From contig JAIOQW010000163.1 of the NCBI GenBank assembly GCA_021108405.1, positions 1-59,049 of the forward strand: DNA of 59,049 bases, in the 5' to 3' direction. Made by a program: the position numbers and the translations under genes. The stretch's first letter is position 1; every line of letters begins with the position of its first letter. The notes beneath the pieces are model-generated. The model had not been told where the DNA came from. It saw nothing but the letters and a program-made list of their open reading frames with translations, and did not search any database. Shown here one piece after another: positions 1 through 59,049 of this stretch. This stretch comes from Methanosarcinales archaeon (GTDB taxonomy: Archaea; Halobacteriota; Methanosarcinia; Methanosarcinales; Methanocomedenaceae).

Positions 1-60
1 GTGGGATGTCACCATAAAACCCACATTTGGGTAAATTATTTATTGGGAATTCCCTTATAT

Positions 61-148
61 GCCACAGAGAACACAGAGAAAAAAAACTCTGTGATCTCTG
101 TGTTCTCTGTGGCTATCATTTCTACCCCCTAATTTGAAGTGGATACAG
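61..148. repeat. Long perfect hairpin repeat with downstream conserved tail
   Basis: Positions 61-79 are exactly complementary to 95-113 (19-bp stem, arm GCCACAGAGAACACAGAGA), enclosing an A-rich loop that itself carries a second CTCTGTG. The hairpin is followed by a tail (TCATTTCTACCCCCT, then TTTGAAGTGGATAC to 148). The same hairpin and tail recur in inverted orientation near 36647-36735, so this is a dispersed element rather than a chance palindrome. It lies just upstream of the gene starting at 190 and could also act in its leader. Function unknown. Confidence 0.75.
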
Positions 149-189
149 TTCATTATAGATTGGTGAAGGTATTGAAGGAGAAATCATAA

Positions 190-1170
190 TTGTTTGATAA
201 ACTACTGGGAAAAAAGGAACTTGAAAAGCATATTATTGATCTTGAAGCGCAGATCGTAGAGTTGAAGTCAAAGAATGATTCCCTTATTGCCAGGCAGGCA
301 TCTAAAGAGGAGACTGCACGTAAAGCTATATCACAAAAACAAATAGTAGAGCAAGAATTAAATATTTCAAATAAGAAAATCGAGACCCTGGAATATGATA
401 TTTTAAATTTTAAAAAACAAGTAAAAGATGAATTGAATTTTAGCAATATCAGCTTTATTTCAAAACAATCAATAAACAAGTATCTATCCCGTATTAATTC
501 TTTTAAATCCGAGGATCGTGGTCTGATTACCATAACTCTCAAGAACCAGGAGTCATTGTCAAACCAAAAGAACAGTAATGAGCTTTTAAGGTACCTTGAT
601 AAGGATACCGTGAGCTTGATTGATAAAATAGACTCACCTACCGGATTGGTCATATTCTATGATACGGATAGAATGGTGCAGGAAATATTAGCACCGTATT
701 TACCTGTGGATTCATCCGACTGGCAAATAAATACCGGATTTGACATTGGATTACCTCAAAGCCTTATTGAACAAAAGGTGACTCTATGTATTGTACTTGC
801 CCACGCAGGAGAGTCATTTATAGGAATTACGCAAGATTCGAATACTTTTTTATTCCATAGTATTATCAGAAGCAGTGTAAAGGGAAAGCATACGAAAGGT
901 GGGTGGAGTCAGCGCAGGTTCGAGAAATTAAGAACAGAGGATATCCGGCATCATGTTGAAAAAGTGGGAAGTGCACTTAAGACAATGATTACCGATGCAG
1001 ATAACAAAATAGATTATATTATCGCCGGAGGAGACTTCAAGCTGGTTTCAATGATGCTAAAGGATTTCGAATACTCTTTAGTAAAGAGAAGTTTTGACAC
1101 ATCGGTAGATAAAAAAAATATTGATCGGATACTGCAAGAGGTCTGGTCATGCAAGCGATATGAAATATAA
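190..1170 (+). CDS. Archaeal Vms1/ANKZF1-like peptidyl-tRNA release factor (aVLRF1 family)
   Basis: The 326-residue protein begins with a coiled coil (about residues 5-80, rich in E/K/Q) and continues into an eRF1-like alpha/beta domain. Near residues 232-252 it carries the segment KGKHTKGGWSQRRFEK, which matches the basic, glycine-rich loop with an invariant glutamine (GGxSQ) of the Vms1/VLRF1 family. In that family the glutamine acts like the GGQ of release factors and cleaves peptidyl-tRNA on stalled, split ribosomes. The start is TTG at 190, chosen because AAGGAG lies 9-14 bases upstream (176-181). It stands alone, convergent with the next gene. Family assignment comes from the motif and coiled coil; the rescue role is known for the family and inferred here. 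Confidence 0.72.
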   Translation: MFDKLLGKKELEKHIIDLEAQIVELKSKNDSLIARQASKEETARKAISQKQIVEQELNISNKKIETLEYDILNFKKQVKDELNFSNISFISKQSINKYLSRINSFKSEDRGLITITLKNQESLSNQKNSNELLRYLDKDTVSLIDKIDSPTGLVIFYDTDRMVQEILAPYLPVDSSDWQINTGFDIGLPQSLIEQKVTLCIVLAHAGESFIGITQDSNTFLFHSIIRSSVKGKHTKGGWSQRRFEKLRTEDIRHHVEKVGSALKTMITDADNKIDYIIAGGDFKLVSMMLKDFEYSLVKRSFDTSVDKKNIDRILQEVWSCKRYEI

Positions 1171-1196
1171 TTGACTGCAACAGTGGATTTTGTTCT

Positions 1197-1706
1197 TTAA
1201 TATTCTATATAAAATGTTGAACCTACAACATATATTTGACCGTTAGATTCGGCTTTTTGGACAAAAGTATATGATCTAGAAGGGTTTAATTCACCTGGTT
1301 TTGGCCATTCATAACTTACCCAATCTCCGCCTGATGCGTTTAATGCAATATCAATAATGCGTTTACCTATTTGATTGCCTTTTGTATCTTCAAACTCGTT
1401 CATATCCTGTCCTTCTTTCCTGAAATCCGGTGGATAAACGACCTGAACACCGTCAATTGTCCATACAAAGACAAAGAAGTCATCATGAAACCATTTACTA
1501 TTAGGTTCCCTGAATTGAGAGAATGCTGCTTCTTTATTTTCTTCAATCAGGTCTACAGCATCATTAACAAGAATAATGACATGCTCTTTATCAGACATAA
1601 GTTCAGATCCTATCTTCTCTTCTTGATCTTTATCATTCAGGCATCCTGGGACGGTAAGTAGTAAAAAAATAATAAAAAAACATGATATTATATGATTTGA
1701 TTTCAC
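1197..1706 (-). CDS. Secreted Cache-domain lipoprotein
   Basis: Starting at the GTG at 1706 gives a 169-residue protein with a lipoprotein signal (MKSNHIISCFF, hydrophobic core, lipobox LTVPGC). GAGGGG sits about 10 bases upstream of this GTG, whereas an in-frame ATG at 1742 lies inside a dispersed repeat and would spoil the signal peptide. The rest resembles a single Cache (sCache_2-like) sensor domain: a long helix with DAVDLIEENKEAAFSQF, then WTIDGVQVVYPP, and the closing YEWPKPG and YTFVQK strands typical of Cache-2 proteins. Such domains bind small ligands outside the cell. No signalling domain is fused, so this may be a free binding protein or a partner of a membrane sensor. Confidence 0.7.
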   Translation of the reverse strand: MKSNHIISCFFIIFLLLTVPGCLNDKDQEEKIGSELMSDKEHVIILVNDAVDLIEENKEAAFSQFREPNSKWFHDDFFVFVWTIDGVQVVYPPDFRKEGQDMNEFEDTKGNQIGKRIIDIALNASGGDWVSYEWPKPGELNPSRSYTFVQKAESNGQIYVVGSTFYIEY

Positions 1707-1736
1707 TTTATTTATCCCCTCATCCGGATTATTGTA

Positions 1737-1800
1737 GAACAAAATCTTCCCTTCGGTCGGATTTTTTTGAGTATATCAAGTTATACTTGCTATACTATAA
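1737..1800. repeat. Dispersed hairpin repeat, copy 1
   Basis: Contains GAACAAAATCTTCCCTTCGG followed by TCGGATTT, then TTGAGTATATCAAGTTATACTT. The AAATC/GATTT arms form a stem around CTTCGG. Related copies occur near 21093, 44091, 46766, 47008 and 53634. The rest of 1743-2017 holds a (TTTA)n microsatellite at about 1806-1828 and the promoter region of the next gene. Confidence 0.7.
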
Positions 1801-1973
1801 AGAAATTTATTTATTTATTTATTTATTTGTATTGTATATAAGTTTGTTGTAAAATAGTGGTCTTCCATTAGGCATCATGGGACGATCAGTAATAAATTAA
1901 TTCGTTTATACTTTCCCATATGCCAAGTCAAGTTAATTGGACGATAATTATAAGTAATATTACAACTAATTAC

Positions 1974-2013
1974 TGTACTAGTACATATCTGTTCTTTACA
2001 GATAGGAGGAATT
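1974..2013 (+). promoter_or_regulatory. Operator-like palindrome, leader hairpin and strong RBS before the surface-protein operon
   Basis: TGTACTAGTACA at 1974-1985 is a perfect 12-bp palindrome. Directly after it, TATCTGT (1986-1992) and ACAGATA (1998-2004) form a 7-bp stem with loop TCTTT, and the stem runs into the Shine-Dalgarno AGGAGG (2004-2009) before the ATG at 2018. An AT-rich TATAAG-containing stretch lies 20-30 bases upstream. The geometry would suit a transcriptional operator plus translational control, but the function is inferred. Confidence 0.4.
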
Positions 2014-2017
2014 ATGC

Positions 2018-2713
2018 ATGAAAAGGATTAAATTAATTGCAATAAGTATATTATTCCTGTGTCTGGTTATCATACCTGCGATTGCACAGGAAAATAACAC
2101 AACATCAAATGAAACTAATGTAACGTCAAATGAAACTAATGCAACAGCAACTATCGAACCAACAGCACACCCGAATGCCACAGAAACAGCTACTTCAATA
2201 CCAACTGATGGCAAGTTCCGTGTAGGTCCAACTGTAACGCTACGTCCGGTAAATGATGTAATAGATAAACATCAGGATGGTCTGGTCGAATTGTACATGA
2301 ATAACCCTTCATTGAATGACGTGACTCTTTACGCAGATGTACAGATAAGCGTGCCATCGGGGATCCATGTATACGGAGAAGGATTCGGATATGGCGGTGC
2401 TGCCGGAACAGTAGCCGGGACGTTTGAAGTGCCACCCGGAACAGTCAGGACCATACATATCAACATCAAGAGTGAAAAGGCTGGTAACTTCAATGTTCAT
2501 TTCACAGGCTTATACTGGCCGGATGGTGACAAAGACGCATTCCAGCAGATATCATTGACACACCCACTTACAGTGAAAGAGCCATCATCCAATCCAATGG
2601 ATCCGGAACCTGGCACTAAAATCCCAACAGATAAACCGAATGGACTGGCATTACCATTTGGCATCCTCTCGATGATAGCAATCGTTTTAGTCGTGCTGAT
2701 TATGCGAAAATGA
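2018..2713 (+). CDS. Secreted, C-terminally membrane-anchored Ig-like surface protein (paralog A)
   Basis: The 231-residue protein has a Sec signal peptide (MKRIKLIAISILFLCLVI, cleavage near AIAQ), a Thr/Asn-rich linker with several NxT/NxS sequons (about residues 27-65), one beta-sandwich-like domain (about 70-190, VTLRPVNDVI to HPLTV), a Pro-rich spacer and a C-terminal transmembrane helix ending in MRK. The domain resembles archaeal COG1361-type S-layer-related domains and is close to the next gene's product and to the C-terminal domains of the proteins at 5469 and 10469. AGGAGG precedes the start. It is first in a long same-strand run. It probably sits on the outer face of the membrane; the ligand or role is unknown. 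Confidence 0.72.
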   Translation: MKRIKLIAISILFLCLVIIPAIAQENNTTSNETNVTSNETNATATIEPTAHPNATETATSIPTDGKFRVGPTVTLRPVNDVIDKHQDGLVELYMNNPSLNDVTLYADVQISVPSGIHVYGEGFGYGGAAGTVAGTFEVPPGTVRTIHINIKSEKAGNFNVHFTGLYWPDGDKDAFQQISLTHPLTVKEPSSNPMDPEPGTKIPTDKPNGLALPFGILSMIAIVLVVLIMRK

Positions 2714-2751
2714 ATGAAAGAAATAGCAATAAAAGCAAGAAGGAATCGAAA

Positions 2752-3495
2752 ATGGACACAAGAAAATGCTCCCCTTGGTCGCATTTACTTGAGATATATT
2801 TTTATAAAATATATACAGTAAAGAAACTCATTGCCATATTCACCATATGTTTATGTCTGGCACTAATGCCTGTGATAGCGCAGGAAAACAACTCAACTGT
2901 AAATGAAACGAATACAACAGCTACAATTGAACCAACGACAGTGCCGAGCGACCAACCCGGTGAAGCTAAGTTCCGTGTAGCTCCCACTGTGACACTGCGC
3001 CCGGTAAATGATGTGATCAATAAATCACAGGACGGACTGGTTGAATTATACATGAACAATCCATCAGTAAATGACGTGACACTTAACACAGATGTACAAA
3101 TGAGTGTCCCTTCTGGGATCCATGTATATGGAGAAGGATTCGGATATGGCAGTGCAGCCGGAACAGTAGCCGGAACATTTGAGGTGCCGCCCGGAACAGT
3201 CAGGACCATACATATCAACATCAAGAGTGAAAAACCAGGTGACTTTACTATTCATTTCACAGGCTTATACTGGCCGGATGACGACAAAGACGCATTCCAG
3301 CAGATATCATTGACACACCCGTTGACTGTGAGTGAACCATCACCTGATCCACTTAATCCGAATCCAACCGGTGGGAAGGAAGAACTACCATATACTTACA
3401 TAATCGTCGGGTGTCTTGCGGTGATCGCTATTGCATTCATTGCAATGATTATCCGGAAACCTCCAAAGACCGAAGTGGTCATTGAAGAGGAGTAG
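2752..3495 (+). CDS. Secreted, C-terminally membrane-anchored Ig-like surface protein (paralog B)
   Basis: This is a tandem duplicate of the preceding gene: residues from VAPTVTLRPVNDVI to HPLTV are nearly identical, while the Thr-rich linker and tail differ. The ATG at 2752 has AAGGA just upstream and gives 247 residues. An ATG at 2710 overlapping the previous stop would add 14 residues. Either way an unusual 20-residue extension precedes the hydrophobic signal (KKLIAIFTICLCLALMPVIA). A C-terminal transmembrane helix (YIIVGCLAVIAIAFIAMII) is followed by a short acidic cytoplasmic tail ending in EEE. The extension suggests the original start codon was lost after duplication. Confidence 0.68.
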   Translation: MDTRKCSPWSHLLEIYFYKIYTVKKLIAIFTICLCLALMPVIAQENNSTVNETNTTATIEPTTVPSDQPGEAKFRVAPTVTLRPVNDVINKSQDGLVELYMNNPSVNDVTLNTDVQMSVPSGIHVYGEGFGYGSAAGTVAGTFEVPPGTVRTIHINIKSEKPGDFTIHFTGLYWPDDDKDAFQQISLTHPLTVSEPSPDPLNPNPTGGKEELPYTYIIVGCLAVIAIAFIAMIIRKPPKTEVVIEEE

Positions 3496-3503
3496 AGAAG
3501 CAG

Positions 3504-4172
3504 ATGAAGAGAATCAAGGTAGGTATAGGTGGAAATGGAACAATCAGGATCAAACTAAAAAAGAAAAAGAGAAACAATGAGCATGCAGGGACATCGGAGA
3601 TGAGAGGGGATTCTCCCGCATTCCCTGCACCTCATGCTTCTTTTTCTGCAGGGCAGAGGATCTCTCTGTCATACCCCATTATCAGCCAGATGGAGATAAG
3701 AGTGGAATCTGTATTCAGACCAAAAGAAACTGATGTTGAAGTAGTATATGCACTTACAGGGTATGGCACAAGCGTTGACCAACTCCATAAATTCACATCA
3801 AATGAGGTAGTAGCTCATGCCACATCAAAGATGATCTCATGTACTGCTGCGAAGATGATCGAGCACATAAGAAGCGAGCGTATCGAGATACCGGACCTGA
3901 TCGTTCATATCCACAGCCATCCATTAGGTGCGCCATCTCTATCTGATGTGGATAAACAGACCATGCCCACGGTTGCTGCACAGATGAGAGCTATTATACC
4001 AGATGCAACCATACTATTTGGTGTACATGCCATAGGCAGTGAAGAGCGAAGAGCACGAATACCACCTGAGCGAGTATCACAAAATACGGTGCGATGGAGC
4101 AGCATCACCCGTGTACACGAGGTTGCGTTCTTTGATGAATATGCAAAACCTATTGAAGTAAGGATTGATTGA
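3504..4172 (+). CDS. JAMM/MPN-domain metalloprotease (JAB family)
   Basis: The 222-residue protein has a basic N-terminus (RIKLKKKKRN, residues 15-24) and a JAB/MPN domain from about residue 60. The zinc signature is complete: H137-S-H139-P140, six residues, S147, two residues, D150. A conserved-type Glu lies upstream near E101. JAMM proteases cleave isopeptide or peptide bonds next to ubiquitin-like modifiers; in archaea they act on SAMP-type proteins. No ubiquitin-like or E1 gene is visible nearby, so the substrate is unknown. It lies 8 bases after the previous gene and ends just before a winged-helix gene, so it is probably co-transcribed. Confidence 0.75.
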   Translation: MKRIKVGIGGNGTIRIKLKKKKRNNEHAGTSEMRGDSPAFPAPHASFSAGQRISLSYPIISQMEIRVESVFRPKETDVEVVYALTGYGTSVDQLHKFTSNEVVAHATSKMISCTAAKMIEHIRSERIEIPDLIVHIHSHPLGAPSLSDVDKQTMPTVAAQMRAIIPDATILFGVHAIGSEERRARIPPERVSQNTVRWSSITRVHEVAFFDEYAKPIEVRID

Positions 4173-4176
4173 TAGC

Positions 4177-4689
4177 ATGGATAGATCAGAGAATATAGAG
4201 AAACTGGCCGGGCTTCTCTCGGCAGATGAGTATGGTGATATTATTGCAGAAACGCTTGTCGAGATCCTTGCCGAGGAGCGCAAACGCAATATCTTTGTTA
4301 CTAAATTACAGGATCTGAAGAATGAAGTAAGAACGATCGACCGGAAGATCACGTTCACACCAATGGAGCAAAGTGTGCTTGATTTCGTAATTGCAATGAA
4401 ACAGCCACTTAATGCGAGTGAAGTTTCAAAAGGAATGGGCGCTGTATATTCAAGTCTGCAACACAGGACACATGCATCAAGTGTACTAAATACGCTTGTT
4501 TCAAAAGGGGTTCTCGGAAAAATTAAAATAGGTCATAGTTACTATTTTACATCACCTGATGAAGCTGTAAGAGAATCCCTAAAAAAGCGGGGAGAAGAAC
4601 CTGATAGATGTTCGCCGGTTAGAATTGGGGATGAGACCGGGTTGCCTCTGGCGGTTGTGCTTGAGGTGATTGGTGGGTTATTAGGGTGA
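4177..4689 (+). CDS. Winged-helix DNA-binding protein
   Basis: The ATG at 4177 gives 170 residues; a TTG at 4165 overlapping the previous stop is possible. An acidic N-terminal helical part (residues 1-55, LAGLLSADEYGDIIAETLVE) precedes a winged helix (about 60-130: FTPMEQSVLDFVIAMKQPLN, ASEVSKGMG, SSVLNTLVSKGVL, HSYYFTSPDE). The fold resembles MarR/TrmB-like archaeal regulators. It lies between the JAMM protease and the first ATPase. It could regulate the operon, for instance through the palindrome at 1974-1985, but nothing shows this directly. Confidence 0.6.
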   Translation: MDRSENIEKLAGLLSADEYGDIIAETLVEILAEERKRNIFVTKLQDLKNEVRTIDRKITFTPMEQSVLDFVIAMKQPLNASEVSKGMGAVYSSLQHRTHASSVLNTLVSKGVLGKIKIGHSYYFTSPDEAVRESLKKRGEEPDRCSPVRIGDETGLPLAVVLEVIGGLLG

Positions 4690-4699
4690 GGATAAGAAT

Positions 4700-5467
4700 A
4701 TGAGACGAATCGAATTCCACAATAGAGCTGAGGAAAAAAAAGAAATAAAAAGCCTCCTTGAAACTGAGCCAACGCTGATCACTTTCATTTACGGACCGAT
4801 AAACAGCGGGAAGACGGAACTGATCAACCACGTGATAGAAGAGTTACCAGAGGAATATGTCGTCTTCTACATAAACTTAAGGACTAAATTCCTGGTGAGC
4901 TATGATGATTTCATCGAGTCATTATTCGAGATGGAGATGGAATCCGAGGGGATGAAGAGAAAAGGGAAGGAGACGCTCACAGAGTTGGTGTCATCTGTTA
5001 CAAAAGTTGCGGGAATACCGATAAATAAAGAGTTTCTAGATTACGTGTTTAAGGATAATAAGCCGAAGAACGCATCCTCATATATAATTAAACTTTTCGA
5101 AGAGGTGAAGGTAACAGGTAAGCAACCAGTGTTGATTCTGGATGAATTACAGAAGATAGGGGATGTGAAAGTGAATGGAAAAGATGTAGAGAGTGAATCT
5201 AAAAAGCTATTAAAGATCAGAACAAGCCGGATGCTCTCTATATTTGACGACATATCGCTTGGAGAGGTTAAATATTCAGAAAAAAACATAATAAAAGAGT
5301 TTAGGAATTTCGAACAAGAAGAAATACTACTGTATGACAGGATAAATAAAGAAAAAATATTTTTAGTTGGGAGAAATGTCTTGTTTATTGACCCGACACA
5401 AAGAACAATTAAACCACAATCACGGCTGAATCTGCTTGCGATACGAGAGGTGATAAAGGATGTGTAA
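4700..5467 (+). CDS. Archaeal STAND-type ATPase, internally deleted paralog
   Basis: The N-terminus matches the four other paralogs in this run: MRRIEFHNR, P-loop GPINSGKT (about residues 32-39), and Walker B LILDELQ near 150. After Walker B it jumps from KIGDVKV straight to NGKDVESESK, a segment that lies about 100 residues further on in the 9427 paralog. The sensor strand (AVSSDSLF), the LLVDDF segment and the CGGKP element are therefore all missing. The C-terminus (SLGEVKYSEK, VGRNVLFIDP, IKPQSRLNLLAIREV) is intact and in frame. The length is 255 residues against 349-358. The deletion probably abolishes normal ATPase cycling. GAGGATAAGAAT precedes the ATG. Confidence 0.72.
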   Translation: MRRIEFHNRAEEKKEIKSLLETEPTLITFIYGPINSGKTELINHVIEELPEEYVVFYINLRTKFLVSYDDFIESLFEMEMESEGMKRKGKETLTELVSSVTKVAGIPINKEFLDYVFKDNKPKNASSYIIKLFEEVKVTGKQPVLILDELQKIGDVKVNGKDVESESKKLLKIRTSRMLSIFDDISLGEVKYSEKNIIKEFRNFEQEEILLYDRINKEKIFLVGRNVLFIDPTQRTIKPQSRLNLLAIREVIKDV

Positions 5468-5468
5468 T

Positions 5469-7307
5469 ATGAAAATGGCTGTTCTGGGATCAGTTCTAGC
5501 CAGTCTGCTGCTGCTTGTGGCACTTCCGGTATCTGCAGGAATGCAGGGCTGGCAGTATCAGCAAGAGATTGCGATTCAGGAGAATTCTGGCGAGACACTT
5601 CATGATTACCAGGTGCTAGTGGAACTGGATGGCGGTGACTTTCCAGAAGAGGCACAGCCGGATGGCGATGATATCAGATTCACGGATGCGGACGGACATG
5701 AATTGAGTTACTGGATTGAGGAATTTGATGCGGGATCTGATTACACAAGGATCTGGGTGAAGGTGCCTGAGATTCCCGCTAATGGTGAAGCTAGGATTAT
5801 GATGTGGTATGGGAATCCGGATGCTGAGAGTGTGAGTGATGGTGACGCAGTGTTTGAGTTCTTTGATGATTTTGAAGGATCTCGTTTAGATACAGGTAAA
5901 TGGGATATGAGAAATTCGGAGTATATAACCGTAGCACAGAGTAAGGTAAAAATCGGTGGTGGTGGCAGCTCAGAAACTGATGGTGTGATATGGTCAAAAT
6001 CTACTTTCCCCAGTGAATACATTATAAGAATGAATGCAGAATTGGCTGATAAGTGGCCTGCCATTGTTTGGAACATTCAAAAAGATGGAGGGGGCTACGC
6101 AGAATGGATAAACCCAGAGAATGACAAAGGATATTTCTATTACTATGACGTCTTAGACGGGTCGTATCAGAAATTAGATAAAACTGGGCAGAACACTTAC
6201 ATTTTTAATCAGTTTAAGATAATAGAGGCGGAAATAGCAGGAAATGTTCATAAATTTTATCAAGATGGGATTTTGAAAAGTCATTATACACATTCAGACT
6301 ATCAGAGTGGCGGAAAAATGGGTTTAGAACAGTGGTCTACTGGCTATTCAGAATGTGATTGGCTCTTAGTCCGACAATACACATCCTCCGAACCCACTGT
6401 CACCCTAGCTCCACCCACCCCCGCAATCCATACAGCGCTCTATATTACTAAATCCCCATCCCTCCACTCCATCCGTCAGTTCGGTGAAACCGCAATCATA
6501 CTATCCATCGATAACTCAGGCACCATAGACGCAACCGACATCGAGATCACTGATACGATCCACCCCAGTTTCGATCTCACATCAGGCGACTTCCCGAACC
6601 CGAAGCGCTACGACCTGATCCGACCCGGCGAGACAAGAGATCTCCAATACGCAATCTCATCAAAGGAGAGCGGCACATTTACGCTTGACCCTGCCACTGT
6701 CACATATGCAGATGAGGATGGCAACATCCAGGAAGTGAAATCAAAACCCGCATCTATTAAAGTCATCCCGTCCACAGAGAGCGATACTGCTGGCACATCA
6801 CACAACCCGTCAGTCTCGAGTGCAAGCGTGCAGCTTCACGGCGAAAAAACAGATGTCGTTCTCGGTGAGGATATCCTGTTGAAACTCTCTGCTGTGAACC
6901 TGATCACTAAACCCACGATGCATGTGCAGGTCATAATCATCCCGCCTTCTGGTATGAGTGTCACGTCCTCTGCTTTCGCCAAGTCCGGAGCCGGGCAGTA
7001 TACGACCACTTATGAACTTGAGCCCGGAACCGGTAAAGATATCGAGGTTGCGATACGGTCGAATCAGGTAGGTGATTTCGATGTGAAAGGCAGGATCATC
7101 TACTACTTCGGCAATGATCGCGAAGACGCGGAGGATCACACACTCACCCTGCCGATCACTGTGCAGGCGAAGGCAGAGGCGGGTGCGGGCGCAGAGTGGA
7201 CAGCAGGCACATCAGAATCGGAGGAGAAGGGAACGAGTACGTCTGGATTCGTGGTAGTAATTGCTATCATCGGATTATTACTGGCTTATCTGAGGAAAAG
7301 AGCATGA
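5469..7307 (+). CDS. DUF2341/LamG-like multidomain surface protein with C-terminal anchor
   Basis: The chosen ATG at 5469 (AAAGGA 8 bases upstream; an ATG at 5460 is also in frame) gives 612 residues. It has a signal peptide (MKMAVLGSVLASLLLLVALP), a DUF2341-type domain (about 20-110, WYGNPDAESVSDG), a jelly-roll-like region (about 115-290), a CARDB/COG1361-like domain (about 305-430), and a second Ig-like domain (about 450-580, VQLHGEKTDVVLGEDILLKL). A C-terminal transmembrane helix ends LAYLRKRA. The Ig-like domain is almost the same as in the protein at 10469. Its stop overlaps the next ATPase start (ATGA at 7304), suggesting translational coupling. Confidence 0.72.
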   Translation: MKMAVLGSVLASLLLLVALPVSAGMQGWQYQQEIAIQENSGETLHDYQVLVELDGGDFPEEAQPDGDDIRFTDADGHELSYWIEEFDAGSDYTRIWVKVPEIPANGEARIMMWYGNPDAESVSDGDAVFEFFDDFEGSRLDTGKWDMRNSEYITVAQSKVKIGGGGSSETDGVIWSKSTFPSEYIIRMNAELADKWPAIVWNIQKDGGGYAEWINPENDKGYFYYYDVLDGSYQKLDKTGQNTYIFNQFKIIEAEIAGNVHKFYQDGILKSHYTHSDYQSGGKMGLEQWSTGYSECDWLLVRQYTSSEPTVTLAPPTPAIHTALYITKSPSLHSIRQFGETAIILSIDNSGTIDATDIEITDTIHPSFDLTSGDFPNPKRYDLIRPGETRDLQYAISSKESGTFTLDPATVTYADEDGNIQEVKSKPASIKVIPSTESDTAGTSHNPSVSSASVQLHGEKTDVVLGEDILLKLSAVNLITKPTMHVQVIIIPPSGMSVTSSAFAKSGAGQYTTTYELEPGTGKDIEVAIRSNQVGDFDVKGRIIYYFGNDREDAEDHTLTLPITVQAKAEAGAGAEWTAGTSESEEKGTSTSGFVVVIAIIGLLLAYLRKRA

Positions 7308-8377
7308 AAAGAATTGCATTCCACGATCGCGAAAGAGAAATAAAAGAGATCATGAATATACTGGACTCGGAGCCGTCCCTGATCACCTTCGTGTACGGTC
7401 CGATAAACAGCGGCAAGACCACACTGATCAGCCATCTGATAAAGGAACTTCCAGACGAGTATGCCCCGTTCTATGTTAATCTGCGAGGACGATTTATTGT
7501 GGACTATGAAGATTTCCTAAACGTCCTTTTCGAGATTGACGAAATAAGTGGGGTTAATAATGTTACCGAGTATTCGAAATCGATATTGAAGGATCTGGGA
7601 GCAGTTAGTGGAATTCCGATACCAATAAATCTATTCGAGCAGATATTTGAAAAAAAGGACAAAAGCAAAGATATGTTTAAATACATAGAACAATTCTTTA
7701 TGCAAATATCAAAGACGCGTACTCCCATTTTAATCATCGATGAATTGCAGGTGGTCGGAGATCTGAAGATCGATGGGTTACTGATGTATAAATTATTCAA
7801 CTTTTTTATACGATTGACAAAGGAGTTACATCTCTGTCACGTCTTCGGTGTTTCATCCGATTCATTATTCATCGAAAAAGTCTACAGTGAGGCGATGCTC
7901 GATGGAAGGTGCAGATATCTACTGGTGGATGATTTTGATTCCGTAACTGCCGCCGTGTTTCTGGAGGAACATGGTTTTACTGAAGCTGAGAAGGCGGTTG
8001 CCTGGGAATACTGCGGCGGAAAGCCAGTGAATTTAATAGAAATGATCTATGCCGATAACAGGGAACGAATTGCAAAGGATATGCTAAAGACAAGAATAAC
8101 CCAGCTCAAGGATTTACTCGACTATCTGGATTATACCAAGCCGAGAATTATGATTGGAGATGATGAATACATGGTTGAAAAGGAAGATATTGTTGATATC
8201 CTTAACAGGTTTGTAGATACGGAATATATCGATGATAAAGGGTTGAACAGACCTGCAAAGCATCTCTTGATCAAGGATAACATCCTGTTCTTTGACCCAC
8301 ATACCGGGGTCATCAAACTGCAGTCGAGGATGAATCTGCTCGCGATACAAGAGGTGATGAAAGATGAAAAGAATTGA
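7304..8377 (+). CDS. Archaeal STAND-type ATPase (PF01637-like), paralog 2
   Basis: The ATG at 7304 overlaps the upstream stop (ATGA) and is preceded by GAGGAAAAGAGC; longer readings run into the upstream gene. The 357-residue protein has an MKRIAFHDR start, P-loop GPINSGKT (about 32-39), Walker B ILIIDELQ (about 145), sensor-like VSSDSLF, LLVDDFD and CGGKP elements, and a C-terminal winged-helix-like region ending LQSRMNLLAIQEVM. Proteins of this archaeal ATPase_2 class are soluble STAND-type P-loop NTPases; physiological roles are mostly unknown. The C-terminal third differs from the other copies. Its 3' end overlaps the next paralog by 14 bases. Confidence 0.75.
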   Translation: MKRIAFHDREREIKEIMNILDSEPSLITFVYGPINSGKTTLISHLIKELPDEYAPFYVNLRGRFIVDYEDFLNVLFEIDEISGVNNVTEYSKSILKDLGAVSGIPIPINLFEQIFEKKDKSKDMFKYIEQFFMQISKTRTPILIIDELQVVGDLKIDGLLMYKLFNFFIRLTKELHLCHVFGVSSDSLFIEKVYSEAMLDGRCRYLLVDDFDSVTAAVFLEEHGFTEAEKAVAWEYCGGKPVNLIEMIYADNRERIAKDMLKTRITQLKDLLDYLDYTKPRIMIGDDEYMVEKEDIVDILNRFVDTEYIDDKGLNRPAKHLLIKDNILFFDPHTGVIKLQSRMNLLAIQEVMKDEKN

Positions 8378-9440
8378 ATTTTACGACCGCAAAAAGGAAA
8401 TCAAAGAGATCATGAACATATTGGACACAGAGCCATCTCTGATCACCTTCATCTACGGACCGATAAACAGCGGCAAGACCACGATGATCAGCCACCTGAT
8501 AGAACAACTACCAGAAGATTATGCTCCTTTTTATATTAATCTTCGGGGTAGATTCATAACAGATTATGAAGATTTCTTAAACGTATTATTCGAGATTGAC
8601 GAAAAAGGCGTGGTCGATAATGTCACTGAGTATGCAAGATCAATATTAAAAGATATGGGAAATGTTAGTGGAATTCCAATACCAGTTAATCTATTTGAAC
8701 AGATCTTTGAAAAAAAAGATAAAAGCAAAGATATGTTTAAATATATGGAACAGTTCTTTGTAGAAATATCAAAAAAACGTACACCAGTCCTGATCATCGA
8801 TGAGTTGCAGGTGGTTGGAGATATAAAAATCGATGGATTTTTAATATACAAATTATTTAATTTTTTTATACGACTTACCAAGGAACTGCATCTATGCCAT
8901 GTTTTTGCAGTTTCTTCTGACTCACTATTTATCGAACAAGTTTACAGCGAGGCGATGCTACAGGGGCGAAGCAGGCATCTGCTGGTGGATGACTTTAATA
9001 AGGAGATAACGATGGATTTTTTGGATGAATATGGATTTACCGATGTGGAAAAAGAACTTGCATGGAACTACTGTGGTGGCAAGCCAATTTATCTGGTTGA
9101 GTTGGTAAATTCAGGAGAAAACCGAAAAAAGAAGGCAGAAGAGATGCTTGGAATGAGGATAGGACAGATTGAAGGACTCATAGAAGATGCCAGGGAATTT
9201 GGATACAGGATATCCTATGGTGATGAGAAAATCATATTGAGCGAGGAGCATATACTTAAAAATTTAGAGAAATTCAGAGACAGGGATTATCTTAAAGCAA
9301 GTGAGCTTTCAAAATCAGTTAAACTCGGTTTGATTAAAGCAAACATACTCTTTCTTGACTCGGTTAAACAAATCATTAAGCCTCAATCACAATTGGATTT
9401 GCTTGCAATACGAGAGGTGATGAAAGATGAAAAGAATTAA
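8364..9440 (+). CDS. Archaeal STAND-type ATPase, paralog 3
   Basis: The 358-residue paralog starts inside the end of the previous gene, with GAGGTGATGAAAG serving as RBS. It has P-loop GPINSGKT, Walker B VLIIDELQ and sensor SSDSLF. Its first 110 codons are nearly identical at the DNA level to the gene at 9427, indicating recent duplication or gene conversion. The C-terminal module (QIEGLIEDAREFGYRISYGD to NILFLDSVKQIIKPQSQLDL) is specific to this copy. It overlaps the next gene by 14 bases in exactly the same way as at its own start, as expected for unequal crossing-over in a tandem array. Confidence 0.75.
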   Translation: MKRIEFYDRKKEIKEIMNILDTEPSLITFIYGPINSGKTTMISHLIEQLPEDYAPFYINLRGRFITDYEDFLNVLFEIDEKGVVDNVTEYARSILKDMGNVSGIPIPVNLFEQIFEKKDKSKDMFKYMEQFFVEISKKRTPVLIIDELQVVGDIKIDGFLIYKLFNFFIRLTKELHLCHVFAVSSDSLFIEQVYSEAMLQGRSRHLLVDDFNKEITMDFLDEYGFTDVEKELAWNYCGGKPIYLVELVNSGENRKKKAEEMLGMRIGQIEGLIEDAREFGYRISYGDEKIILSEEHILKNLEKFRDRDYLKASELSKSVKLGLIKANILFLDSVKQIIKPQSQLDLLAIREVMKDEKN

Positions 9441-10476
9441 ATTTCACGACCGCAAAAAGGAAATCAAAGAGATCATGAACATATTGGACACAGAGCCATC
9501 TCTGATCACCTTCATCTACGGACCGATAAACAGTGGAAAGACCACGATGATCAGCCACCTGATAGAACAACTACCAGAGGATTATGCGCCATTCTATATT
9601 AATCTCCGGGGTAGGTTCATAACAGATTATGAAGATTTCCTAAACGTATTATTCGAGATTGACGAAAAAGGTGTGGTTGATAATGTCACTGAGTACGCAA
9701 GATCAATGTTAAATGATCTGGGGACCGTTAGTGGAATTCCAATACCAGTTAATCTATTTGAACAAATCTTTGAAAAAAAGGATAAAAGTAAAGATATGTT
9801 CAAATATATAGAACAATTTTTTACAGAAATATCAAAGAACCGTGTACCTGTCCTGATCATCGATGAGTTGCAGGTAATTGGTGATCTGAAGATCGATGGA
9901 TTGTTGATATATAAATTATTCAACTTTTTCATACGATTGACAAAGGAGTTACATCTCTGTCATATCTTTGCGGTTTCATCAGATTCACTCTTTATCGAGC
10001 AGGTTTATAGTGAGGCGATGTTGCAAGGGCGCAGCCGGCATCTACTGGTCGATGACTTTAATAAGGTCGATACAATGGATTTTCTTAACAAGCATAACTT
10101 CAGCGATAAGGAGAAAGAACTTACATGGAATTGCTGCGGTGGCAAACCAATATGTTTGGTTGAGCTTGCGAATGCAAAAATGAATGGAAAAGATATCGAG
10201 AGCGAGGCTAAAATGTTAGTAAAGATTAGAACTAGCCAGATACTTTCGATATTTGATGAAATATCACTTGGAAAAGTAGAACATTCAGAAAAGGATATAA
10301 TAGAGGAGTTTAAGAATTTTGAAAAAGAAGAGATAATACAATATGCTAGAGTAAATGAAAGAAAAATTTTTTTAGTTGGAAGAAATGTGTTGTTCATTGA
10401 CCCGGTGCAAAGAACAATTAAGCCACAGTCGAAGTTGAACCTGCTCGCAATACGAGAGGTCATAAACAGTGAATAA
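9427..10476 (+). CDS. Archaeal STAND-type ATPase, paralog 4
   Basis: This 349-residue protein has the same N-terminal P-loop (GPINSGKT), Walker B VLIIDELQ and sensor SSDSLF as its neighbour, but its C-terminus (NGKDIESEAK, SLGKVEHSEKDIIEEF, VGRNVLFIDPVQRTIKPQS) is the type found in the internally deleted copy at 4700. It is thus a mosaic: N-terminal part shared with the 8364 gene, C-terminal part shared with the 4700 gene. The RBS is GAGGTGATGAAAG in the tail of the previous gene. Its stop overlaps the GTG of the following surface-protein gene. Confidence 0.75.
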   Translation: MKRIKFHDRKKEIKEIMNILDTEPSLITFIYGPINSGKTTMISHLIEQLPEDYAPFYINLRGRFITDYEDFLNVLFEIDEKGVVDNVTEYARSMLNDLGTVSGIPIPVNLFEQIFEKKDKSKDMFKYIEQFFTEISKNRVPVLIIDELQVIGDLKIDGLLIYKLFNFFIRLTKELHLCHIFAVSSDSLFIEQVYSEAMLQGRSRHLLVDDFNKVDTMDFLNKHNFSDKEKELTWNCCGGKPICLVELANAKMNGKDIESEAKMLVKIRTSQILSIFDEISLGKVEHSEKDIIEEFKNFEKEEIIQYARVNERKIFLVGRNVLFIDPVQRTIKPQSKLNLLAIREVINSE

Positions 10477-11833
10477 AATATATCGAATATGGATGGTACC
10501 TTTTAGTATCATAACAATACTACTGATCATATCAATAGCATCCGCAACCGATTCTCCCCTTGATACAGTTCAGGTCTATGCTCTCGGACCAAAAGACACA
10601 GGTTCATCAGTTGAATCTTCAATAATCCTTGAAAAAGACAGCGAATATTGCATCGTGGTCTCTGGCGTCTTCCAGTTTCGAAGAGATGTTGACTGGGGCC
10701 GGGCAGATGCGCAGTTTCGTATGGGCAATGGGGGTGCATATACTTACTCGTTCAACTCGATCGAGTTCAATGGAAAGCGGATGAATGCAGCAATAAGTGA
10801 TGTCGAGAATCACACATACACATTCTATCACACAGGTGATGGTGAAAAGATCAGGTTCAGTATTTATGACTGCATTATCACTCATGAGCGAGGTGGATAC
10901 GATAACAATGCAGGAATGCTCTTAGTTGAGATATATCCACTAACAACACTTTCTGTAACAAAACTACCATCACCGCATACTATCGAGAAAGGAGATACGT
11001 CAACGATAATCGTGACTGTGAAAAACACAGCTCCAAAAGGAATGGGCGAGTTAAAGGATATCGAAGTGACTGATTCCTGTCCTTCGGGTTTCACACTGAT
11101 AAGCGGTGATGTGCATGCGCAGTATCAGGTACTCAAACCAGATGAGTCACGCACACTCCAATATGTCATAAAACCTACTCAGAGCGGTACATTCAACCTT
11201 GAGCCAGCCAGGGTCTTATACTATGATGAGAGTGGAGAAAATCATACTAAAAGATCAGATACTGCAACACTTACAGTTGTATCATCCCCGGGACTGCAAC
11301 CCACAGCACCACCTAACGCAAGTGTGAAATTACACGGCGAGAGGACTGATGTAGGGATCGGAGATGATATTTTACTCAAGCTCTCGGCTGTGAACCTGAT
11401 AACAAAGCCGGTAATGCATGTTCAAATAATTATCATTCCACCGTCCGGAATGAGTGTAGCATCATCAGGTTTTGTTATGTCAGGAGCCGGGCAGTTCACT
11501 TCTGACTATGAAATTGATCCTGGCGTGGGCAGGGACATTGAGGTCAGGATCGTGGCAAACCAGATAGGCAATTATACAGTGGAAGGAAGGGTGATCTATT
11601 ATTTCGAAGATGATGTCGAGAATGCCGAAGACTATACACTACGTTTACCGATCAGGGTAAGGTCTGTCGGTATAGAGTCAACAATAGCCACATCCACACC
11701 CAAACCTACATCCGATGGTCATGGCATAATACCAGGGTTGCCAGGATTTACTGGTGTGATTATGTTGATCGTAGTGATGATTGTAACTGTTTTAATAAGA
11801 GGAAGAAAAAAACAAAAACGAGATCAATTTTAA
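10469..11833 (+). CDS. COG1361-like secreted surface protein with C-terminal transmembrane anchor
   Basis: The 454-residue product starts at a GTG overlapping the previous ATPase stop. It has a signal peptide (residues 1-27, ISIASA), an N-terminal beta domain (about 30-150), a CARDB-like domain (about 155-270, LSVTKLPSPHTIEKGDTSTI), a second Ig-like domain (about 285-405, VKLHGERTDVGIGDDILLKL) and a C-terminal helix (FTGVIMLIVVMIVTVLI) followed by RGRKKQKR. The last two domains are collinear with those at 5469, so each surface protein is paired with an adjacent ATPase. A role in surface assembly or adhesion is inferred. Confidence 0.7.
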   Translation: MNKIYRIWMVPFSIITILLIISIASATDSPLDTVQVYALGPKDTGSSVESSIILEKDSEYCIVVSGVFQFRRDVDWGRADAQFRMGNGGAYTYSFNSIEFNGKRMNAAISDVENHTYTFYHTGDGEKIRFSIYDCIITHERGGYDNNAGMLLVEIYPLTTLSVTKLPSPHTIEKGDTSTIIVTVKNTAPKGMGELKDIEVTDSCPSGFTLISGDVHAQYQVLKPDESRTLQYVIKPTQSGTFNLEPARVLYYDESGENHTKRSDTATLTVVSSPGLQPTAPPNASVKLHGERTDVGIGDDILLKLSAVNLITKPVMHVQIIIIPPSGMSVASSGFVMSGAGQFTSDYEIDPGVGRDIEVRIVANQIGNYTVEGRVIYYFEDDVENAEDYTLRLPIRVRSVGIESTIATSTPKPTSDGHGIIPGLPGFTGVIMLIVVMIVTVLIRGRKKQKRDQF

Positions 11834-11852
11834 TTCATTGGAGGAAGTATAA

Positions 11853-13889
11853 ATGAAATCAGGAATTCAGAAACAAATAAGATCATTTCGGAGTATCCGA
11901 AGAAGTTGTATATGCCTGATCGCACTTGCAATATTTTCAGGGTGTATATGTATACCGGATGCGGCAGCACAAGCCCCAACCACTATCGACTATATTCACA
12001 TCACAACTAATGTGAACAATGGCTATGCTATAACCACTGTGGAAGAGAAACTCACCAATCCCCACGACACTCCGACAGATGATGAGTTCAGGTTCCTGAT
12101 CCCTGATGATGCATTCATCTCAGGTTTTTCTATATTTGTCGATGGAGTTGAATACAAAGCAGATGTTCTCTTAAAAGAAGAGGCAGATGAGCAGTTTGAG
12201 CAGGCAGTTTCAGAAGGAAAGACTGCAGGCCTTCTAAAGGTAAAAAAAGAGAATATATTCTCATATTCACTGAGTTTTACACCTCACCAGAGTATTACTA
12301 TCCGTTTGACATATGAACAACCAATTAAAAAGATACTTGGTGAATATGAATACATTTTATCATTACGAGAAACCGATGTGGCACATCATGTACCTGATCT
12401 TCTGGTAAACATTACAGTGACATCAGTGAATAAGATCAACACACTGGAAACTCCTGGATTTAAAGAGGCAAACGTGAAATACCTCTCCCCTACGAAAGCA
12501 CGGGTCACTTACAGTGCAACGATGCTTCCGGACAGGGACTTAAGAGTTATTTTTACCACTGATAACACATCACTAAATGGAGAGATGCTCTTCTATGAAA
12601 CAGGTGGGCAGGGTTATTTGATGCATGTTTTCTCACCATCGCAGGAGGACCTGGGGACCACGGCTCTTAGTAAAGAGATCATTTTTGTGGTCGATAAGTC
12701 AGGCTCTATGAGAGGTACCAAAATGGTACAGGTTAAACAGGTCTTTACAGGCATTATCACAGACCTTCCACCTGACGACTACTTCAATATTATTTTCTTT
12801 GAGAGTGATGTTATAACGTTTCGGGATTCACTCATGGAAGCAAACACACAGACAAAGGCAGATGCAGCGAACTTTGTTAACATGCTCGGCGCAGGTGGTG
12901 GCACGAATATTAACGAAGCACTGCTTCAAGCAGTAAATATGTTTGAGCCTGATTCGAAGCGTGTACCTATCATTGTTTTTCTCACGGACGGAGAGCCTAC
13001 GAATGGCGTAACATCACCTCATGTGATCAGAGACAACGTAAAAAACGCAAATAAGGCAGATGTTTCTATATTCACTATCGCATTTGGGATCGAGGATGAA
13101 GAAAACTATGATTTTCTAAGAGCGCTAAGTCTTGAGAACTATGGTGTAGCAGAACAGTTCGACCTCCATGAAAATTCTGAGACCGAAATGAACACATTCT
13201 ATAAGACAATATCCACACCTGTAATAACTGATATGGACTGGAGCTATACTGATTCATCTGATATCGTGAATACAGGTTACAATACTCTCTTTACAGGATC
13301 AGATGCCATTATACTTGCCAGATACCAGGCAGGTAAGAACAATATAGATTCAAGTATTGATGCAATTACACGCACAGGCAACCATAGCTTTGATGAGACA
13401 TTTTCTGTTGTTACCAAACAAGAGAACAGCTTTATTCCAAAGCTCTGGGCATATACAAAGATAAGGCGGCTGATGGACAGGATGGTTGTAGTAGGTGAGA
13501 CAGATACAGATGCACTAGTATCCGAGATCACTGATCTTTCTTTGGAGTACGGTTTTGTCACTCCATACACATCACTATTTGTGGAAGTACCTGTCTTTGA
13601 AAAGATTAGCACAACAGCCACTGAAACTGACATACCGGTAATGTCAGAAGCGGTACCCGATTCAGCCACTGGTGATAAAACCACTTATAATTCAGCCCCC
13701 AGTCATGGAATGGATCAAACAGGAGAAGCTATGGACTGGGATTCCAGACCAATCGACCAGGAAGTTTCTCCTGCAGAAGCAGTTCCTGATGCAGCACCAA
13801 CAGAACAAGAACCAGGCTTTAGCGCTTTCTTAGCAACTACAGGGATTGTCGCTATTGCATATCTGATGAGAATAAACAGAAAAATTTGA
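11853..13889 (+). CDS. VIT domain plus von Willebrand factor A surface protein
   Basis: The 678-residue protein has a signal peptide with a lipobox-like FSGC near residue 30, a VIT domain (about 40-170; DEFRFLIPDDAFISGFSIFV, then LLKEEADEQFEQAVSEGKTA) and a vWA domain (about 215-410). The vWA domain carries a MIDAS motif DKSGSM, GGGTNI and FLTDGEPT. After a beta-rich region (to about 590) come a low-complexity tail and a C-terminal hydrophobic helix (FLATTGIVAIAYLM). The architecture matches inter-alpha-trypsin-inhibitor heavy-chain-like proteins, where the vWA binds a metal and mediates protein contacts. It follows the surface protein by 19 bases, with GGAGG upstream. Confidence 0.85.
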   Translation: MKSGIQKQIRSFRSIRRSCICLIALAIFSGCICIPDAAAQAPTTIDYIHITTNVNNGYAITTVEEKLTNPHDTPTDDEFRFLIPDDAFISGFSIFVDGVEYKADVLLKEEADEQFEQAVSEGKTAGLLKVKKENIFSYSLSFTPHQSITIRLTYEQPIKKILGEYEYILSLRETDVAHHVPDLLVNITVTSVNKINTLETPGFKEANVKYLSPTKARVTYSATMLPDRDLRVIFTTDNTSLNGEMLFYETGGQGYLMHVFSPSQEDLGTTALSKEIIFVVDKSGSMRGTKMVQVKQVFTGIITDLPPDDYFNIIFFESDVITFRDSLMEANTQTKADAANFVNMLGAGGGTNINEALLQAVNMFEPDSKRVPIIVFLTDGEPTNGVTSPHVIRDNVKNANKADVSIFTIAFGIEDEENYDFLRALSLENYGVAEQFDLHENSETEMNTFYKTISTPVITDMDWSYTDSSDIVNTGYNTLFTGSDAIILARYQAGKNNIDSSIDAITRTGNHSFDETFSVVTKQENSFIPKLWAYTKIRRLMDRMVVVGETDTDALVSEITDLSLEYGFVTPYTSLFVEVPVFEKISTTATETDIPVMSEAVPDSATGDKTTYNSAPSHGMDQTGEAMDWDSRPIDQEVSPAEAVPDAAPTEQEPGFSAFLATTGIVAIAYLMRINRKI

Positions 13890-13924
13890 GTGATAATAGC
13901 AGAATCTGGCAGGAGAGAAACAGC

Positions 13925-14992
13925 ATGAGACATATAGAATTTCATGATAGGGAAAAAGAGATAACAGAGATAATGAGGTTACTCAACACAGATCCATCCC
14001 TGATTACCTTTATTTATGGACCGATAAATAGCGGAAAGACTGAACTGATCACCCATTTGACTAAACAACTACCAGAGAACTATGTTGTTTTTTATATAAA
14101 TCTTCGAGGGAAGTTCATATCAAGTTACGATGACTTTGTAAGGGCTTTATTCAAATTGGATCGCGAAGAGAAGGAATATAAAGCAATATTAAAAAAGATA
14201 TCGGAAGTATCGATAAAAAGTCTGAAGTATACTGGAATACCCATAACTGAAGACATTCTGGAATTATTTTTTAGAGAAAGAAATTATGAAGACGTTTTTG
14301 AGTTTCTAGAAGATTATTTTACCGAAATAGCAGAAAATAAAGTTCCTGTGTTGATAGTGGATGAACTGCAGAAAATTGGAGATGTTAAGATTAATTCATT
14401 TCTGATTTACGAACTCTTCAATCTGTTTATTCGGTTGACAAAAGAGTTACATCTCTGCCACGTCTTTGCGGTTTCATCAGATTCGATCTTCATTGAAAAT
14501 GTCTACAGTGAAGCGATGCTTGAGGGTAGATGTAGGTATCTACTGGTGGATGATTTTGATGAGGAGACCACTACCGCATTTTTAGATAATTATGAATTTA
14601 GCGATGATGAGAAGACGGTTGCCTGGAAATACTGCGGTGGCAAACCGATATGTCTGGTTGAACTCGTGAATATACCAGATGATCGAAAAAACAAGGCAAA
14701 GGAGATGCTCAAGATAAGAAAGGGGCAAATAGAAGAGGTTGTGTATTCGCTTGAAGCGAGGGATAAGAAGATGTTTGACATGATAACAAGAATACTTTTT
14801 GAATTTATCGAGAAGGATAAGGTCGGATACAAATATCTAAACGATGAAATTAAGTTTCTGGTCGGGAAAAACATTATTTTTGCAGATTCAGTAAATAAAG
14901 AATTGAGACCACAATCCAGGTTAAATCTACTTGCTATACGGGAAGTGATGTTATCGATAACTACAACACTGGAATCCACATCTCATCAATAA
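13925..14992 (+). CDS. Archaeal STAND-type ATPase, paralog 5
   Basis: The ATG at 13925 with AGGAGAGAAACAGC upstream gives 355 residues. P-loop GPINSGKT, Walker B VLIVDELQ, sensor SSDSIF, LLVDDFDEET and CGGKP are all present. The middle region (EEKEYKAILKKISEVSIKSL) and C-terminus (YSLEARDKKMFDMITRILFE) diverge from the other copies, and the DNA is the most distinct of the five, so it is an older member. It follows the VIT-vWA gene by 35 bases and closes the ATPase/surface-protein run. Confidence 0.75.
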   Translation: MRHIEFHDREKEITEIMRLLNTDPSLITFIYGPINSGKTELITHLTKQLPENYVVFYINLRGKFISSYDDFVRALFKLDREEKEYKAILKKISEVSIKSLKYTGIPITEDILELFFRERNYEDVFEFLEDYFTEIAENKVPVLIVDELQKIGDVKINSFLIYELFNLFIRLTKELHLCHVFAVSSDSIFIENVYSEAMLEGRCRYLLVDDFDEETTTAFLDNYEFSDDEKTVAWKYCGGKPICLVELVNIPDDRKNKAKEMLKIRKGQIEEVVYSLEARDKKMFDMITRILFEFIEKDKVGYKYLNDEIKFLVGKNIIFADSVNKELRPQSRLNLLAIREVMLSITTTLESTSHQ

Positions 14993-15033
14993 AAGGCAAT
15001 TGTTTTATAATTTATAAACAAACCTAATCTATT

Positions 15034-15297
15034 ATGTTCAATTTAGAGTTATGTATCAGATTTCTGATTGGACTTTTCTTCCTCTATGCATGCATATATG
15101 CGGTCAGGTCCGTCAAAATCGATTACTGGAAGCAGTGCTGGTATGTTATCCTACTTGGAAGTATAATCCATATGACCTATATCATAGCTGCTTTTATGGA
15201 ATTTACTTATGCAGGCCATTTAAGAAATCTTGGAATGGGAATTGTGGCGATCGGGATCATAATGGTTGCAAGACGTACTAAAGATATTTTAAGATGA
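15034..15297 (+). CDS. Small membrane protein, three predicted transmembrane helices
   Basis: The 87-residue protein has hydrophobic segments at about residues 5-25, 36-56 and 64-80 and a basic end (RRTKDILR). No family is recognised. It follows the last ATPase by about 40 bases on the same strand and converges with the KaiC-like gene on the other strand. The ATG has no obvious Shine-Dalgarno sequence. A second overlapping frame (15051-15281) lacks hydrophobic organisation and is less likely. Confidence 0.55.
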   Translation: MFNLELCIRFLIGLFFLYACIYAVRSVKIDYWKQCWYVILLGSIIHMTYIIAAFMEFTYAGHLRNLGMGIVAIGIIMVARRTKDILR

Positions 15298-15313
15298 TCG
15301 AATAACCATATGA

Positions 15314-16003
15314 TCAAATAATAATGATCCCTTCATCAGTGATCTTGTAATTGGCACTTATATGATCACATCCCATCATCGCTTCAACAGTTATCTTTTT
15401 ACCGTCCATATGCACAATATTATCTACCGTTGCCTTTAACATAGTCTCTATCTGTGAATCTACCACTCCTTCCGTATAGGTGATTATACCTGTACTTCCA
15501 GCCAATTTTATCCTCATAGTATATGATTTAAGTACCCGGATCATAAGTATTGGTGAATTATAGGCAAAAAGGGTAGTTGCAGAATCAAGGATCGATCTGA
15601 ATGTATGTGTTTTTTGGAAGATGGACTGTAGTTCTTCAATAATCTCACTGATGATCTCAGTTGGATTCTGCGGTGAAGAGATCTTGAATGAAGCAGTCTC
15701 TTTTTGTACAGACCCGATTGACCCTGATGCAATATCCATTACATAAAGCTGCTTTTTAGTAAAATAGTCATGAATAAACCATTTGAAGTACATCATTGTC
15801 TCTTCAAGCTGTGGAAGATTATAATCTGTCATTATATAAAGGCAGTATTCATCGTCAGTTATTGCCTGGTGCAGGAACTGGTAACAAAATATGGACTTAC
15901 CTGTCTTTGGTGGCCCGTATACCAATGTAATAGTATTATTAGGGAATCCACCGCCAATTAATTCATCAAGACCTGCGATCCCTGATCTGGTAGATTGTAT
16001 CAT
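15314..16003 (-). CDS. KaiC-like RecA-superfamily ATPase
   Basis: The 229-residue single-domain protein begins with the KaiC/RadA-type STRSGIAGLDELIGGGFPNN, with P-loop GPPKTGKS (about residues 30-37). A FRSILDSATTLFAY Walker B-like strand lies near 137-150, and a terminal domain with VDNIVHMDG follows. Single-domain KaiC-like proteins in archaea act as regulatory ATPases and include ArlH/FlaH relatives. It is the last gene of a four-gene minus-strand operon, starting 8 bases after the KaiC-GTPase fusion. A regulatory role with the GTPase and Roadblock protein is inferred. Confidence 0.75.
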   Translation of the reverse strand: MIQSTRSGIAGLDELIGGGFPNNTITLVYGPPKTGKSIFCYQFLHQAITDDEYCLYIMTDYNLPQLEETMMYFKWFIHDYFTKKQLYVMDIASGSIGSVQKETASFKISSPQNPTEIISEIIEELQSIFQKTHTFRSILDSATTLFAYNSPILMIRVLKSYTMRIKLAGSTGIITYTEGVVDSQIETMLKATVDNIVHMDGKKITVEAMMGCDHISANYKITDEGIIII

Positions 16004-16011
16004 TTTTGTTA

Positions 16012-17196
16012 TTATACTCTGTATATAAGATCAAAAAGCGCATTAAGCGTCTGATTGATCCCCTTATTTTTCTTTACTGAAACTGGCACTATATGTACAT
16101 CTTCCCATAATGCCATACGTTTTTTTATCTCCTCCGGCCGCATAGCACCAGAGAGGTCCTGCTTATTAGCAACAATTATCTTTGGTATTACCTCTGCCCG
16201 GCACATATTTATCATTTCCTTTGCACGGGCAAAGGTATTTGGTTGGGTTGAGTCAATTACAATAAAGGCACCGATCGCTTCTCTTGCCAGCGGCTCAAGT
16301 AATAGATCAAACCGTTCCTGACCAGGTGTGCCAAAAATATCAGCAGAAAATCCCTTGTAATCAACATGTCCGATATCAAGTCCAACCGTAGTTGGAAATA
16401 GTTCATATGCCTGCCTTTCTACCGAGACAGCATCCTGGGAGATCGCATGAACAAATGCTGTCTTTCCTGCATTGTAGGGTCCGGTTACTAACAGCTTTGG
16501 AATAAATACTTTAACTCCTCCGGGCATTACCAGTTCGAAAAACGTTTTAGTCCTGGATATTGTACTCCAACTGGACTTTACCACTACATAGACCTGTCTG
16601 TACATCACTCTTTCTTCTATACCGAAAAGTTCTATCTCACAGTTGAACAGATCTATCAGTTGTTCTATCATCCGGTCCTCATAATCCCATCTGGTAAATA
16701 TATATATCATATTGACATCGTGCTTGTTAGCAGCTTCATTCCATGTTTTGATCAATTCCATTGTGTTATTTGCACCAATAGAATCAATTAATGTGGCTAC
16801 ATTTTCGATCACTGCCGTACCACCGGCAATGTCGTTGATCGCACATAATACGGTATCTTTACTTTTATTAAAATCATCAATGCAGTATTTACCGATCGGT
16901 GGTACTCCCATCATAGGGGAGATGGAATCAACAAAGAATAACTGGCCTGACTGCAGAGGTGTCATAATATCCCATCCGTATTTGTCAAATACCCGCGAAA
17001 TCTCAGCAGGTGTACGGGTATTAGTATATATAAATCCGATCTCTTTATTATTGCGTATACGCTGGGCAATGATCTGATAACCGAAAATATCACATAGCAT
17101 ACCTGGTATTGCATTGAATAATACTGATGTTCCAGGTGGTGTACCCCCTTTCAGGATATCATCCAGTCGCGGAATATAGGTTTTTTTCATATCCAT
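16012..17196 (-). CDS. Fusion of degenerate KaiC-like domain and small Ras-like GTPase (COG2229-type)
   Basis: In this 394-residue protein, residues about 1-205 follow the KaiC-like fold (YIPRLDDILKGGTPPGTSVL), but the P-loop position reads NAIPGMLCD and lacks the GK[ST], so ATP hydrolysis is unlikely. Residues about 220-394 are a small GTPase with intact boxes: G1 GPYNAGKT, switch T in TTVGLD, G3 FGTPGQERF, G4 ANKQDL, G5-like VPVSVKK. The GTPase resembles the MglA/SR-beta-like group that partners Roadblock/LC7 proteins, and a Roadblock gene lies directly upstream (4-base gap). The fusion ties a KaiC-type scaffold to a G-protein switch. Confidence 0.82.
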   Translation of the reverse strand: MDMKKTYIPRLDDILKGGTPPGTSVLFNAIPGMLCDIFGYQIIAQRIRNNKEIGFIYTNTRTPAEISRVFDKYGWDIMTPLQSGQLFFVDSISPMMGVPPIGKYCIDDFNKSKDTVLCAINDIAGGTAVIENVATLIDSIGANNTMELIKTWNEAANKHDVNMIYIFTRWDYEDRMIEQLIDLFNCEIELFGIEERVMYRQVYVVVKSSWSTISRTKTFFELVMPGGVKVFIPKLLVTGPYNAGKTAFVHAISQDAVSVERQAYELFPTTVGLDIGHVDYKGFSADIFGTPGQERFDLLLEPLAREAIGAFIVIDSTQPNTFARAKEMINMCRAEVIPKIIVANKQDLSGAMRPEEIKKRMALWEDVHIVPVSVKKNKGINQTLNALFDLIYRV

Positions 17197-17200
17197 TATC

Positions 17201-17578
17201 CTATACCTCTTCCAGTATCTCCTGAACCTGTTTGGCCCTTATCTCGATCTCGACTGTGATCAGACCAAGCTGGGCTTCTACCTGCGCCAGTGCAAAGAAT
17301 AGTGCCTTTTCTCCCGAAGGCTTTAACAATAATACACCGTGTTCGGTCTTTACATTAACCTCTGCTACTTCTCCGGTTCCCATTTGCGAACTTGCTGTCT
17401 GGGCACTTGCTATAATTGTTGAGCATAGCGCACCGACAATGCGTTCATTCATATCAGGCGGCATTATTGATGTGATCAGCAGTCCTTCAGTACTCACTAT
17501 CCCTGCAGCGCTTACCTGTCCTACCTGCATAAATTTGGCCAGTACCTGATCCAGCTTTTCTTTTTTAGTTTGCACCAT
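17201..17578 (-). CDS. Roadblock/LC7-domain protein
   Basis: The ATG at 17578 with AGGTGAGAG upstream gives 125 residues. The whole chain fits one Roadblock/LC7 domain (AAGIVSTEGLLITSIMPPDM, LCSTIIASAQTASSQM, GVLLLKPSGEKALFFALAQ). Such proteins dimerise and bind or regulate small GTPases (MglB with MglA). It sits between the PAS-STAS sensor and the KaiC-GTPase fusion with 4-base gaps on both sides, strongly suggesting it regulates that GTPase. Confidence 0.88.
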   Translation of the reverse strand: MVQTKKEKLDQVLAKFMQVGQVSAAGIVSTEGLLITSIMPPDMNERIVGALCSTIIASAQTASSQMGTGEVAEVNVKTEHGVLLLKPSGEKALFFALAQVEAQLGLITVEIEIRAKQVQEILEEV

Positions 17579-17582
17579 ACTC

Positions 17583-20549
17583 TCACCTATTATCATTACT
17601 ATCCTCTGTAATTAATATCGTATATCTTAACCCTTCCTCCAGGGATCGTTCTGCAGTGACAGGATCTAACACAACTCCAAGACCAGACAATCTATCCACT
17701 GTTTCAGGTTTAATACCTGCTATAATACATGTTGCATCAAGTAGCTTTGCATATCGTGCAATGTTGATCAGAGGATTCAATGTTTCAATATCTTGTTCTA
17801 TTCCTGTAATATCAAGAATGACAGCTTTTGTTTTAATGTCAGATACCTCTTCTAATATAGTTACCATCAGACTATTAACGCGGCCCGTATATGCCTCAAG
17901 CCTCTTGATGGTTTCCTGCAGTTCATGCTTTGATCTTTTTCGCTCGGTAATGTCGCGAGCAGCTGCAAATACCCCAACAATCTCTCCAGCTTCATCTTTA
18001 TAGACCGATGCATTATAGGCCACAATAGTTTCGGTTCCATCCTTAGCTTTCATGATCAGTTCATAATCCCTGATTTCTTTGGTCTCAAAGACCAGCTCTA
18101 CAGCTTTGTTTGCCTTTTCAGGGTCTGTGAAATAATCAGCGAATGGTGTTCTTATCAACTCTTCCCTGCTTCTGCCAGTAGCTTTAATTGTAGCCTCGTT
18201 CACATCCAGAATAATACCTTTCTTGTCAAAGGTTACAAGAGGATCTGGGTTTACCTCAATTAATTCCCGATTGTAGAGCTGAAGATCCTGTATTTCCTTT
18301 TTAGCACGCTTGAGCCCGGTGATATCTTTAAAATCCTCTACAATCCCTAAGAATTTGCCGTTTCGATCAAATCTTGCAGCATTCAGAATAATAGGTATCT
18401 CTTTACCGTCCGGTCGGATCTTGATAGATTCTCGCTCAACAAACTCTTCTCCTTTTTTTATCATCTCGAGTGGACATTCTTTAGTATGGCAGCATTCCCC
18501 GCTAAAGATATCGTAGCATTTCTTACCGATGATTTCATCCTCATCCATGCCCACCAATCTGATAAAGGTTTTATTCACCTTGATGATGTTAAAATCAGCA
18601 TCTATTACACACATTGCATTGGCAGCGATCTGGAAGATGAGGTCGAGTTCTGCTTTACTTTCACTTAGTGCAATTTCAGCATTTTTTCGCTCGGTGATGT
18701 CGCGAGCAGCGGCAAAAGCTCCGACTATCTGTCCGGTCTCATCTTTATAGACCGACGCGTTATAAGCAACAATGATTTCGTTTCCATCCCTGGCTTTCAT
18801 GACCAGCTCATAATTCCAAAACTCCCCTATTCCAAAGACCAGGTCCACACCTTTTTGTGCCTTTTCAGGGTCTGTGAAATAATCAGCGAATGGTGTTCCT
18901 ATCAACTCTTCCCTGCTTGTGCCGGTAGCTTTAATTGTAGCCTCGTTCACATCCAGAATAATACCTTTCTTGTCAAAGGTTACAAGAGGATCGAGGTTTA
19001 TCTCAATTAATCCCCGATAGTAGCGCTGAAGATCCTGTATTTCCTTTTCAGCACGCTTGAGCCCGGTGATATCTTTAAAATCCTCTACAATTCCTACAAA
19101 TTTGCCATTTCTATCAAATCTTGCAGCACTCAGAATAATAGGTATCTCTTTACCGTCCGGTCGCTTCTTGACAGATTCACGTTCAATAAATTCTTCTCCC
19201 TTTTTTATCATCTCGAGTGGACAATCTTTAGTATGGCAGAATTCCCCGCTAAAGATATCATAGCATTTCTTACCAATGATTTCATCTTCATTCATGCCCA
19301 CCAATCTTATAAAGGTTTTATTCACCCTAATGATGTTAAAATCAGCATCTATTACACACATTGCATCAGCAGCGATCCGGAAGATGAGGTCGAGTTCTGC
19401 TCTACTTTCACACAGTGCAATTTCAGCATTTTTTCGCTCGGTAATGTCACGGGCAGCGGCAAAAGCACCTGCCACCTGTCCATTTTGATCCCTGTAAACA
19501 GAAGCATTGTATGAAACGATAGTCTCGGTACCATCCCTGGCTTTCATGACCAGCTCACAATTCCGAACCTCTCCAGTCCCAAAGACCAGCATCGCACCTT
19601 TGTGTGCCCTTTCGGGATCAGTGAAATAATCAGCAAATAGTGTTCCTATCAACTCTTCCCGAGTTCTGCCTGTAGCTTTAATTGTAGCCTCGTTTACATC
19701 CTGAATGATCCCTTTATAATTGAATGTTACCAGTGGATCAAGGCTTGTTTCGATCAAGCCTCGATTATAACGCTGAAGATTGTGAATTTCCATATCTGTA
19801 CGCTTTCGCTCAGTAATATCACGGGCGGCAGCAAAAGCACCAATAATCTTTCCACTCTGATCTCTATAGACCGAAGCATTATATGAGACTGTGATCTCTG
19901 TTCCATCCTTTGTTTTCATAACCAGTTCATAATCCCTGACCTCTCCGGTTTCAAAGACCAGGTTCACACCTTTATGTGCCTTTTCAGGGTGTAAGAAATA
20001 ATCAGCGAATGGTGTTCCTATCAACTCTTCCCTGTTTCGACCTATGGCTTTGACTGTTGCCTCATTCACATCCATAATAATTCCATTTTGATCGAATGTT
20101 ACCAGTGGATCGAGGCTTGTCTCGATCAAGCCTCGATTATAACGCTGAAGATTGTGAATTTCCATATCTTTCCGCTTTTGCTCAGTAATATCGCGGGCGG
20201 CAGCAAAGGCACCAATAATCTTTCCACTCTGGTCTCTATGGACCGAAGCATTATATGAGACTGTGATCTCTGTTCCATCCTTTGTTTTCATGACCAGCTC
20301 ATAATCCCTGACCTCTCCGGTTTCAAAGACCAGATTCACACCTTTGTGTGCCCTTTTAGGATCAGTGAAATAATCAGTGAATGGTGTTTTTATCAACTCT
20401 TCCCTGCTTCTGCCTGTGGCTTTGACTGTTGCCTCATTCACGTCCATAATAATTCCATTCTGATCGAATGTTACCAGTGGATCGAGGCTAATTAATTGTA
20501 GCTCTTTTTCTATATACCTAAGAGGCGATTTATTTATTATGTTATTCAT
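17583..20549 (-). CDS. Seven-PAS sensor protein with C-terminal STAS domain
   Basis: The ATG at 20549 gives 988 residues. It has five highly similar type-A PAS domains (about 20-130, 145-255, 270-380, 520-625, 770-875; signature LDPLVTF, DVNEAT, GRSREELIGTPFADYF, GAFAAARDITE). Two type-B PAS domains (about 385-505, 635-755) carry a Cx8Cx4C cluster in KKCYDIFSGEFC-HTKDC. A short helix leads to a STAS domain (about 885-985, KAVILDITGIEQDIETLNPL, ATCIIAGIKPETVDRL). There are no transmembrane, kinase or output enzyme domains. The architecture resembles RsbR-like stressosome sensors. The type-A repeats are nearly identical in DNA, implying recent internal duplication. It heads the operon with the Roadblock, GTPase and KaiC-like genes. 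Confidence 0.85.
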   Translation of the reverse strand: MNNIINKSPLRYIEKELQLISLDPLVTFDQNGIIMDVNEATVKATGRSREELIKTPFTDYFTDPKRAHKGVNLVFETGEVRDYELVMKTKDGTEITVSYNASVHRDQSGKIIGAFAAARDITEQKRKDMEIHNLQRYNRGLIETSLDPLVTFDQNGIIMDVNEATVKAIGRNREELIGTPFADYFLHPEKAHKGVNLVFETGEVRDYELVMKTKDGTEITVSYNASVYRDQSGKIIGAFAAARDITERKRTDMEIHNLQRYNRGLIETSLDPLVTFNYKGIIQDVNEATIKATGRTREELIGTLFADYFTDPERAHKGAMLVFGTGEVRNCELVMKARDGTETIVSYNASVYRDQNGQVAGAFAAARDITERKNAEIALCESRAELDLIFRIAADAMCVIDADFNIIRVNKTFIRLVGMNEDEIIGKKCYDIFSGEFCHTKDCPLEMIKKGEEFIERESVKKRPDGKEIPIILSAARFDRNGKFVGIVEDFKDITGLKRAEKEIQDLQRYYRGLIEINLDPLVTFDKKGIILDVNEATIKATGTSREELIGTPFADYFTDPEKAQKGVDLVFGIGEFWNYELVMKARDGNEIIVAYNASVYKDETGQIVGAFAAARDITERKNAEIALSESKAELDLIFQIAANAMCVIDADFNIIKVNKTFIRLVGMDEDEIIGKKCYDIFSGECCHTKECPLEMIKKGEEFVERESIKIRPDGKEIPIILNAARFDRNGKFLGIVEDFKDITGLKRAKKEIQDLQLYNRELIEVNPDPLVTFDKKGIILDVNEATIKATGRSREELIRTPFADYFTDPEKANKAVELVFETKEIRDYELIMKAKDGTETIVAYNASVYKDEAGEIVGVFAAARDITERKRSKHELQETIKRLEAYTGRVNSLMVTILEEVSDIKTKAVILDITGIEQDIETLNPLINIARYAKLLDATCIIAGIKPETVDRLSGLGVVLDPVTAERSLEEGLRYTILITEDSNDNR

Positions 20550-20611
20550 GTGATAACTTCCAGAGAAATAAAATAAATACAAATTTTTTAGTGATTTATT
20601 GGATAAAGTTA

Positions 20612-20628
20612 TTAATTATATAGTTTTG
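20612..20628 (-). promoter_or_regulatory. Candidate TATA box for the PAS-STAS operon
   Basis: On the minus strand this reads AACTATATAATTAAT, a good archaeal TATA-like element about 65-75 bases upstream of the ATG at 20549. The call rests on sequence likeness and position only. Confidence 0.3.
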
Positions 20629-21374
20629 TTTTCATCTTTTAAAAACCCAACTATAAAGTAAAATATCATATGGCTGGAAATTAAAAATATTAACGTCTGT
20701 TTGGAGTTTTTGGACCATCTGTGAGACTTTTTATTATTTTCTGGAGGATCAACAGCCAGCCGTGTGATACTGCACCGTAAAAAACGTAAAGTGTACCTGT
20801 TCAGCTTTAAATATCCCTGCCATTCTGACTCCAGATTTGAACATTGAATAACTTCAATTTGCAAATAATAACATCAAACTAAAACGAACTGAAACGAACT
20901 CTTTGACCAGAAAAAATAAAAAAGTATCCCATCTGTATGGGAAATGATTATATCTACAAAAATTATATATATACCCTCTCATAATATTATACTAACAAAT
21001 AGATGGTTTTGCAGGAGATCATTTATTACATTAATGAAAAAATCTTACGGTTGGTAGGTTTTCAAGTATAAAATCATACTTAATACACTGTAGAACAAAA
21101 TCCTTCCTTCGGTCAGATTTTCTTGACTGAGGCTCTTAAAAGAGCCGAAGATTAGAAGATTCGTAAAATCTTCACCTGAGGCTCTTAAAAGAGCCGAAGA
21201 TTAGAAGATTCGTAAAATCTTCACCTGAGGCTCTTAAAAGAGCCGAAGATTAGAAGATTCGTAAAATCTTCACCTGAGGCTCTTAAAAGAGCCGAAGATT
21301 AGAAAATACAAAGTATTTTCGATTCAAGTTAGACTTGATGTACTATAAAAATATGGTTGGAGAGTTGTTATAAT
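20629..21374. other. Intergenic region with repeats; no supported gene apart from a weak ORF
   Basis: Between the divergent PAS-STAS and S-layer genes there is an AT-rich stretch with short ORFs of no recognisable character. The right half is occupied by a copy of the dispersed hairpin repeat (from 21093) and a 49-bp tandem array. Confidence 0.5.
21093..21351. repeat. Composite repeat: dispersed hairpin plus four tandem 49-bp units
   Basis: GAACAAAATCCTTCCTTCGG opens the element. From 21127 a 49-bp unit repeats at 21127, 21176, 21225 and 21274; the fourth is truncated. Each unit contains a perfect palindrome GGCTCTTAAAAGAGCC and a second hairpin (GAAGATT ... AATCTTC). The array ends with AAAATAC-AAA-GTATTTT and TCAAGTTAGACTTGA. 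The copies are practically identical, so the array is young or homogenised. There are no spacers, so it is not CRISPR. Confidence 0.85.
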
Positions 21375-23342
21375 ATGGTTGATATCAATTACTATAAAGT
21401 TAAAATATATGGATACTGGAATTGTTTGAGTGGAAATAAGGTTTTACTGTTATTTATCTTTATTATTTCTACTCTATTAGTGTTACCTATACTGGCTTTA
21501 GGTGAAATAGAAGTCCTTGAGGTTGATGAATATGAATTTATTGGTTTTGTACAAAATATACATCCAGGTCATGCCCCATATGTCATATTTTCGTTAACTT
21601 CATCAACATACCCGGGTATCCTGTATTATGACTTCCGGACTGGAGATGGTTATGAATCCCTGGACTTTATTGTAGATACTGCCAATCGCCAGATAAAGGG
21701 TATGGATAATTTCACCTATTCAACATCGATCTATAATAAAGATGGTGAAGATTTTATTGCATGGCTCGGTGACCCCTATTTTGTCATAGAAGCTGGTAGT
21801 GATTGGTATCTGGCCCAAATGCTGGTGAATGAAGACGAAGACGATACCCATCTACTGGAATTAGGTGAGAGCTTGTTACTGGAAGAAGGTATTGCAATAA
21901 CCCCACTTGAAATAGATACTAATGATAATAAAGTATGTTTTAGTGTTACAAAGGACGGTGAAGAATTAGATAATTCAACTATCAAGGAAGGAGAGATATT
22001 CACCTACAAGAAAGACCTTAACGAAAGCGGTTATAATGATAACTGGATATTAAGGTTTAATGTGGATGTAGTATTCGAAGGTATGAATACAAATCTTGTC
22101 AAGATTAACAATACGCAACTGATATCAAATGACATAATTAAAATCGAAACACCGGATAATGATATGTTCAGCGGATTTGAGATAACGTCAATAAATAGTG
22201 ATACAACTCTTCAGATCAGATTTGATAATGCTGATGATAATATTTCCCTGATAAAGAACCAAACAGTCGGTTTCATAGGAGACACATTCAATTTCAAGAT
22301 CAATGAAGACGGAGATATCGGCGGACTTGTTGTAATGATTACTGAACCTGGTATTCATGAAATTTTTGCAGAAGTCTGTAATTTATCACCAGGGGTTTAT
22401 TCTTATTTCTATCTGACTTCAGTCAACAATCCAGGTATCCTGTATTATGACTTAGATGAAGGAGTTGGCAGTGAGGTTTTGGACATTACAGTTAGCAATG
22501 ATGATCTCGAGATTGCCAAAGGTAATTTCACATATAATACTACTGCCTATAAAGACGAGAATAATAATAATATGATTGCATGGCTCGGTAAACCATATAG
22601 TGTCGTAAGTAAATGCGGTGATTGGTATTTCAGTGAACTACTTATAGATGATGGTGATGATGATTTTCATCTATTAGAAATCGGCGAGGCACTGACTCTA
22701 AAAGAAGGTTATACTGTAATTCCACAGGAGATTGATGTTGACGGTGAAGAGGCATGGTTTGATATTGTAAAGAATGGTGATGTAATAGACAGTTCAGTTC
22801 AATGTGAAGGGTCTCAGTACATATACGAAGAAGATTTGAACGAAAGCGGGAGCACAGATAACTGGGTAATAAAGTTTAATGTAGAAACTGTTATTGCAGG
22901 GACGAATACCAACACAGTCAAGATCAATCACACAAGTCAGATTTCATCAGATGTTGTTAAAGCCGAAGATGGAGATAAGGATCTATTCGATGGCTTTATA
23001 ATCAAAACATACGATATTGCTCCTGGAAAAATTGAGATAGTGATTGATGGAAGTGATGATGAGATCAAACTGAAGAAAGGCGGAACTGTCAGTTTACTTG
23101 GTGATAGGTTCAACTTCAAAGTCAATGAAAACGGAGATATCGGCGGTATATTAAAGATAGTAAGCATAAATGAATCCTGGAGAGATAGGTGGATGGGTAA
23201 TGGTTCGGAAGGGGGATCGAAAGTTACCACAACAGAGCTTCAGGATGCTATTCACCACTGGTTAGAGGATATCAGGATAAGTGAACATTTGCTTTCCACA
23301 GCAGACCTTCGGGAGGTTATTGCAATATGGCTTTTTGAATAA
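21375..23342 (+). CDS. S-layer protein with duplicated Methanosarcina-type S-layer domain
   Basis: About 655 residues from ATG 21375 (a TTG at 21357 would add six). A long N-terminal segment leads into a signal sequence (NKVLLLFIFIISTLLVLPIL). Two tandem S-layer domains (PF07752/DUF1608 type, about 45-320 and 330-600) each contain FTYxT, WLGxPY, DWYLA/DWYFS, LLELGE, YKKDLNESG and the closing GDxFNFKxNExGDIGG. Several NxT/NxS sequons are present. The C-terminus carries SWRDRWMG then a two-helix domain ELQDAIHHWLED ... STADLREVIAIWLFE, shared with the next protein. It has no C-terminal transmembrane helix, unlike classic Methanosarcina S-layer proteins, so attachment may use the shared C-terminal domain. 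Confidence 0.85.
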   Translation: MVDINYYKVKIYGYWNCLSGNKVLLLFIFIISTLLVLPILALGEIEVLEVDEYEFIGFVQNIHPGHAPYVIFSLTSSTYPGILYYDFRTGDGYESLDFIVDTANRQIKGMDNFTYSTSIYNKDGEDFIAWLGDPYFVIEAGSDWYLAQMLVNEDEDDTHLLELGESLLLEEGIAITPLEIDTNDNKVCFSVTKDGEELDNSTIKEGEIFTYKKDLNESGYNDNWILRFNVDVVFEGMNTNLVKINNTQLISNDIIKIETPDNDMFSGFEITSINSDTTLQIRFDNADDNISLIKNQTVGFIGDTFNFKINEDGDIGGLVVMITEPGIHEIFAEVCNLSPGVYSYFYLTSVNNPGILYYDLDEGVGSEVLDITVSNDDLEIAKGNFTYNTTAYKDENNNNMIAWLGKPYSVVSKCGDWYFSELLIDDGDDDFHLLEIGEALTLKEGYTVIPQEIDVDGEEAWFDIVKNGDVIDSSVQCEGSQYIYEEDLNESGSTDNWVIKFNVETVIAGTNTNTVKINHTSQISSDVVKAEDGDKDLFDGFIIKTYDIAPGKIEIVIDGSDDEIKLKKGGTVSLLGDRFNFKVNENGDIGGILKIVSINESWRDRWMGNGSEGGSKVTTTELQDAIHHWLEDIRISEHLLSTADLREVIAIWLFE

Positions 23343-23417
23343 CAAAATCTTCAAATAAGATGAAAATAATACAACAAAATAAATATTACGTATACCCATA
23401 AAAAACGAGGACGTTCA

Positions 23418-25658
23418 ATGAAATATACATATATTGTTTTGTTATTATTATTTATATCTTTATTCCTGATCAATCCTGTCAATGCAGATTCGAAAGTTGC
23501 CCCTTATGCAGATATTCCCATTCAACTTAGTGCAAATTGGCCTAAAAATTATATGGATGCAGAATTTATACAGGTAAATAACAATGATAGGATCAGGCAG
23601 AATGGAGATATTTCTAAAATAAAATTTGCTGTAGCAGATGCTTCAAATTTGATGGAATTTTATTTTACTATTTGGAGAAAAAACGAAATAGGTGGTTATG
23701 ATAGAATAGCTATCACAGATAATTTAAGAGGAGATATTTCAAACGGAATAAACGAAATAGAATTGAGTGAACCAATAAGCGGAGTGCAAGAAGGTGATTA
23801 TTATGGATACCGTATTAAAACTTCCGGACCTGCATTATATGTAGATACAAGAGAGATACGTCTAACATACTATGTAGATGGCAGTGTATTATCTATAATA
23901 AATTTTGACTGGGAAAGCAATAGGGATGATTGGGACTTATATATTTTTGTAATTGAACCCTATATGGATAATCCTTACATGACTTTCATCGGTGATTCAA
24001 TAATAGTTGGAATTCCACAGCATCTTTCTTTCCTTCACGAAAATGAAAATACCAATATCCCATCAACAATTGAATATCAATGGTCAGACAAAGTTAATGA
24101 TAGAATTTATCAAAACATGGGTTACGGCGGTCATGGAACTCCGGAACTACAAAATAGATTCAATGAAGATGTAGTGCAATTAGATCCGGAATTTGCGTTA
24201 ATAGAAGGTGGTATTATTGATATTCGTAGAGTTGGTGGCACAAACGAAGTAATTATTAATAACTGGAGGGCAATGATCGAAGAAGCTTATAATAATGGTA
24301 TAACTCCTGTTATTATGTTAATATTGCCCTGTACAGACATTGATGATTCTAAATCAGAACGAGTAGATGTAATTAATGAACAATTAATAACTATGGCAGC
24401 GGAATATTCTCCGTCGATTGTGGTTGATGCAAGGAGCTATGTAGGTATTGATAGAAGTAGTGGTGTTGATGGAAATTTATGGGATATTATTCCATCTTAT
24501 ACTAGTGATGATTTGCATTTTAATTCTGCTGGTAATGAAAGGATCGCTCAGGCAATTAAAGATTCGTTTAAATATGTCTATGGAAAGCCAGGACTCTGCA
24601 ACCTGATCCAATCTGACGGAACGATCATTTACAGTGGAGGTCTCAGCAATGCAATCAATACTTCCTGGAGAATGGCATCAATCAGCGGCATTGCCAATGT
24701 AATTTATAATGAACCCTCTTCACATGAAATTGCAAGATTTACTATTAATAGTGGTACAGTTGATTGGTTCAGTATATGTGATCTATCATCCGGTCAAGAT
24801 TATTACTTACGAAATTCAGACGGCTCATTTATTGAAAGTAGTACAGCAATAAACGAAATGGTGAAATTTACCACAGATATATCCCACGGTACTTATTATG
24901 TAAACTACATCATTCCTGACATCCTTGATCCGGTAATATTAACTGCAACTGCCGATCCGGATGAAATTGAAGCAAATGGAATAGATAATACTCTATTAAA
25001 TGTCACAGCCTTTGATATTGACAGCGGTATTGCAAGTGTAACTATTAATCTCTTAGCACTCAACGGCTCCCCGGTTCAACCAATGACCAATAATAGCGGT
25101 GTCTGGCAGTGCATTATAAATGCCACAATTATTGGAGATCACATCCTCCCTGTCAATGTAACTGATAATGCCGGGAATTCCAATACTTCGGTGTATATTT
25201 TATTAAATGCAAGCGATACAATATTACCTGTTATCACCAGTCCGGATGATAGACAGGTTGAACAAAATTTATCTGGAAATATCACCTGGAATATAACAGA
25301 AATACATCCTGATAAGTACTGGATATTAAGAAATGGCACCCAGATTATACCTCCTTCATCCTATGAGAACGGCGATAATATCATAGTACCTATAAATACT
25401 TCAACATTAGGTACCTGGGACTATATCATCTTTGCAACTGATGAATCGTGGAATACAGCAAGTGACCAGGTGAATATCTCTATAATCAGCAACTGGCGTG
25501 ATGAGTGGATGGGTGAAAATTCCCCAGGAGGAACTACAGTTACCACAAGCGAGCTTCAGGATGCTATTCACCACTGGTTAGAGAATTTACCGGTCAAAGA
25601 CCATACACTCTCAACACCGGATCTTCAGGAGGTCATAGCAGTGTGGTTGTCAGAATAA
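23418..25658 (+). CDS. Secreted SGNH/GDSL-hydrolase-like surface protein with Ig-like domains
   Basis: The 746-residue protein has a signal peptide (MKYTYIVLLLLFISLFLINP), an N-terminal beta region (to about 180) and an SGNH hydrolase domain (about 190-390). The nucleophile block is FIGDSI, the oxyanion-type block is EGGIID, and the block V Asp-His is in DDLHFNSAGNERIAQ. Two Ig-like or Big-type domains follow (about 500-600 and 600-690). The C-terminal NWRDEWMG plus two-helix domain matches the upstream S-layer protein. SGNH enzymes are esterases or lipases, often acting on acetylated sugars. It follows the S-layer gene by 75 bases on the same strand. Confidence 0.75.
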   Translation: MKYTYIVLLLLFISLFLINPVNADSKVAPYADIPIQLSANWPKNYMDAEFIQVNNNDRIRQNGDISKIKFAVADASNLMEFYFTIWRKNEIGGYDRIAITDNLRGDISNGINEIELSEPISGVQEGDYYGYRIKTSGPALYVDTREIRLTYYVDGSVLSIINFDWESNRDDWDLYIFVIEPYMDNPYMTFIGDSIIVGIPQHLSFLHENENTNIPSTIEYQWSDKVNDRIYQNMGYGGHGTPELQNRFNEDVVQLDPEFALIEGGIIDIRRVGGTNEVIINNWRAMIEEAYNNGITPVIMLILPCTDIDDSKSERVDVINEQLITMAAEYSPSIVVDARSYVGIDRSSGVDGNLWDIIPSYTSDDLHFNSAGNERIAQAIKDSFKYVYGKPGLCNLIQSDGTIIYSGGLSNAINTSWRMASISGIANVIYNEPSSHEIARFTINSGTVDWFSICDLSSGQDYYLRNSDGSFIESSTAINEMVKFTTDISHGTYYVNYIIPDILDPVILTATADPDEIEANGIDNTLLNVTAFDIDSGIASVTINLLALNGSPVQPMTNNSGVWQCIINATIIGDHILPVNVTDNAGNSNTSVYILLNASDTILPVITSPDDRQVEQNLSGNITWNITEIHPDKYWILRNGTQIIPPSSYENGDNIIVPINTSTLGTWDYIIFATDESWNTASDQVNISIISNWRDEWMGENSPGGTTVTTSELQDAIHHWLENLPVKDHTLSTPDLQEVIAVWLSE

Positions 25659-25747
25659 ATGCTAATCTCACATATCTTTATATATTAGCATACAATATAT
25701 TAACATTGTAATTATTTACTGCATGAATGTAATACAGGGGGAAATTT

Positions 25748-26446
25748 ATGGAACGAATATCCACAGGCATCATCGAGCTTGATGCCAAATTAGACGGGGG
25801 TTATCCCGAGGGCAAAGTAATACTGGTCACAGGTACACCAGGGGCAGGAAAATCTATATTCGGGCTGCACTTCCTGTATAAAGCCTGCCAGGACGGGAAA
25901 AAATGCAATTTGATCGCTACGGAAGAGCCTCCTGATGATATCTTCATCCAGGCTGAGATGCTCGGGCTAAATCTAAGACCCTATGTCGATAATAAACAGC
26001 TTGAAGTAGAGCGTATATTTGAGTCCAGAACAGAGACTACCAAACAGGCTGACCAGTATGGGTATGGATTTGAAGGTACGCAGGAAAATATACTTGATAA
26101 GGTAAAATCAGTTCCTGATGATACTGATGTAGTAGTAATAGATAATATAGGTGTATTTGCACTGAACTTGAGTGTAAAGGAATTCAGGGACCAGATAGAT
26201 ACCATAAACAGTGTACTCGTTAAAAAAGGCATATCAACTCTCATTGTCATGGATGAGACCGCTTATGAGATAACTCATAGACTTGCCGAATATTCGGTAT
26301 ACGGTTCTTTGAGGCTTATGATGAAGGAGAATCCTTATACAGGTAAGCGTGAGCGGTATATTGATATCCCGAAGATGCGCTGTACTGACATTTCACTTGA
26401 TCTGTTTGTGTTTGACATAACATCCGAAGGGATCAAACTCAAATAG
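25748..26446 (+). CDS. KaiC-like/FlaH-type RecA-superfamily ATPase, copy 1
   Basis: The 232-residue single-domain protein has MERISTGIIELDAKLDGGYP, P-loop GTPGAGKS (about 29-36) and Walker B VVVIDNIG (about 126-133). GGGGG lies 7-12 bases before the ATG. It belongs to the KaiC-like group that includes FlaH/ArlH, an ATP-binding motor-scaffold protein of archaella. It is followed by a close paralog and then by FlaI- and FlaJ-like genes, which supports a FlaH-like role in a surface-filament machine. Confidence 0.78.
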   Translation: MERISTGIIELDAKLDGGYPEGKVILVTGTPGAGKSIFGLHFLYKACQDGKKCNLIATEEPPDDIFIQAEMLGLNLRPYVDNKQLEVERIFESRTETTKQADQYGYGFEGTQENILDKVKSVPDDTDVVVIDNIGVFALNLSVKEFRDQIDTINSVLVKKGISTLIVMDETAYEITHRLAEYSVYGSLRLMMKENPYTGKRERYIDIPKMRCTDISLDLFVFDITSEGIKLK

Positions 26447-26490
26447 ACCAATATAATCCTCGCTGACGCTCAAAAAGGGGGAGAAGGAAA

Positions 26491-27204
26491 ATAGAGCGAA
26501 TATCAACAGGAATAGAAAATCTGGATGAAAAACTTAGTGGAGGTTATCCTAAAAACAGGGGTATACTGGTAACAGGAGTATCAGGTGCAGGCAAGACTAT
26601 TCTCGGACTTCACTTTCTTCATAGATCATGCACTGAAGGTAAACATTGTGTACTTATTGCAACAGAAGAGTTGCCTGAAGATATCCTCTACCAGGCAGAA
26701 ATACTGGGACTTGATCTTGCCGAATATTATAACAGCAAACAGTTAATTATTGAAAGAATGTTTGAAAGTAGGTCACAAAAAGCGGACCATGTGACAAAAT
26801 ACGGTTTTAAGCTGGAAGGACTTGATATTGAACTGCCGTCTCTTTTGAATTTTATTCCTGATGATACGGATATTGTGATTATCGACAATATCGGAGTATT
26901 AATTTTAGGCCTTTCAATTCAGGATTTCAAGAACCAGTTTGATGCATTAAATTATGTTTTCTCCAAAAGAGGCTGCACACCCATGTTTATTATGGATGAT
27001 GTTGCATATAAAATGACAAATCAAGTAGCCGATTATTCGGTATTCAGCCTGATCAAGCTTCTGGTAAAAGAAAATCCTTATACAGGTAAATTAGAGCGTT
27101 ATATGAGTATTCCTAAAATACGCAGTACTAATATCGCACCTGATCTGATGGTGTTTGATATTATGTCCAGGGGGATAAGATTTCGAAGACCACATCTTGA
27201 ATAA
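26491..27204 (+). CDS. KaiC-like/FlaH-type ATPase, copy 2, with AUA start codon
   Basis: This is a tandem paralog of the previous gene. The reading frame is open from a stop at 26464-26466 and contains no ATG, GTG or TTG before position 26671, which lies well past the P-loop (GVSGAGKT). Homology to copy 1 begins exactly at the codon ATA at 26491 (IERISTGIENLDEKL against MERISTGIIELDAKL), and GGGGAGAAGGA lies 2-12 bases upstream. The simplest reading is initiation at AUA, giving 237 residues. Walker B is IVIIDNIG. The sequence otherwise appears intact and conserved, so it is probably not a pseudogene. Confidence 0.7.
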   Translation: MERISTGIENLDEKLSGGYPKNRGILVTGVSGAGKTILGLHFLHRSCTEGKHCVLIATEELPEDILYQAEILGLDLAEYYNSKQLIIERMFESRSQKADHVTKYGFKLEGLDIELPSLLNFIPDDTDIVIIDNIGVLILGLSIQDFKNQFDALNYVFSKRGCTPMFIMDDVAYKMTNQVADYSVFSLIKLLVKENPYTGKLERYMSIPKIRSTNIAPDLMVFDIMSRGIRFRRPHLE

Positions 27205-27218
27205 GGGGGTTAGATTCA

Positions 27219-28877
27219 TTGGACGAACAAGAGAGACAGGATACAATAAGTACATCTGAAGTAGAAGAAGAATCCGTATTCTTAAATACATTCAATAATC
27301 TGCGCGGGTATTTCCACAAAGAAAAAATAAGAACACTGCCTGATTATGATCAGGAAGTACATGGATCCCTTATAGAATATGAAGTTCCTGAAGAATATAC
27401 GCAGGTTGAGCAGTACTGGTTAGATGAACCATATGCATTAGTAAGTATTCTGCAAAAAAAAAACCAGATGCTCTATCAAGTAATCGAACCAGCTCTCACT
27501 GTATTTGAAAAAGAGATACTTGAGAGAATATATGATGATCTGCAGGATATACTGACACTGACAGATACCAGTACGGATGTAGATAAATCAACAATACTAC
27601 AAAAAAAAGCACTGACTCTTTTGGATTATTATCATGCATCGCTCGAGGTAGCATCAATTCATAAGATATTATATTATCTGGAACGAAATTTACGCGGTTA
27701 CGATAAACTAAATCCCCTTATCCTGGATCCGAATATAGAAGATATCTCATGCGATGGCAATAATATCCCTATTTTTCTTTATCATATAGCATACCGCAAT
27801 ATAAAAACAAATATTGCTTTTGATGAAACAGAATTGAACTCATTTGTGATCAGGATATGCCAGAAATGCGGTAAGCAAATATCGATCGGCGAGCCAATGA
27901 TAGATGCGACAATGCCTGATGGGTCAAGATTACAGGCAACTCTTGGCAAAGAAGTAACCACACGTGGCAGTTCATTCAGTATACGCAAATTCAGGGGAGA
28001 TCCGATCACACCTATTGACCTGGTCAAATTCAATACATGCGATATTGATATGATAGCATATTTATGGCTTGTAACAGAGAATGGAAAAAGTATACTTTTT
28101 GCAGGAGGTACAGCATCAGGAAAAACATCAATGCTCAATTCTGTTTCCCTGTTCATACCGTCTCTGGTAAAGATAATATCGATCGAAGATACACGTGAAC
28201 TGATGCTACATCATGATAACTGGATAGCCGGACTGTCCAGGGAATCGTTTACAGTAAGCGGTGCAGGAGAAGTTTCCATGTATGATCTGCTGCGGTCAGC
28301 TCTACGCCAGCGTCCTGAATATATAATTGTCGGAGAAGTACGCGGCAAAGAGGCATTAACGCTATTCCAGGCAATGTCTACAGGCCATACTACCTATTCT
28401 ACTATGCATGCAGGTGATGTGCAGACAGTAGTAAGCCGGCTTGAGCATGAGCCTATCAATGTACCGCATGTTATGATGCAGTCGCTTAATATAATCTGTA
28501 TCCAGAAGCAGGTAAATTTAAAAGATGAACGGGTCAGGAGAACAAACAATGTTGTGGAAGTAGCAGGACTTGATCCCAAATCCGGAAATATAAGGATAAA
28601 CGAGTGTTTTCAATGGGATCCGTCAACTGATACCTTCAAATTTGCAGGAAATTCTATTATACTGGATAATATCATGTTCTCAAGAGGGTGGGATAAAGAT
28701 ACACTTTTAAATGAACTTAACAATCGCAAGAAGATACTTGCATATATGTGTGATAAGAATATGCGGGATTTTATCAGCGTATCAATGGTTGTACAGGCCT
28801 ATTCTGTAAATCCGGAATTAGTATTAAATGAAATTGAAAATGACACGTTGCAGGAAATGTTCTCACATAGTATTTAA
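27219..28877 (+). CDS. FlaI/TadA-type secretion ATPase (GspE/VirB11 family)
   Basis: The 552-residue protein has an acidic N-terminal domain, then the RecA-like motor: DISCDG, the Walker A GGTASGKT (about 292-299), Asp-box IEDTREL, Walker B RQRPEYIIVGEVRGKEA and His box STGHTTYSTMHA. The start is TTG at 27219 with AAGGGGG upstream. It powers assembly of type IV pilus or archaellum filaments at the cytoplasmic membrane. It is followed after 15 bases by its FlaJ/TadC partner. Separating pilus (Aap/Ups-like) from archaellum use needs phylogeny; no archaellum-specific flaCDE/F/G genes are visible, so a pilus is favoured. Confidence 0.88.
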   Translation: MDEQERQDTISTSEVEEESVFLNTFNNLRGYFHKEKIRTLPDYDQEVHGSLIEYEVPEEYTQVEQYWLDEPYALVSILQKKNQMLYQVIEPALTVFEKEILERIYDDLQDILTLTDTSTDVDKSTILQKKALTLLDYYHASLEVASIHKILYYLERNLRGYDKLNPLILDPNIEDISCDGNNIPIFLYHIAYRNIKTNIAFDETELNSFVIRICQKCGKQISIGEPMIDATMPDGSRLQATLGKEVTTRGSSFSIRKFRGDPITPIDLVKFNTCDIDMIAYLWLVTENGKSILFAGGTASGKTSMLNSVSLFIPSLVKIISIEDTRELMLHHDNWIAGLSRESFTVSGAGEVSMYDLLRSALRQRPEYIIVGEVRGKEALTLFQAMSTGHTTYSTMHAGDVQTVVSRLEHEPINVPHVMMQSLNIICIQKQVNLKDERVRRTNNVVEVAGLDPKSGNIRINECFQWDPSTDTFKFAGNSIILDNIMFSRGWDKDTLLNELNNRKKILAYMCDKNMRDFISVSMVVQAYSVNPELVLNEIENDTLQEMFSHSI

Positions 28878-28892
28878 TTAAAGGGTTGGACC

Positions 28893-30881
28893 ATGAGCTT
28901 TCTAAGCAGTACGGCAGATCGAATATTTAGCCACGATATATATAAATATGTACAAAGATACAGCAATCTGCAATCAAATATACGCAAGGCGCATATACCC
29001 GTACCTGTAGAATCATATGTATCGCGTGCTTATCTCTATTCCATACTGATAGGAATTATTGCAGGAATTATTGGTTTTCTGTCTGTAATGTATATTTTAG
29101 ATATTAAAGGCGCTCCGGTCGTTAATTTGGGTACAGGAACTTTATCAGGATGGATGGAGGTTCATATATTTGAACTCACTTCGCTTGCATCCGGGATAGT
29201 TGCCTCTTTAGTGTTTTTCCGTATCACATATCTTGTTTATAACCTTGTCCCTGCAGTTAAATCATCAGTTAACCAGTCAGCTATTGATCGGTCCTTGCCA
29301 CATGCAGTTTCCTATATGTATGGATTAAGCCGCGGCGGTGGAATGAACCTGTTTGATATATTCAAATCCCTGAGTGGTTATTCACATGTTTATGGTGCAA
29401 GCGCCGAAGAAGTGGGGTATGTCGTAAGAGATATGTCATATCTCGGACAGGATCTGCTTACTGCTCTTGGAAATGCCACTATAAGGACATCATCTGAGAA
29501 ATACAAGGATTTTATAGATGGCCTGGTTTCCATTGTTTCAAGCGGAGGTGATACTACAGCATACCTGAAAAATAAAACAGAGCAGTACCGTCTTATTTCA
29601 AGTATAGAACAAAAATTCTTTATGGAAAAACTGGGAATGCTGGCAGAGGTATATATTTCTATCTTTGTGGTTGGTCCCCTGTTTCTTGTGACAATACTTG
29701 TTGTACTTGGTATTATAGGATCGACAGCTACCCAGTTACTATATTTCGTGATATATATAATGATCCCGTTCGGGAGTTTGCTTTTTTTACTGGTATTAGA
29801 GGTAATTGTGGGTGGTGATGAAAAACTTACCTTTGCATATAAAACTAAAAAAAAACTCAATGTCTTTAATGATATTAATGTAAAACCTGAATCAGAGGAT
29901 GATATCAAACGTATACGCCAGATGTATTTTTATGAAAAATTATCCGGATTTATTTATGCATTGTCGCATCCGTTTAAGAATTTATCTGAGAAACCTGCCA
30001 ATACATTTTATTTAACTATCCCGTTAGGTCTGGGGATATTACTACCTATCATATATGCAAAGCTTGCCAGTGAAGGGGTAAATTTACACGATATGCTTTT
30101 CAATGTTGGAAATGTTGATATTGTTGGTAATATTAGCCAGAGTATTTTCGCTAAACTGGATAATTATGTGTTTTACTATCTATTGATCATATTATTTCCG
30201 TATATCTTCTTTTACGAACTTCGAAGTCGCAGAATAAACCGTATCGAAGACCAGATCCCGGAATTCATTAAACGACTGGCAAGTATCAATGAAGCAGGAA
30301 TATTATTAATAGATGCAATTGCTTTAGTAGCGCGCTCAAAGATCGGAATACTGCACTCTGAAATAAGTAGAGTGGTAGAAGATATTTCATGGGGAACAAA
30401 TCTCTCGGATGCACTGCAAAAATTTGAATACCGCGTACGAACAGATATGACAGCCCGTATTATCACTTTGATTATAAAAGCCAGTGAATCAACCAATGAT
30501 GTTAGAAGCGTGCTCGCTATAGCGGCCACTGATGCTAATATCCAGAAACAATTGAAAAAAGAACGCTCAAATGAGATGCTTATATATGTATTTATAATTT
30601 ATATAGCATTCTTTGTATTTTTATTCATCATATATGTGCTTGCAGTGAATTTTCTATCAAATATTCCATCATCACTTGATGAAGTAGCAGAAGGTATGCC
30701 TATGGTTGCTGATTTTAATATTGATGAATATACCATGCTCTTCTTCCACGCTTCAATGATACAGGGATTCTGTTCCGGATTAATTGCAGGAAAGATGGGA
30801 AGCGGGCATATAGCAGCAGGACTGAAGCATTCTATGCTCATGATGTTGATCGCTTATGGTGTATTTATGTTTTTGATCTGA
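28893..30881 (+). CDS. FlaJ/TadC-type pilus assembly membrane protein, double-module
   Basis: The 662-residue polytopic protein contains two T2SSF-like modules: HAVSYMYGLSRGGGMNLFDI (about 130-150), and IPEFIKRLASINEAGILLID (about 455-475). Each is linked to transmembrane helices (about 45-70, 95-115, 250-310, 370-395, 430-450, 570-595, 640-660). This double arrangement is usual for archaeal pilus platform proteins. It starts 15 bases after the ATPase gene and precedes pilin-like genes. Confidence 0.85.
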   Translation: MSFLSSTADRIFSHDIYKYVQRYSNLQSNIRKAHIPVPVESYVSRAYLYSILIGIIAGIIGFLSVMYILDIKGAPVVNLGTGTLSGWMEVHIFELTSLASGIVASLVFFRITYLVYNLVPAVKSSVNQSAIDRSLPHAVSYMYGLSRGGGMNLFDIFKSLSGYSHVYGASAEEVGYVVRDMSYLGQDLLTALGNATIRTSSEKYKDFIDGLVSIVSSGGDTTAYLKNKTEQYRLISSIEQKFFMEKLGMLAEVYISIFVVGPLFLVTILVVLGIIGSTATQLLYFVIYIMIPFGSLLFLLVLEVIVGGDEKLTFAYKTKKKLNVFNDINVKPESEDDIKRIRQMYFYEKLSGFIYALSHPFKNLSEKPANTFYLTIPLGLGILLPIIYAKLASEGVNLHDMLFNVGNVDIVGNISQSIFAKLDNYVFYYLLIILFPYIFFYELRSRRINRIEDQIPEFIKRLASINEAGILLIDAIALVARSKIGILHSEISRVVEDISWGTNLSDALQKFEYRVRTDMTARIITLIIKASESTNDVRSVLAIAATDANIQKQLKKERSNEMLIYVFIIYIAFFVFLFIIYVLAVNFLSNIPSSLDEVAEGMPMVADFNIDEYTMLFFHASMIQGFCSGLIAGKMGSGHIAAGLKHSMLMMLIAYGVFMFLI

Positions 30882-30902
30882 AAAATTATAATTGTGGAGA
30901 TA

Positions 30903-33900
30903 ATGACAGGACAACGACCATTTACCCAAAATTGTGAAGCAATGTCTGATATTATTGGAGAGCTGCTTATGATGTCAATTGCTGTTCTTGCTTTTGGTGT
31001 AATAGCAATGCTGGTACTTTCATATATGGAGCCTTCAGATACACTGCACATAGATATTGATGGGTGGGTAGATGTAGGTACTGATACTGTTTATCTTAGG
31101 CACTATGGTGGTGAGTCTGTTGGTTGTAGCGATATTCAAATACGACTGGATATTGATGGTGTGACCAGGGAACTATCATCAGATAATATATCAGCTATTC
31201 TTGGTAGCAGTTACTGGGAGCTTGGGGGTATAATTAATATTAATACCTCTGATATGTGGAATATTACCATTAATACAGATAGTTCGGTCAATTCACTTAT
31301 TATTGCTGATATACCAAATGTTATTGTATTCAAGGGAACACTTCTCGGAGAAGAAATGGCTATTGCGCAGATGCCGACACCAACACCAACGCCAACTCCG
31401 GGTGTAGGATGCCCTCTTTCATGGTGGAGATTTGATGAAAGCAGCGGCAATACAATCGAAGATTCAGCATACGGTAATAATGACGGAACAATGGACGGTG
31501 CAAAATGGGTGCCAGGCATCAGTGGTTCTGCGTTGAGATTCTATGGAACTTCGGGTGATAAAATTTGTAGTGAGTATGTTACTTGTGGGGATAATGCGAA
31601 TTTACGGTTTACAGACGGGTTTACGCTTGAAGCATGGGTAAAATTGAATTCGAGTCAATTAGACTCTGAGTATGGTAGAATCGTAGACAAATTTAGTTCT
31701 CCTGTCGTTCCCCCCCGCTCTCCTGCTCCTGGAAAGGGATACAGCATGAATAGATACTGGGGGTATGACACGGTCCTTCTGGAGTTTTATGCAGATGATG
31801 TCAATCATACTCATTACTGGACAAATAGTACCACGATCATCACCGACGATACATGGCATTACGTGGTCGGGACATACGATGGTACATTGTTAAAGGTCTA
31901 TATCGATGGAATTCTCGAAGGTCAAAATGATACCGGAGGGAAAAACATCAGCATCTCTTCACATCCTCTGATGATAGGATGCTCTGATGATGATAATAAA
32001 ACACAAATAATTAAAGGGGTGATCGACGAAGTAGCGGTATGCGGTGAAGCGTTAACTGCAAATGAGATCCTGGAAAAATACAACAATTCAAAACCAAATA
32101 GAGATCCCATCTCATGGTGGAAATTTAATGAAAACAGCGGTTCAACAGTTATTGACTGCATCGACGGCAATGATGGAACGATTCACGGAGCACAGCGAAC
32201 AACAGGCGTTGAAGGTGGGGCTCTGTTCTTTAATGGTAGTAATTATGTCTCTGTACCTGTTGCTGAAAACCTGAATATGGGCAACTCGGATTATACCATA
32301 GAGGTCTGGGCATGGGTTGATGAATCTGTTTCCTATTCAGACGAAAAGATGCTTGTGGAGTACGGTGTCTGGTGGCCAGCGGATAATTCCTATCGAAATG
32401 GAACCTACCAGATTACATCAATGAATGATACCAATTTCAAGACGAACTTTGTTGGAAGAGATAGTGCAAATGGAAGTGAATGCAATGTCAACTGGACAGA
32501 TTCAAACTGGCATCATCTGGTAGGTGTGTTTAATGATCGTGAAAATCGTTTATATACCTACTATGATGGAGTGCAGTGTAGTACGACTTTGGAAAATGAT
32601 GCTCCATCTGATAATAATAATCCCCTGTTCTTTGGTTCCCGTAACGGGACTGAGAAGTTCTTCGTCGGAAAATTGGATGATATCAAGATCTATAACGTAT
32701 CCTTGACACCAGAAGAGATTCAGGAGCACTACAATTCTGGCAAACCCAAAGCAGAGATGGTGGCACAGTGGCACCTCGACGAGAACACGGGCGCAACTGC
32801 GTACGACTCGAAAGGCAGCAACAATGGAACTATTACAAATGCGACATGGACAACATGCGTAAGAGGTTCTGCGCTTAGCTTTGACGGAGACGGTGACTAT
32901 GTGACCATTCCTGATGACCCGTCCCTCAACTTAACCGACGGGCTCACATTGATGGCATGGATAAATACGGGTGGCAGCGACTCGACTAACCGTCCCAGGA
33001 TCATCAGTAAACGATCAGGGGGGCCGTATGAACTGGTACTCATCAACGAGAGTGGTCACATCCAACTGGTGCTCAACGATACTGATGGGACTGCTCACTA
33101 CCTCGAGTCATCAACAAATGTGATGGACGATACATGGCATCTTGTCACAGGAGTGTGGGACGCAACAACGATGCGAATATACATAGATGGCGAACAAGAG
33201 CGTACTCTTGGCTTCTCTGGCACGTTGAAGACAAGCAATGACAGCGTCCTCATAGGAGCTCAGAACGAGTGGGATTTCTTTAATGGATTGATCGGTGAAG
33301 TTACGATTTATAGCGGTTCATTAGCTGCCAATGAGATCAAGACATACTATGACGAGTCGAAACCCACGTATGTACTTACTCCCGTCTCCTTGTGGCACTT
33401 TGATGAGAATTCAGGAACTACAGCCACCGATTCTGAGGATAGCAATAACGGAACAATCAGCGCTTCAGGCTTGTGGGTATCGGGTATCAATGGTTCTGCC
33501 CTGGACCTCGAGGCGGATTCTTACAATTATATAAATATTAACCATAATAATAATCTTGATATCACAAGTAACATCACAATTGAAGCATGGGTGAAACCTG
33601 AATCGCTTGGTGATTGGGATGAGATTGTCTCAAAAAGGAATGATCAAACCGGATATGCAAATTATATTCTGAGATTCAGTAACACAGGCGCACTCCAATT
33701 CTATTGGAAAAATAGCGGGTGGCAGGTATATACTGCAGATGGCTCGTATAATACTGGACAGTGGTATCATATCATAGCGACAAAGAGTGGAACTGCCCTG
33801 CCAGTGATATATATCAACGGCAGTGAAGTTTCAGGTAGTTGCACTTATTCCGAAAATAGTTGCGATTGCCTAAATGCGATGTTATCAGATTCAAATGACC

Positions 33901-34037
33901 TGAATATCGGTGCAGGAATTGGCGATCTTGGCAGTCCTGATTGGTTTTTTGATGGAATTATAGATGAGGTATCGATCTACGATTCAATTCTAACTGCTGA
34001 TGAGGTTCTTACGCGATATAATGACAATAAACCTTGA
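30903..34037 (+). CDS. Giant type IV pilin-like protein fused to four LamG domains
   Basis: About 1044 residues from ATG 30903. The N-terminus MTGQRPFTQNCEAMSDIIGE runs into a class III pilin-type hydrophobic helix (LLMMSIAVLAFGVIAMLVLS) and a DUF1628-like pilin head (to about 155) paralogous to the protein at 35100. A PTPTPTPTPG linker follows. Then come four Laminin-G/concanavalin-like domains (about 170-390, 400-615, 620-825, 830-1044), each with W[RKH]FDE-type starts, DTWHxVVGxxD and VYIDG signatures and GxIDEV near the end. LamG domains bind carbohydrate or glycoprotein. The protein probably decorates or tips a pilus as an adhesin. Confidence 0.82.
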   Translation: MTGQRPFTQNCEAMSDIIGELLMMSIAVLAFGVIAMLVLSYMEPSDTLHIDIDGWVDVGTDTVYLRHYGGESVGCSDIQIRLDIDGVTRELSSDNISAILGSSYWELGGIININTSDMWNITINTDSSVNSLIIADIPNVIVFKGTLLGEEMAIAQMPTPTPTPTPGVGCPLSWWRFDESSGNTIEDSAYGNNDGTMDGAKWVPGISGSALRFYGTSGDKICSEYVTCGDNANLRFTDGFTLEAWVKLNSSQLDSEYGRIVDKFSSPVVPPRSPAPGKGYSMNRYWGYDTVLLEFYADDVNHTHYWTNSTTIITDDTWHYVVGTYDGTLLKVYIDGILEGQNDTGGKNISISSHPLMIGCSDDDNKTQIIKGVIDEVAVCGEALTANEILEKYNNSKPNRDPISWWKFNENSGSTVIDCIDGNDGTIHGAQRTTGVEGGALFFNGSNYVSVPVAENLNMGNSDYTIEVWAWVDESVSYSDEKMLVEYGVWWPADNSYRNGTYQITSMNDTNFKTNFVGRDSANGSECNVNWTDSNWHHLVGVFNDRENRLYTYYDGVQCSTTLENDAPSDNNNPLFFGSRNGTEKFFVGKLDDIKIYNVSLTPEEIQEHYNSGKPKAEMVAQWHLDENTGATAYDSKGSNNGTITNATWTTCVRGSALSFDGDGDYVTIPDDPSLNLTDGLTLMAWINTGGSDSTNRPRIISKRSGGPYELVLINESGHIQLVLNDTDGTAHYLESSTNVMDDTWHLVTGVWDATTMRIYIDGEQERTLGFSGTLKTSNDSVLIGAQNEWDFFNGLIGEVTIYSGSLAANEIKTYYDESKPTYVLTPVSLWHFDENSGTTATDSEDSNNGTISASGLWVSGINGSALDLEADSYNYININHNNNLDITSNITIEAWVKPESLGDWDEIVSKRNDQTGYANYILRFSNTGALQFYWKNSGWQVYTADGSYNTGQWYHIIATKSGTALPVIYINGSEVSGSCTYSENSCDCLNAMLSDSNDLNIGAGIGDLGSPDWFFDGIIDEVSIYDSILTADEVLTRYNDNKP

Positions 34038-34041
34038 TTAG

Positions 34042-34104
34042 GTGGGAGTAGATGCTAATGATTCGAAATACCACAATGATCAGTCAGTCAATGGCACTAT
34101 TTGA
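34042..34104 (+). pseudogene. Possible relic of an additional LamG repeat
   Basis: Shortly after the stop of the LamG pilin, a short open stretch reads VGVDANDSKYHNDQSVNGTI then stop, recalling the opening of a LamG domain (YDSKGSNNGTI in the third domain). It suggests the array was once longer. The remainder of 34038-34158 shows nothing recognisable. Confidence 0.25.
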
Positions 34105-34158
34105 ACAACAAATATCAGTAGTTTTACCCTTATATCTTAACAGGAAGTATAGTATATC

Positions 34159-35067
34159 ATGAAACTTAAGTCATTTACCAGATCAGATACTGCAATTTCA
34201 ACAGTCATGTCAGTAGTGCTGATATTAGGTCTGATAGTAGCAGTTTTATCCACCTATCATGTGTATTATGTCCCGGCATGGAAAACAGACGCAGAACATT
34301 CACATATGGATAATGCATGGGAAGATATGGCAGATCTTAAATCACATATGGATATATTGTTGGCTGTTCTTGCTGTTAATAATGAGACTACAATACCAAT
34401 GAGTATTCCGGTTACTATGGGTGGAGGGGGTATTCCGGTTATTTCTCCAGGGAAATCAAGCGGTACACTCTCAATTAATATCAATGATTTCGGCATGAAA
34501 ATTAAGGCAATGAATGGAACTACAACGGTATATGATAGTGAAAGTGATAGCAATAAATCACTGATGAATCTCGGTGCGATCAGTTACAGCTCAGGTAATA
34601 ATTATTATATTAACCAGTTATTTGAGTATGAGAACGGGGCTTTAATGATGGTGCAACAAAATAAATCCCTTATAAAACTCTCACCAGGGATTATATTACA
34701 GCGTGTAAATGAATCAAACCTTAGCATTGTGATCAATGCAGTGAAACTTATCAGTCCTGGCCGGTGTATTAGTAGTACTGCAATCGAAGAGATTAAATTA
34801 TCTTCCAACACATCAGAAGAATTATATTCAAACCACGGAAATATTTCAGAAGTTGGTATTACTATATATACAGCATATCCCGGTGCCTGGGAAGTGTATT
34901 TTAATACATCTGCTCAGAGTGGAAATCTTGAATACGGTCTTCTTAACGATTACACTTTATCGTCTGATAACACATCAGTAAGATTGATAGTGACCGGGGA
35001 GGCGAATGATAATATTCTACTCAATGTTAACAGGAATATAATTGATGTATCTATTGGGAATATGTAA
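34159..35067 (+). CDS. Archaeal type IV pilin-like protein
   Basis: The 302-residue protein starts MKLKSFTRSDTAISTVMSVV, with the charged leader, S/T-rich processing zone and hydrophobic helix (VLILGLIVAVLSTYHVYYVP) characteristic of archaeal pilins processed by PibD/FlaK-like peptidase. The large extracellular part contains MGGGGIPV and many Asn sequons. It sits between the LamG pilin and a small pilin on the same strand and probably forms part of the same filament. No prepilin peptidase gene is in the window. Confidence 0.7.
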   Translation: MKLKSFTRSDTAISTVMSVVLILGLIVAVLSTYHVYYVPAWKTDAEHSHMDNAWEDMADLKSHMDILLAVLAVNNETTIPMSIPVTMGGGGIPVISPGKSSGTLSININDFGMKIKAMNGTTTVYDSESDSNKSLMNLGAISYSSGNNYYINQLFEYENGALMMVQQNKSLIKLSPGIILQRVNESNLSIVINAVKLISPGRCISSTAIEEIKLSSNTSEELYSNHGNISEVGITIYTAYPGAWEVYFNTSAQSGNLEYGLLNDYTLSSDNTSVRLIVTGEANDNILLNVNRNIIDVSIGNM

Positions 35068-35099
35068 CTGACATTTCTATAAAATTCAAGAGATATCTT

Positions 35100-35549
35100 A
35101 TGAAAAGAAGTTTGCAGCTTTTGATACGAAATTGCGCCGCAATATCAGGGATCATAGGAGAACTATTAATGGTAGGTATTGTGGTTCTTGCGTTCGGTAT
35201 AACTACAGTATTAGTGCTGTCATCCCTGCAACCTTCGCAGGAGCAATTTACTGACATAGAAGGATGGGCGGATGTTGAGAAAGATACCATCTATTTCAGG
35301 CACAGTGGCGGCGAGGTAGTCAGTACTGAAGAGATTCGCATAATTGTTGATTTAAACGGGACCAGATATGAACTCTCATCTGATAATGTGACTGCGATCC
35401 TGGGCAGCAGTATGTGGGAGTTATCCGATACTATTGTTATTAATACATCTGATCTATGGGGAGTTACGATAGAAGATGATGATTATATAGATGCATCTAT
35501 TGTTCATACCGGTTTTTCAAGTATGATAAAAACCGGTGTTATTCTTTAA
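35100..35549 (+). CDS. Small archaeal type IV pilin (DUF1628-like)
   Basis: The 149-residue protein: MKRSLQLLIRNCAAISGIIG, hydrophobic helix ELLMVGIVVLAFGITTVLVL, then a head domain (GWADVEKDTIYFRHSGGEVV) that aligns with the N-terminal 155 residues of the LamG pilin. The two probably share the filament, with this protein as the bulk subunit. It is the last gene of the pilus cluster and is followed by an intron relic. Confidence 0.72.
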   Translation: MKRSLQLLIRNCAAISGIIGELLMVGIVVLAFGITTVLVLSSLQPSQEQFTDIEGWADVEKDTIYFRHSGGEVVSTEEIRIIVDLNGTRYELSSDNVTAILGSSMWELSDTIVINTSDLWGVTIEDDDYIDASIVHTGFSSMIKTGVIL

Positions 35550-35722
35550 GGGGACACAGGTGCTTCCACAGAGCCACCTGCGCCGCCTGATCCTGGAGAA
35601 TACACGGGGATGGTCTCTTAGTGGCACATGAGGGATATCTTCAAGTCCGGTTCTGTGAGGGGACTTATAGTAACCTTGGGGCTACTACCTCATCAAGAGG
35701 TGCGCTATGAGCTCTACTCGAC
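35550..35722 (+). mobile_element. Degenerate 3' end of a group II intron
   Basis: GTGGCACATG at 35621 through TTCAAGTCCGGTTCT (ending at 35654) resembles group II intron domain V, with the 3' strand well kept and the 5' strand decayed. It is followed by GTGAGGGG, a domain VI-like hairpin region and the end CTCTACTCGAC, typical of intron 3' ends. No reverse transcriptase ORF remains. The likely explanation is a relic of a retroelement that inserted after the pilin gene. Confidence 0.45.
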
Positions 35723-35733
35723 ATTTTATTCCC

Positions 35734-36459
35734 CTACTTTTTGAAATGGATACGGTTTTTTGTATTAATTCCCAGAACATCCTTCGGATGATCCAGCACA
35801 TTGATCTCATCAAGTTCTTTCAAGATTTGGACATTCCTGGAATCCAGGTCCCTAACCCGAAGTATCACTTCACCGCCCTTAACGGCACCATGCTGGCAGA
35901 GCTCTACGCAATTGCCGCATCCATTACACAACAGTAGGTCTATCTGGGGTTCATCTGTAATAGCCTGTTTCGGACACTGGTCCCTGGGTGGACATATATC
36001 ACATTGCTTGCATATATCCCTATCAATATTAAAGGGAAGTTCCGAGTGTATCACGCCTGATATATCCACAGGTACTACATATACCGGCACGCTTCCTTTT
36101 ACTGCCTGGGTTACAACATTGGTAACTAATGTATCTGCAATACCATGGGCGATCTTTGCTATTGAATTGGATGTGACCGGTGTCACCACAAGAGCGTCAT
36201 ATTTGTCCATTAAAAATCTGCCTATCTTCGGACAACTGTAACCTTGATCTTTTTCAAGAAATATTTCTTCCATATATCCGCCTGGGGATATATTGTTCAG
36301 TGATTCGAACAGGCCGTACATCTTTAGTACTTCGTATCCGGCACCTGATATGAATATTGTGACCTTCAGGTCAGGATTGTTATTTTTCAGTTTAAATAAT
36401 GCTTCATAACTTTCCTTAATAAAATGTCCGGCTCCTGTAATTGCCCATGCTATTCTCAT
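35734..36459 (-). CDS. dmrX: Dihydromethanopterin reductase-like flavoprotein with ferredoxin domain (DmrX/AfpA family)
   Basis: The 241-residue protein has a flavoprotein domain (residues 1-145; AWAITGAGHF, PVTSNSIAKIAHGIADTLVT) resembling the DmrB/AfpA and phosphopantothenoyl-Cys decarboxylase fold. A two-[4Fe-4S] ferredoxin segment follows (about 155-195; CKQCDICPPRDQCP and CNGCGNCVELCQ). This fusion matches the archaeal DmrX-type dihydromethanopterin reductase, which uses FMN and electrons from Fe-S clusters to make tetrahydromethanopterin or sarcinapterin. It stands alone in a repeat-rich zone. Exact electron donor and substrate are inferred from family. Confidence 0.75.
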   Translation of the reverse strand: MRIAWAITGAGHFIKESYEALFKLKNNNPDLKVTIFISGAGYEVLKMYGLFESLNNISPGGYMEEIFLEKDQGYSCPKIGRFLMDKYDALVVTPVTSNSIAKIAHGIADTLVTNVVTQAVKGSVPVYVVPVDISGVIHSELPFNIDRDICKQCDICPPRDQCPKQAITDEPQIDLLLCNGCGNCVELCQHGAVKGGEVILRVRDLDSRNVQILKELDEINVLDHPKDVLGINTKNRIHFKK

Positions 36460-36646
36460 TGTTATTACCTTTTCGAATCCTTACTGGAATATCTTCTTAA
36501 ACTTGTCTTTTGCTGACTGTTTCGATAGAGAGTTTTACTTTGCATGATTTCAATCTCTTAAGTAAGATAAGTTATAAAGGTCTTTGGGTGGGCTTGAATT
36601 AAGTCCCAATACTTTAAGTATTTTATCAACTCTATTTTTGTATCCA

Positions 36647-36735
36647 CTTCAAAACAGAGGGTAAAAATGATGGCCACAAAGAACACAGAGATCACAGAGT
36701 TTTTTTCTCTCTGTGCTCTCTGTGCTCTCTGTGGC
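36647..36735. repeat. Long hairpin repeat, inverted second copy
   Basis: GTATCCACTTCAAA (36647 on) followed by GGGTAAAAATGATG and a hairpin with arms 36673-36690 and 36718-36735 (GCCACAAAGAACACAGAG against CTCTGTGCTCTCTGTGGC, two non-Watson-Crick positions). It is the reverse complement arrangement of the element at 61-148, 36.5 kb away. Confidence 0.7.
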
Positions 36736-36845
36736 AGTCATATAGAGTTCCAAATTACACTTGCAGAGTAGTATATACTTGAGAAGGCACTATCCTAAAA
36801 ACCAGTTATTTTAATAGAGGATTATTTAAATCGATACTTGCATAG

Positions 36846-36969
36846 ACACGGATACATTCAACTCCTGCGGAGTTGAATGCCTGCAACGCCTAAGGGGCGT
36901 GCAGGTAACACAGATACACTCACCTCCTACGGAGTTGAGTGCCTGCTACGCCTGAAGGGCGTGCAGGTT
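36846..36969. repeat. Two direct 62-bp units, each a double palindrome
   Basis: Units start at 36846 and 36908. Each contains CAACTCC-TGC-GGAGTTG or its variant CACCTCC/GGAGTTG and a second hairpin GCCTGCAACGCC/GGCGTGCAGG. ACAC(G/A)GAT begins each unit and a third ACACGGAT starts at 36970. A short related CAGGAGTTGAATG fragment occurs at about 41105. Confidence 0.75.
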
Positions 36970-37253
36970 ACACGGATTTAAGGTTGTTGTGGTCGATATT
37001 ATAAGATCCCATTAAGTTTGTGATAGAAGGTATTCGATTAAAATCAAATCCGTGTAAATCTGTGTAAATCCGTGTCTGAAAAATAACTGGAAAATAGTAC
37101 AGTGCCACTTGAGAAATATAAAAAATACATTTTATTAACTGCAAACTCTTGAAGTTCTTTAGAATACAATTCAATTTTTTAATCCCATATAGTTAGGTTT
37201 ATATAGTCAACATACATATATTGACATCATTATAATTAATGGTGGTAATTAGC

Positions 37254-38981
37254 ATGGATTATGAAAATATTTTTAAAAAATTTCATCGTAAATCACGATA
37301 CATAACAATTCCATTATCTCTTTTTATTTTTGCATTTATAATTCGATTAAATGGAGGAATGTGGGATACTCGTATTGGCAATGATGCATATATATCAAGA
37401 CAGGCAGAATACATTTACTCATATGGTCATCCGGCAGTTCCTGACCCTTTTAGTTCTGCTCCATTATATCAACCGGGAATGGCATACCTTCTGGCATTCG
37501 CTGGTAAATTATTTGACTTCATTCCAATCGGTATGTCAAGTATGACTTTGGCGCAAGGATTGATACCGCCGTTTCTGGGTGCTGCAACAGTTTTAGTCAT
37601 ATTTTGGCTGGGCAGTAGGTTCTACAATTTAAAAGCCGGATTAGTAAGTGGAATATTTGCTTGCGTTTCCATTTTCTTACTTACCAGGACATTGAAAGGT
37701 TTTACTTTCCATGATTCACTTTCATTATTCCTGATCGTATTAACAATAGCACTTGTAGTCAAAACACTGGACGTTTTACAGGATCCATTCCCAATAGACA
37801 AGAAAAAACAGGTAATTTACTTATCCTGGATATTATTGCCTGCTGTTTCTGTTGGACTTGCTGGCTTTTCATGGGGTGGATATTTTGTTATTCATGCGAT
37901 ACTTATTCTCTACACTCTATTAATTATCCTATACTTTCTTGCAACTAAAAAGGCATTATATCCTCTTTCCTCCTTCCTGACCTTTATGGCAATCACGCTA
38001 ATCCTGGGGACAATTCTTGCAAGTTTTCTGTATCCTGTAAGGAATCTGGAAGAAATTGTAAGAGCAATGGAGATGATGGGATATGCATCGGGACCAATGG
38101 TATATAAATTTACAGCCGATCTCCAACCCACCAGGTTCCAGGATTTAGAGATGTTCTTCGGAAAATATTTGATATTGGGATTAATATTTTTATTTATCGG
38201 CCTTTATAGAACATATATTAACAACAAGGCCTTTGGGTTACTGTTAATTTCAGCCACAGGAATTTCAATGTTCCTGGGACTGGCCAGATTTCATTTTATG
38301 GATATTTTTTCAATATTCGGATATGTAGGTATCGGAATAGGATTTATTGCACTAATTGACCTGGCTGCCAGGTTTGATTTGAGGAAAAGATCTGCTATTG
38401 TATTGTTATCTATTCTTGCAGCGATCCTATTATTCTCATCTATTGTGGGACCATCCATTGATTATATAAAAAATTCCAGGGGATTGAATGAATATTCCGG
38501 AATAGGGAACGCTGATATGATGGAGGGATACAGTTATATCAGAAATAATACCGCACCTGATGCTCTGATAATTAATTGGTGGGATTATGGCAATGATATT
38601 GGATATCGTGCACAAAGACGAACGGTAATTGACCAAATGTATATTGAAGATGCTGATGTGATCAATGTCTCGAAAATAATAATGGGGACCAGTGGCCCGG
38701 AAGGTTTGCAAATATCGAAATATTATAAAAATAAATTTGACAATCCGGAAGTATTTCTTTTAATCGGGAAATTTGACAGCCAAATTAGTTCCATTATAGC
38801 ATACTGTTCCGGAGAAGGGATGGATGTAGTCTATTCTTTTGACCGGACAGGTAATATTGAAGCTTTGACACCAGATGCATTTGAAACAAATTACTATAAA
38901 TTATGGACCAATCAAACAGTTGAAGGTTACGATATTGTTTATGCAAATGAAGAAATGAAACTTGTTAAATTGGATGTTTGA
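37254..38981 (+). CDS. aglB: STT3/AglB-type oligosaccharyltransferase
   Basis: About 575 residues from ATG 37254 (GGTGGT upstream). A multi-pass N-terminal domain (about 11 transmembrane helices to residue 410) opens with RIGNDAYISRQAEYI, corresponding to the DxD-type catalytic loop region. The soluble C-terminal part contains the WWDYG motif (WWDYGNDIGYRAQ, near residue 446), which recognises the +2 Ser/Thr of N-glycosylation sequons. It transfers lipid-linked glycan to Asn of surface proteins. It is shorter than the usual 750-950 residue archaeal AglB because the C-terminal beta domains are reduced. Many surface proteins in this window carry NxS/T sequons, consistent with it being their modifier. 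Confidence 0.85.
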   Translation: MDYENIFKKFHRKSRYITIPLSLFIFAFIIRLNGGMWDTRIGNDAYISRQAEYIYSYGHPAVPDPFSSAPLYQPGMAYLLAFAGKLFDFIPIGMSSMTLAQGLIPPFLGAATVLVIFWLGSRFYNLKAGLVSGIFACVSIFLLTRTLKGFTFHDSLSLFLIVLTIALVVKTLDVLQDPFPIDKKKQVIYLSWILLPAVSVGLAGFSWGGYFVIHAILILYTLLIILYFLATKKALYPLSSFLTFMAITLILGTILASFLYPVRNLEEIVRAMEMMGYASGPMVYKFTADLQPTRFQDLEMFFGKYLILGLIFLFIGLYRTYINNKAFGLLLISATGISMFLGLARFHFMDIFSIFGYVGIGIGFIALIDLAARFDLRKRSAIVLLSILAAILLFSSIVGPSIDYIKNSRGLNEYSGIGNADMMEGYSYIRNNTAPDALIINWWDYGNDIGYRAQRRTVIDQMYIEDADVINVSKIIMGTSGPEGLQISKYYKNKFDNPEVFLLIGKFDSQISSIIAYCSGEGMDVVYSFDRTGNIEALTPDAFETNYYKLWTNQTVEGYDIVYANEEMKLVKLDV

Positions 38982-39375
38982 TTTGAAACTGAACCCATCT
39001 GTGTACTTCCTTTACACGTTCAAGTGCTCCATGTCTTGAAAACACTTCTTTGTTTGAAGGTGTGAAGACGTCATATCGATATTCTACAGCAAAAGGAGTT
39101 AGATCATCAATATTGTATAACTCGTCTGGAACCTCGATCTCATGTTCAGAGCAAAGATCTATTAATTCTCCTAAATCGTGAGTATGTCGAAATGGAATAA
39201 TTTTAAACATGAGCAGAGCTTTTAGGAGCTTTTCAATTGCCTGCTGTGAGTGGAAACCAAAAATTTCAGAAGAGATGTCTTCATCGTCTACTATTTTTTC
39301 GAGTAATACCATGTCCTCTTCCGCTTTTCGTATCAATGTGCAGATAAGTTCATTGCGAGCATCGGTATCACTCAC
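38965..39375 (-). CDS. HEPN-domain protein of a HEPN/MNT pair
   Basis: A four-helix HEPN protein (PF05168 type): LIRKAEEDMVLLEKIV, FHSQQAIEKLLKALL, FRHTHDLGELIDLCSEHEIE, FAVEYRYDVF. A GTG at 39375 overlapping the end of the MNT gene gives 136 residues; an ATG at 39396 would give 143. In MNT/HEPN toxin-antitoxin modules the HEPN member can be an RNase toxin inactivated by AMPylation. The HTHDL motif is kept but catalytic competence cannot be read directly. Its end overlaps the convergent aglB gene end by 17 bases. Confidence 0.8.
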   Translation of the reverse strand: MSDTDARNELICTLIRKAEEDMVLLEKIVDDEDISSEIFGFHSQQAIEKLLKALLMFKIIPFRHTHDLGELIDLCSEHEIEVPDELYNIDDLTPFAVEYRYDVFTPSNKEVFSRHGALERVKEVHRWVQFQIKHPI

Positions 39376-39688
39376 TATAGACCACCTTACCTTCATGAAG
39401 CGCCGGATAAAGCACAGTTCCTATTATATTCCCATAACGTTTGACCTCATCTATTGAAAAGACCAAAATGTCTACAGGTACCCGAAGTGATCGCAAAGAA
39501 CGCCGGATCCTGACAGTTTCCTCACGTCTAGCTGTGACCTCACGTTCAATGACAAGTAGATCAAAATCACTGTCCACTCCTGCATCTCCGCGAGCATAGG
39601 ATCCAAAGAGTATGATCTTTTCAGGGTGTGCCACATCTACGATCTGCGCTACAACCTGATCCAATGTTTTAGAAGATAGTTTCTGCAT
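39368..39688 (-). CDS. MNT-type minimal nucleotidyltransferase (antitoxin-like)
   Basis: The 106-residue protein has the polymerase-beta superfamily signature ILFGSYARGDAGVDSDFDLL (GSx10DxD) and a third acid in VPVDILVF. It is the expected partner of the downstream HEPN gene, overlapping by 8 bases. MNT antitoxins transfer AMP to the HEPN toxin; the assignment as a toxin-antitoxin pair is from family knowledge and gene order. Confidence 0.85.
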   Translation of the reverse strand: MQKLSSKTLDQVVAQIVDVAHPEKIILFGSYARGDAGVDSDFDLLVIEREVTARREETVRIRRSLRSLRVPVDILVFSIDEVKRYGNIIGTVLYPALHEGKVVYSE

Positions 39689-39799
39689 TTTTAATCACTT
39701 ATATATCTGATATGCTATACATCTGTTTTGTATTAATTATCTTTTATTTGTCTTTCATGAATTAAAAGGGTTCTCTCTGAACTTATACAGGTATGTTAC

Positions 39800-39970
39800 A
39801 TGCTTGATGATTTTATAACAAAAGAACGTGAAGTAAAAGCTCTCCTGCAAGGTTCAGAGGAACTTCAATGTGATAATCTGTTAATCATTACATGGGATTA
39901 TGAGGCGGTTGAAATTGTTTCCGGGAAGAATGTCAGATATGTTTCTCTGTGGAAGTGGCTTCTTGGTTAG
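39800..39970 (+). pseudogene. C-terminal fragment of an AAA ATPase (DUF4143-type family)
   Basis: The 56-codon remnant reads FITKEREVKALLQGSEEL, LLIITWDYE and VRYVSLWKWLLG. This is the usual C-terminus of the large family of archaeal/bacterial AAA_14-DUF4143 ATPases that are often found as genomic debris. The P-loop and the rest of the gene are missing upstream. Confidence 0.55.
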
Positions 39971-40064
39971 TGTTCTGTTTTTGCACAAACCATCATAACG
40001 GTTTCCGGGGTCGTCGTGTTCAATACACTCAATACCGGAAGGTACAAAGCTAAATGGACTATTT

Positions 40065-40235
40065 TTAAACTGTAGCATTTTTCGTTTGCCCATAGGCTTT
40101 AAGGAAGTCGTTTTGTGGGATACTTACTTGTGTGCAAATAGTTCTTAAAGTTGAGCCTTTGATTCGAGTATGATTAGGCATCGTCAAGGGAGTCCGTGTG
40201 TCATCAGGATTTTCAAGAACCATCGCAATATGTTC
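40065..40235 (-). pseudogene. 5'-truncated HicA-like mRNA-interferase fragment
   Basis: Read on the minus strand from an in-frame stop at 40236-40238, the frame gives EHIAMVLENPDDTRTPLTMP, then NHTRIKGSTLRTICTQVSI, then PQNDFLKAYG. This resembles the second half of HicA toxins (H-I/Y..., T-P-NH, KGTLR-I--Q--I). The first half with the catalytic GSHH segment is absent apart from a leftover H. No HicB gene is beside it. It is probably inactive. Confidence 0.5.
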
Positions 40236-41021
40236 TCATTTAAAAATAGCTATAGTAGTCAAAACTCCGACAGCATGATACGTTTTATTATAAGGTCTGT
40301 TTCCTTCATCATTCTCCATAGTAGTACCATAGTACTCTTTAATCAACTTTAATTGATTTATAGAGTGTAAATACTGATAATGAAGGATATTTTCTTTCTT
40401 AATTCTATTTTCCACATTATTAAAATATTCTTTTGCTCTTGATCGTATATCTTCACAGTTATACCAATTCATATTCTTCCCTTCCCCTGATTCTGCAAAT
40501 CGTACATTTAACACTGTATAAATAATTGCAATTCGATAGATATGATCTTCAGAAACTAATTCTTCTTCCTCGCAAATATCATCACGATCGATATCATTTA
40601 ATTGATCTTTCGCTTTTTTTAATGCTTTTTTTATATCACTAATTCCAGCTTTTGGTTTACTTTTAGAAATCCATGGGTTCATTCTTTTTGCTTCAATTAC
40701 AGAAGTTAGTGTTTTATTGTTCATTGAACGATCAATTAAGTGTGCATCTACTCTACCTTGTTTAATATTATTTTTTTTTACATCTTTGCGATCAAAAGAA
40801 ACCTCTAAAAAACAAAATCGATCCTTTTTATTTAATCCCTGAATAAAAATGGATGAAAGAGTAGTTTCATTTCCCCATTCAAGAATTGTATTTTTAGAAC
40901 CATTACTATTACAATATTGATCTATAGTTTTATGGAATATTTTGATTCCATCTTCTAATATTTCAAATATTTTATGGTTCCCATGAATTGATACACCTTT
41001 TAATTTTTTAACCATATACAT
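40236..41021 (-). CDS. Candidate PD-(D/E)XK nuclease-like protein
   Basis: The 261-residue protein has an active-site-like pattern: E in ILEWGNETTLSSIF (about residue 50), D in GRVDAHLID (about 90) and ExK in SVIEAKRMNP (about 108-115). These fit the core of PD-(D/E)XK nucleases such as restriction-like enzymes. The remainder (ALKKAKDQLNDIDRDD, YRIAIIYTVLNVRFAESG) is helical and unassigned. There is no methylase or partner gene nearby. The flanks contain toxin-antitoxin debris and AT-rich DNA, consistent with a horizontally acquired defence-type gene. The assignment is tentative. Confidence 0.5.
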   Translation of the reverse strand: MYMVKKLKGVSIHGNHKIFEILEDGIKIFHKTIDQYCNSNGSKNTILEWGNETTLSSIFIQGLNKKDRFCFLEVSFDRKDVKKNNIKQGRVDAHLIDRSMNNKTLTSVIEAKRMNPWISKSKPKAGISDIKKALKKAKDQLNDIDRDDICEEEELVSEDHIYRIAIIYTVLNVRFAESGEGKNMNWYNCEDIRSRAKEYFNNVENRIKKENILHYQYLHSINQLKLIKEYYGTTMENDEGNRPYNKTYHAVGVLTTIAIFK

Positions 41022-41266
41022 TTGTTTATTATCAATTCTATTTAAATTTATTGTGATTCCAAATAATTATTTGTAATAGATATCGAGCATAGAATACCAC
41101 CCCGCAGGAGTTGAATGTATCAGCGTCTTGAAAATAAAACAGATCAAATTTGAACCCAGTGGATACGACATTTTATTCCTCTCAGAAATCCGTCTCTCAA
41201 AATCCTGATCTAATTAGTAATTCCTATACGTAAGTTAATCTATTAGTAACCCAATATATCTATATT
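41022..41266. other. Intergenic, with short repeat fragments
   Basis: Contains CGCAGGAGTTGAATG (fragment of the 62-bp repeat unit), CAGTGGATACGACATTTTATT (split across the tail motif GTGGATAC and the CGACATTTTATTCC also seen after the intron relic at 35720) and a likely promoter for the gene at 41267. No gene seen. Confidence 0.4.
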
Positions 41267-41644
41267 ATGGCAATTCCTTTACAATGCCCGAGAACTAAAA
41301 CCGGATCATGTATAGGTAATAAATGTCCAATGTATATAGTGGAGTGGCGCTCAAAAGAAGAATATTGTATAATAGGTTACTACCCCCCGGATGAAAGAAA
41401 AAGTAGAGGAAAACCTATCAATGACGATTATGCCAGAGGCATATTAGGTGAGGCAAAAACCAGGATCACACCAGCAGCCGTCTTGTTTGATCAAAAACAT
41501 ACAATTAATAAACCCGTTATTAATCCAAAGACAGAACCAAAACTAAAAAATAATAAAGATCAAAAGATCAATAAAACCAGGGACATGATGAATATGGAAG
41601 ACATTCCGGATGATTATGAAAAAGAATTCTGGGATCAACAATAA
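41267..41644 (+). CDS. Small protein with N-terminal four-cysteine motif, unknown function
   Basis: The 125-residue protein contains four cysteines in the first 35 residues (C8, C15, C20, C34; CPRTKTGSCIGNKCPMYIVE then EEYCIIGYY), suggesting a metal or Fe-S site. A basic, low-complexity middle (PKTEPKLKNNKDQKINKT) and acidic C-terminus (DIPDDYEKEFWDQQ) follow. No family is recognised. It converges with the Fe-S oxidoreductase gene. Confidence 0.6.
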   Translation: MAIPLQCPRTKTGSCIGNKCPMYIVEWRSKEEYCIIGYYPPDERKSRGKPINDDYARGILGEAKTRITPAAVLFDQKHTINKPVINPKTEPKLKNNKDQKINKTRDMMNMEDIPDDYEKEFWDQQ

Positions 41645-41649
41645 TCCGA

Positions 41650-42687
41650 TCACACCATAGACATCCTCACCAATTCCCCAAGATCAATGATCTTTATACC
41701 TATATCAGAAAGGTTCCTGATGCATAAAGGACATGCAGTTACCACATACTCCATACCTTGCGGTATATTTGCAGCAAGATCTTTTGCTATTGTACTTGAT
41801 AGTTCGGGATAACCTAACCTGACACCACCACCACCTCCGCAACATCCTGCTTTCTCCCTGGAATTCTCCATCTCCACAAGAGTACAGATATGATTGATCA
41901 CTGTCCTGGGAGCATCATAGAGTTTATTGAACCTACCCAGATGACACGGGTCATGGTAGCTTACTGTGATATTAAGTCTCTTAAGCGGTAATTGCTCAAG
42001 CCTATCTGATAAAAATTCACTAAGGTGTATAACATTAAATTCATACTGTCCCTTGAACATGGCATAGCATCCGGCACACTCAGTAATGACCGTATGTGCT
42101 CCTGCTTTCTTGATCTGGTATGAATTATGTTCTATTAATTCCGATGCATCCGAACCGAGTCGAAATAGAGGTGATCCGCAGCATTTCTCATCTTCCAGCA
42201 GCCCCACATTGAACTGCCGCAGGATCGAATATATAGCAGCAGTGGTCTCTTGCTGTCTATATGAAGCAAGACATCCCACAAAATAAATTTGATCAAAAGA
42301 TCCCTGATCAACCGGAATATCAAGCCAGGATGTCCTGGGTGATTCATCTCCCAGTGAATTTTCTGATTCGGATACACGGTTCATTATCTCTATCTGGTGA
42401 GGAGCTACATGTCCCATATCCATAAGTTCACTTCTAACAACTCGTGTAATTTCCAGAGGGTCTGCGCCGGATGGGCATTCGCTTACGCACTGATGACAGG
42501 TTGTACAGGTTAGAAAACTATCGATCATCCTCCGGGACGGTTCAAGACCACAAGTACATCCCAGTGCCATTAACATCCTGCCCCTGGGACCTGATGATTC
42601 CCAACCCAATACTTCCTGGGAAGGGCATACTGTACGGCACCGCCCGCATTTAACACATTTGATGATATCCTTCAGGTACTGTTTCAT
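41650..42687 (-). CDS. CCG-domain Fe-S oxidoreductase (GlcF/HdrD-like)
   Basis: The 345-residue protein has two N-terminal [4Fe-4S] motifs (CVKCGRCRTVCP, about 11-22; CTTCHQCVSECP, about 60-71) and two cysteine-rich CCG domains (EKCCGSPLFRLG, and REKAGCCGGGGGVRLG with HDPCHLGR before it). Proteins of this class (GlcF, LutA, HdrD) pass electrons from a flavoprotein to membrane or soluble carriers. Its ATG overlaps the stop of the FAD-oxidase gene (ATGA at 42684-42687), so the two form a complex and a transcription unit. Confidence 0.85.
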   Translation of the reverse strand: MKQYLKDIIKCVKCGRCRTVCPSQEVLGWESSGPRGRMLMALGCTCGLEPSRRMIDSFLTCTTCHQCVSECPSGADPLEITRVVRSELMDMGHVAPHQIEIMNRVSESENSLGDESPRTSWLDIPVDQGSFDQIYFVGCLASYRQQETTAAIYSILRQFNVGLLEDEKCCGSPLFRLGSDASELIEHNSYQIKKAGAHTVITECAGCYAMFKGQYEFNVIHLSEFLSDRLEQLPLKRLNITVSYHDPCHLGRFNKLYDAPRTVINHICTLVEMENSREKAGCCGGGGGVRLGYPELSSTIAKDLAANIPQGMEYVVTACPLCIRNLSDIGIKIIDLGELVRMSMV

Positions 42688-44063
42688 TCAAGTCCGACCT
42701 TTTGGGGATTCATTATATTATGAGGGTCCAGTGCCTTTTTTATCTGTTTCATTACATCAAGTCCCCTGCCGTGTTCCTGTTCCATATATGCTTCCCTTAC
42801 ACAACCAATACCATGTTCTCCTGATACCGTACCTCCATTTCGAAGAGCAGCCCTGTGGATATCATCAGCCACTTGCTTTAATTGTTCATACTGGTACGTA
42901 TCCAGTATATCAATAGCCATACCAGTGTGTAAGTTACCGTCTCCTGCATGACCATAGGTCATGATCGTAATATTGTAACGTGAAGAGATCGAACGTATAT
43001 CTTTAAGCATTGCCGGGATAGCAGATAGAGGTACTGCAATATCCTCACCTATATAGACCCTGGTCTTATCAGGATATAATCGTGTCATCACAGCACCTAC
43101 TAAGCGTCGTGCTTTCCATATTTCTTGCTGCCCGGAAACAGAACCGGCAGTATTTATATCAAAGGCTCCTAATGCCCGGCAGCAGTTGGCAATATCTACT
43201 GCATCAGAGTCAATACTGCAAGGTGTTCCATCTACTTCAATAAGCAGCAGGGCTTCACATTCGGGAATATCCAGGCCAGGGTCATATATATTAAGTGCCT
43301 GTATTGTTGTACTATCCATCAATTCACAGGCAGAGGGTACAATTCCCTGGCTCATTATAGCAGGAACGGTCCTACCTGCTGCCTCAAGATCATTGAAATG
43401 GGCAAGTACTACTTTTCTGGCTTTTGGTATAGGATGTATCTTTAACCTGGCTGCAGTAATAATTCCAAGCGTGCCTTCAGACCCTACCATAAGTGCAGTG
43501 AGGTCATATCCTGATGCAGATTTCATAGTCATGGATCCTGTTCGGATAATCTCACCATCCGGCAGCACAACCTCGAGGTCCAGTACATATCGGGTAACTG
43601 TTCCGTATTTGACCGAGCGCATACCACTACCGCCATTGGCAATAAATCCGCCCAGTGTACACATTTCACTGCTGCCAGGGTCAGGAGGGAAGAAAAATCC
43701 GTATGGTTCAAGGGCACTGTTAAGCCGGGCATGAATAAGACCGGGTTCGACCAGTACCTGGAGGTTTGGGATATCTATCTTTTGCAGTTTGTTCATACGG
43801 CTCATATCAAGTACTATCCCGCCGCTTATTGGTACAGCACCACCTGATAGGCCCGTACCTGCACCTCTGGGTACTATAGGTATATGATATTGGGATGCAA
43901 GTTTTACTATGGCTGATACTTCTTGCGTGGAATGGGGCATAACGACATAATCAGGGGATGAAGAGATATATGAAGCATCATATGAATAACAGTATAACTC
44001 TGCCGGGTCACGGCTAACGCGATTTAAAGTGACTATGTCCTGGATTTTATTGAATATATCCAC
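42684..44063 (-). CDS. FAD-linked oxidase (GlcD / D-lactate dehydrogenase-like)
   Basis: The GTG at 44063 with GGGGG upstream gives 459 residues; a longer frame runs into a repeat. It has a FAD-binding type 4 domain (VMPHSTQEVSAIVKLAS, then VPRGAGTGLSGGAVPISGG, about 40-75; GGFIANGGSGMRSVKYGTV) and a vanillyl-alcohol-oxidase-type C-terminal domain ending GTVSGEHGIGCVREAYM. This matches GlcD/DLD enzymes that oxidise 2-hydroxy acids. With the CCG partner it probably oxidises lactate, glycolate or a related 2-hydroxy acid; the substrate cannot be read from sequence. Confidence 0.85.
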   Translation of the reverse strand: MDIFNKIQDIVTLNRVSRDPAELYCYSYDASYISSSPDYVVMPHSTQEVSAIVKLASQYHIPIVPRGAGTGLSGGAVPISGGIVLDMSRMNKLQKIDIPNLQVLVEPGLIHARLNSALEPYGFFFPPDPGSSEMCTLGGFIANGGSGMRSVKYGTVTRYVLDLEVVLPDGEIIRTGSMTMKSASGYDLTALMVGSEGTLGIITAARLKIHPIPKARKVVLAHFNDLEAAGRTVPAIMSQGIVPSACELMDSTTIQALNIYDPGLDIPECEALLLIEVDGTPCSIDSDAVDIANCCRALGAFDINTAGSVSGQQEIWKARRLVGAVMTRLYPDKTRVYIGEDIAVPLSAIPAMLKDIRSISSRYNITIMTYGHAGDGNLHTGMAIDILDTYQYEQLKQVADDIHRAALRNGGTVSGEHGIGCVREAYMEQEHGRGLDVMKQIKKALDPHNIMNPQKVGLE

Positions 44064-44090
44064 TGATAAACCCCCGGATGAAATAATAGT

Positions 44091-44196
44091 GAACAAAATC
44101 CTCCCTCCGGCCTGATTTTATTAACTAATGCTCTATAAGAGCCGAAGATTAGAAAATGCGAACGGAGTGAGCATTTTCGATACTGAAGATTGAAAA
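44091..44196. repeat. Dispersed hairpin repeat, copy 3, composite form
   Basis: GAACAAAATCCTCCCTCCGG, then a CTGATTTT arm, then GCTCTATAAGAGC (palindrome), GCCGAAGATTAGA, and AAAATGC/GCATTTT arms around GAACGGAGTGA. It has the same order of parts as the 21093-21351 array but with a single middle unit, and lies between the FAD-oxidase start and the end of the Lrp gene. Confidence 0.7.
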
Positions 44197-44197
44197 A

Positions 44198-44707
44198 TCA
44201 GATTCCGGTCCACAGGCATTTTTTATATGATCCGATCACCATTTTTACTTCAGAATCAATGATCCCTTCAATCGTAGAAAACCTATCAATAAAACTCTGC
44301 ATTTCAATAACCGAAGGGAACATTGCTTCGCACATAATGTTGAACTTTGTATTAACGCGATACATAGCGATAATTCGTTCATGATCATTTAGCAGTTCTT
44401 CGACAACCTTCTCAAGGCAGCTATCATCCACTTCCATGTTGATAAATGCCTTTACACATTTTTCAGCTTCCTTGCAATTAAGAAGTAAAATAAACCCCTC
44501 GATGATCCCCTTTTTAATCATTTCATTGATCCGGCGCCTGATGGTACCTTCACTGACATCGATCTTGTTGGCAATATCCACATTACTTATTCTTGCATTC
44601 TCACCAAGTATACCAATGATCTTCATATCAAGATCATCTATCTGCAAATTATCCAACAGATCACCGCATGACTCCTTTCTCCAGCATTTGATCTCATTAT
44701 TATTCAT
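44198..44707 (-). CDS. Lrp/AsnC-family transcriptional regulator
   Basis: The 169-residue protein has an N-terminal extension with two cysteines (KCWRKESCGDLL), a helix-turn-helix (about 25-75; DDLDMKIIGILGENARISNV, SEGTIRRRINEMIKKGII) and an AsnC-type ligand-binding RAM domain (about 85-165). It is divergent from the fsr gene across 117 bases, so it probably regulates fsr, itself or the FAD-oxidase pair, sensing an amino acid or other effector. Confidence 0.85.
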   Translation of the reverse strand: MNNNEIKCWRKESCGDLLDNLQIDDLDMKIIGILGENARISNVDIANKIDVSEGTIRRRINEMIKKGIIEGFILLLNCKEAEKCVKAFINMEVDDSCLEKVVEELLNDHERIIAMYRVNTKFNIMCEAMFPSVIEMQSFIDRFSTIEGIIDSEVKMVIGSYKKCLWTGI

Positions 44708-44824
44708 TATTACCTAACTGTCATAATGATATAAATAAATTTTGTGTCGAGATTCGTAAAAGTCATGCGAAATATTTATATGGAATTGAAGATTATATCT
44801 ATTCAATCTAATATAGGTGATATT

Positions 44825-46747
44825 ATGGAAGAATATAAATGGTTTCTAAAAGATGAAGTTGTAGATACTGGAATGTGTACATTGTGCGGTGCATGTGCAG
44901 CAGTATGCCCTAATGACCGTATAGAGTTCACAGCCAGTGGCCCCCTATTAAAGGAAGAATGTCCGAGAAACGGGCAGGGAGCCTGTAAAGATGTATGTCA
45001 GCGTATAGTAACATTTGCTTCTAAGATCGGGCCTAATATATTTGGGTTTAAAGCAAAGCCACCGTCACTGCTTGGTCAGTATGAGACACTGGTGGCAGCA
45101 CGTGCGACCGATGCTGCGATCCGTGAAGCCGGGCAGGACGGCGGTGCTGTAACTGCTCTATTGTCATACTGTATTGACCAGGGATTGATCGACGGTGTGG
45201 TTACCACTGGTGAGGTTGGAAAACCGAGTTCTGTAGTGGTCAGATCAAAGGATGAACTGCTCAAGAGCGCAGGCTCAACATATTCAGCAATTCCCGTACT
45301 TTCTGCGATCAAACAGGCAGAAGATATAACTAATGCTGCTGTGGTCGGGCTGCCGTGTCATGTATATGGGGTAAGAAAAACACAATTCTTCCCGGGTATG
45401 ATGGCACATGGTTATGAGGTAGGCGAGAACGGCGAGAAGATAAAAGTGCCCAACATTGCTTACGTTATCGGATTGTTCTGTACGGAGAACTTTAATTATG
45501 ATATCCTGGGGGGCTTTTTGGCAGAAAAAGGAGTGGATATTGAAACAGTCACCAGAGCACAGATACACCTGGATGAACTGGTCGTGACCACTGATAAAGG
45601 TACATTTGAGTTCGATCTTAATGATCTATGGAATGCAGGCTGCGTCCAGGACGGATGTGTAATATGCAGGGATGCGGTCTCAAAACTTGCTGATATCTCA
45701 GCCGGGTACATGGGTTCAGGCAAGGGATGGACCACGCTCATGGGAAGGACCCAAAAAGGTGTTGAACTGATCAAGATGGCAGAAAAAGCAGGATATATCG
45801 AGACTGAATCGAATATCGATCTTCACAGGATCGAGGAGTTTGCCGGTCTTAAGATGCAGCGGTTCAAGTGGGAATTAAAGAGGCGTCTGGATGAAGACAA
45901 GAAGGTCAAGTTCTACTGGGCATCTGATTATCCTGGCGTTATGGGCGAGACAAAGGGAACATTCTTTGTTAAGATTAAGACCAATGCCGGACTGACTAAT
46001 GCAGATAGTCTGGCAAGTGCAGCAGAGCTGGCTAATAAGTACGGCGATGGTACGATTGAGATTACTACCAGACAGAGTGTGGAGATACAGGGTGTTCCGG
46101 GTCCCAATGTAGATAAACTTATGGCAGAACTCTATTCAAAAGGAATGGCAACAATAGGAATGGGGTATGTATTGTCGTGTGTGGGTAGTGAATACTGTAC
46201 AGAAGGGCTGGTTGAGACTAAAAAGCTCGCTGGTGAGCTTACCATGGCATTTGCACAAAAACTTACACCCCATAAAATGAAGATCAGTATATCCGGGTGT
46301 CCGAATGCCTGCAGCAGACCAACCCGTCACGATATTGGTCTTATAGGACAGGTACGTCCTGAACTCGACCCTGAGAAATGTAATGGATGCGGCCGGTGTG
46401 CCGAACTGTGCAGGGTGGATGCTATTTCAATAGTACTTAAAAAGGCCCAGATCGATAAGGATAAGTGCATATCCTGCGGCTGGTGTATCAGGGGCTGTCC
46501 AAGCGAGGCCATGATCGAAAAAGAGCGTGGATACACTATGTGGATAGGCGGAAATGATGCACGAAGGCCTGCAGACGGGATCATATTGAAATCGTTCTGT
46601 ACACAAGAGGAGATACCTAAATTGATCGAGGCTGTTGCTGGTACGTTTGTTAAATACAGGACAAAGCCGGGTCGAGAGAGACTTGGAAATGTCATGAAAC
46701 AGGTAGGAACAGGCAAGTTCATTAAAGAGGTACTAGATCAGGTGTGA
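44825..46747 (+). CDS. fsr: Group II F420-dependent sulfite/nitrite reductase-like protein (Fsr)
   Basis: The ATG at 44825 with AGGTGA upstream gives 640 residues. The N-terminal half has a ferredoxin site (CTLCGACAAVCP, about 18-29) and an FrhB/F420-oxidising domain (about 80-320; GQDGGAVTALLSYC, GLPCHVYGVRKTQ). The C-terminal half is a sulfite-reductase unit: ITTRQSVEIQGVP, siroheme-[4Fe-4S] ligand cysteines in SCVGSEYC and GCPNAC, and two extra ferredoxin motifs (CNGCGRCAELC, CISCGWCIRGCP). Fsr couples F420H2 oxidation to reduction of sulfite (Group I) or, for a characterised ANME Group II homologue, nitrite. Group assignment here is by memory of ANME homologues and should be tested by phylogeny. 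Confidence 0.85.
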   Translation: MEEYKWFLKDEVVDTGMCTLCGACAAVCPNDRIEFTASGPLLKEECPRNGQGACKDVCQRIVTFASKIGPNIFGFKAKPPSLLGQYETLVAARATDAAIREAGQDGGAVTALLSYCIDQGLIDGVVTTGEVGKPSSVVVRSKDELLKSAGSTYSAIPVLSAIKQAEDITNAAVVGLPCHVYGVRKTQFFPGMMAHGYEVGENGEKIKVPNIAYVIGLFCTENFNYDILGGFLAEKGVDIETVTRAQIHLDELVVTTDKGTFEFDLNDLWNAGCVQDGCVICRDAVSKLADISAGYMGSGKGWTTLMGRTQKGVELIKMAEKAGYIETESNIDLHRIEEFAGLKMQRFKWELKRRLDEDKKVKFYWASDYPGVMGETKGTFFVKIKTNAGLTNADSLASAAELANKYGDGTIEITTRQSVEIQGVPGPNVDKLMAELYSKGMATIGMGYVLSCVGSEYCTEGLVETKKLAGELTMAFAQKLTPHKMKISISGCPNACSRPTRHDIGLIGQVRPELDPEKCNGCGRCAELCRVDAISIVLKKAQIDKDKCISCGWCIRGCPSEAMIEKERGYTMWIGGNDARRPADGIILKSFCTQEEIPKLIEAVAGTFVKYRTKPGRERLGNVMKQVGTGKFIKEVLDQV

Positions 46748-46929
46748 TCTGCCGGGTTAATAAGAGAGAACAAAATCCGAGGGCTAGCGAGGATTTTGTT
46801 CTCAAAATATTTAATAACAGCATCGTTTCCATCAGCAGCTTCAGTGACATAATGTCCGTTCTCTCTTAATAGGTTAACAAGGATAGTTCTTGTAAGGATG
46901 GTATCTTCAACTACTAATATTTCAGCCAT
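46738..46929 (-). pseudogene. Truncated response-regulator receiver domain (CheY-like)
   Basis: From the ATG at 46929 (GGGGAGATA upstream) the protein reads MAEILVVEDTILTRTILVNL, then LRENGHYVTEAADGNDAVIK, the first 45 or so residues of a receiver domain with the acidic pair ED. It then enters the hairpin repeat (ENKILASPRIL) and stops after 63 residues, before the phosphorylatable Asp. The 3' half of the gene is absent. An insertion of the repeat, or deletion next to it, is inferred. Confidence 0.7.
46766..46803. repeat. Dispersed hairpin repeat, copy 4, 13-bp perfect arms
   Basis: GAGAACAAAATCC and GGATTTTGTTCTC are perfect inverted arms around a 12-base loop containing GCTAGC. It lies inside the broken receiver gene and 18 bases after the fsr stop. 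It may serve as a terminator-like structure for fsr. Confidence 0.8.
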
Positions 46930-47007
46930 TATCTCCCCTATTATAATTATATCACCATACCAGTTTAATATTATCGGTATATAAAAACATAATACAACTG
47001 AATACCA

Positions 47008-47052
47008 GAACAAAATCCTCCCTTCGGTCGGATTTACTTGATGTATTATTAA
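47008..47052. repeat. Dispersed hairpin repeat, copy 5
   Basis: GAACAAAATCCTCCCTTCGG, TCGGATTTACTTGATG. It has the same core as copy 1 and lies upstream of the gene at 47101. Confidence 0.7.
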
Positions 47053-47100
47053 AAACGTTTTTAAACAATTACCTATACTTACCTTATAAGGTAGATTTAG

Positions 47101-48246
47101 ATGACATTTGTTTTCCAGGATACTATACCCCTAACTATTCAATGTAATTTCATAGATGACATAAACAATTTTCTCAGTGTAATAGAAAAGATTCTACCTC
47201 TTGAAAATAAGTCTTTTGAATTAAACAACCTTATCAAGCAAGAAGAAGAGAAATACTATAAAAAAACTACAGTGATGGAAGCCTTTCATAGTGATTTTGC
47301 TCAAACTGTTGAGACCCTGTCAAATAAATATAATATCGATCCGGTTGAACAATGTAAGGATGTATTGAATGAATCTGCTACTAACTGCATATATGGGCAG
47401 CGAACCCGGTTGAAAGCAGAACTGGATCATTTAGTTAAATACTCAAAAAAAGAAATCGCCCTAATGGCAGAAAATATCCGCATTAAACTTGAACCATTCT
47501 TATGGTCAGGAGTATACGGAGCAAGTAAGACCCATATTATTTTAGGTAGCACTGATAAAGTAACAGGTACTATTAAATTTAATCTCGATGGACTTTCTTA
47601 TACGTATGAAACTGTTTATACTGATGTTCCATTAAAAATTAAGAAGTTTATCGATGATATATCCTTACCTATTCGCTTAAAAAAAGGTTTGATCCATAAG
47701 GAGGAACGGATCACACAACTTGATATTTCAGAATATATCATTACCAGGATATATGATGGTGAGGACTTCCAGTTAGATATGAAGAATAAAAAAGGTACAA
47801 AAAAGATCAATATCACAGTACCTGGTGATATCAGGGATGTTAGTATAGTCTATATTGCTGAGGAGGTTTGCAATATTATGGCTGATGATCATCTATCATC
47901 CCTGATAAACCTTGATAAACTTGAAAAGCTCAAAAACCTGATATATGAATTTTTTAAAAATGATAGAAATATCATTTCAAAGACATTGGTCAATGTAGAA
48001 ATTGATGAAAAAGAAGCTATCCCAAACCATGAAATATTTGATTGCGTAAAGATCATTGCATCTTCGTACGGGGAAATGATCAACGAGATATTTGATCATG
48101 GGTTTACCAGAGAGGAGATTATTATAAAGGAGATCATTGAGGACGGGACACGTAATGAGCTATTCATTAGTGTGAATGAGATATCAAGTAGACTTTCCGC
48201 ATTGGGCGGAGATGGGCTGGAAATTAAAGACCTGTTAAACCTTTAG
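47101..48246 (+). CDS. Protein of unknown function, mixed alpha/beta
   Basis: The 381-residue soluble protein has no signal peptide or membrane segment. An N-terminal helical region with coiled-coil character (about 20-125) leads to a beta-rich middle (about 140-270; SGVYGASKTHIILGSTDKVT, GDIRDVSIVYIAEEV) and a helical C-terminal part (about 280-381). No motif or family is recognised. AAGGTAG lies upstream. It precedes the GNAT gene by 18 bases on the same strand. Confidence 0.6.
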   Translation: MTFVFQDTIPLTIQCNFIDDINNFLSVIEKILPLENKSFELNNLIKQEEEKYYKKTTVMEAFHSDFAQTVETLSNKYNIDPVEQCKDVLNESATNCIYGQRTRLKAELDHLVKYSKKEIALMAENIRIKLEPFLWSGVYGASKTHIILGSTDKVTGTIKFNLDGLSYTYETVYTDVPLKIKKFIDDISLPIRLKKGLIHKEERITQLDISEYIITRIYDGEDFQLDMKNKKGTKKINITVPGDIRDVSIVYIAEEVCNIMADDHLSSLINLDKLEKLKNLIYEFFKNDRNIISKTLVNVEIDEKEAIPNHEIFDCVKIIASSYGEMINEIFDHGFTREEIIIKEIIEDGTRNELFISVNEISSRLSALGGDGLEIKDLLNL

Positions 48247-48264
48247 GGACGATCGGGTGTTATA

Positions 48265-48714
48265 TTGTTCTTTATTCGACCTTTTCAACCAGAGGATTTC
48301 AATGATATTATTAAGATAGAGTGGGAAATTTTTAAAGAACACGACCCTCATATGTATATGGAACTGTATGAAACTGTTTCAGATGGTTTTTATGTGGCAG
48401 TTCATCAACATGTCATTACCGGATTTGTTGTGGGTTTCATTTCCATGCCTGGTAAAGGCCGGATATTTACTCTAGCGGTAAGAGAGAAGTACCGCCGATT
48501 GGGCATAGGTTCTAATCTGATGGATACTATTATTTCAATTCTCTGGAAAAAGGGCGCACAAGATATAAGTCTGGAGGTAAGACTACAAAACATTGCTGCC
48601 CAGCAGTTTTATCTGAAACATGGATTTGTTCCTGAGTGGGTAGAAAAGGGATACTATAATGATGGCGAAAATGCTCTTGTCATGAAGAAAAAGAACATAA
48701 CAATAAGCATTTAA
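48265..48714 (+). CDS. GNAT-family N-acetyltransferase (RimI-like)
   Basis: The 149-residue protein shows acetyl-CoA-binding motif A (LAVREKYRRLGIGSNLMDTI: R-x2-G-x-G), motif B near ISLEVRLQNIAAQQFYLKHG and the terminal VEKGYYNDGENALVMKKK, all typical of RimI-type N-terminal acetyltransferases. The start is TTG at 48265. It probably acetylates ribosomal or other protein N-termini; the exact substrate is unknown. Confidence 0.85.
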   Translation: MFFIRPFQPEDFNDIIKIEWEIFKEHDPHMYMELYETVSDGFYVAVHQHVITGFVVGFISMPGKGRIFTLAVREKYRRLGIGSNLMDTIISILWKKGAQDISLEVRLQNIAAQQFYLKHGFVPEWVEKGYYNDGENALVMKKKNITISI

Positions 48715-48763
48715 CTATTAGTGTATTATACTCATCCAAATTGAACTATTGAGGGAAATAATC

Positions 48764-49612
48764 TTGAAGATAATAGGAGGACCAGCTTCACAACTGCTAT
48801 CAAGTAGAGTAGCTTTCGCATTAGACTGCGAACTTGCACTGTGTGAGTTTAAGATCTTTCCTGATAATGAGTTATATATTCGTATCCTGGATGATATAGG
48901 TCCCGAAGCTGTTATTATCCAGAGCACGGTCACAGATTCTGATCTGATTGCACTACTACAACTTATCGATGCATGCGCTAATGCCGATCGCATCCATGTG
49001 GTCATCCCGTATATGGGTTATGCACGTCAGGATAAACAGTTCAATCCCGGGGAAGCATTGAGTGCCAGGGTTATGGCCCGTACAATAGAGGCAGATAATG
49101 TTATCACAGTAAATATTCATGAGGAAGCGGTACTTGATCATTTCAGGTGCAAAGCAGTAAATATGAACGCTGCCTACTTGATCGGACAATATGTCAGGGA
49201 TATGGGCCTGAGCCAGCCCATTATACTTGCTCCTGATAAAGGGGCAAAAGAACTGGCAGCTTCTGCTGCTCATGAATTAAAGATAGATTATGATTATCTT
49301 GAAAAAAAGCGAATCTCAGGTGATACTGTACAGGTAACTCCCAAGAACCTGGATGTTGCAGGCAGGGATGTAATTATCCTGGATGATATAGTGGCAACAG
49401 GAGGTACAATGGCAGAAGCAGTACGCATGCTGAAAAACCAGGGTGCAGGAGATATTTATATTGCCTGTGTACATCCGGTTCTTACAGGTAGTGCCCTGAT
49501 AAAACTGTATCATTCCGGTGTAAAAGATGTGATTGCTACAGATACTATTGAAAAGGCAATAAGCAAGGTCAGCGTAGCACAACTGCTGGCCGGTATGATA
49601 AAGAACTTATAG
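48764..49612 (+). CDS. prs: Ribose-phosphate pyrophosphokinase
   Basis: The TTG at 48764 with GAGGG 9-13 bases upstream gives 282 residues starting MKIIGGPASQLL; a TTG at 48749 adds five. Typical Prs features are present: FPDNELYIRI, PYMGYARQDKQF, NPGEALSARVMARTIE, the PRPP loop VIILDDIVATGGTMAEA, and ACVHPVLTG. It makes PRPP from ribose-5-phosphate and ATP for nucleotide, His/Trp and, in methanogens, methanopterin-type cofactor synthesis. It matches archaeal class lengths of about 280-290. Confidence 0.92.
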   Translation: MKIIGGPASQLLSSRVAFALDCELALCEFKIFPDNELYIRILDDIGPEAVIIQSTVTDSDLIALLQLIDACANADRIHVVIPYMGYARQDKQFNPGEALSARVMARTIEADNVITVNIHEEAVLDHFRCKAVNMNAAYLIGQYVRDMGLSQPIILAPDKGAKELAASAAHELKIDYDYLEKKRISGDTVQVTPKNLDVAGRDVIILDDIVATGGTMAEAVRMLKNQGAGDIYIACVHPVLTGSALIKLYHSGVKDVIATDTIEKAISKVSVAQLLAGMIKNL

Positions 49613-49633
49613 ATCATGAGTACAGGTAATAAT

Positions 49634-50539
49634 ATGAACCTTATGGCACCGGCAGAATCAATGTCTACGGCTGTTAATGTAATTGAAGCAGGTGCTGATG
49701 AGATATACCTGGGCATGGAAACACCGGGACTGGTGAATCTTAACCTATCCGGGCGGGGGCAAAGCTGTAATGTAAAGGATGAGATTGAGCTGGCTGATAT
49801 TGTCTCATATGCCCATGGTAGGAACGTGCTGGTGGATTATACTGTTAATACGCCATTCATGGCTGATGCTATGGAAGAGATGTATATCAGGCATGTCATG
49901 TCCGGAGTTGATGCAGGAGTTGATGCTCTGATAGTAGGTGAATTCGGTGCTCTTGCATTATTGAAAGAACTTGATCTTGGGCTGCCCATACATGCCAGTG
50001 TGCTGCTAAATACTTTTAACAGAGGTCAGGTAGAGATGCTTTACAGTATGGGTGTATCAAAAGTAGTACTACCTTTTAAAATAACCATAGATGAGATCAG
50101 TCAGTTGAATGGTCCGGGTGTAACCCTGGAGGTCTTTGGTCAGTTCGGCTGTTCCAACATTAACGGTACATGTCATCTGATACACAATGCTGATGAAGCT
50201 GTTAAACTAGGGCTACCATGTAGAGCGAATTATAGAGTATCTACAGATGGAAGGATCCACAACATACTGGATGCAGGTACGGACTGTTCCCTATGCAGTA
50301 TTGGTGATTTGATGGATGCAGGTGTTGAGACACTGAAAGTAGTAGGCAGGTGCATGAATCCCGAGATGATACGAACGATAATACGGACTTACCGCCAGGC
50401 TATGGACATGGTCAAAGAAGGAGCCTTACCAGGTGAGATCAAGTCCTGGGTACTTGAAGAAATACCTTTTTGGATGATGTTGTGCGATCAGCAGAGGTGT
50501 AAATATTTACCAACACCCATTAACAATTCATATATTTAA
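49634..50539 (+). CDS. U32-family peptidase-like protein
   Basis: About 301 residues from ATG 49634 (AGGTAATAAT upstream; an ATG at 49616 just after the prs stop is also possible). The TIM-barrel-like U32 start MNLMAPAESMSTAVNVIEAG and DEIYLGM is followed by VLVDYTVNTPFM, VGEFGALALL, and the conserved cysteine segment FGQFGCSNINGTC, later CSLCSIGDLM and a late CDQQRC. U32 proteins often bind a [4Fe-4S] cluster through four Cys and act in RNA hydroxylation or quinone-type hydroxylation rather than proteolysis. The specific role is unknown. Confidence 0.75.
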   Translation: MNLMAPAESMSTAVNVIEAGADEIYLGMETPGLVNLNLSGRGQSCNVKDEIELADIVSYAHGRNVLVDYTVNTPFMADAMEEMYIRHVMSGVDAGVDALIVGEFGALALLKELDLGLPIHASVLLNTFNRGQVEMLYSMGVSKVVLPFKITIDEISQLNGPGVTLEVFGQFGCSNINGTCHLIHNADEAVKLGLPCRANYRVSTDGRIHNILDAGTDCSLCSIGDLMDAGVETLKVVGRCMNPEMIRTIIRTYRQAMDMVKEGALPGEIKSWVLEEIPFWMMLCDQQRCKYLPTPINNSYI

Positions 50540-50709
50540 TCATGATATATGCGAAACAGTTTAATAACATACGAATAAATATGGGCTAAAATTCCATCAA
50601 TAATCTAGAACGAATAATTTTATGCAGTGACTGTGTAATAATTTTGCAATGAAAAGATAATAATAAGATGCAATAGCAGGTCTGACCAACACAGGAGAGA
50701 ATACTTGAA
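50540..50709 (+). promoter_or_regulatory. Upstream region of the CODH/ACS operon
   Basis: A 170-base AT-rich gap precedes cdhA, ending in ACAGGAGAGAATACTTGAA before the ATG, a clear Shine-Dalgarno. TATA-like runs (GAATAATTTTATG near 50612-50624, TTTAATAACATA near 50559-50570) occur but the transcription start cannot be fixed. No small gene seen. Confidence 0.35.
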
Positions 50710-53106
50710 ATGGTTTTAAAAAAAGGCAGATTTATTATAGAAGATCTGGAAAATGTCCAGATAAATATAGGTAATATCACAGGTGCCAAAGTCGAAGAAG
50801 AAGAAGACAAAAAAGAAGAAGCACATGGTCCTACCATCGCACCTGGAATACATGGTCTACGTGACTGGGACAGGCGGTTACTTAGCAGGTATGAACCTGT
50901 TTATTCTCCAATTTGTGATTTGTGCTGCTACTGTACTTACGGGAAGTGCGACCTTACAGGTAATAAGGAAGGGGCATGTGGGATCAACATGGAAGCCCAC
51001 CAGGCCCGTGAAGCCATGGTCAGGACCATAACCGGTGCGTCTGCACATGCTGGTCACGGCAGACATCTGTTGCATTACCTGATCGAGCGCTTCGGAGCCG
51101 ACCATCCAATTGATGTGGGACCCAGTAATATAAAAGCCCCTAACACCCAGACAGTACTGGGTATACGTCCGGAGACTATCGGGGATTTTATCCCTGTGCT
51201 AAACTATGTGGAAGAACAGATAACCCAGCTTATAGCAACTGCTCATGCCGGACAGGAAGGAAGTGCACTTGATTTTGACTCAAAGGCCCTTCATGCAGGT
51301 ATGCTTGATCATGTGGGTATGGAAGTATCTGATATAATCCAGATATCATGTCTTGGCTTTCCTAAAAGTGATGAAAATGCTGCTTTTGCCGATATAGGAA
51401 TGGGACTGATCGATTCGGACAAACCTGTACTACTGGTCATAGGACATAACGTTGCTGCTGTAACATATATTATTGACTATGTTGAAGAAAATGACCTGGT
51501 TGATAAGATAGAGGTAGTAGGACTTTGCTGTACTGCAATTGATATGACAAGATACAATATCAGTGCAAAGATCGTAGGATCTATGGCAAAACAGCTAAAA
51601 TATATACGCTCTGGTATTCCTGATGTGATCGTAGTAGATGAACAGTGTATTAGAGGTGATGTATTAAAGGAAGCCAGTAAACTGCATATTCCTGTGATCG
51701 CTACTAATGATAAGATCATGTACAATCTGCCTGATCGAAGCAACGATGATATTAATTCTATTATGGATGATCTCGTATCAGGATCACAGCAAGGAGTATT
51801 ACTATTTGATTTTGATAAGATAGGCGAACTGGCGCCAGAACTTACCTTGAAGATGGCACCTATCAGAAAGGAAAAAGGTTACACAGCCCTGCCTGATGAT
51901 GAAGAGTTCAAGAGACTTACCTCAAGTTGCACTCAGTGTGGTGCCTGTGTGATCAATTGTCCCCAGGGACTTGATATAGATGTAGCTATGACTGCGGCAG
52001 CTGGTGGTGATCTCACTTTATTTGAGATCCTGCATGATAAATGTATAGGGTGCGGCCGGTGTGAGGAAGATTGTCCAAAAGGTATTCCTGTACTGGATGT
52101 GATCGAGAAAGCTGCCCAAAAAGTGATTCGTGAAGAGAAAGGCAAAGTAAGAATAGGGCGCGGCCAGATTGGAGATCCTGAGATAAGGGAAGAAGGAAGA
52201 AATCTTGTGCTTGGGACCACACCAGGTATTGTAGCTATTGTAGGTTGTCCCAACTATCCGGATGGCAGCCGTGATATATATGAAATTGCAGAGGAAATGC
52301 TTAAACGAAGTTATATTGTTGTTACTTCAGGATGCAGTGCTATGGATATAGGTATGTTCAAAGATGATGATGGCAAGACACTATATGAGCGCTTTGGCGG
52401 ACGGTTCTCAAAAGGCAACCTGTTGAATGTAGGTTCGTGCGTCTCAAATGCTCATATCACTGCAACTACTATTAAAGTAGCCAGTATTTTTGCAGGCCGT
52501 AATATAGACGGTAACTATGAAGAGATCGCTGATTATGTATTATGCAGGATAGGTGCCGTGGGACTGGCATGGGGTGCATTTTCACAGAAGGCCCTTTCTA
52601 TCGGTACAGGATGCAACCGTATGGGTATTCCAGTGATACTTGGACCCCACGGACCTAAATATAGACGGGCCTATATTGGGAATCCTTATGATCCTGAAAA
52701 ATGGAATATACTGGATGCACGGGATGGTTCATCTCATTTAATGGAACCTGCTCCCGAACATCTGTTGATTTCGGCTGAAACAAAGGATGAGGCCTTGCCT
52801 ATGCTGGCCAAGCTCTGTTTCAGGCCAGGTGATAACAGTCTGGGTAGAATGATCAAACTTACACATTATATTGAACTTAGCGAGAAGTATCTTGGGGAAC
52901 TCCCTGATGACTGGCATGTGTATGTAAGGAGCGAAGCCGACCTGCCACTGGCAAAGAAAGAAATGCTACTTAAGATCCTAGAACAGGAACACGGGTGGGA
53001 GATTAACTGGAAAAAGAAAAAGATCATAAAAGGACCATTCAGAAGGCCGGATGTTTCTTTCCAGCCTACGAATGTACCCGGATTATGCAAGGGGGTGTCA
53101 GTATAA
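50710..53106 (+). CDS. cdhA: CO dehydrogenase/acetyl-CoA decarbonylase alpha subunit
   Basis: The 798-residue protein has archaeal CdhA length and features. N-terminal Cys motifs for the bridging clusters ([16 protein letters not shown], about 73-88) and two ferredoxin motifs ([14 protein letters not shown] near 410; [14 protein letters not shown] near 448) are present. C-cluster ligands lie in HAGH, the QC of [24 protein letters not shown] and GTGCNRMG. It oxidises CO to CO2 at the Ni-Fe-S C-cluster within the CODH/ACS complex. It shares one base with the cdhB start. Confidence 0.96.
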
Positions 53107-53651
53107 TGGCACAAAAAACAGTAGATACTACTAAGCGGGCTGTACCATTTGATAGGGCAAATGTGCCCGGACCAAAGATGGCTAAACCTGTGAAAGCCGA
53201 ATTGGCAGGTAAATTAATTTCAAAAGCCAAGCGTCCGCTGCTTATAGTAGGGACACCGGGTGCTGATACGGGGATCCCGGAAATTATCAAGACATTTAAT
53301 AGTAATAATATTCCGGTAGCAGCAACAGGAAGCTGTTTGAAGGCATTAAAGCAAGCAGATGTCGAAGCTACTTATGTAAATCTTCATGCATTAGTCTCAT
53401 ATTTGAAAGACCCTAAATGGAAGGGATTTGATGGCAATGGGAATTATGATACTGCGATCTTTGTGGGTCATACTTACTACTATGCCAGCCAGTTGATGTC
53501 TACGTTAAAGAACTTTACTACGATAAAGGTAATCTCTATTGACAGGCATTATCATCCGAATGCTCAATTGTCGTTTGGGAACCTTAATGATGATGATTTT
53601 AGAACGGCACTTAAAATAGTAGCCGCACAATTAGAACAAAATCCTAGCTAA
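53106..53651 (+). CDS. cdhB: CO dehydrogenase epsilon subunit
   Basis: The ATG at 53106 uses the last base of the cdhA stop, giving 181 residues; AAGGGGGTG precedes it. The Rossmann-like chain KRPLLIVGTPGADTGIPEII, FVGHTYYYASQLMSTLKN, SIDRHYHPNAQLSFGNL is characteristic of CdhB, which associates with CdhA in an alpha2-epsilon2 CODH component. The last residues QLEQNPS and the stop are encoded inside copy 6 of the dispersed hairpin repeat, so the natural C-terminus may have been altered. Confidence 0.93.
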   Translation: MAQKTVDTTKRAVPFDRANVPGPKMAKPVKAELAGKLISKAKRPLLIVGTPGADTGIPEIIKTFNSNNIPVAATGSCLKALKQADVEATYVNLHALVSYLKDPKWKGFDGNGNYDTAIFVGHTYYYASQLMSTLKNFTTIKVISIDRHYHPNAQLSFGNLNDDDFRTALKIVAAQLEQNPS

Positions 53652-53690
53652 CGCTCGGATTTTCTTGAGTAAATCAAGTTATACTTAACA
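53634..53690. repeat. Dispersed hairpin repeat, copy 6
   Basis: GAACAAAATCCTAGCTAACG then CTCGGATTTTCTTGAGTAAATC and AAGTTATACTT. The AAAATCC/GGATTTT arms enclose TAGCTAACGCTC. It overlaps the end of cdhB and lies in the 102-base gap before cdhC. The tail matches copy 1. Confidence 0.75.
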
Positions 53691-53753
53691 TATTAAAAAA
53701 AAATAACATTAATGAAACAGGTTATGAGATAAACACGCAAGTGAGGCAGAATA

Positions 53754-55163
53754 ATGGCAGACGAATATCCATTTGAAATATCACCTATGTTCGAAGGAGA
53801 AAGGGTTAGAAAGGACGATCTTTATATTGAATTTGCAGGCCCTAAATCCAAAGGATTCGAATTGGTCAGAGTTGCCGAAGAGAATGAGATAGAAGATGAC
53901 GGATTTACACTTATCGGTCCTGATATCTCAGAAATGGAGGAAGGCTTACTCTATCCATTAGGAATGATATACCGTATTTCAGGGGCACTGGTAGAACCGG
54001 ACCTGGAGGCTATTGTAGAGAGACGAAATCATGATTTCCAGAACTATATCCAGGGAATGATGCATTTGAACCAGCGGTATGATGTATGGCTGAGGATCAG
54101 TAAGGACATGATAGCTAATGGCCTGGAATCCCTGGAACATATTGCAAAAGCTACTATGATGCTTTTTAAGAATGAACTTTCCTTTATTGAAAAGATAGAG
54201 GCTGTTTATATCACAGACCTTGAAAAGGTAGAAGAGGAACTTACCAAAGCTATGGAAATATATGCTGCCCGGGATGAAAGGACAAAGAACCTTCATGATG
54301 AGGATGTGGATAATTTCTACGGATGTACACTTTGCCAGAGTTTTGCACCTACCAGTGTATGTGTGATAACACCTGATCGGATCGCACTGTGCGGTGCAAT
54401 TAACTGGTTTGACGGCAGAGCTGCTGCAAAAGTAGACCCGGAAGGTCCGCAGTTCGCTATTGAGAAGGGTGAATGCCTGGATGTAATAGGTGGAGAATAT
54501 ACAGGTGTCAATGAAGTTGCCTTGAAAATGTCAGGCGGTGAATATAATAAGATCAAACTGCATAGTTTCTTTGAATTTCCACATACTTCATGCGGGTGTT
54601 TTGAAGTCGTAGGTTTCTTTATGCCTGAAGTGGATGGTATAGGCTGGGTGGACCGTGATTATACAGGCCTGGCTCCTAACGGGCTGGCATTCAGTACTAT
54701 GGCAGGACAGACCGGTGGCGGTAAGCAGGTCATGGGATTCTTAGGTGTAGGTATCAATTACTTCAGGTCACCTAAGTTCATCCAGGCAGATGGAGGTTGG
54801 AACAGGACAGTATGGATGCCAAAGGACCTTAAAAATAAAGTACTCTCCGATATCCCGTCAAGTATTGTAGATAAAGTAGCAACGCAAGATGATGTTGATG
54901 ACCTGGATAAATTAAAACAGTTCTTGATAGATAAAGAACATCCGGTTGTAGAAAAATGGCCTGCAAAAGAGGAGGAAAAGGCCAAACCACCTGAGAAAAA
55001 AGCAGATGAGGTTGGCCAGGTAGCACCTGGTCCGGGAGTATTTGCTCCGACAATGCCTCTAGATATTCCATCCATGATCGGTGGCGGTGGTGAAGGTATC
55101 AAAGTAACATTAAAGAATGCAAAGATCTCCATTGATAAGATAATTATCACTAATAAGAAGTAA
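53754..55163 (+). CDS. cdhC: Acetyl-CoA synthase/decarbonylase beta subunit
   Basis: The 469-residue protein carries the A-cluster cysteines in YGCTLCQSFAP (about 189-193), ALCGAINWFDG (about 213) and HTSCGCFEV (about 280), plus DRDYTG and MAGQTGGGKQVMGFLGVG. It cleaves or forms the C-C and C-S bonds of acetyl-CoA at the Ni-Ni-[4Fe-4S] cluster. The C-terminal 60 residues are a charged Pro-rich linker and a short closing helix, as in methanogen CdhC. GTGAGGCAG precedes the ATG. Confidence 0.96.
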   Translation: MADEYPFEISPMFEGERVRKDDLYIEFAGPKSKGFELVRVAEENEIEDDGFTLIGPDISEMEEGLLYPLGMIYRISGALVEPDLEAIVERRNHDFQNYIQGMMHLNQRYDVWLRISKDMIANGLESLEHIAKATMMLFKNELSFIEKIEAVYITDLEKVEEELTKAMEIYAARDERTKNLHDEDVDNFYGCTLCQSFAPTSVCVITPDRIALCGAINWFDGRAAAKVDPEGPQFAIEKGECLDVIGGEYTGVNEVALKMSGGEYNKIKLHSFFEFPHTSCGCFEVVGFFMPEVDGIGWVDRDYTGLAPNGLAFSTMAGQTGGGKQVMGFLGVGINYFRSPKFIQADGGWNRTVWMPKDLKNKVLSDIPSSIVDKVATQDDVDDLDKLKQFLIDKEHPVVEKWPAKEEEKAKPPEKKADEVGQVAPGPGVFAPTMPLDIPSMIGGGGEGIKVTLKNAKISIDKIIITNKK

Positions 55164-55178
55164 TTTTTAGAGGTAGCC

Positions 55179-55928
55179 TTGAGAGTTATTGCAATTACCG
55201 GAAAAGGAGGAACTGGCAAAACCGCAATCGCAGCAATGCTAATACGGTCATTGGTGAGTAAGAACATGACAATACTTGCAGTAGATGCGGACCCTGACAC
55301 AAATCTTCCTGAAGCACTGGGAGATACGGTTGAGGAGACAGTAGGCGACCAGAGGGAGTTCATGCTAAGAGAACGAGATAATCTGCCTCCTGATGTTGAT
55401 AAGGAAAGGATGCTTGAATCAAAGATATACAGTATACTTGCTGAGCGACATGGATATGACCTGCTTGTTATGGGAAGGCCTGACGGCCCAGGATGTTATT
55501 GTTACACTAATAACCTTTTAAGAGGAATTATGGACAGGATCGTTAAGAACTATGATCTGACAATTATTGATACGGCAGCCGGACTGGAACATCTGAGCAG
55601 ACGTATTATCAGGGATGTGGACGAACTTATTGTAGTAACTGACGGGTCAAAACGAGGACTTCAAACCGCACAACGTATACGTGTGCTTGTAGATGAAATA
55701 GGCTTGAATATTAGTCATATGCATGTTATATTAAATAAAGTGACACCACAGAACCGGGATCGGCTTATCGAATTGGTAAAACAGTTGGAACTTGAGATGG
55801 TTGGAATGGTACCTTATGATGAGGCTTTGGCCAGGTTAGACCTTGAGGGTATTTCGTTAATGGAACTACCAAAAAACTCTTTGGCTCAGGTTGAGATTGA
55901 TAAAATTATTATGAAACTGGGAATGTGA
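55179..55928 (+). CDS. cooC: CooC-type nickel-insertion ATPase
   Basis: The 249-residue MinD/ParA-like ATPase has deviant Walker A GKGGTGKT (about 8-15), AVDADPDTNLPEALG and a CxC-type metal site in GPGCYCYTNNLLRG, the CooC signature for Ni handling. It starts at TTG 55179 with AGAGGTAG upstream. It lies between cdhC and cdhD as in Methanosarcina operons and matures the Ni sites of CODH or ACS. Confidence 0.9.
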   Translation: MRVIAITGKGGTGKTAIAAMLIRSLVSKNMTILAVDADPDTNLPEALGDTVEETVGDQREFMLRERDNLPPDVDKERMLESKIYSILAERHGYDLLVMGRPDGPGCYCYTNNLLRGIMDRIVKNYDLTIIDTAAGLEHLSRRIIRDVDELIVVTDGSKRGLQTAQRIRVLVDEIGLNISHMHVILNKVTPQNRDRLIELVKQLELEMVGMVPYDEALARLDLEGISLMELPKNSLAQVEIDKIIMKLGM

Positions 55929-55943
55929 AGGGTGGAATTATTT

Positions 55944-57248
55944 ATGACAAAAAAGATTACTTTATCCAAATTAAACGGTCTGCTTAAAGATATGGAAGTA
56001 GAGGCTTTAGAGGGTGTAACCATTGAAGGTGATATTGAACTGGAAATGGATGCCATAGGCGGGCTTAACCCACAACTAGCTTATATGCTCGGACAGGAGA
56101 CTGCACAGATAGCCGGGCATTTGATCAATATTTCCCAGCTTTTGGGTTATCCTGTAGATCAATTACTTAGTAAACCGGTAAATGATGATAAACAAAGAAT
56201 GATTAAACCAATGGAACTGAACCGCTCTACATTCCAGGTCAATAAGATGGAGGAATGGACGAACGAGATACAGGAAGTTACTCTTGGTGCTTCTTCTTCA
56301 GACGGTGGGACCAGGAAGTCTATCATCACAGTAGGAGGAGAGAATGCACTGCCTTACTATTTTGATAGTCCTATGCCGCACCGTAATCATATCACAATGG
56401 ATGTCTTTGATATGCCTATTGGAATGGCAAAGGCTGTAAAATCAAATTATGAGGATGTGATGGATAGTCCGGCAGAATGGGCTAAAAAAAATGTTAATGA
56501 ATTCGGAGCTGATATGGTTACCATTCACCTGATCAGTACTGACCCTAATATAAAAGATACGTCAGCAAAAGAAGCTGCAGAGACTGTAGCTGATGTGCTT
56601 CAGGCAGTAGATGTGCCAATTGTGATAGGTGGCAGCGGTAATCCTGAGAAAGACCCTGAAGTATTGGAGAAAGCTGCTGAGATTGCGCAGGGTGAGCGGG
56701 TACTACTGGCCAGTGCCAGTCTGAACCTGGATTATGAGCGTATTGCAAATGCAGCCAAAGAGTATGGTCATGTGGTGTTATCATGGACGCAGCTTGAGAT
56801 CAATGCACAAAAGGAACTCAACAGGAAATTAATGAAACAGTGTAATGTCGATAGAGAGGATATTATTATGGACCCGACAACGGCTGCACTGGGTTACGGG
56901 TTGGATTATGCTTATACTAATATGGAACGCATACGCCTTGCTGGTCTTGTCGGAGATGATGAACTGAACTTCCCTATGAGCAGCGGTACTACTAATGCAT
57001 GGGGTGCACGTGAGTCCTGGATGATAGATTCGCCATTAAAAGAAGACAGCGACTGGGGCCCCCGGGAATATAGAGGACCTATCTGGGAGATCATTACAGG
57101 CTTAACCCTGGCACTGGGAGGTAATGACCTGTTCATGATGATGCATCCTGCTTCTGTGGCTGTACTTAAGGAGATCACCAAGAGTCTTCATGGGTCTCTT
57201 GCCAGGGATACGGTTGATATCTCTAACTGGGTAACTACCAAGGTGTAA
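55944..57248 (+). CDS. cdhD: Corrinoid/iron-sulfur protein small subunit, CODH/ACS delta
   Basis: About 434 residues from ATG 55944 (GGGTGG upstream; a GTG at 55932 is also in frame). The TIM-barrel region has [69 protein letters not shown] and LIMMHP-like [12 protein letters not shown], typical of CdhD. With CdhE it transfers the methyl group between tetrahydrosarcinapterin and the A-cluster. It ends two bases before cdhE. Confidence 0.95.
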
Positions 57249-57250
57249 TA

Positions 57251-58657
57251 ATGAAGATCAACAGCCCTCTTGAAGTATATCAGTATCTCCCACAGACCAA
57301 TTGCCAGGAATGTGGTGAGCTTACATGCATGGCGTTTGCATCTCATTTGATCGATCGCTCAATCAAACTGGAAGATTGTAAACCTATCCTGGAAGACGCT
57401 TATAAGGAAAAGTATCAGGATCTGAGTGAATTAATGGCTCCTGAGATCGCAGAAGTAATTATTGGGGTGGGTGAGCATGCTGTAACAGTCGGTGGTGATG
57501 ATGTGCTGTACCGTCATCAGTTGACCTTTTTTAATCCTCCTGCCTTTGCAGTTGATGTCTGGGATACTATGTCGCAAAGCGATTTGATTGAAAGAGTAAC
57601 ATTTATAAAAGATTATAAAAAATTCTATGTCGGGCGGTTCCTTACACTTGACATGATCGCAATACGCAGTGTTTCGGGTGACCCTGATACTTTCAAACAT
57701 GCTGTTACTTTAGTGATGGAACATACGGAACTTCCCCTGGTATTATGCAGTCTTGATCCTGCGGTACTACAGGCAGGATTGGAAGTGGCAGCAGAGAAAA
57801 AACCGTTATTATATGCTGCTACTAAGGATAACTGGCAGGATGTATATGATCTTGTAGTAGAGTATAATGTGCCTGTAGTTCTGTTCGCACCTGATGAGTT
57901 GGATACTTTAAAGAGCTTGGCAATTACATTCATTGAAAACGGATGTAAGGATCTGATCCTTGATCCTGGTACGAATCCACAGGGTAGGAATCTACGTGAA
58001 TCCTTTGAGAACTTCATAATGATCAGGCGTGCCGGTATCAAGGAAGGACAAAAAGAAATAGCATTTCCATTAATGGCTGTACCTATGACCGCATATATGA
58101 CCAATGATGACCCGGTATCTGCCAGTTACTGGGAAACTGTATTATGTGGTGTATTCACAGTGCGGTACGGGGATATTATGATACTGCATAGCATTGAACC
58201 TTATGCCTTGCTTCCGGAAATGCACATTAAGGATACTGTCTATACTGACCCCAGGACTCCTGTTAAGGTTGATTCGAGGGTATACAAGGTTGGTTCACCT
58301 GATAAGGATTCGCCTGTGTTTGTAACTACTAATTTTGCTCTTACTTTCTATACTGTTGAGAGTGACCTGGCCAGTAATGAGATCAACTGCCATCTACTGG
58401 CTGTGGATACTGATGGACTTGGTGTGGAAGCAGCAGTGGCTGGCGGACAGCTTACTGGTAAAAATATTGCCGATGATTTTAAAAAGAGTAATTTTGATTT
58501 TAGTGATAAGACCAGTCATAATATTGTGATCATTCCGGGTCTGGCTGCAAGATTGCAGGGTGACCTGGAGGATACTTCAGGATTGAATGTGATGGTGGGA
58601 CCACCGGATAGTGGCAGGATTCCTGGGTGGATGGAGAAGAACTGGGATGGCAAATAG
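57251..58657 (+). CDS. cdhE: Corrinoid/iron-sulfur protein large subunit, CODH/ACS gamma
   Basis: The 468-residue protein starts MKINSPLEVYQYLPQTNCQE with the [4Fe-4S] ligands C18, C21, C26 and C43, followed by a TIM barrel (VGGDDVLYRHQLTFFNPP to YGDIMILHSIEPYALLPEM) and a C-terminal corrinoid-binding domain (NFALTFYTVESDL, GVEAAVAGGQLTG, IIPGLAARLQGDLED). It carries the methylated corrinoid in the complex. AAGGTGTAATA precedes the ATG. It is the last gene of the cdh operon. Confidence 0.96.
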   Translation: MKINSPLEVYQYLPQTNCQECGELTCMAFASHLIDRSIKLEDCKPILEDAYKEKYQDLSELMAPEIAEVIIGVGEHAVTVGGDDVLYRHQLTFFNPPAFAVDVWDTMSQSDLIERVTFIKDYKKFYVGRFLTLDMIAIRSVSGDPDTFKHAVTLVMEHTELPLVLCSLDPAVLQAGLEVAAEKKPLLYAATKDNWQDVYDLVVEYNVPVVLFAPDELDTLKSLAITFIENGCKDLILDPGTNPQGRNLRESFENFIMIRRAGIKEGQKEIAFPLMAVPMTAYMTNDDPVSASYWETVLCGVFTVRYGDIMILHSIEPYALLPEMHIKDTVYTDPRTPVKVDSRVYKVGSPDKDSPVFVTTNFALTFYTVESDLASNEINCHLLAVDTDGLGVEAAVAGGQLTGKNIADDFKKSNFDFSDKTSHNIVIIPGLAARLQGDLEDTSGLNVMVGPPDSGRIPGWMEKNWDGK

Positions 58658-58769
58658 TGAAATAATTGAAAAAATCAAAGATGGAAAATTTGTTAATTAA
58701 CGACAAACTTTCAAGAAAAAAATACCTTATTCCATTACTAATGTGCAATACTTAGGTGAAATTTAGATA

Positions 58770-59033
58770 ATGGAATTTAAGAAAATATTGTATATAATAC
58801 TATTGCTTGCATTTGGTTATTCAATTTATGAATTTATTAAAAATACCACAATAGATACTTTTTTTTATAATTTTATAATTGGGATAATTTCTTATTCAGT
58901 AATTGTAATCTTTTTTTTTCTAATAAATTCGGAAATTGAATATTCTTATAGAAGTCAATCAAAGGAAATTATAAAATTCATGCCCTTATTATTATGGCTC
59001 TTCCTGGATTCCAAGTTGGTGAATTTGAATTGA
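58770..59033 (+). CDS. Small membrane protein, unknown
   Basis: The 87-residue protein has two strong hydrophobic segments (about 5-20 and 30-55) and a third weaker one (about 70-82). No family is recognised. The DNA is distinctly AT-rich compared with the cdh operon, and there is no convincing RBS. The 112 bases between cdhE and this ORF show nothing else. A real gene is plausible but not certain. Confidence 0.4.
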   Translation: MEFKKILYIILLLAFGYSIYEFIKNTTIDTFFYNFIIGIISYSVIVIFFFLINSEIEYSYRSQSKEIIKFMPLLLWLFLDSKLVNLN

Positions 59034-59049
59034 ACAAGTAGCTAAAAGC

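Follow-up and report, generated by a model that had tools for sequence, protein, structure and literature searches.

Mixing of ATPase blocks at a conserved archaeal locus suggests a surface-recognition system not described before

Comparison of gene order across related genomes reveals a conserved multigene system of methane-oxidizing archaea and their relatives, in which secreted Ig-like proteins are encoded beside a predicted JAMM protease, a winged-helix protein, a VIT-vWA protein and, in one set of genomes, ATPases that are combinatorial, built from two discrete, independently assorting blocks. The latter is a new result, and together the locus and the mixing of its ATPases suggest that these archaea have a surface-recognition system of an undescribed kind. 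ANME archaea live in tight consortia, and the means by which they recognize partners, kin or intruders have not, to our knowledge, been established. A surface locus that is conserved and encodes combinatorial intracellular ATPases would offer a concrete candidate for this task. It would also supply the first functional context for the archaeal ATPase_2/MJ1010 family; the structure of its C-terminal domain was determined years ago from targets of “unknown function.” The open-licence literature we searched held no description of the locus, nor of block shuffling in the ATPase_2/MJ1010 family.

The window, by which we mean the whole 59,049-nucleotide stretch analyzed (contig JAIOQW010000163.1 of a Methanosarcinales archaeon), carries the locus at positions 2018–15297. 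An earlier note on this DNA described thirteen same-strand genes here, many of them overlapping, and all 13 ORFs are confirmed on the + strand (Table 1). The overlaps are tight, 4 nt from a surface gene into an ATPase gene and 8 nt from an ATPase gene into a surface gene, and the GC content of the ATPase genes (35–40%) lies below that of the core and surface genes (41–48%). The true start of g2 is probably near 2794. The ORF of the second ATPase gene, g7, opens at 7196, earlier than the family start codon at 7304; that of g12 opens at 13886, with the family start at 13925.

Table 1. Genes of the locus, with the distance to the next gene (negative values are overlaps) and, for ATPases, the allele classes of blocks V1 and V2. 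JM-Ig, juxtamembrane Ig-like domain.
Gene	Position	Strand	Distance to next (nt)	Description
g1	2018..2713	+	-4	small secreted protein, JM-Ig and C-terminal TM (homologues, alignment)
g2	2710..3495	+	8	g1-like with conserved cytoplasmic tail; core gene (homologues, alignment)
g3	3504..4172	+	4	predicted JAMM/JAB metalloprotease, full E...HxHx7SxxD motif, conserved basic N-terminal segment (MKRIKVGIGGNGTVRIKLKK)
g4	4177..4689	+	10	winged-helix protein, BlaI/Penicillinase_R-like (weak score), helical N-terminal part; core gene
g5	4700..5467	+	-8	ATPase, V1=1, V2=1, in-frame deletion of residues ~159-250
g6	5460..7307	+	-4	surface protein: signal peptide, DUF2341 (lectin-like) head, DUF11/TRAP-beta-like, JM-Ig, C-terminal anchor
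g7	7304..8377	+	-14	ATPase (PF01637+PF21690), V1=0, V2=3
g8	8364..9440	+	-14	ATPase, V1=0, V2=4
g9	9427..10476	+	-8	ATPase, V1=0, V2=1
g10	10469..11833	+	19	core surface protein: DUF11/BatD-like domain, JM-Ig, PGF-type C-terminus
g11	11853..13889	+	35	VIT-vWA protein, MIDAS-like DxSxS, PGF-type C-terminus
g12	13925..14992	+	41	ATPase, V1=3, V2=2
g13	15034..15297	+		87-aa membrane protein

The linkage is indeed conserved: the outcome that the earlier note named as refuting its reading, absence from every related genome, did not occur. Tracked by its JAMM gene, the locus recurs in 19 of 186 genomes of the order, and where contigs are long enough, the JAMM gene is surrounded by g1/g2, the winged-helix gene, g10 and the VIT-vWA gene. 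Sequence comparison of related loci delimits a core conserved as a block: two small Ig-like surface proteins (g1/g2), an intact JAMM, the winged-helix protein, a third Ig-like protein (g10) and the VIT-vWA protein. In one set of genomes, this core is accompanied by an insert of 1 to about 14 ATPases (PF01637 plus PF21690) interleaved with lectin-headed surface proteins, a form carried by MAGs whose titles name ANME-2 and ANME-2c; the loci also include truncated stubs of surface proteins and one truncated ATPase. The earlier note counted the ATPases in the set, but loci L109, L110, L112 and L113 contain g2, JAMM, the winged-helix gene and g10 without any ATPase, the last three with VIT as well. 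Because several genomes have the core genes without ATPases, the ATPases fall outside the conserved core and are dispensable for whatever it does. Of the other members assigned to the set, the VIT-vWA, JAMM and winged-helix proteins stand, whereas the small membrane protein drops out: g13 has no homologue in any related locus examined and thus is probably outside the system. We reject a chance arrangement or assembly chimera because the gene order recurs across many independent assemblies, and viral origin or carriage because profiles of the ATPase and of JAMM found no relatives when scanned against IMG/VR.

Pfam matches and gene order bear out the described alternation of secreted, anchored Ig-like proteins with P-loop ATPases. 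The large surface proteins match DUF2341, DUF11 and BatD-like domains, and the lectin-like heads found are DUF2341 and Laminin_G_3. The secreted Ig-type proteins of the locus share one JM-Ig domain and a C-terminal anchor. Across 3.67 Mb, JM-Ig has only four matches, the four locus genes; in nine further genomes, strong matches lie within the locus or contig fragments of it, barring one g2-like gene (G020:C100), and genome G006, which has no locus, has zero. Thus, at strong scores, JM-Ig is almost private to the locus, with this one exception. Weak off-locus matches at G049:C83 and C124 lie immediately upstream of an ATPase. The small protein g1 is a paralogue of g2 minus the cytoplasmic tail, which in g2 is conserved in alignment as R(K/R)PPKTEV(V/N)IEEE, and g2 adjoins JAMM in most genomes having the locus. 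With PGF-CTERM models, g6 (whose C-terminal anchor is a weak match), g10 and g11 score weakly or not at all, and their relatives exceed the PF18204 threshold; the archaeosortase A (ArtA) gene is present in the genome, away from the locus. By Pfam, g11 has VIT and VWA domains, with a MIDAS motif read as DKSGS, and its VIT domain is the only one in the window's genome.

That g3 is a JAMM protease, as previously proposed, is now better supported. Its sequence matches Prok-JAB weakly (E = 0.02), yet the motif residues E64, H137, H139, S147 and D150 are unchanged across the 21 homologues compared, and its AlphaFold model (mean pLDDT 77) resembles the JAB/MPN structures Rpn11, CSN5, BRCC36 and AF2198 (Foldseek E about 1e-5, with low TM-scores). 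Motif and model together argue for a JAMM protease with an intact predicted active site. With the HvJAMM1 desampylase model NF041370, it scores 16.6 bits, below the cut-off of 130. No ThiF/E1 match lies on the window's contig; the matches in the genome sit on contigs C1 and C109.

Among the ATPases, g5, g7 and g12 match ATPase_2 and MJ1010-like_2nd (PF01637, PF21690) above gathering score, and g8 and g9 are placed in the family by homology and PF21690. The Walker A motif GPxNSGKT and Walker B residues D146/E147 vary little or not at all across 67 sequences. Both motifs are kept in g5, which is probably defective or a derivative, judging from the loss of about 92 residues in frame; its C-terminal domain is 74% identical to that of g9. 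The g8 and g9 genes have 96% nucleotide identity at the start and 41–50% identity in the C-terminal domain. STAND NTPases carry superstructure repeats (TPR, WD40, LRR) C-terminal of the winged helix, whereas the ATPases of the locus stop after the MJ1010-like domain. Fold neighbors are STAND-like and ORC-like, including SSO1545, PAB2304 and CED-4; the AlphaFold model of the ATPase (pTM 0.46) is of low quality over the half with the P-loop. PDB matches to designed PPR proteins were judged spurious, as they involve a short stretch in repeat proteins and no stretch passes alone. A previously drawn analogy to MoxR–vWA pairs fails, as the locus ATPases are ATPase_2 and no MoxR match was found among the proteins tested. 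ATPases also occur alone, apart from surface genes (genome G049 has 34 copies, many solitary), and surface–ATPase pairs recur outside the locus.

The family had been called diversifying, and block analysis of 70 full-length homologues gives this a definite form. Block V1 (residues 70–140) falls into 4 discrete allele classes and block V2 (residues 255–349) into about 8, with bimodal block identities, and the two are joined through near-invariant stretches. They assort independently: the Mantel r between V1 and V2 is -0.001, versus 0.92 and 0.79 within blocks, and 135 pairs share both classes where 130.7 +/- 9.9 are expected. Concerted evolution within a genome is rejected because same-class V1 identity is equal within and between genomes (81.7% and 80.4%). 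ANME-1 ATPases have the same classes, their V1 and V2 best matches often lying in different ANME-2 genes. Between ANME-1 and ANME-2, V1 classes are about 80% identical and the framework 65–70%; the greater conservation of V1 indicates that the variable blocks are under selection. Sharing of classes without species signal could also reflect very old paralogues and not selection for diversity. By inspection of the tables by eye, the classes follow neither the upstream nor the downstream gene. This speaks against dedicated pairs of ATPase and surface protein, rejected here as the sole explanation, and leaves direct recognition of surface proteins by ATPases without support.

We tentatively favor, at somewhat less than an even chance, a polymorphic system of surface recognition organized around a conserved, regulated core, a functional reading of genes and shuffling that are themselves read from sequence. 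Outside the cell, the Ig proteins, anchored by archaeosortase A, would co-assemble with the VIT-vWA protein through the shared JM-Ig into a layer that bears variable lectin-like heads and would mediate adhesion or sense contact. Within the cell, the ATPases would be nucleotide-driven switches whose V1 and V2 blocks recognize diverse signals or other ATPases as partners, and new specificities would arise by recombination in the conserved stretches. JAMM and the winged-helix protein would form a cytoplasmic control unit: on a change of state outside, the former, perhaps docked on the g2 tail, may process a regulator or a modified target, and the latter may tune operon expression. Trimming of the surface complex by JAMM, as the earlier note suggested, finds no support here, and the protease presumably lies across the membrane from that complex. 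The likely use would be recognition of partner, kin or intruder within cell aggregates. A more specific proposal, which we hold more doubtful, is a pan-ANME pool of ATPase alleles, reassorted in two blocks and coupled to lectin-headed surface proteins and a JAMM/winged-helix switch, that provides a lineage-specific recognition repertoire. Alternatively, the substrates of JAMM could be ordinary conjugates of small archaeal modifiers that have nothing to do with the surface.

Three other explanations would account for parts of these data. First, the locus may encode an adhesion/aggregation apparatus for syntrophic consortia, with the surface proteins as adhesins, the ATPases as redundant assembly chaperones or regulators, and JAMM and the winged-helix protein controlling expression. 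The lectin-like heads, the MIDAS-bearing VIT-vWA protein, archaeosortase A and the presence of the ATPase-loaded form in ANME-2 and ANME-2c MAGs all agree with this, as does the reported enrichment of adhesion domains in ANME-2a and ANME-1 (PMC5244752). Redundant chaperones, however, leave discrete, lineage-crossing, freely recombined allele classes unexplained, and the ATPases are found solitary, away from surface genes; we consider this explanation rather unlikely. Second, in an antiviral or inter-element conflict, the ATPases would be STAND-like sensors diversified by parasites, and the surface proteins would limit entry or signal infection. The fold neighbors and the recombining alleles that cross lineages would suit such a role, and vWA/STAND conflict systems are concentrated in aggregating prokaryotes (PMC7159879). 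It is made improbable by the occurrence of the core without ATPases, the lack of relatives in IMG/VR viral contigs and the absence of a recognized defense effector (nuclease, NADase, pore) within the locus; a known defense system is rejected, as PADLOC gives only weak matches, to the P-loop and JAB parts. Third, that the ATPases are a selfish dispersing family inserted into a surface-protein operon, their shuffling a by-product of many similar copies, is likewise improbable: the solitary copies, the lower GC and the truncated stubs and ATPase, which point to repeated duplication and deletion, are as expected of such a family, but V1 is more conserved than the framework between ANME-1 and ANME-2, surface–ATPase pairs recur off-locus, and a non-systematic look noted no mobility gene or terminal repeat beside the ATPases.

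The favored recognition system has partial likenesses among known systems. First, VARTIG, the hypervariable Ig-domain modules of Thermococcales (Makarova et al. 2021, PMC8416519), are likewise archaeal loci with secreted Ig-domain proteins, variable gene content and recombination, and a role in conflict or self/non-self recognition has been proposed for them. There, however, the C-terminal Ig of the surface protein is hypervariable, whereas here JM-Ig is conserved across loci, variation falls in the heads, and shuffling is clearest among the intracellular ATPases; the text of the VARTIG paper has no ATPase, JAMM or VIT. Second, the vWA–MoxR and STAND-based conflict systems of multicellular prokaryotes (Kaur et al. 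2020, PMC7159879), enriched in aggregating organisms, place P-loop NTPases and vWA domains, at times with JAB peptidases, in a single neighborhood. In our locus, the NTPase belongs to ATPase_2 and not to MoxR, the vWA domain sits on a secreted, VIT-linked protein, and no Ubl/E1/E2, effector or EAD-type adaptor is seen. Third, the sortase/exosortase-linked VIT-vWA proteins (TIGR03788 marine_srt_targ, TIGR04477) share the VIT-vWA architecture on a surface-sorted protein, but g11 scores far under the equivalog cut-offs, its C-terminus is PGF-type and the sortase gene is elsewhere. Fourth, archaeal ATPase_2/MJ1010 proteins (PDB 3BJO, 3H92; neighbors SSO1545, 2FNA, and PAB2304, 2QEN) have the same Pfam domains and C-terminal structure; the limited literature searched reports no linkage of this family to surface proteins. 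Finally, in hsdS, the Type I restriction specificity gene (e.g. PMC7394358), recombination reassorts two variable recognition blocks that have conserved stretches between them, and the ATPases here likewise have discrete variable blocks that assort independently across conserved stretches. The proteins are unrelated and no methylase or nuclease occurs here, so the evolutionary pattern alone is alike. If adaptive, this shuffling would constitute a new combinatorial specificity family beyond restriction enzymes and immune receptors.

The locus is a conserved multigene system: its JAMM protease is intact, its Ig domain is nearly private, the heads of its surface proteins are exchangeable and the blocks of its ATPases are shuffled. 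All 13 ORFs claimed in the earlier note are present, on the forward strand, and their spacing, with six overlaps and no gap longer than 41 nt, is operon-like. The source MAG is 3.67 Mb and 99% complete, and the window is one entire contig (C5, 59,049 bp). By Pfam, the ATPases (g5, g7 and g12, and by homology g8 and g9) carry ATPase_2 and MJ1010-like_2nd domains, the large surface proteins (g6 and g10) DUF2341 and DUF11/BatD/TRAP-beta-like domains, and g11 VIT and VWA. GC content is 35–40% in the ATPase genes versus 41–48% in the core and surface genes. The 275-nt AT-rich stretch preceding g1, with its (TTTA)n tract, is likely the promoter region. Beside the locus lies a convergent set: a KaiC-like ATPase, a KaiC-like domain fused to a Ras/Arf-type GTPase, a small product resembling roadblock/LC7 by eye, and a 999-aa protein in which PAS-like segments recur. 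Together they resemble a small-GTPase system for signalling or polarity. The eRF1/VLRF1-like product is possibly a ribosome-rescue release factor.

Features of the window and of loci in related genomes
Feature	Contig or locus	Positions	Strand	Remarks
13-gene locus	window	2018–15297	+	
AT-rich stretch	window	upstream of 2018		
Convergent neighbour set	window	15314–17596, 17583–20582	-	
eRF1/VLRF1-like domain protein	window	190–1170	+	PF18859, PF03464
ANME-2c E20 locus	PQXF01000018 (G049:C79)			order kept; about 14 ATPases
ANME-2c-GOS locus	RXIK01000022 (G028:C19)			order kept
G043 locus	G043:C201			order kept; genome also holds UBA203 contig DASC01000149
Short secreted ORFs between ATPases	L103	7739–12448		about 125–130 aa
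Short secreted ORFs between ATPases	L061	9547–9927		about 125–130 aa
ORF of 1016 aa	L103	723–3773		full ATPase, then about 660 residues without Pfam match
ATPase and secreted protein	L060	7564–10408		off core locus; 8-nt overlap
g2-like gene of G020	L153 (C100)	6635–7408		main locus on C145

The sequence match of g3 to JAMM is weak (E = 0.02); the full catalytic set (E64, H137, H139, S147, D150) is invariant across 21 homologues, and the predicted structure retrieves JAB/MPN enzymes from the PDB, which bears out the proposed protease. Of the 186 genomes of the order, 19 have the gene, and it was also found in four more distant genomes of the phylum. Conserved linkage, on which the idea of a single system depended, was looked for and found, the order g1-g2-JAMM-wHTH-[ATPase/surface]n-g10-VIT being repeated in relatives (mostly MAGs, in which tandem arrays may be misassembled; gene calls come from a simple ORF picker, and hydrophobicity was the sole criterion for secretion). 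An ATPase-free core, g2-JAMM-wHTH-g10, occurs with variable order and strand in family f5 (L109, L112, L113) and in genome G009 (L110), accompanied by VIT in L110, L112 and L113; family f9 (L099, L100) has a reduced form, g2-JAMM-surface-wHTH. Because such cores exist, the ATPase/surface array reads as inserted between wHTH and g10. Our working guesses that f5 is Methanoperedenaceae and f10 ANME-1 come from named records of related contigs.

The surface proteins g1, g2, g6 and g10 have in common a C-terminal-side, juxtamembrane Ig-like domain (JM-Ig). A profile of these four domains, which distant relatives could escape, matches only those four genes in the whole genome. In nine other genomes, strong matches lie inside this locus or its contig fragments, with one exception, a g2-like gene of G020 (E about 1e-57) with a different C-terminus; G006, which is without the locus, gave no strong match. 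Weaker matches outside the locus include those on G049:C83 and C124, directly upstream of an ATPase. At strong scores JM-Ig is nearly private to the locus, and it ties the surface proteins together. A short cytoplasmic tail, RKPPKTEVVIEEE or a near variant of it, is retained across families in g2, the neighbour of JAMM in most loci; g1, the duplicate of g2, has no such tail. The genome encodes ArtA; the PGF-CTERM model accepts relatives of the surface proteins, but not clearly the window copies.

The ATPases are combinatorial, with two shuffled blocks. In their P-loop parts g8 and g9 are 92% identical, but their C-terminal domains agree at only 34% of residues; for g5 and g9 the figures are 49 and 74%, and nucleotide profiles change along the genes in the same way. 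Among about 70 full-length homologues, V1 (residues 70–140) falls into four classes and V2 (residues 255–349) into about eight at a 55% linkage threshold (two and one, respectively, at 45%). Identity is bimodal in both blocks and unimodal in the framework. Class memberships are independent (135 pairs sharing both versus 130.7 ± 9.9 expected), as are raw identities, which no class threshold affects: r is about 0 between the blocks, against 0.92 within V1 and 0.79 within V2. Linkage disappears near residue 190, in a near-invariant stretch; the first 35 residues, too, are weakly linked to the remainder. Members of one V1 class are 82% identical in this block inside a genome and 80% across genomes, and ANME-1-group ATPases have the same classes, with V1 about 80% versus only 65–70% in the framework; in the smaller outgroup set, the V1–V2 correlation is 0.38, and shuffling there is possibly less complete. 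By inspection of the tables, neither class tracks the neighbouring gene's identity. Misassembly is an unlikely cause of the shuffling because the independence spans many separate contigs and genomes.

The short secreted ORFs of L103 and L061 are N-terminal DUF2341 stubs fused to the beginning of the ATPase that follows; such joints, almost identical, occur repeatedly in the ANME-2c E20 contig and are traces of unit duplication. In L060, the ATPase overlaps an S-layer/NosD/dockerin/cyclophilin protein through a junction of the type in the main locus.

What the system does can be proposed tentatively. The reading that we favor, short of an even chance, is recognition, by an anchored surface assembly, variable ATPase switches and a JAMM/wHTH control unit. 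An adhesion apparatus is rather unlikely and a defence system improbable; that the ATPase family is mainly selfish is the least probable. Under the recognition model, archaeosortase A would anchor the surface proteins, and these would associate with the VIT-vWA protein. Inside the cell the ATPases would serve as variable switches, with JAMM and the winged-helix protein as the control unit and the g2 tail perhaps as its readout.
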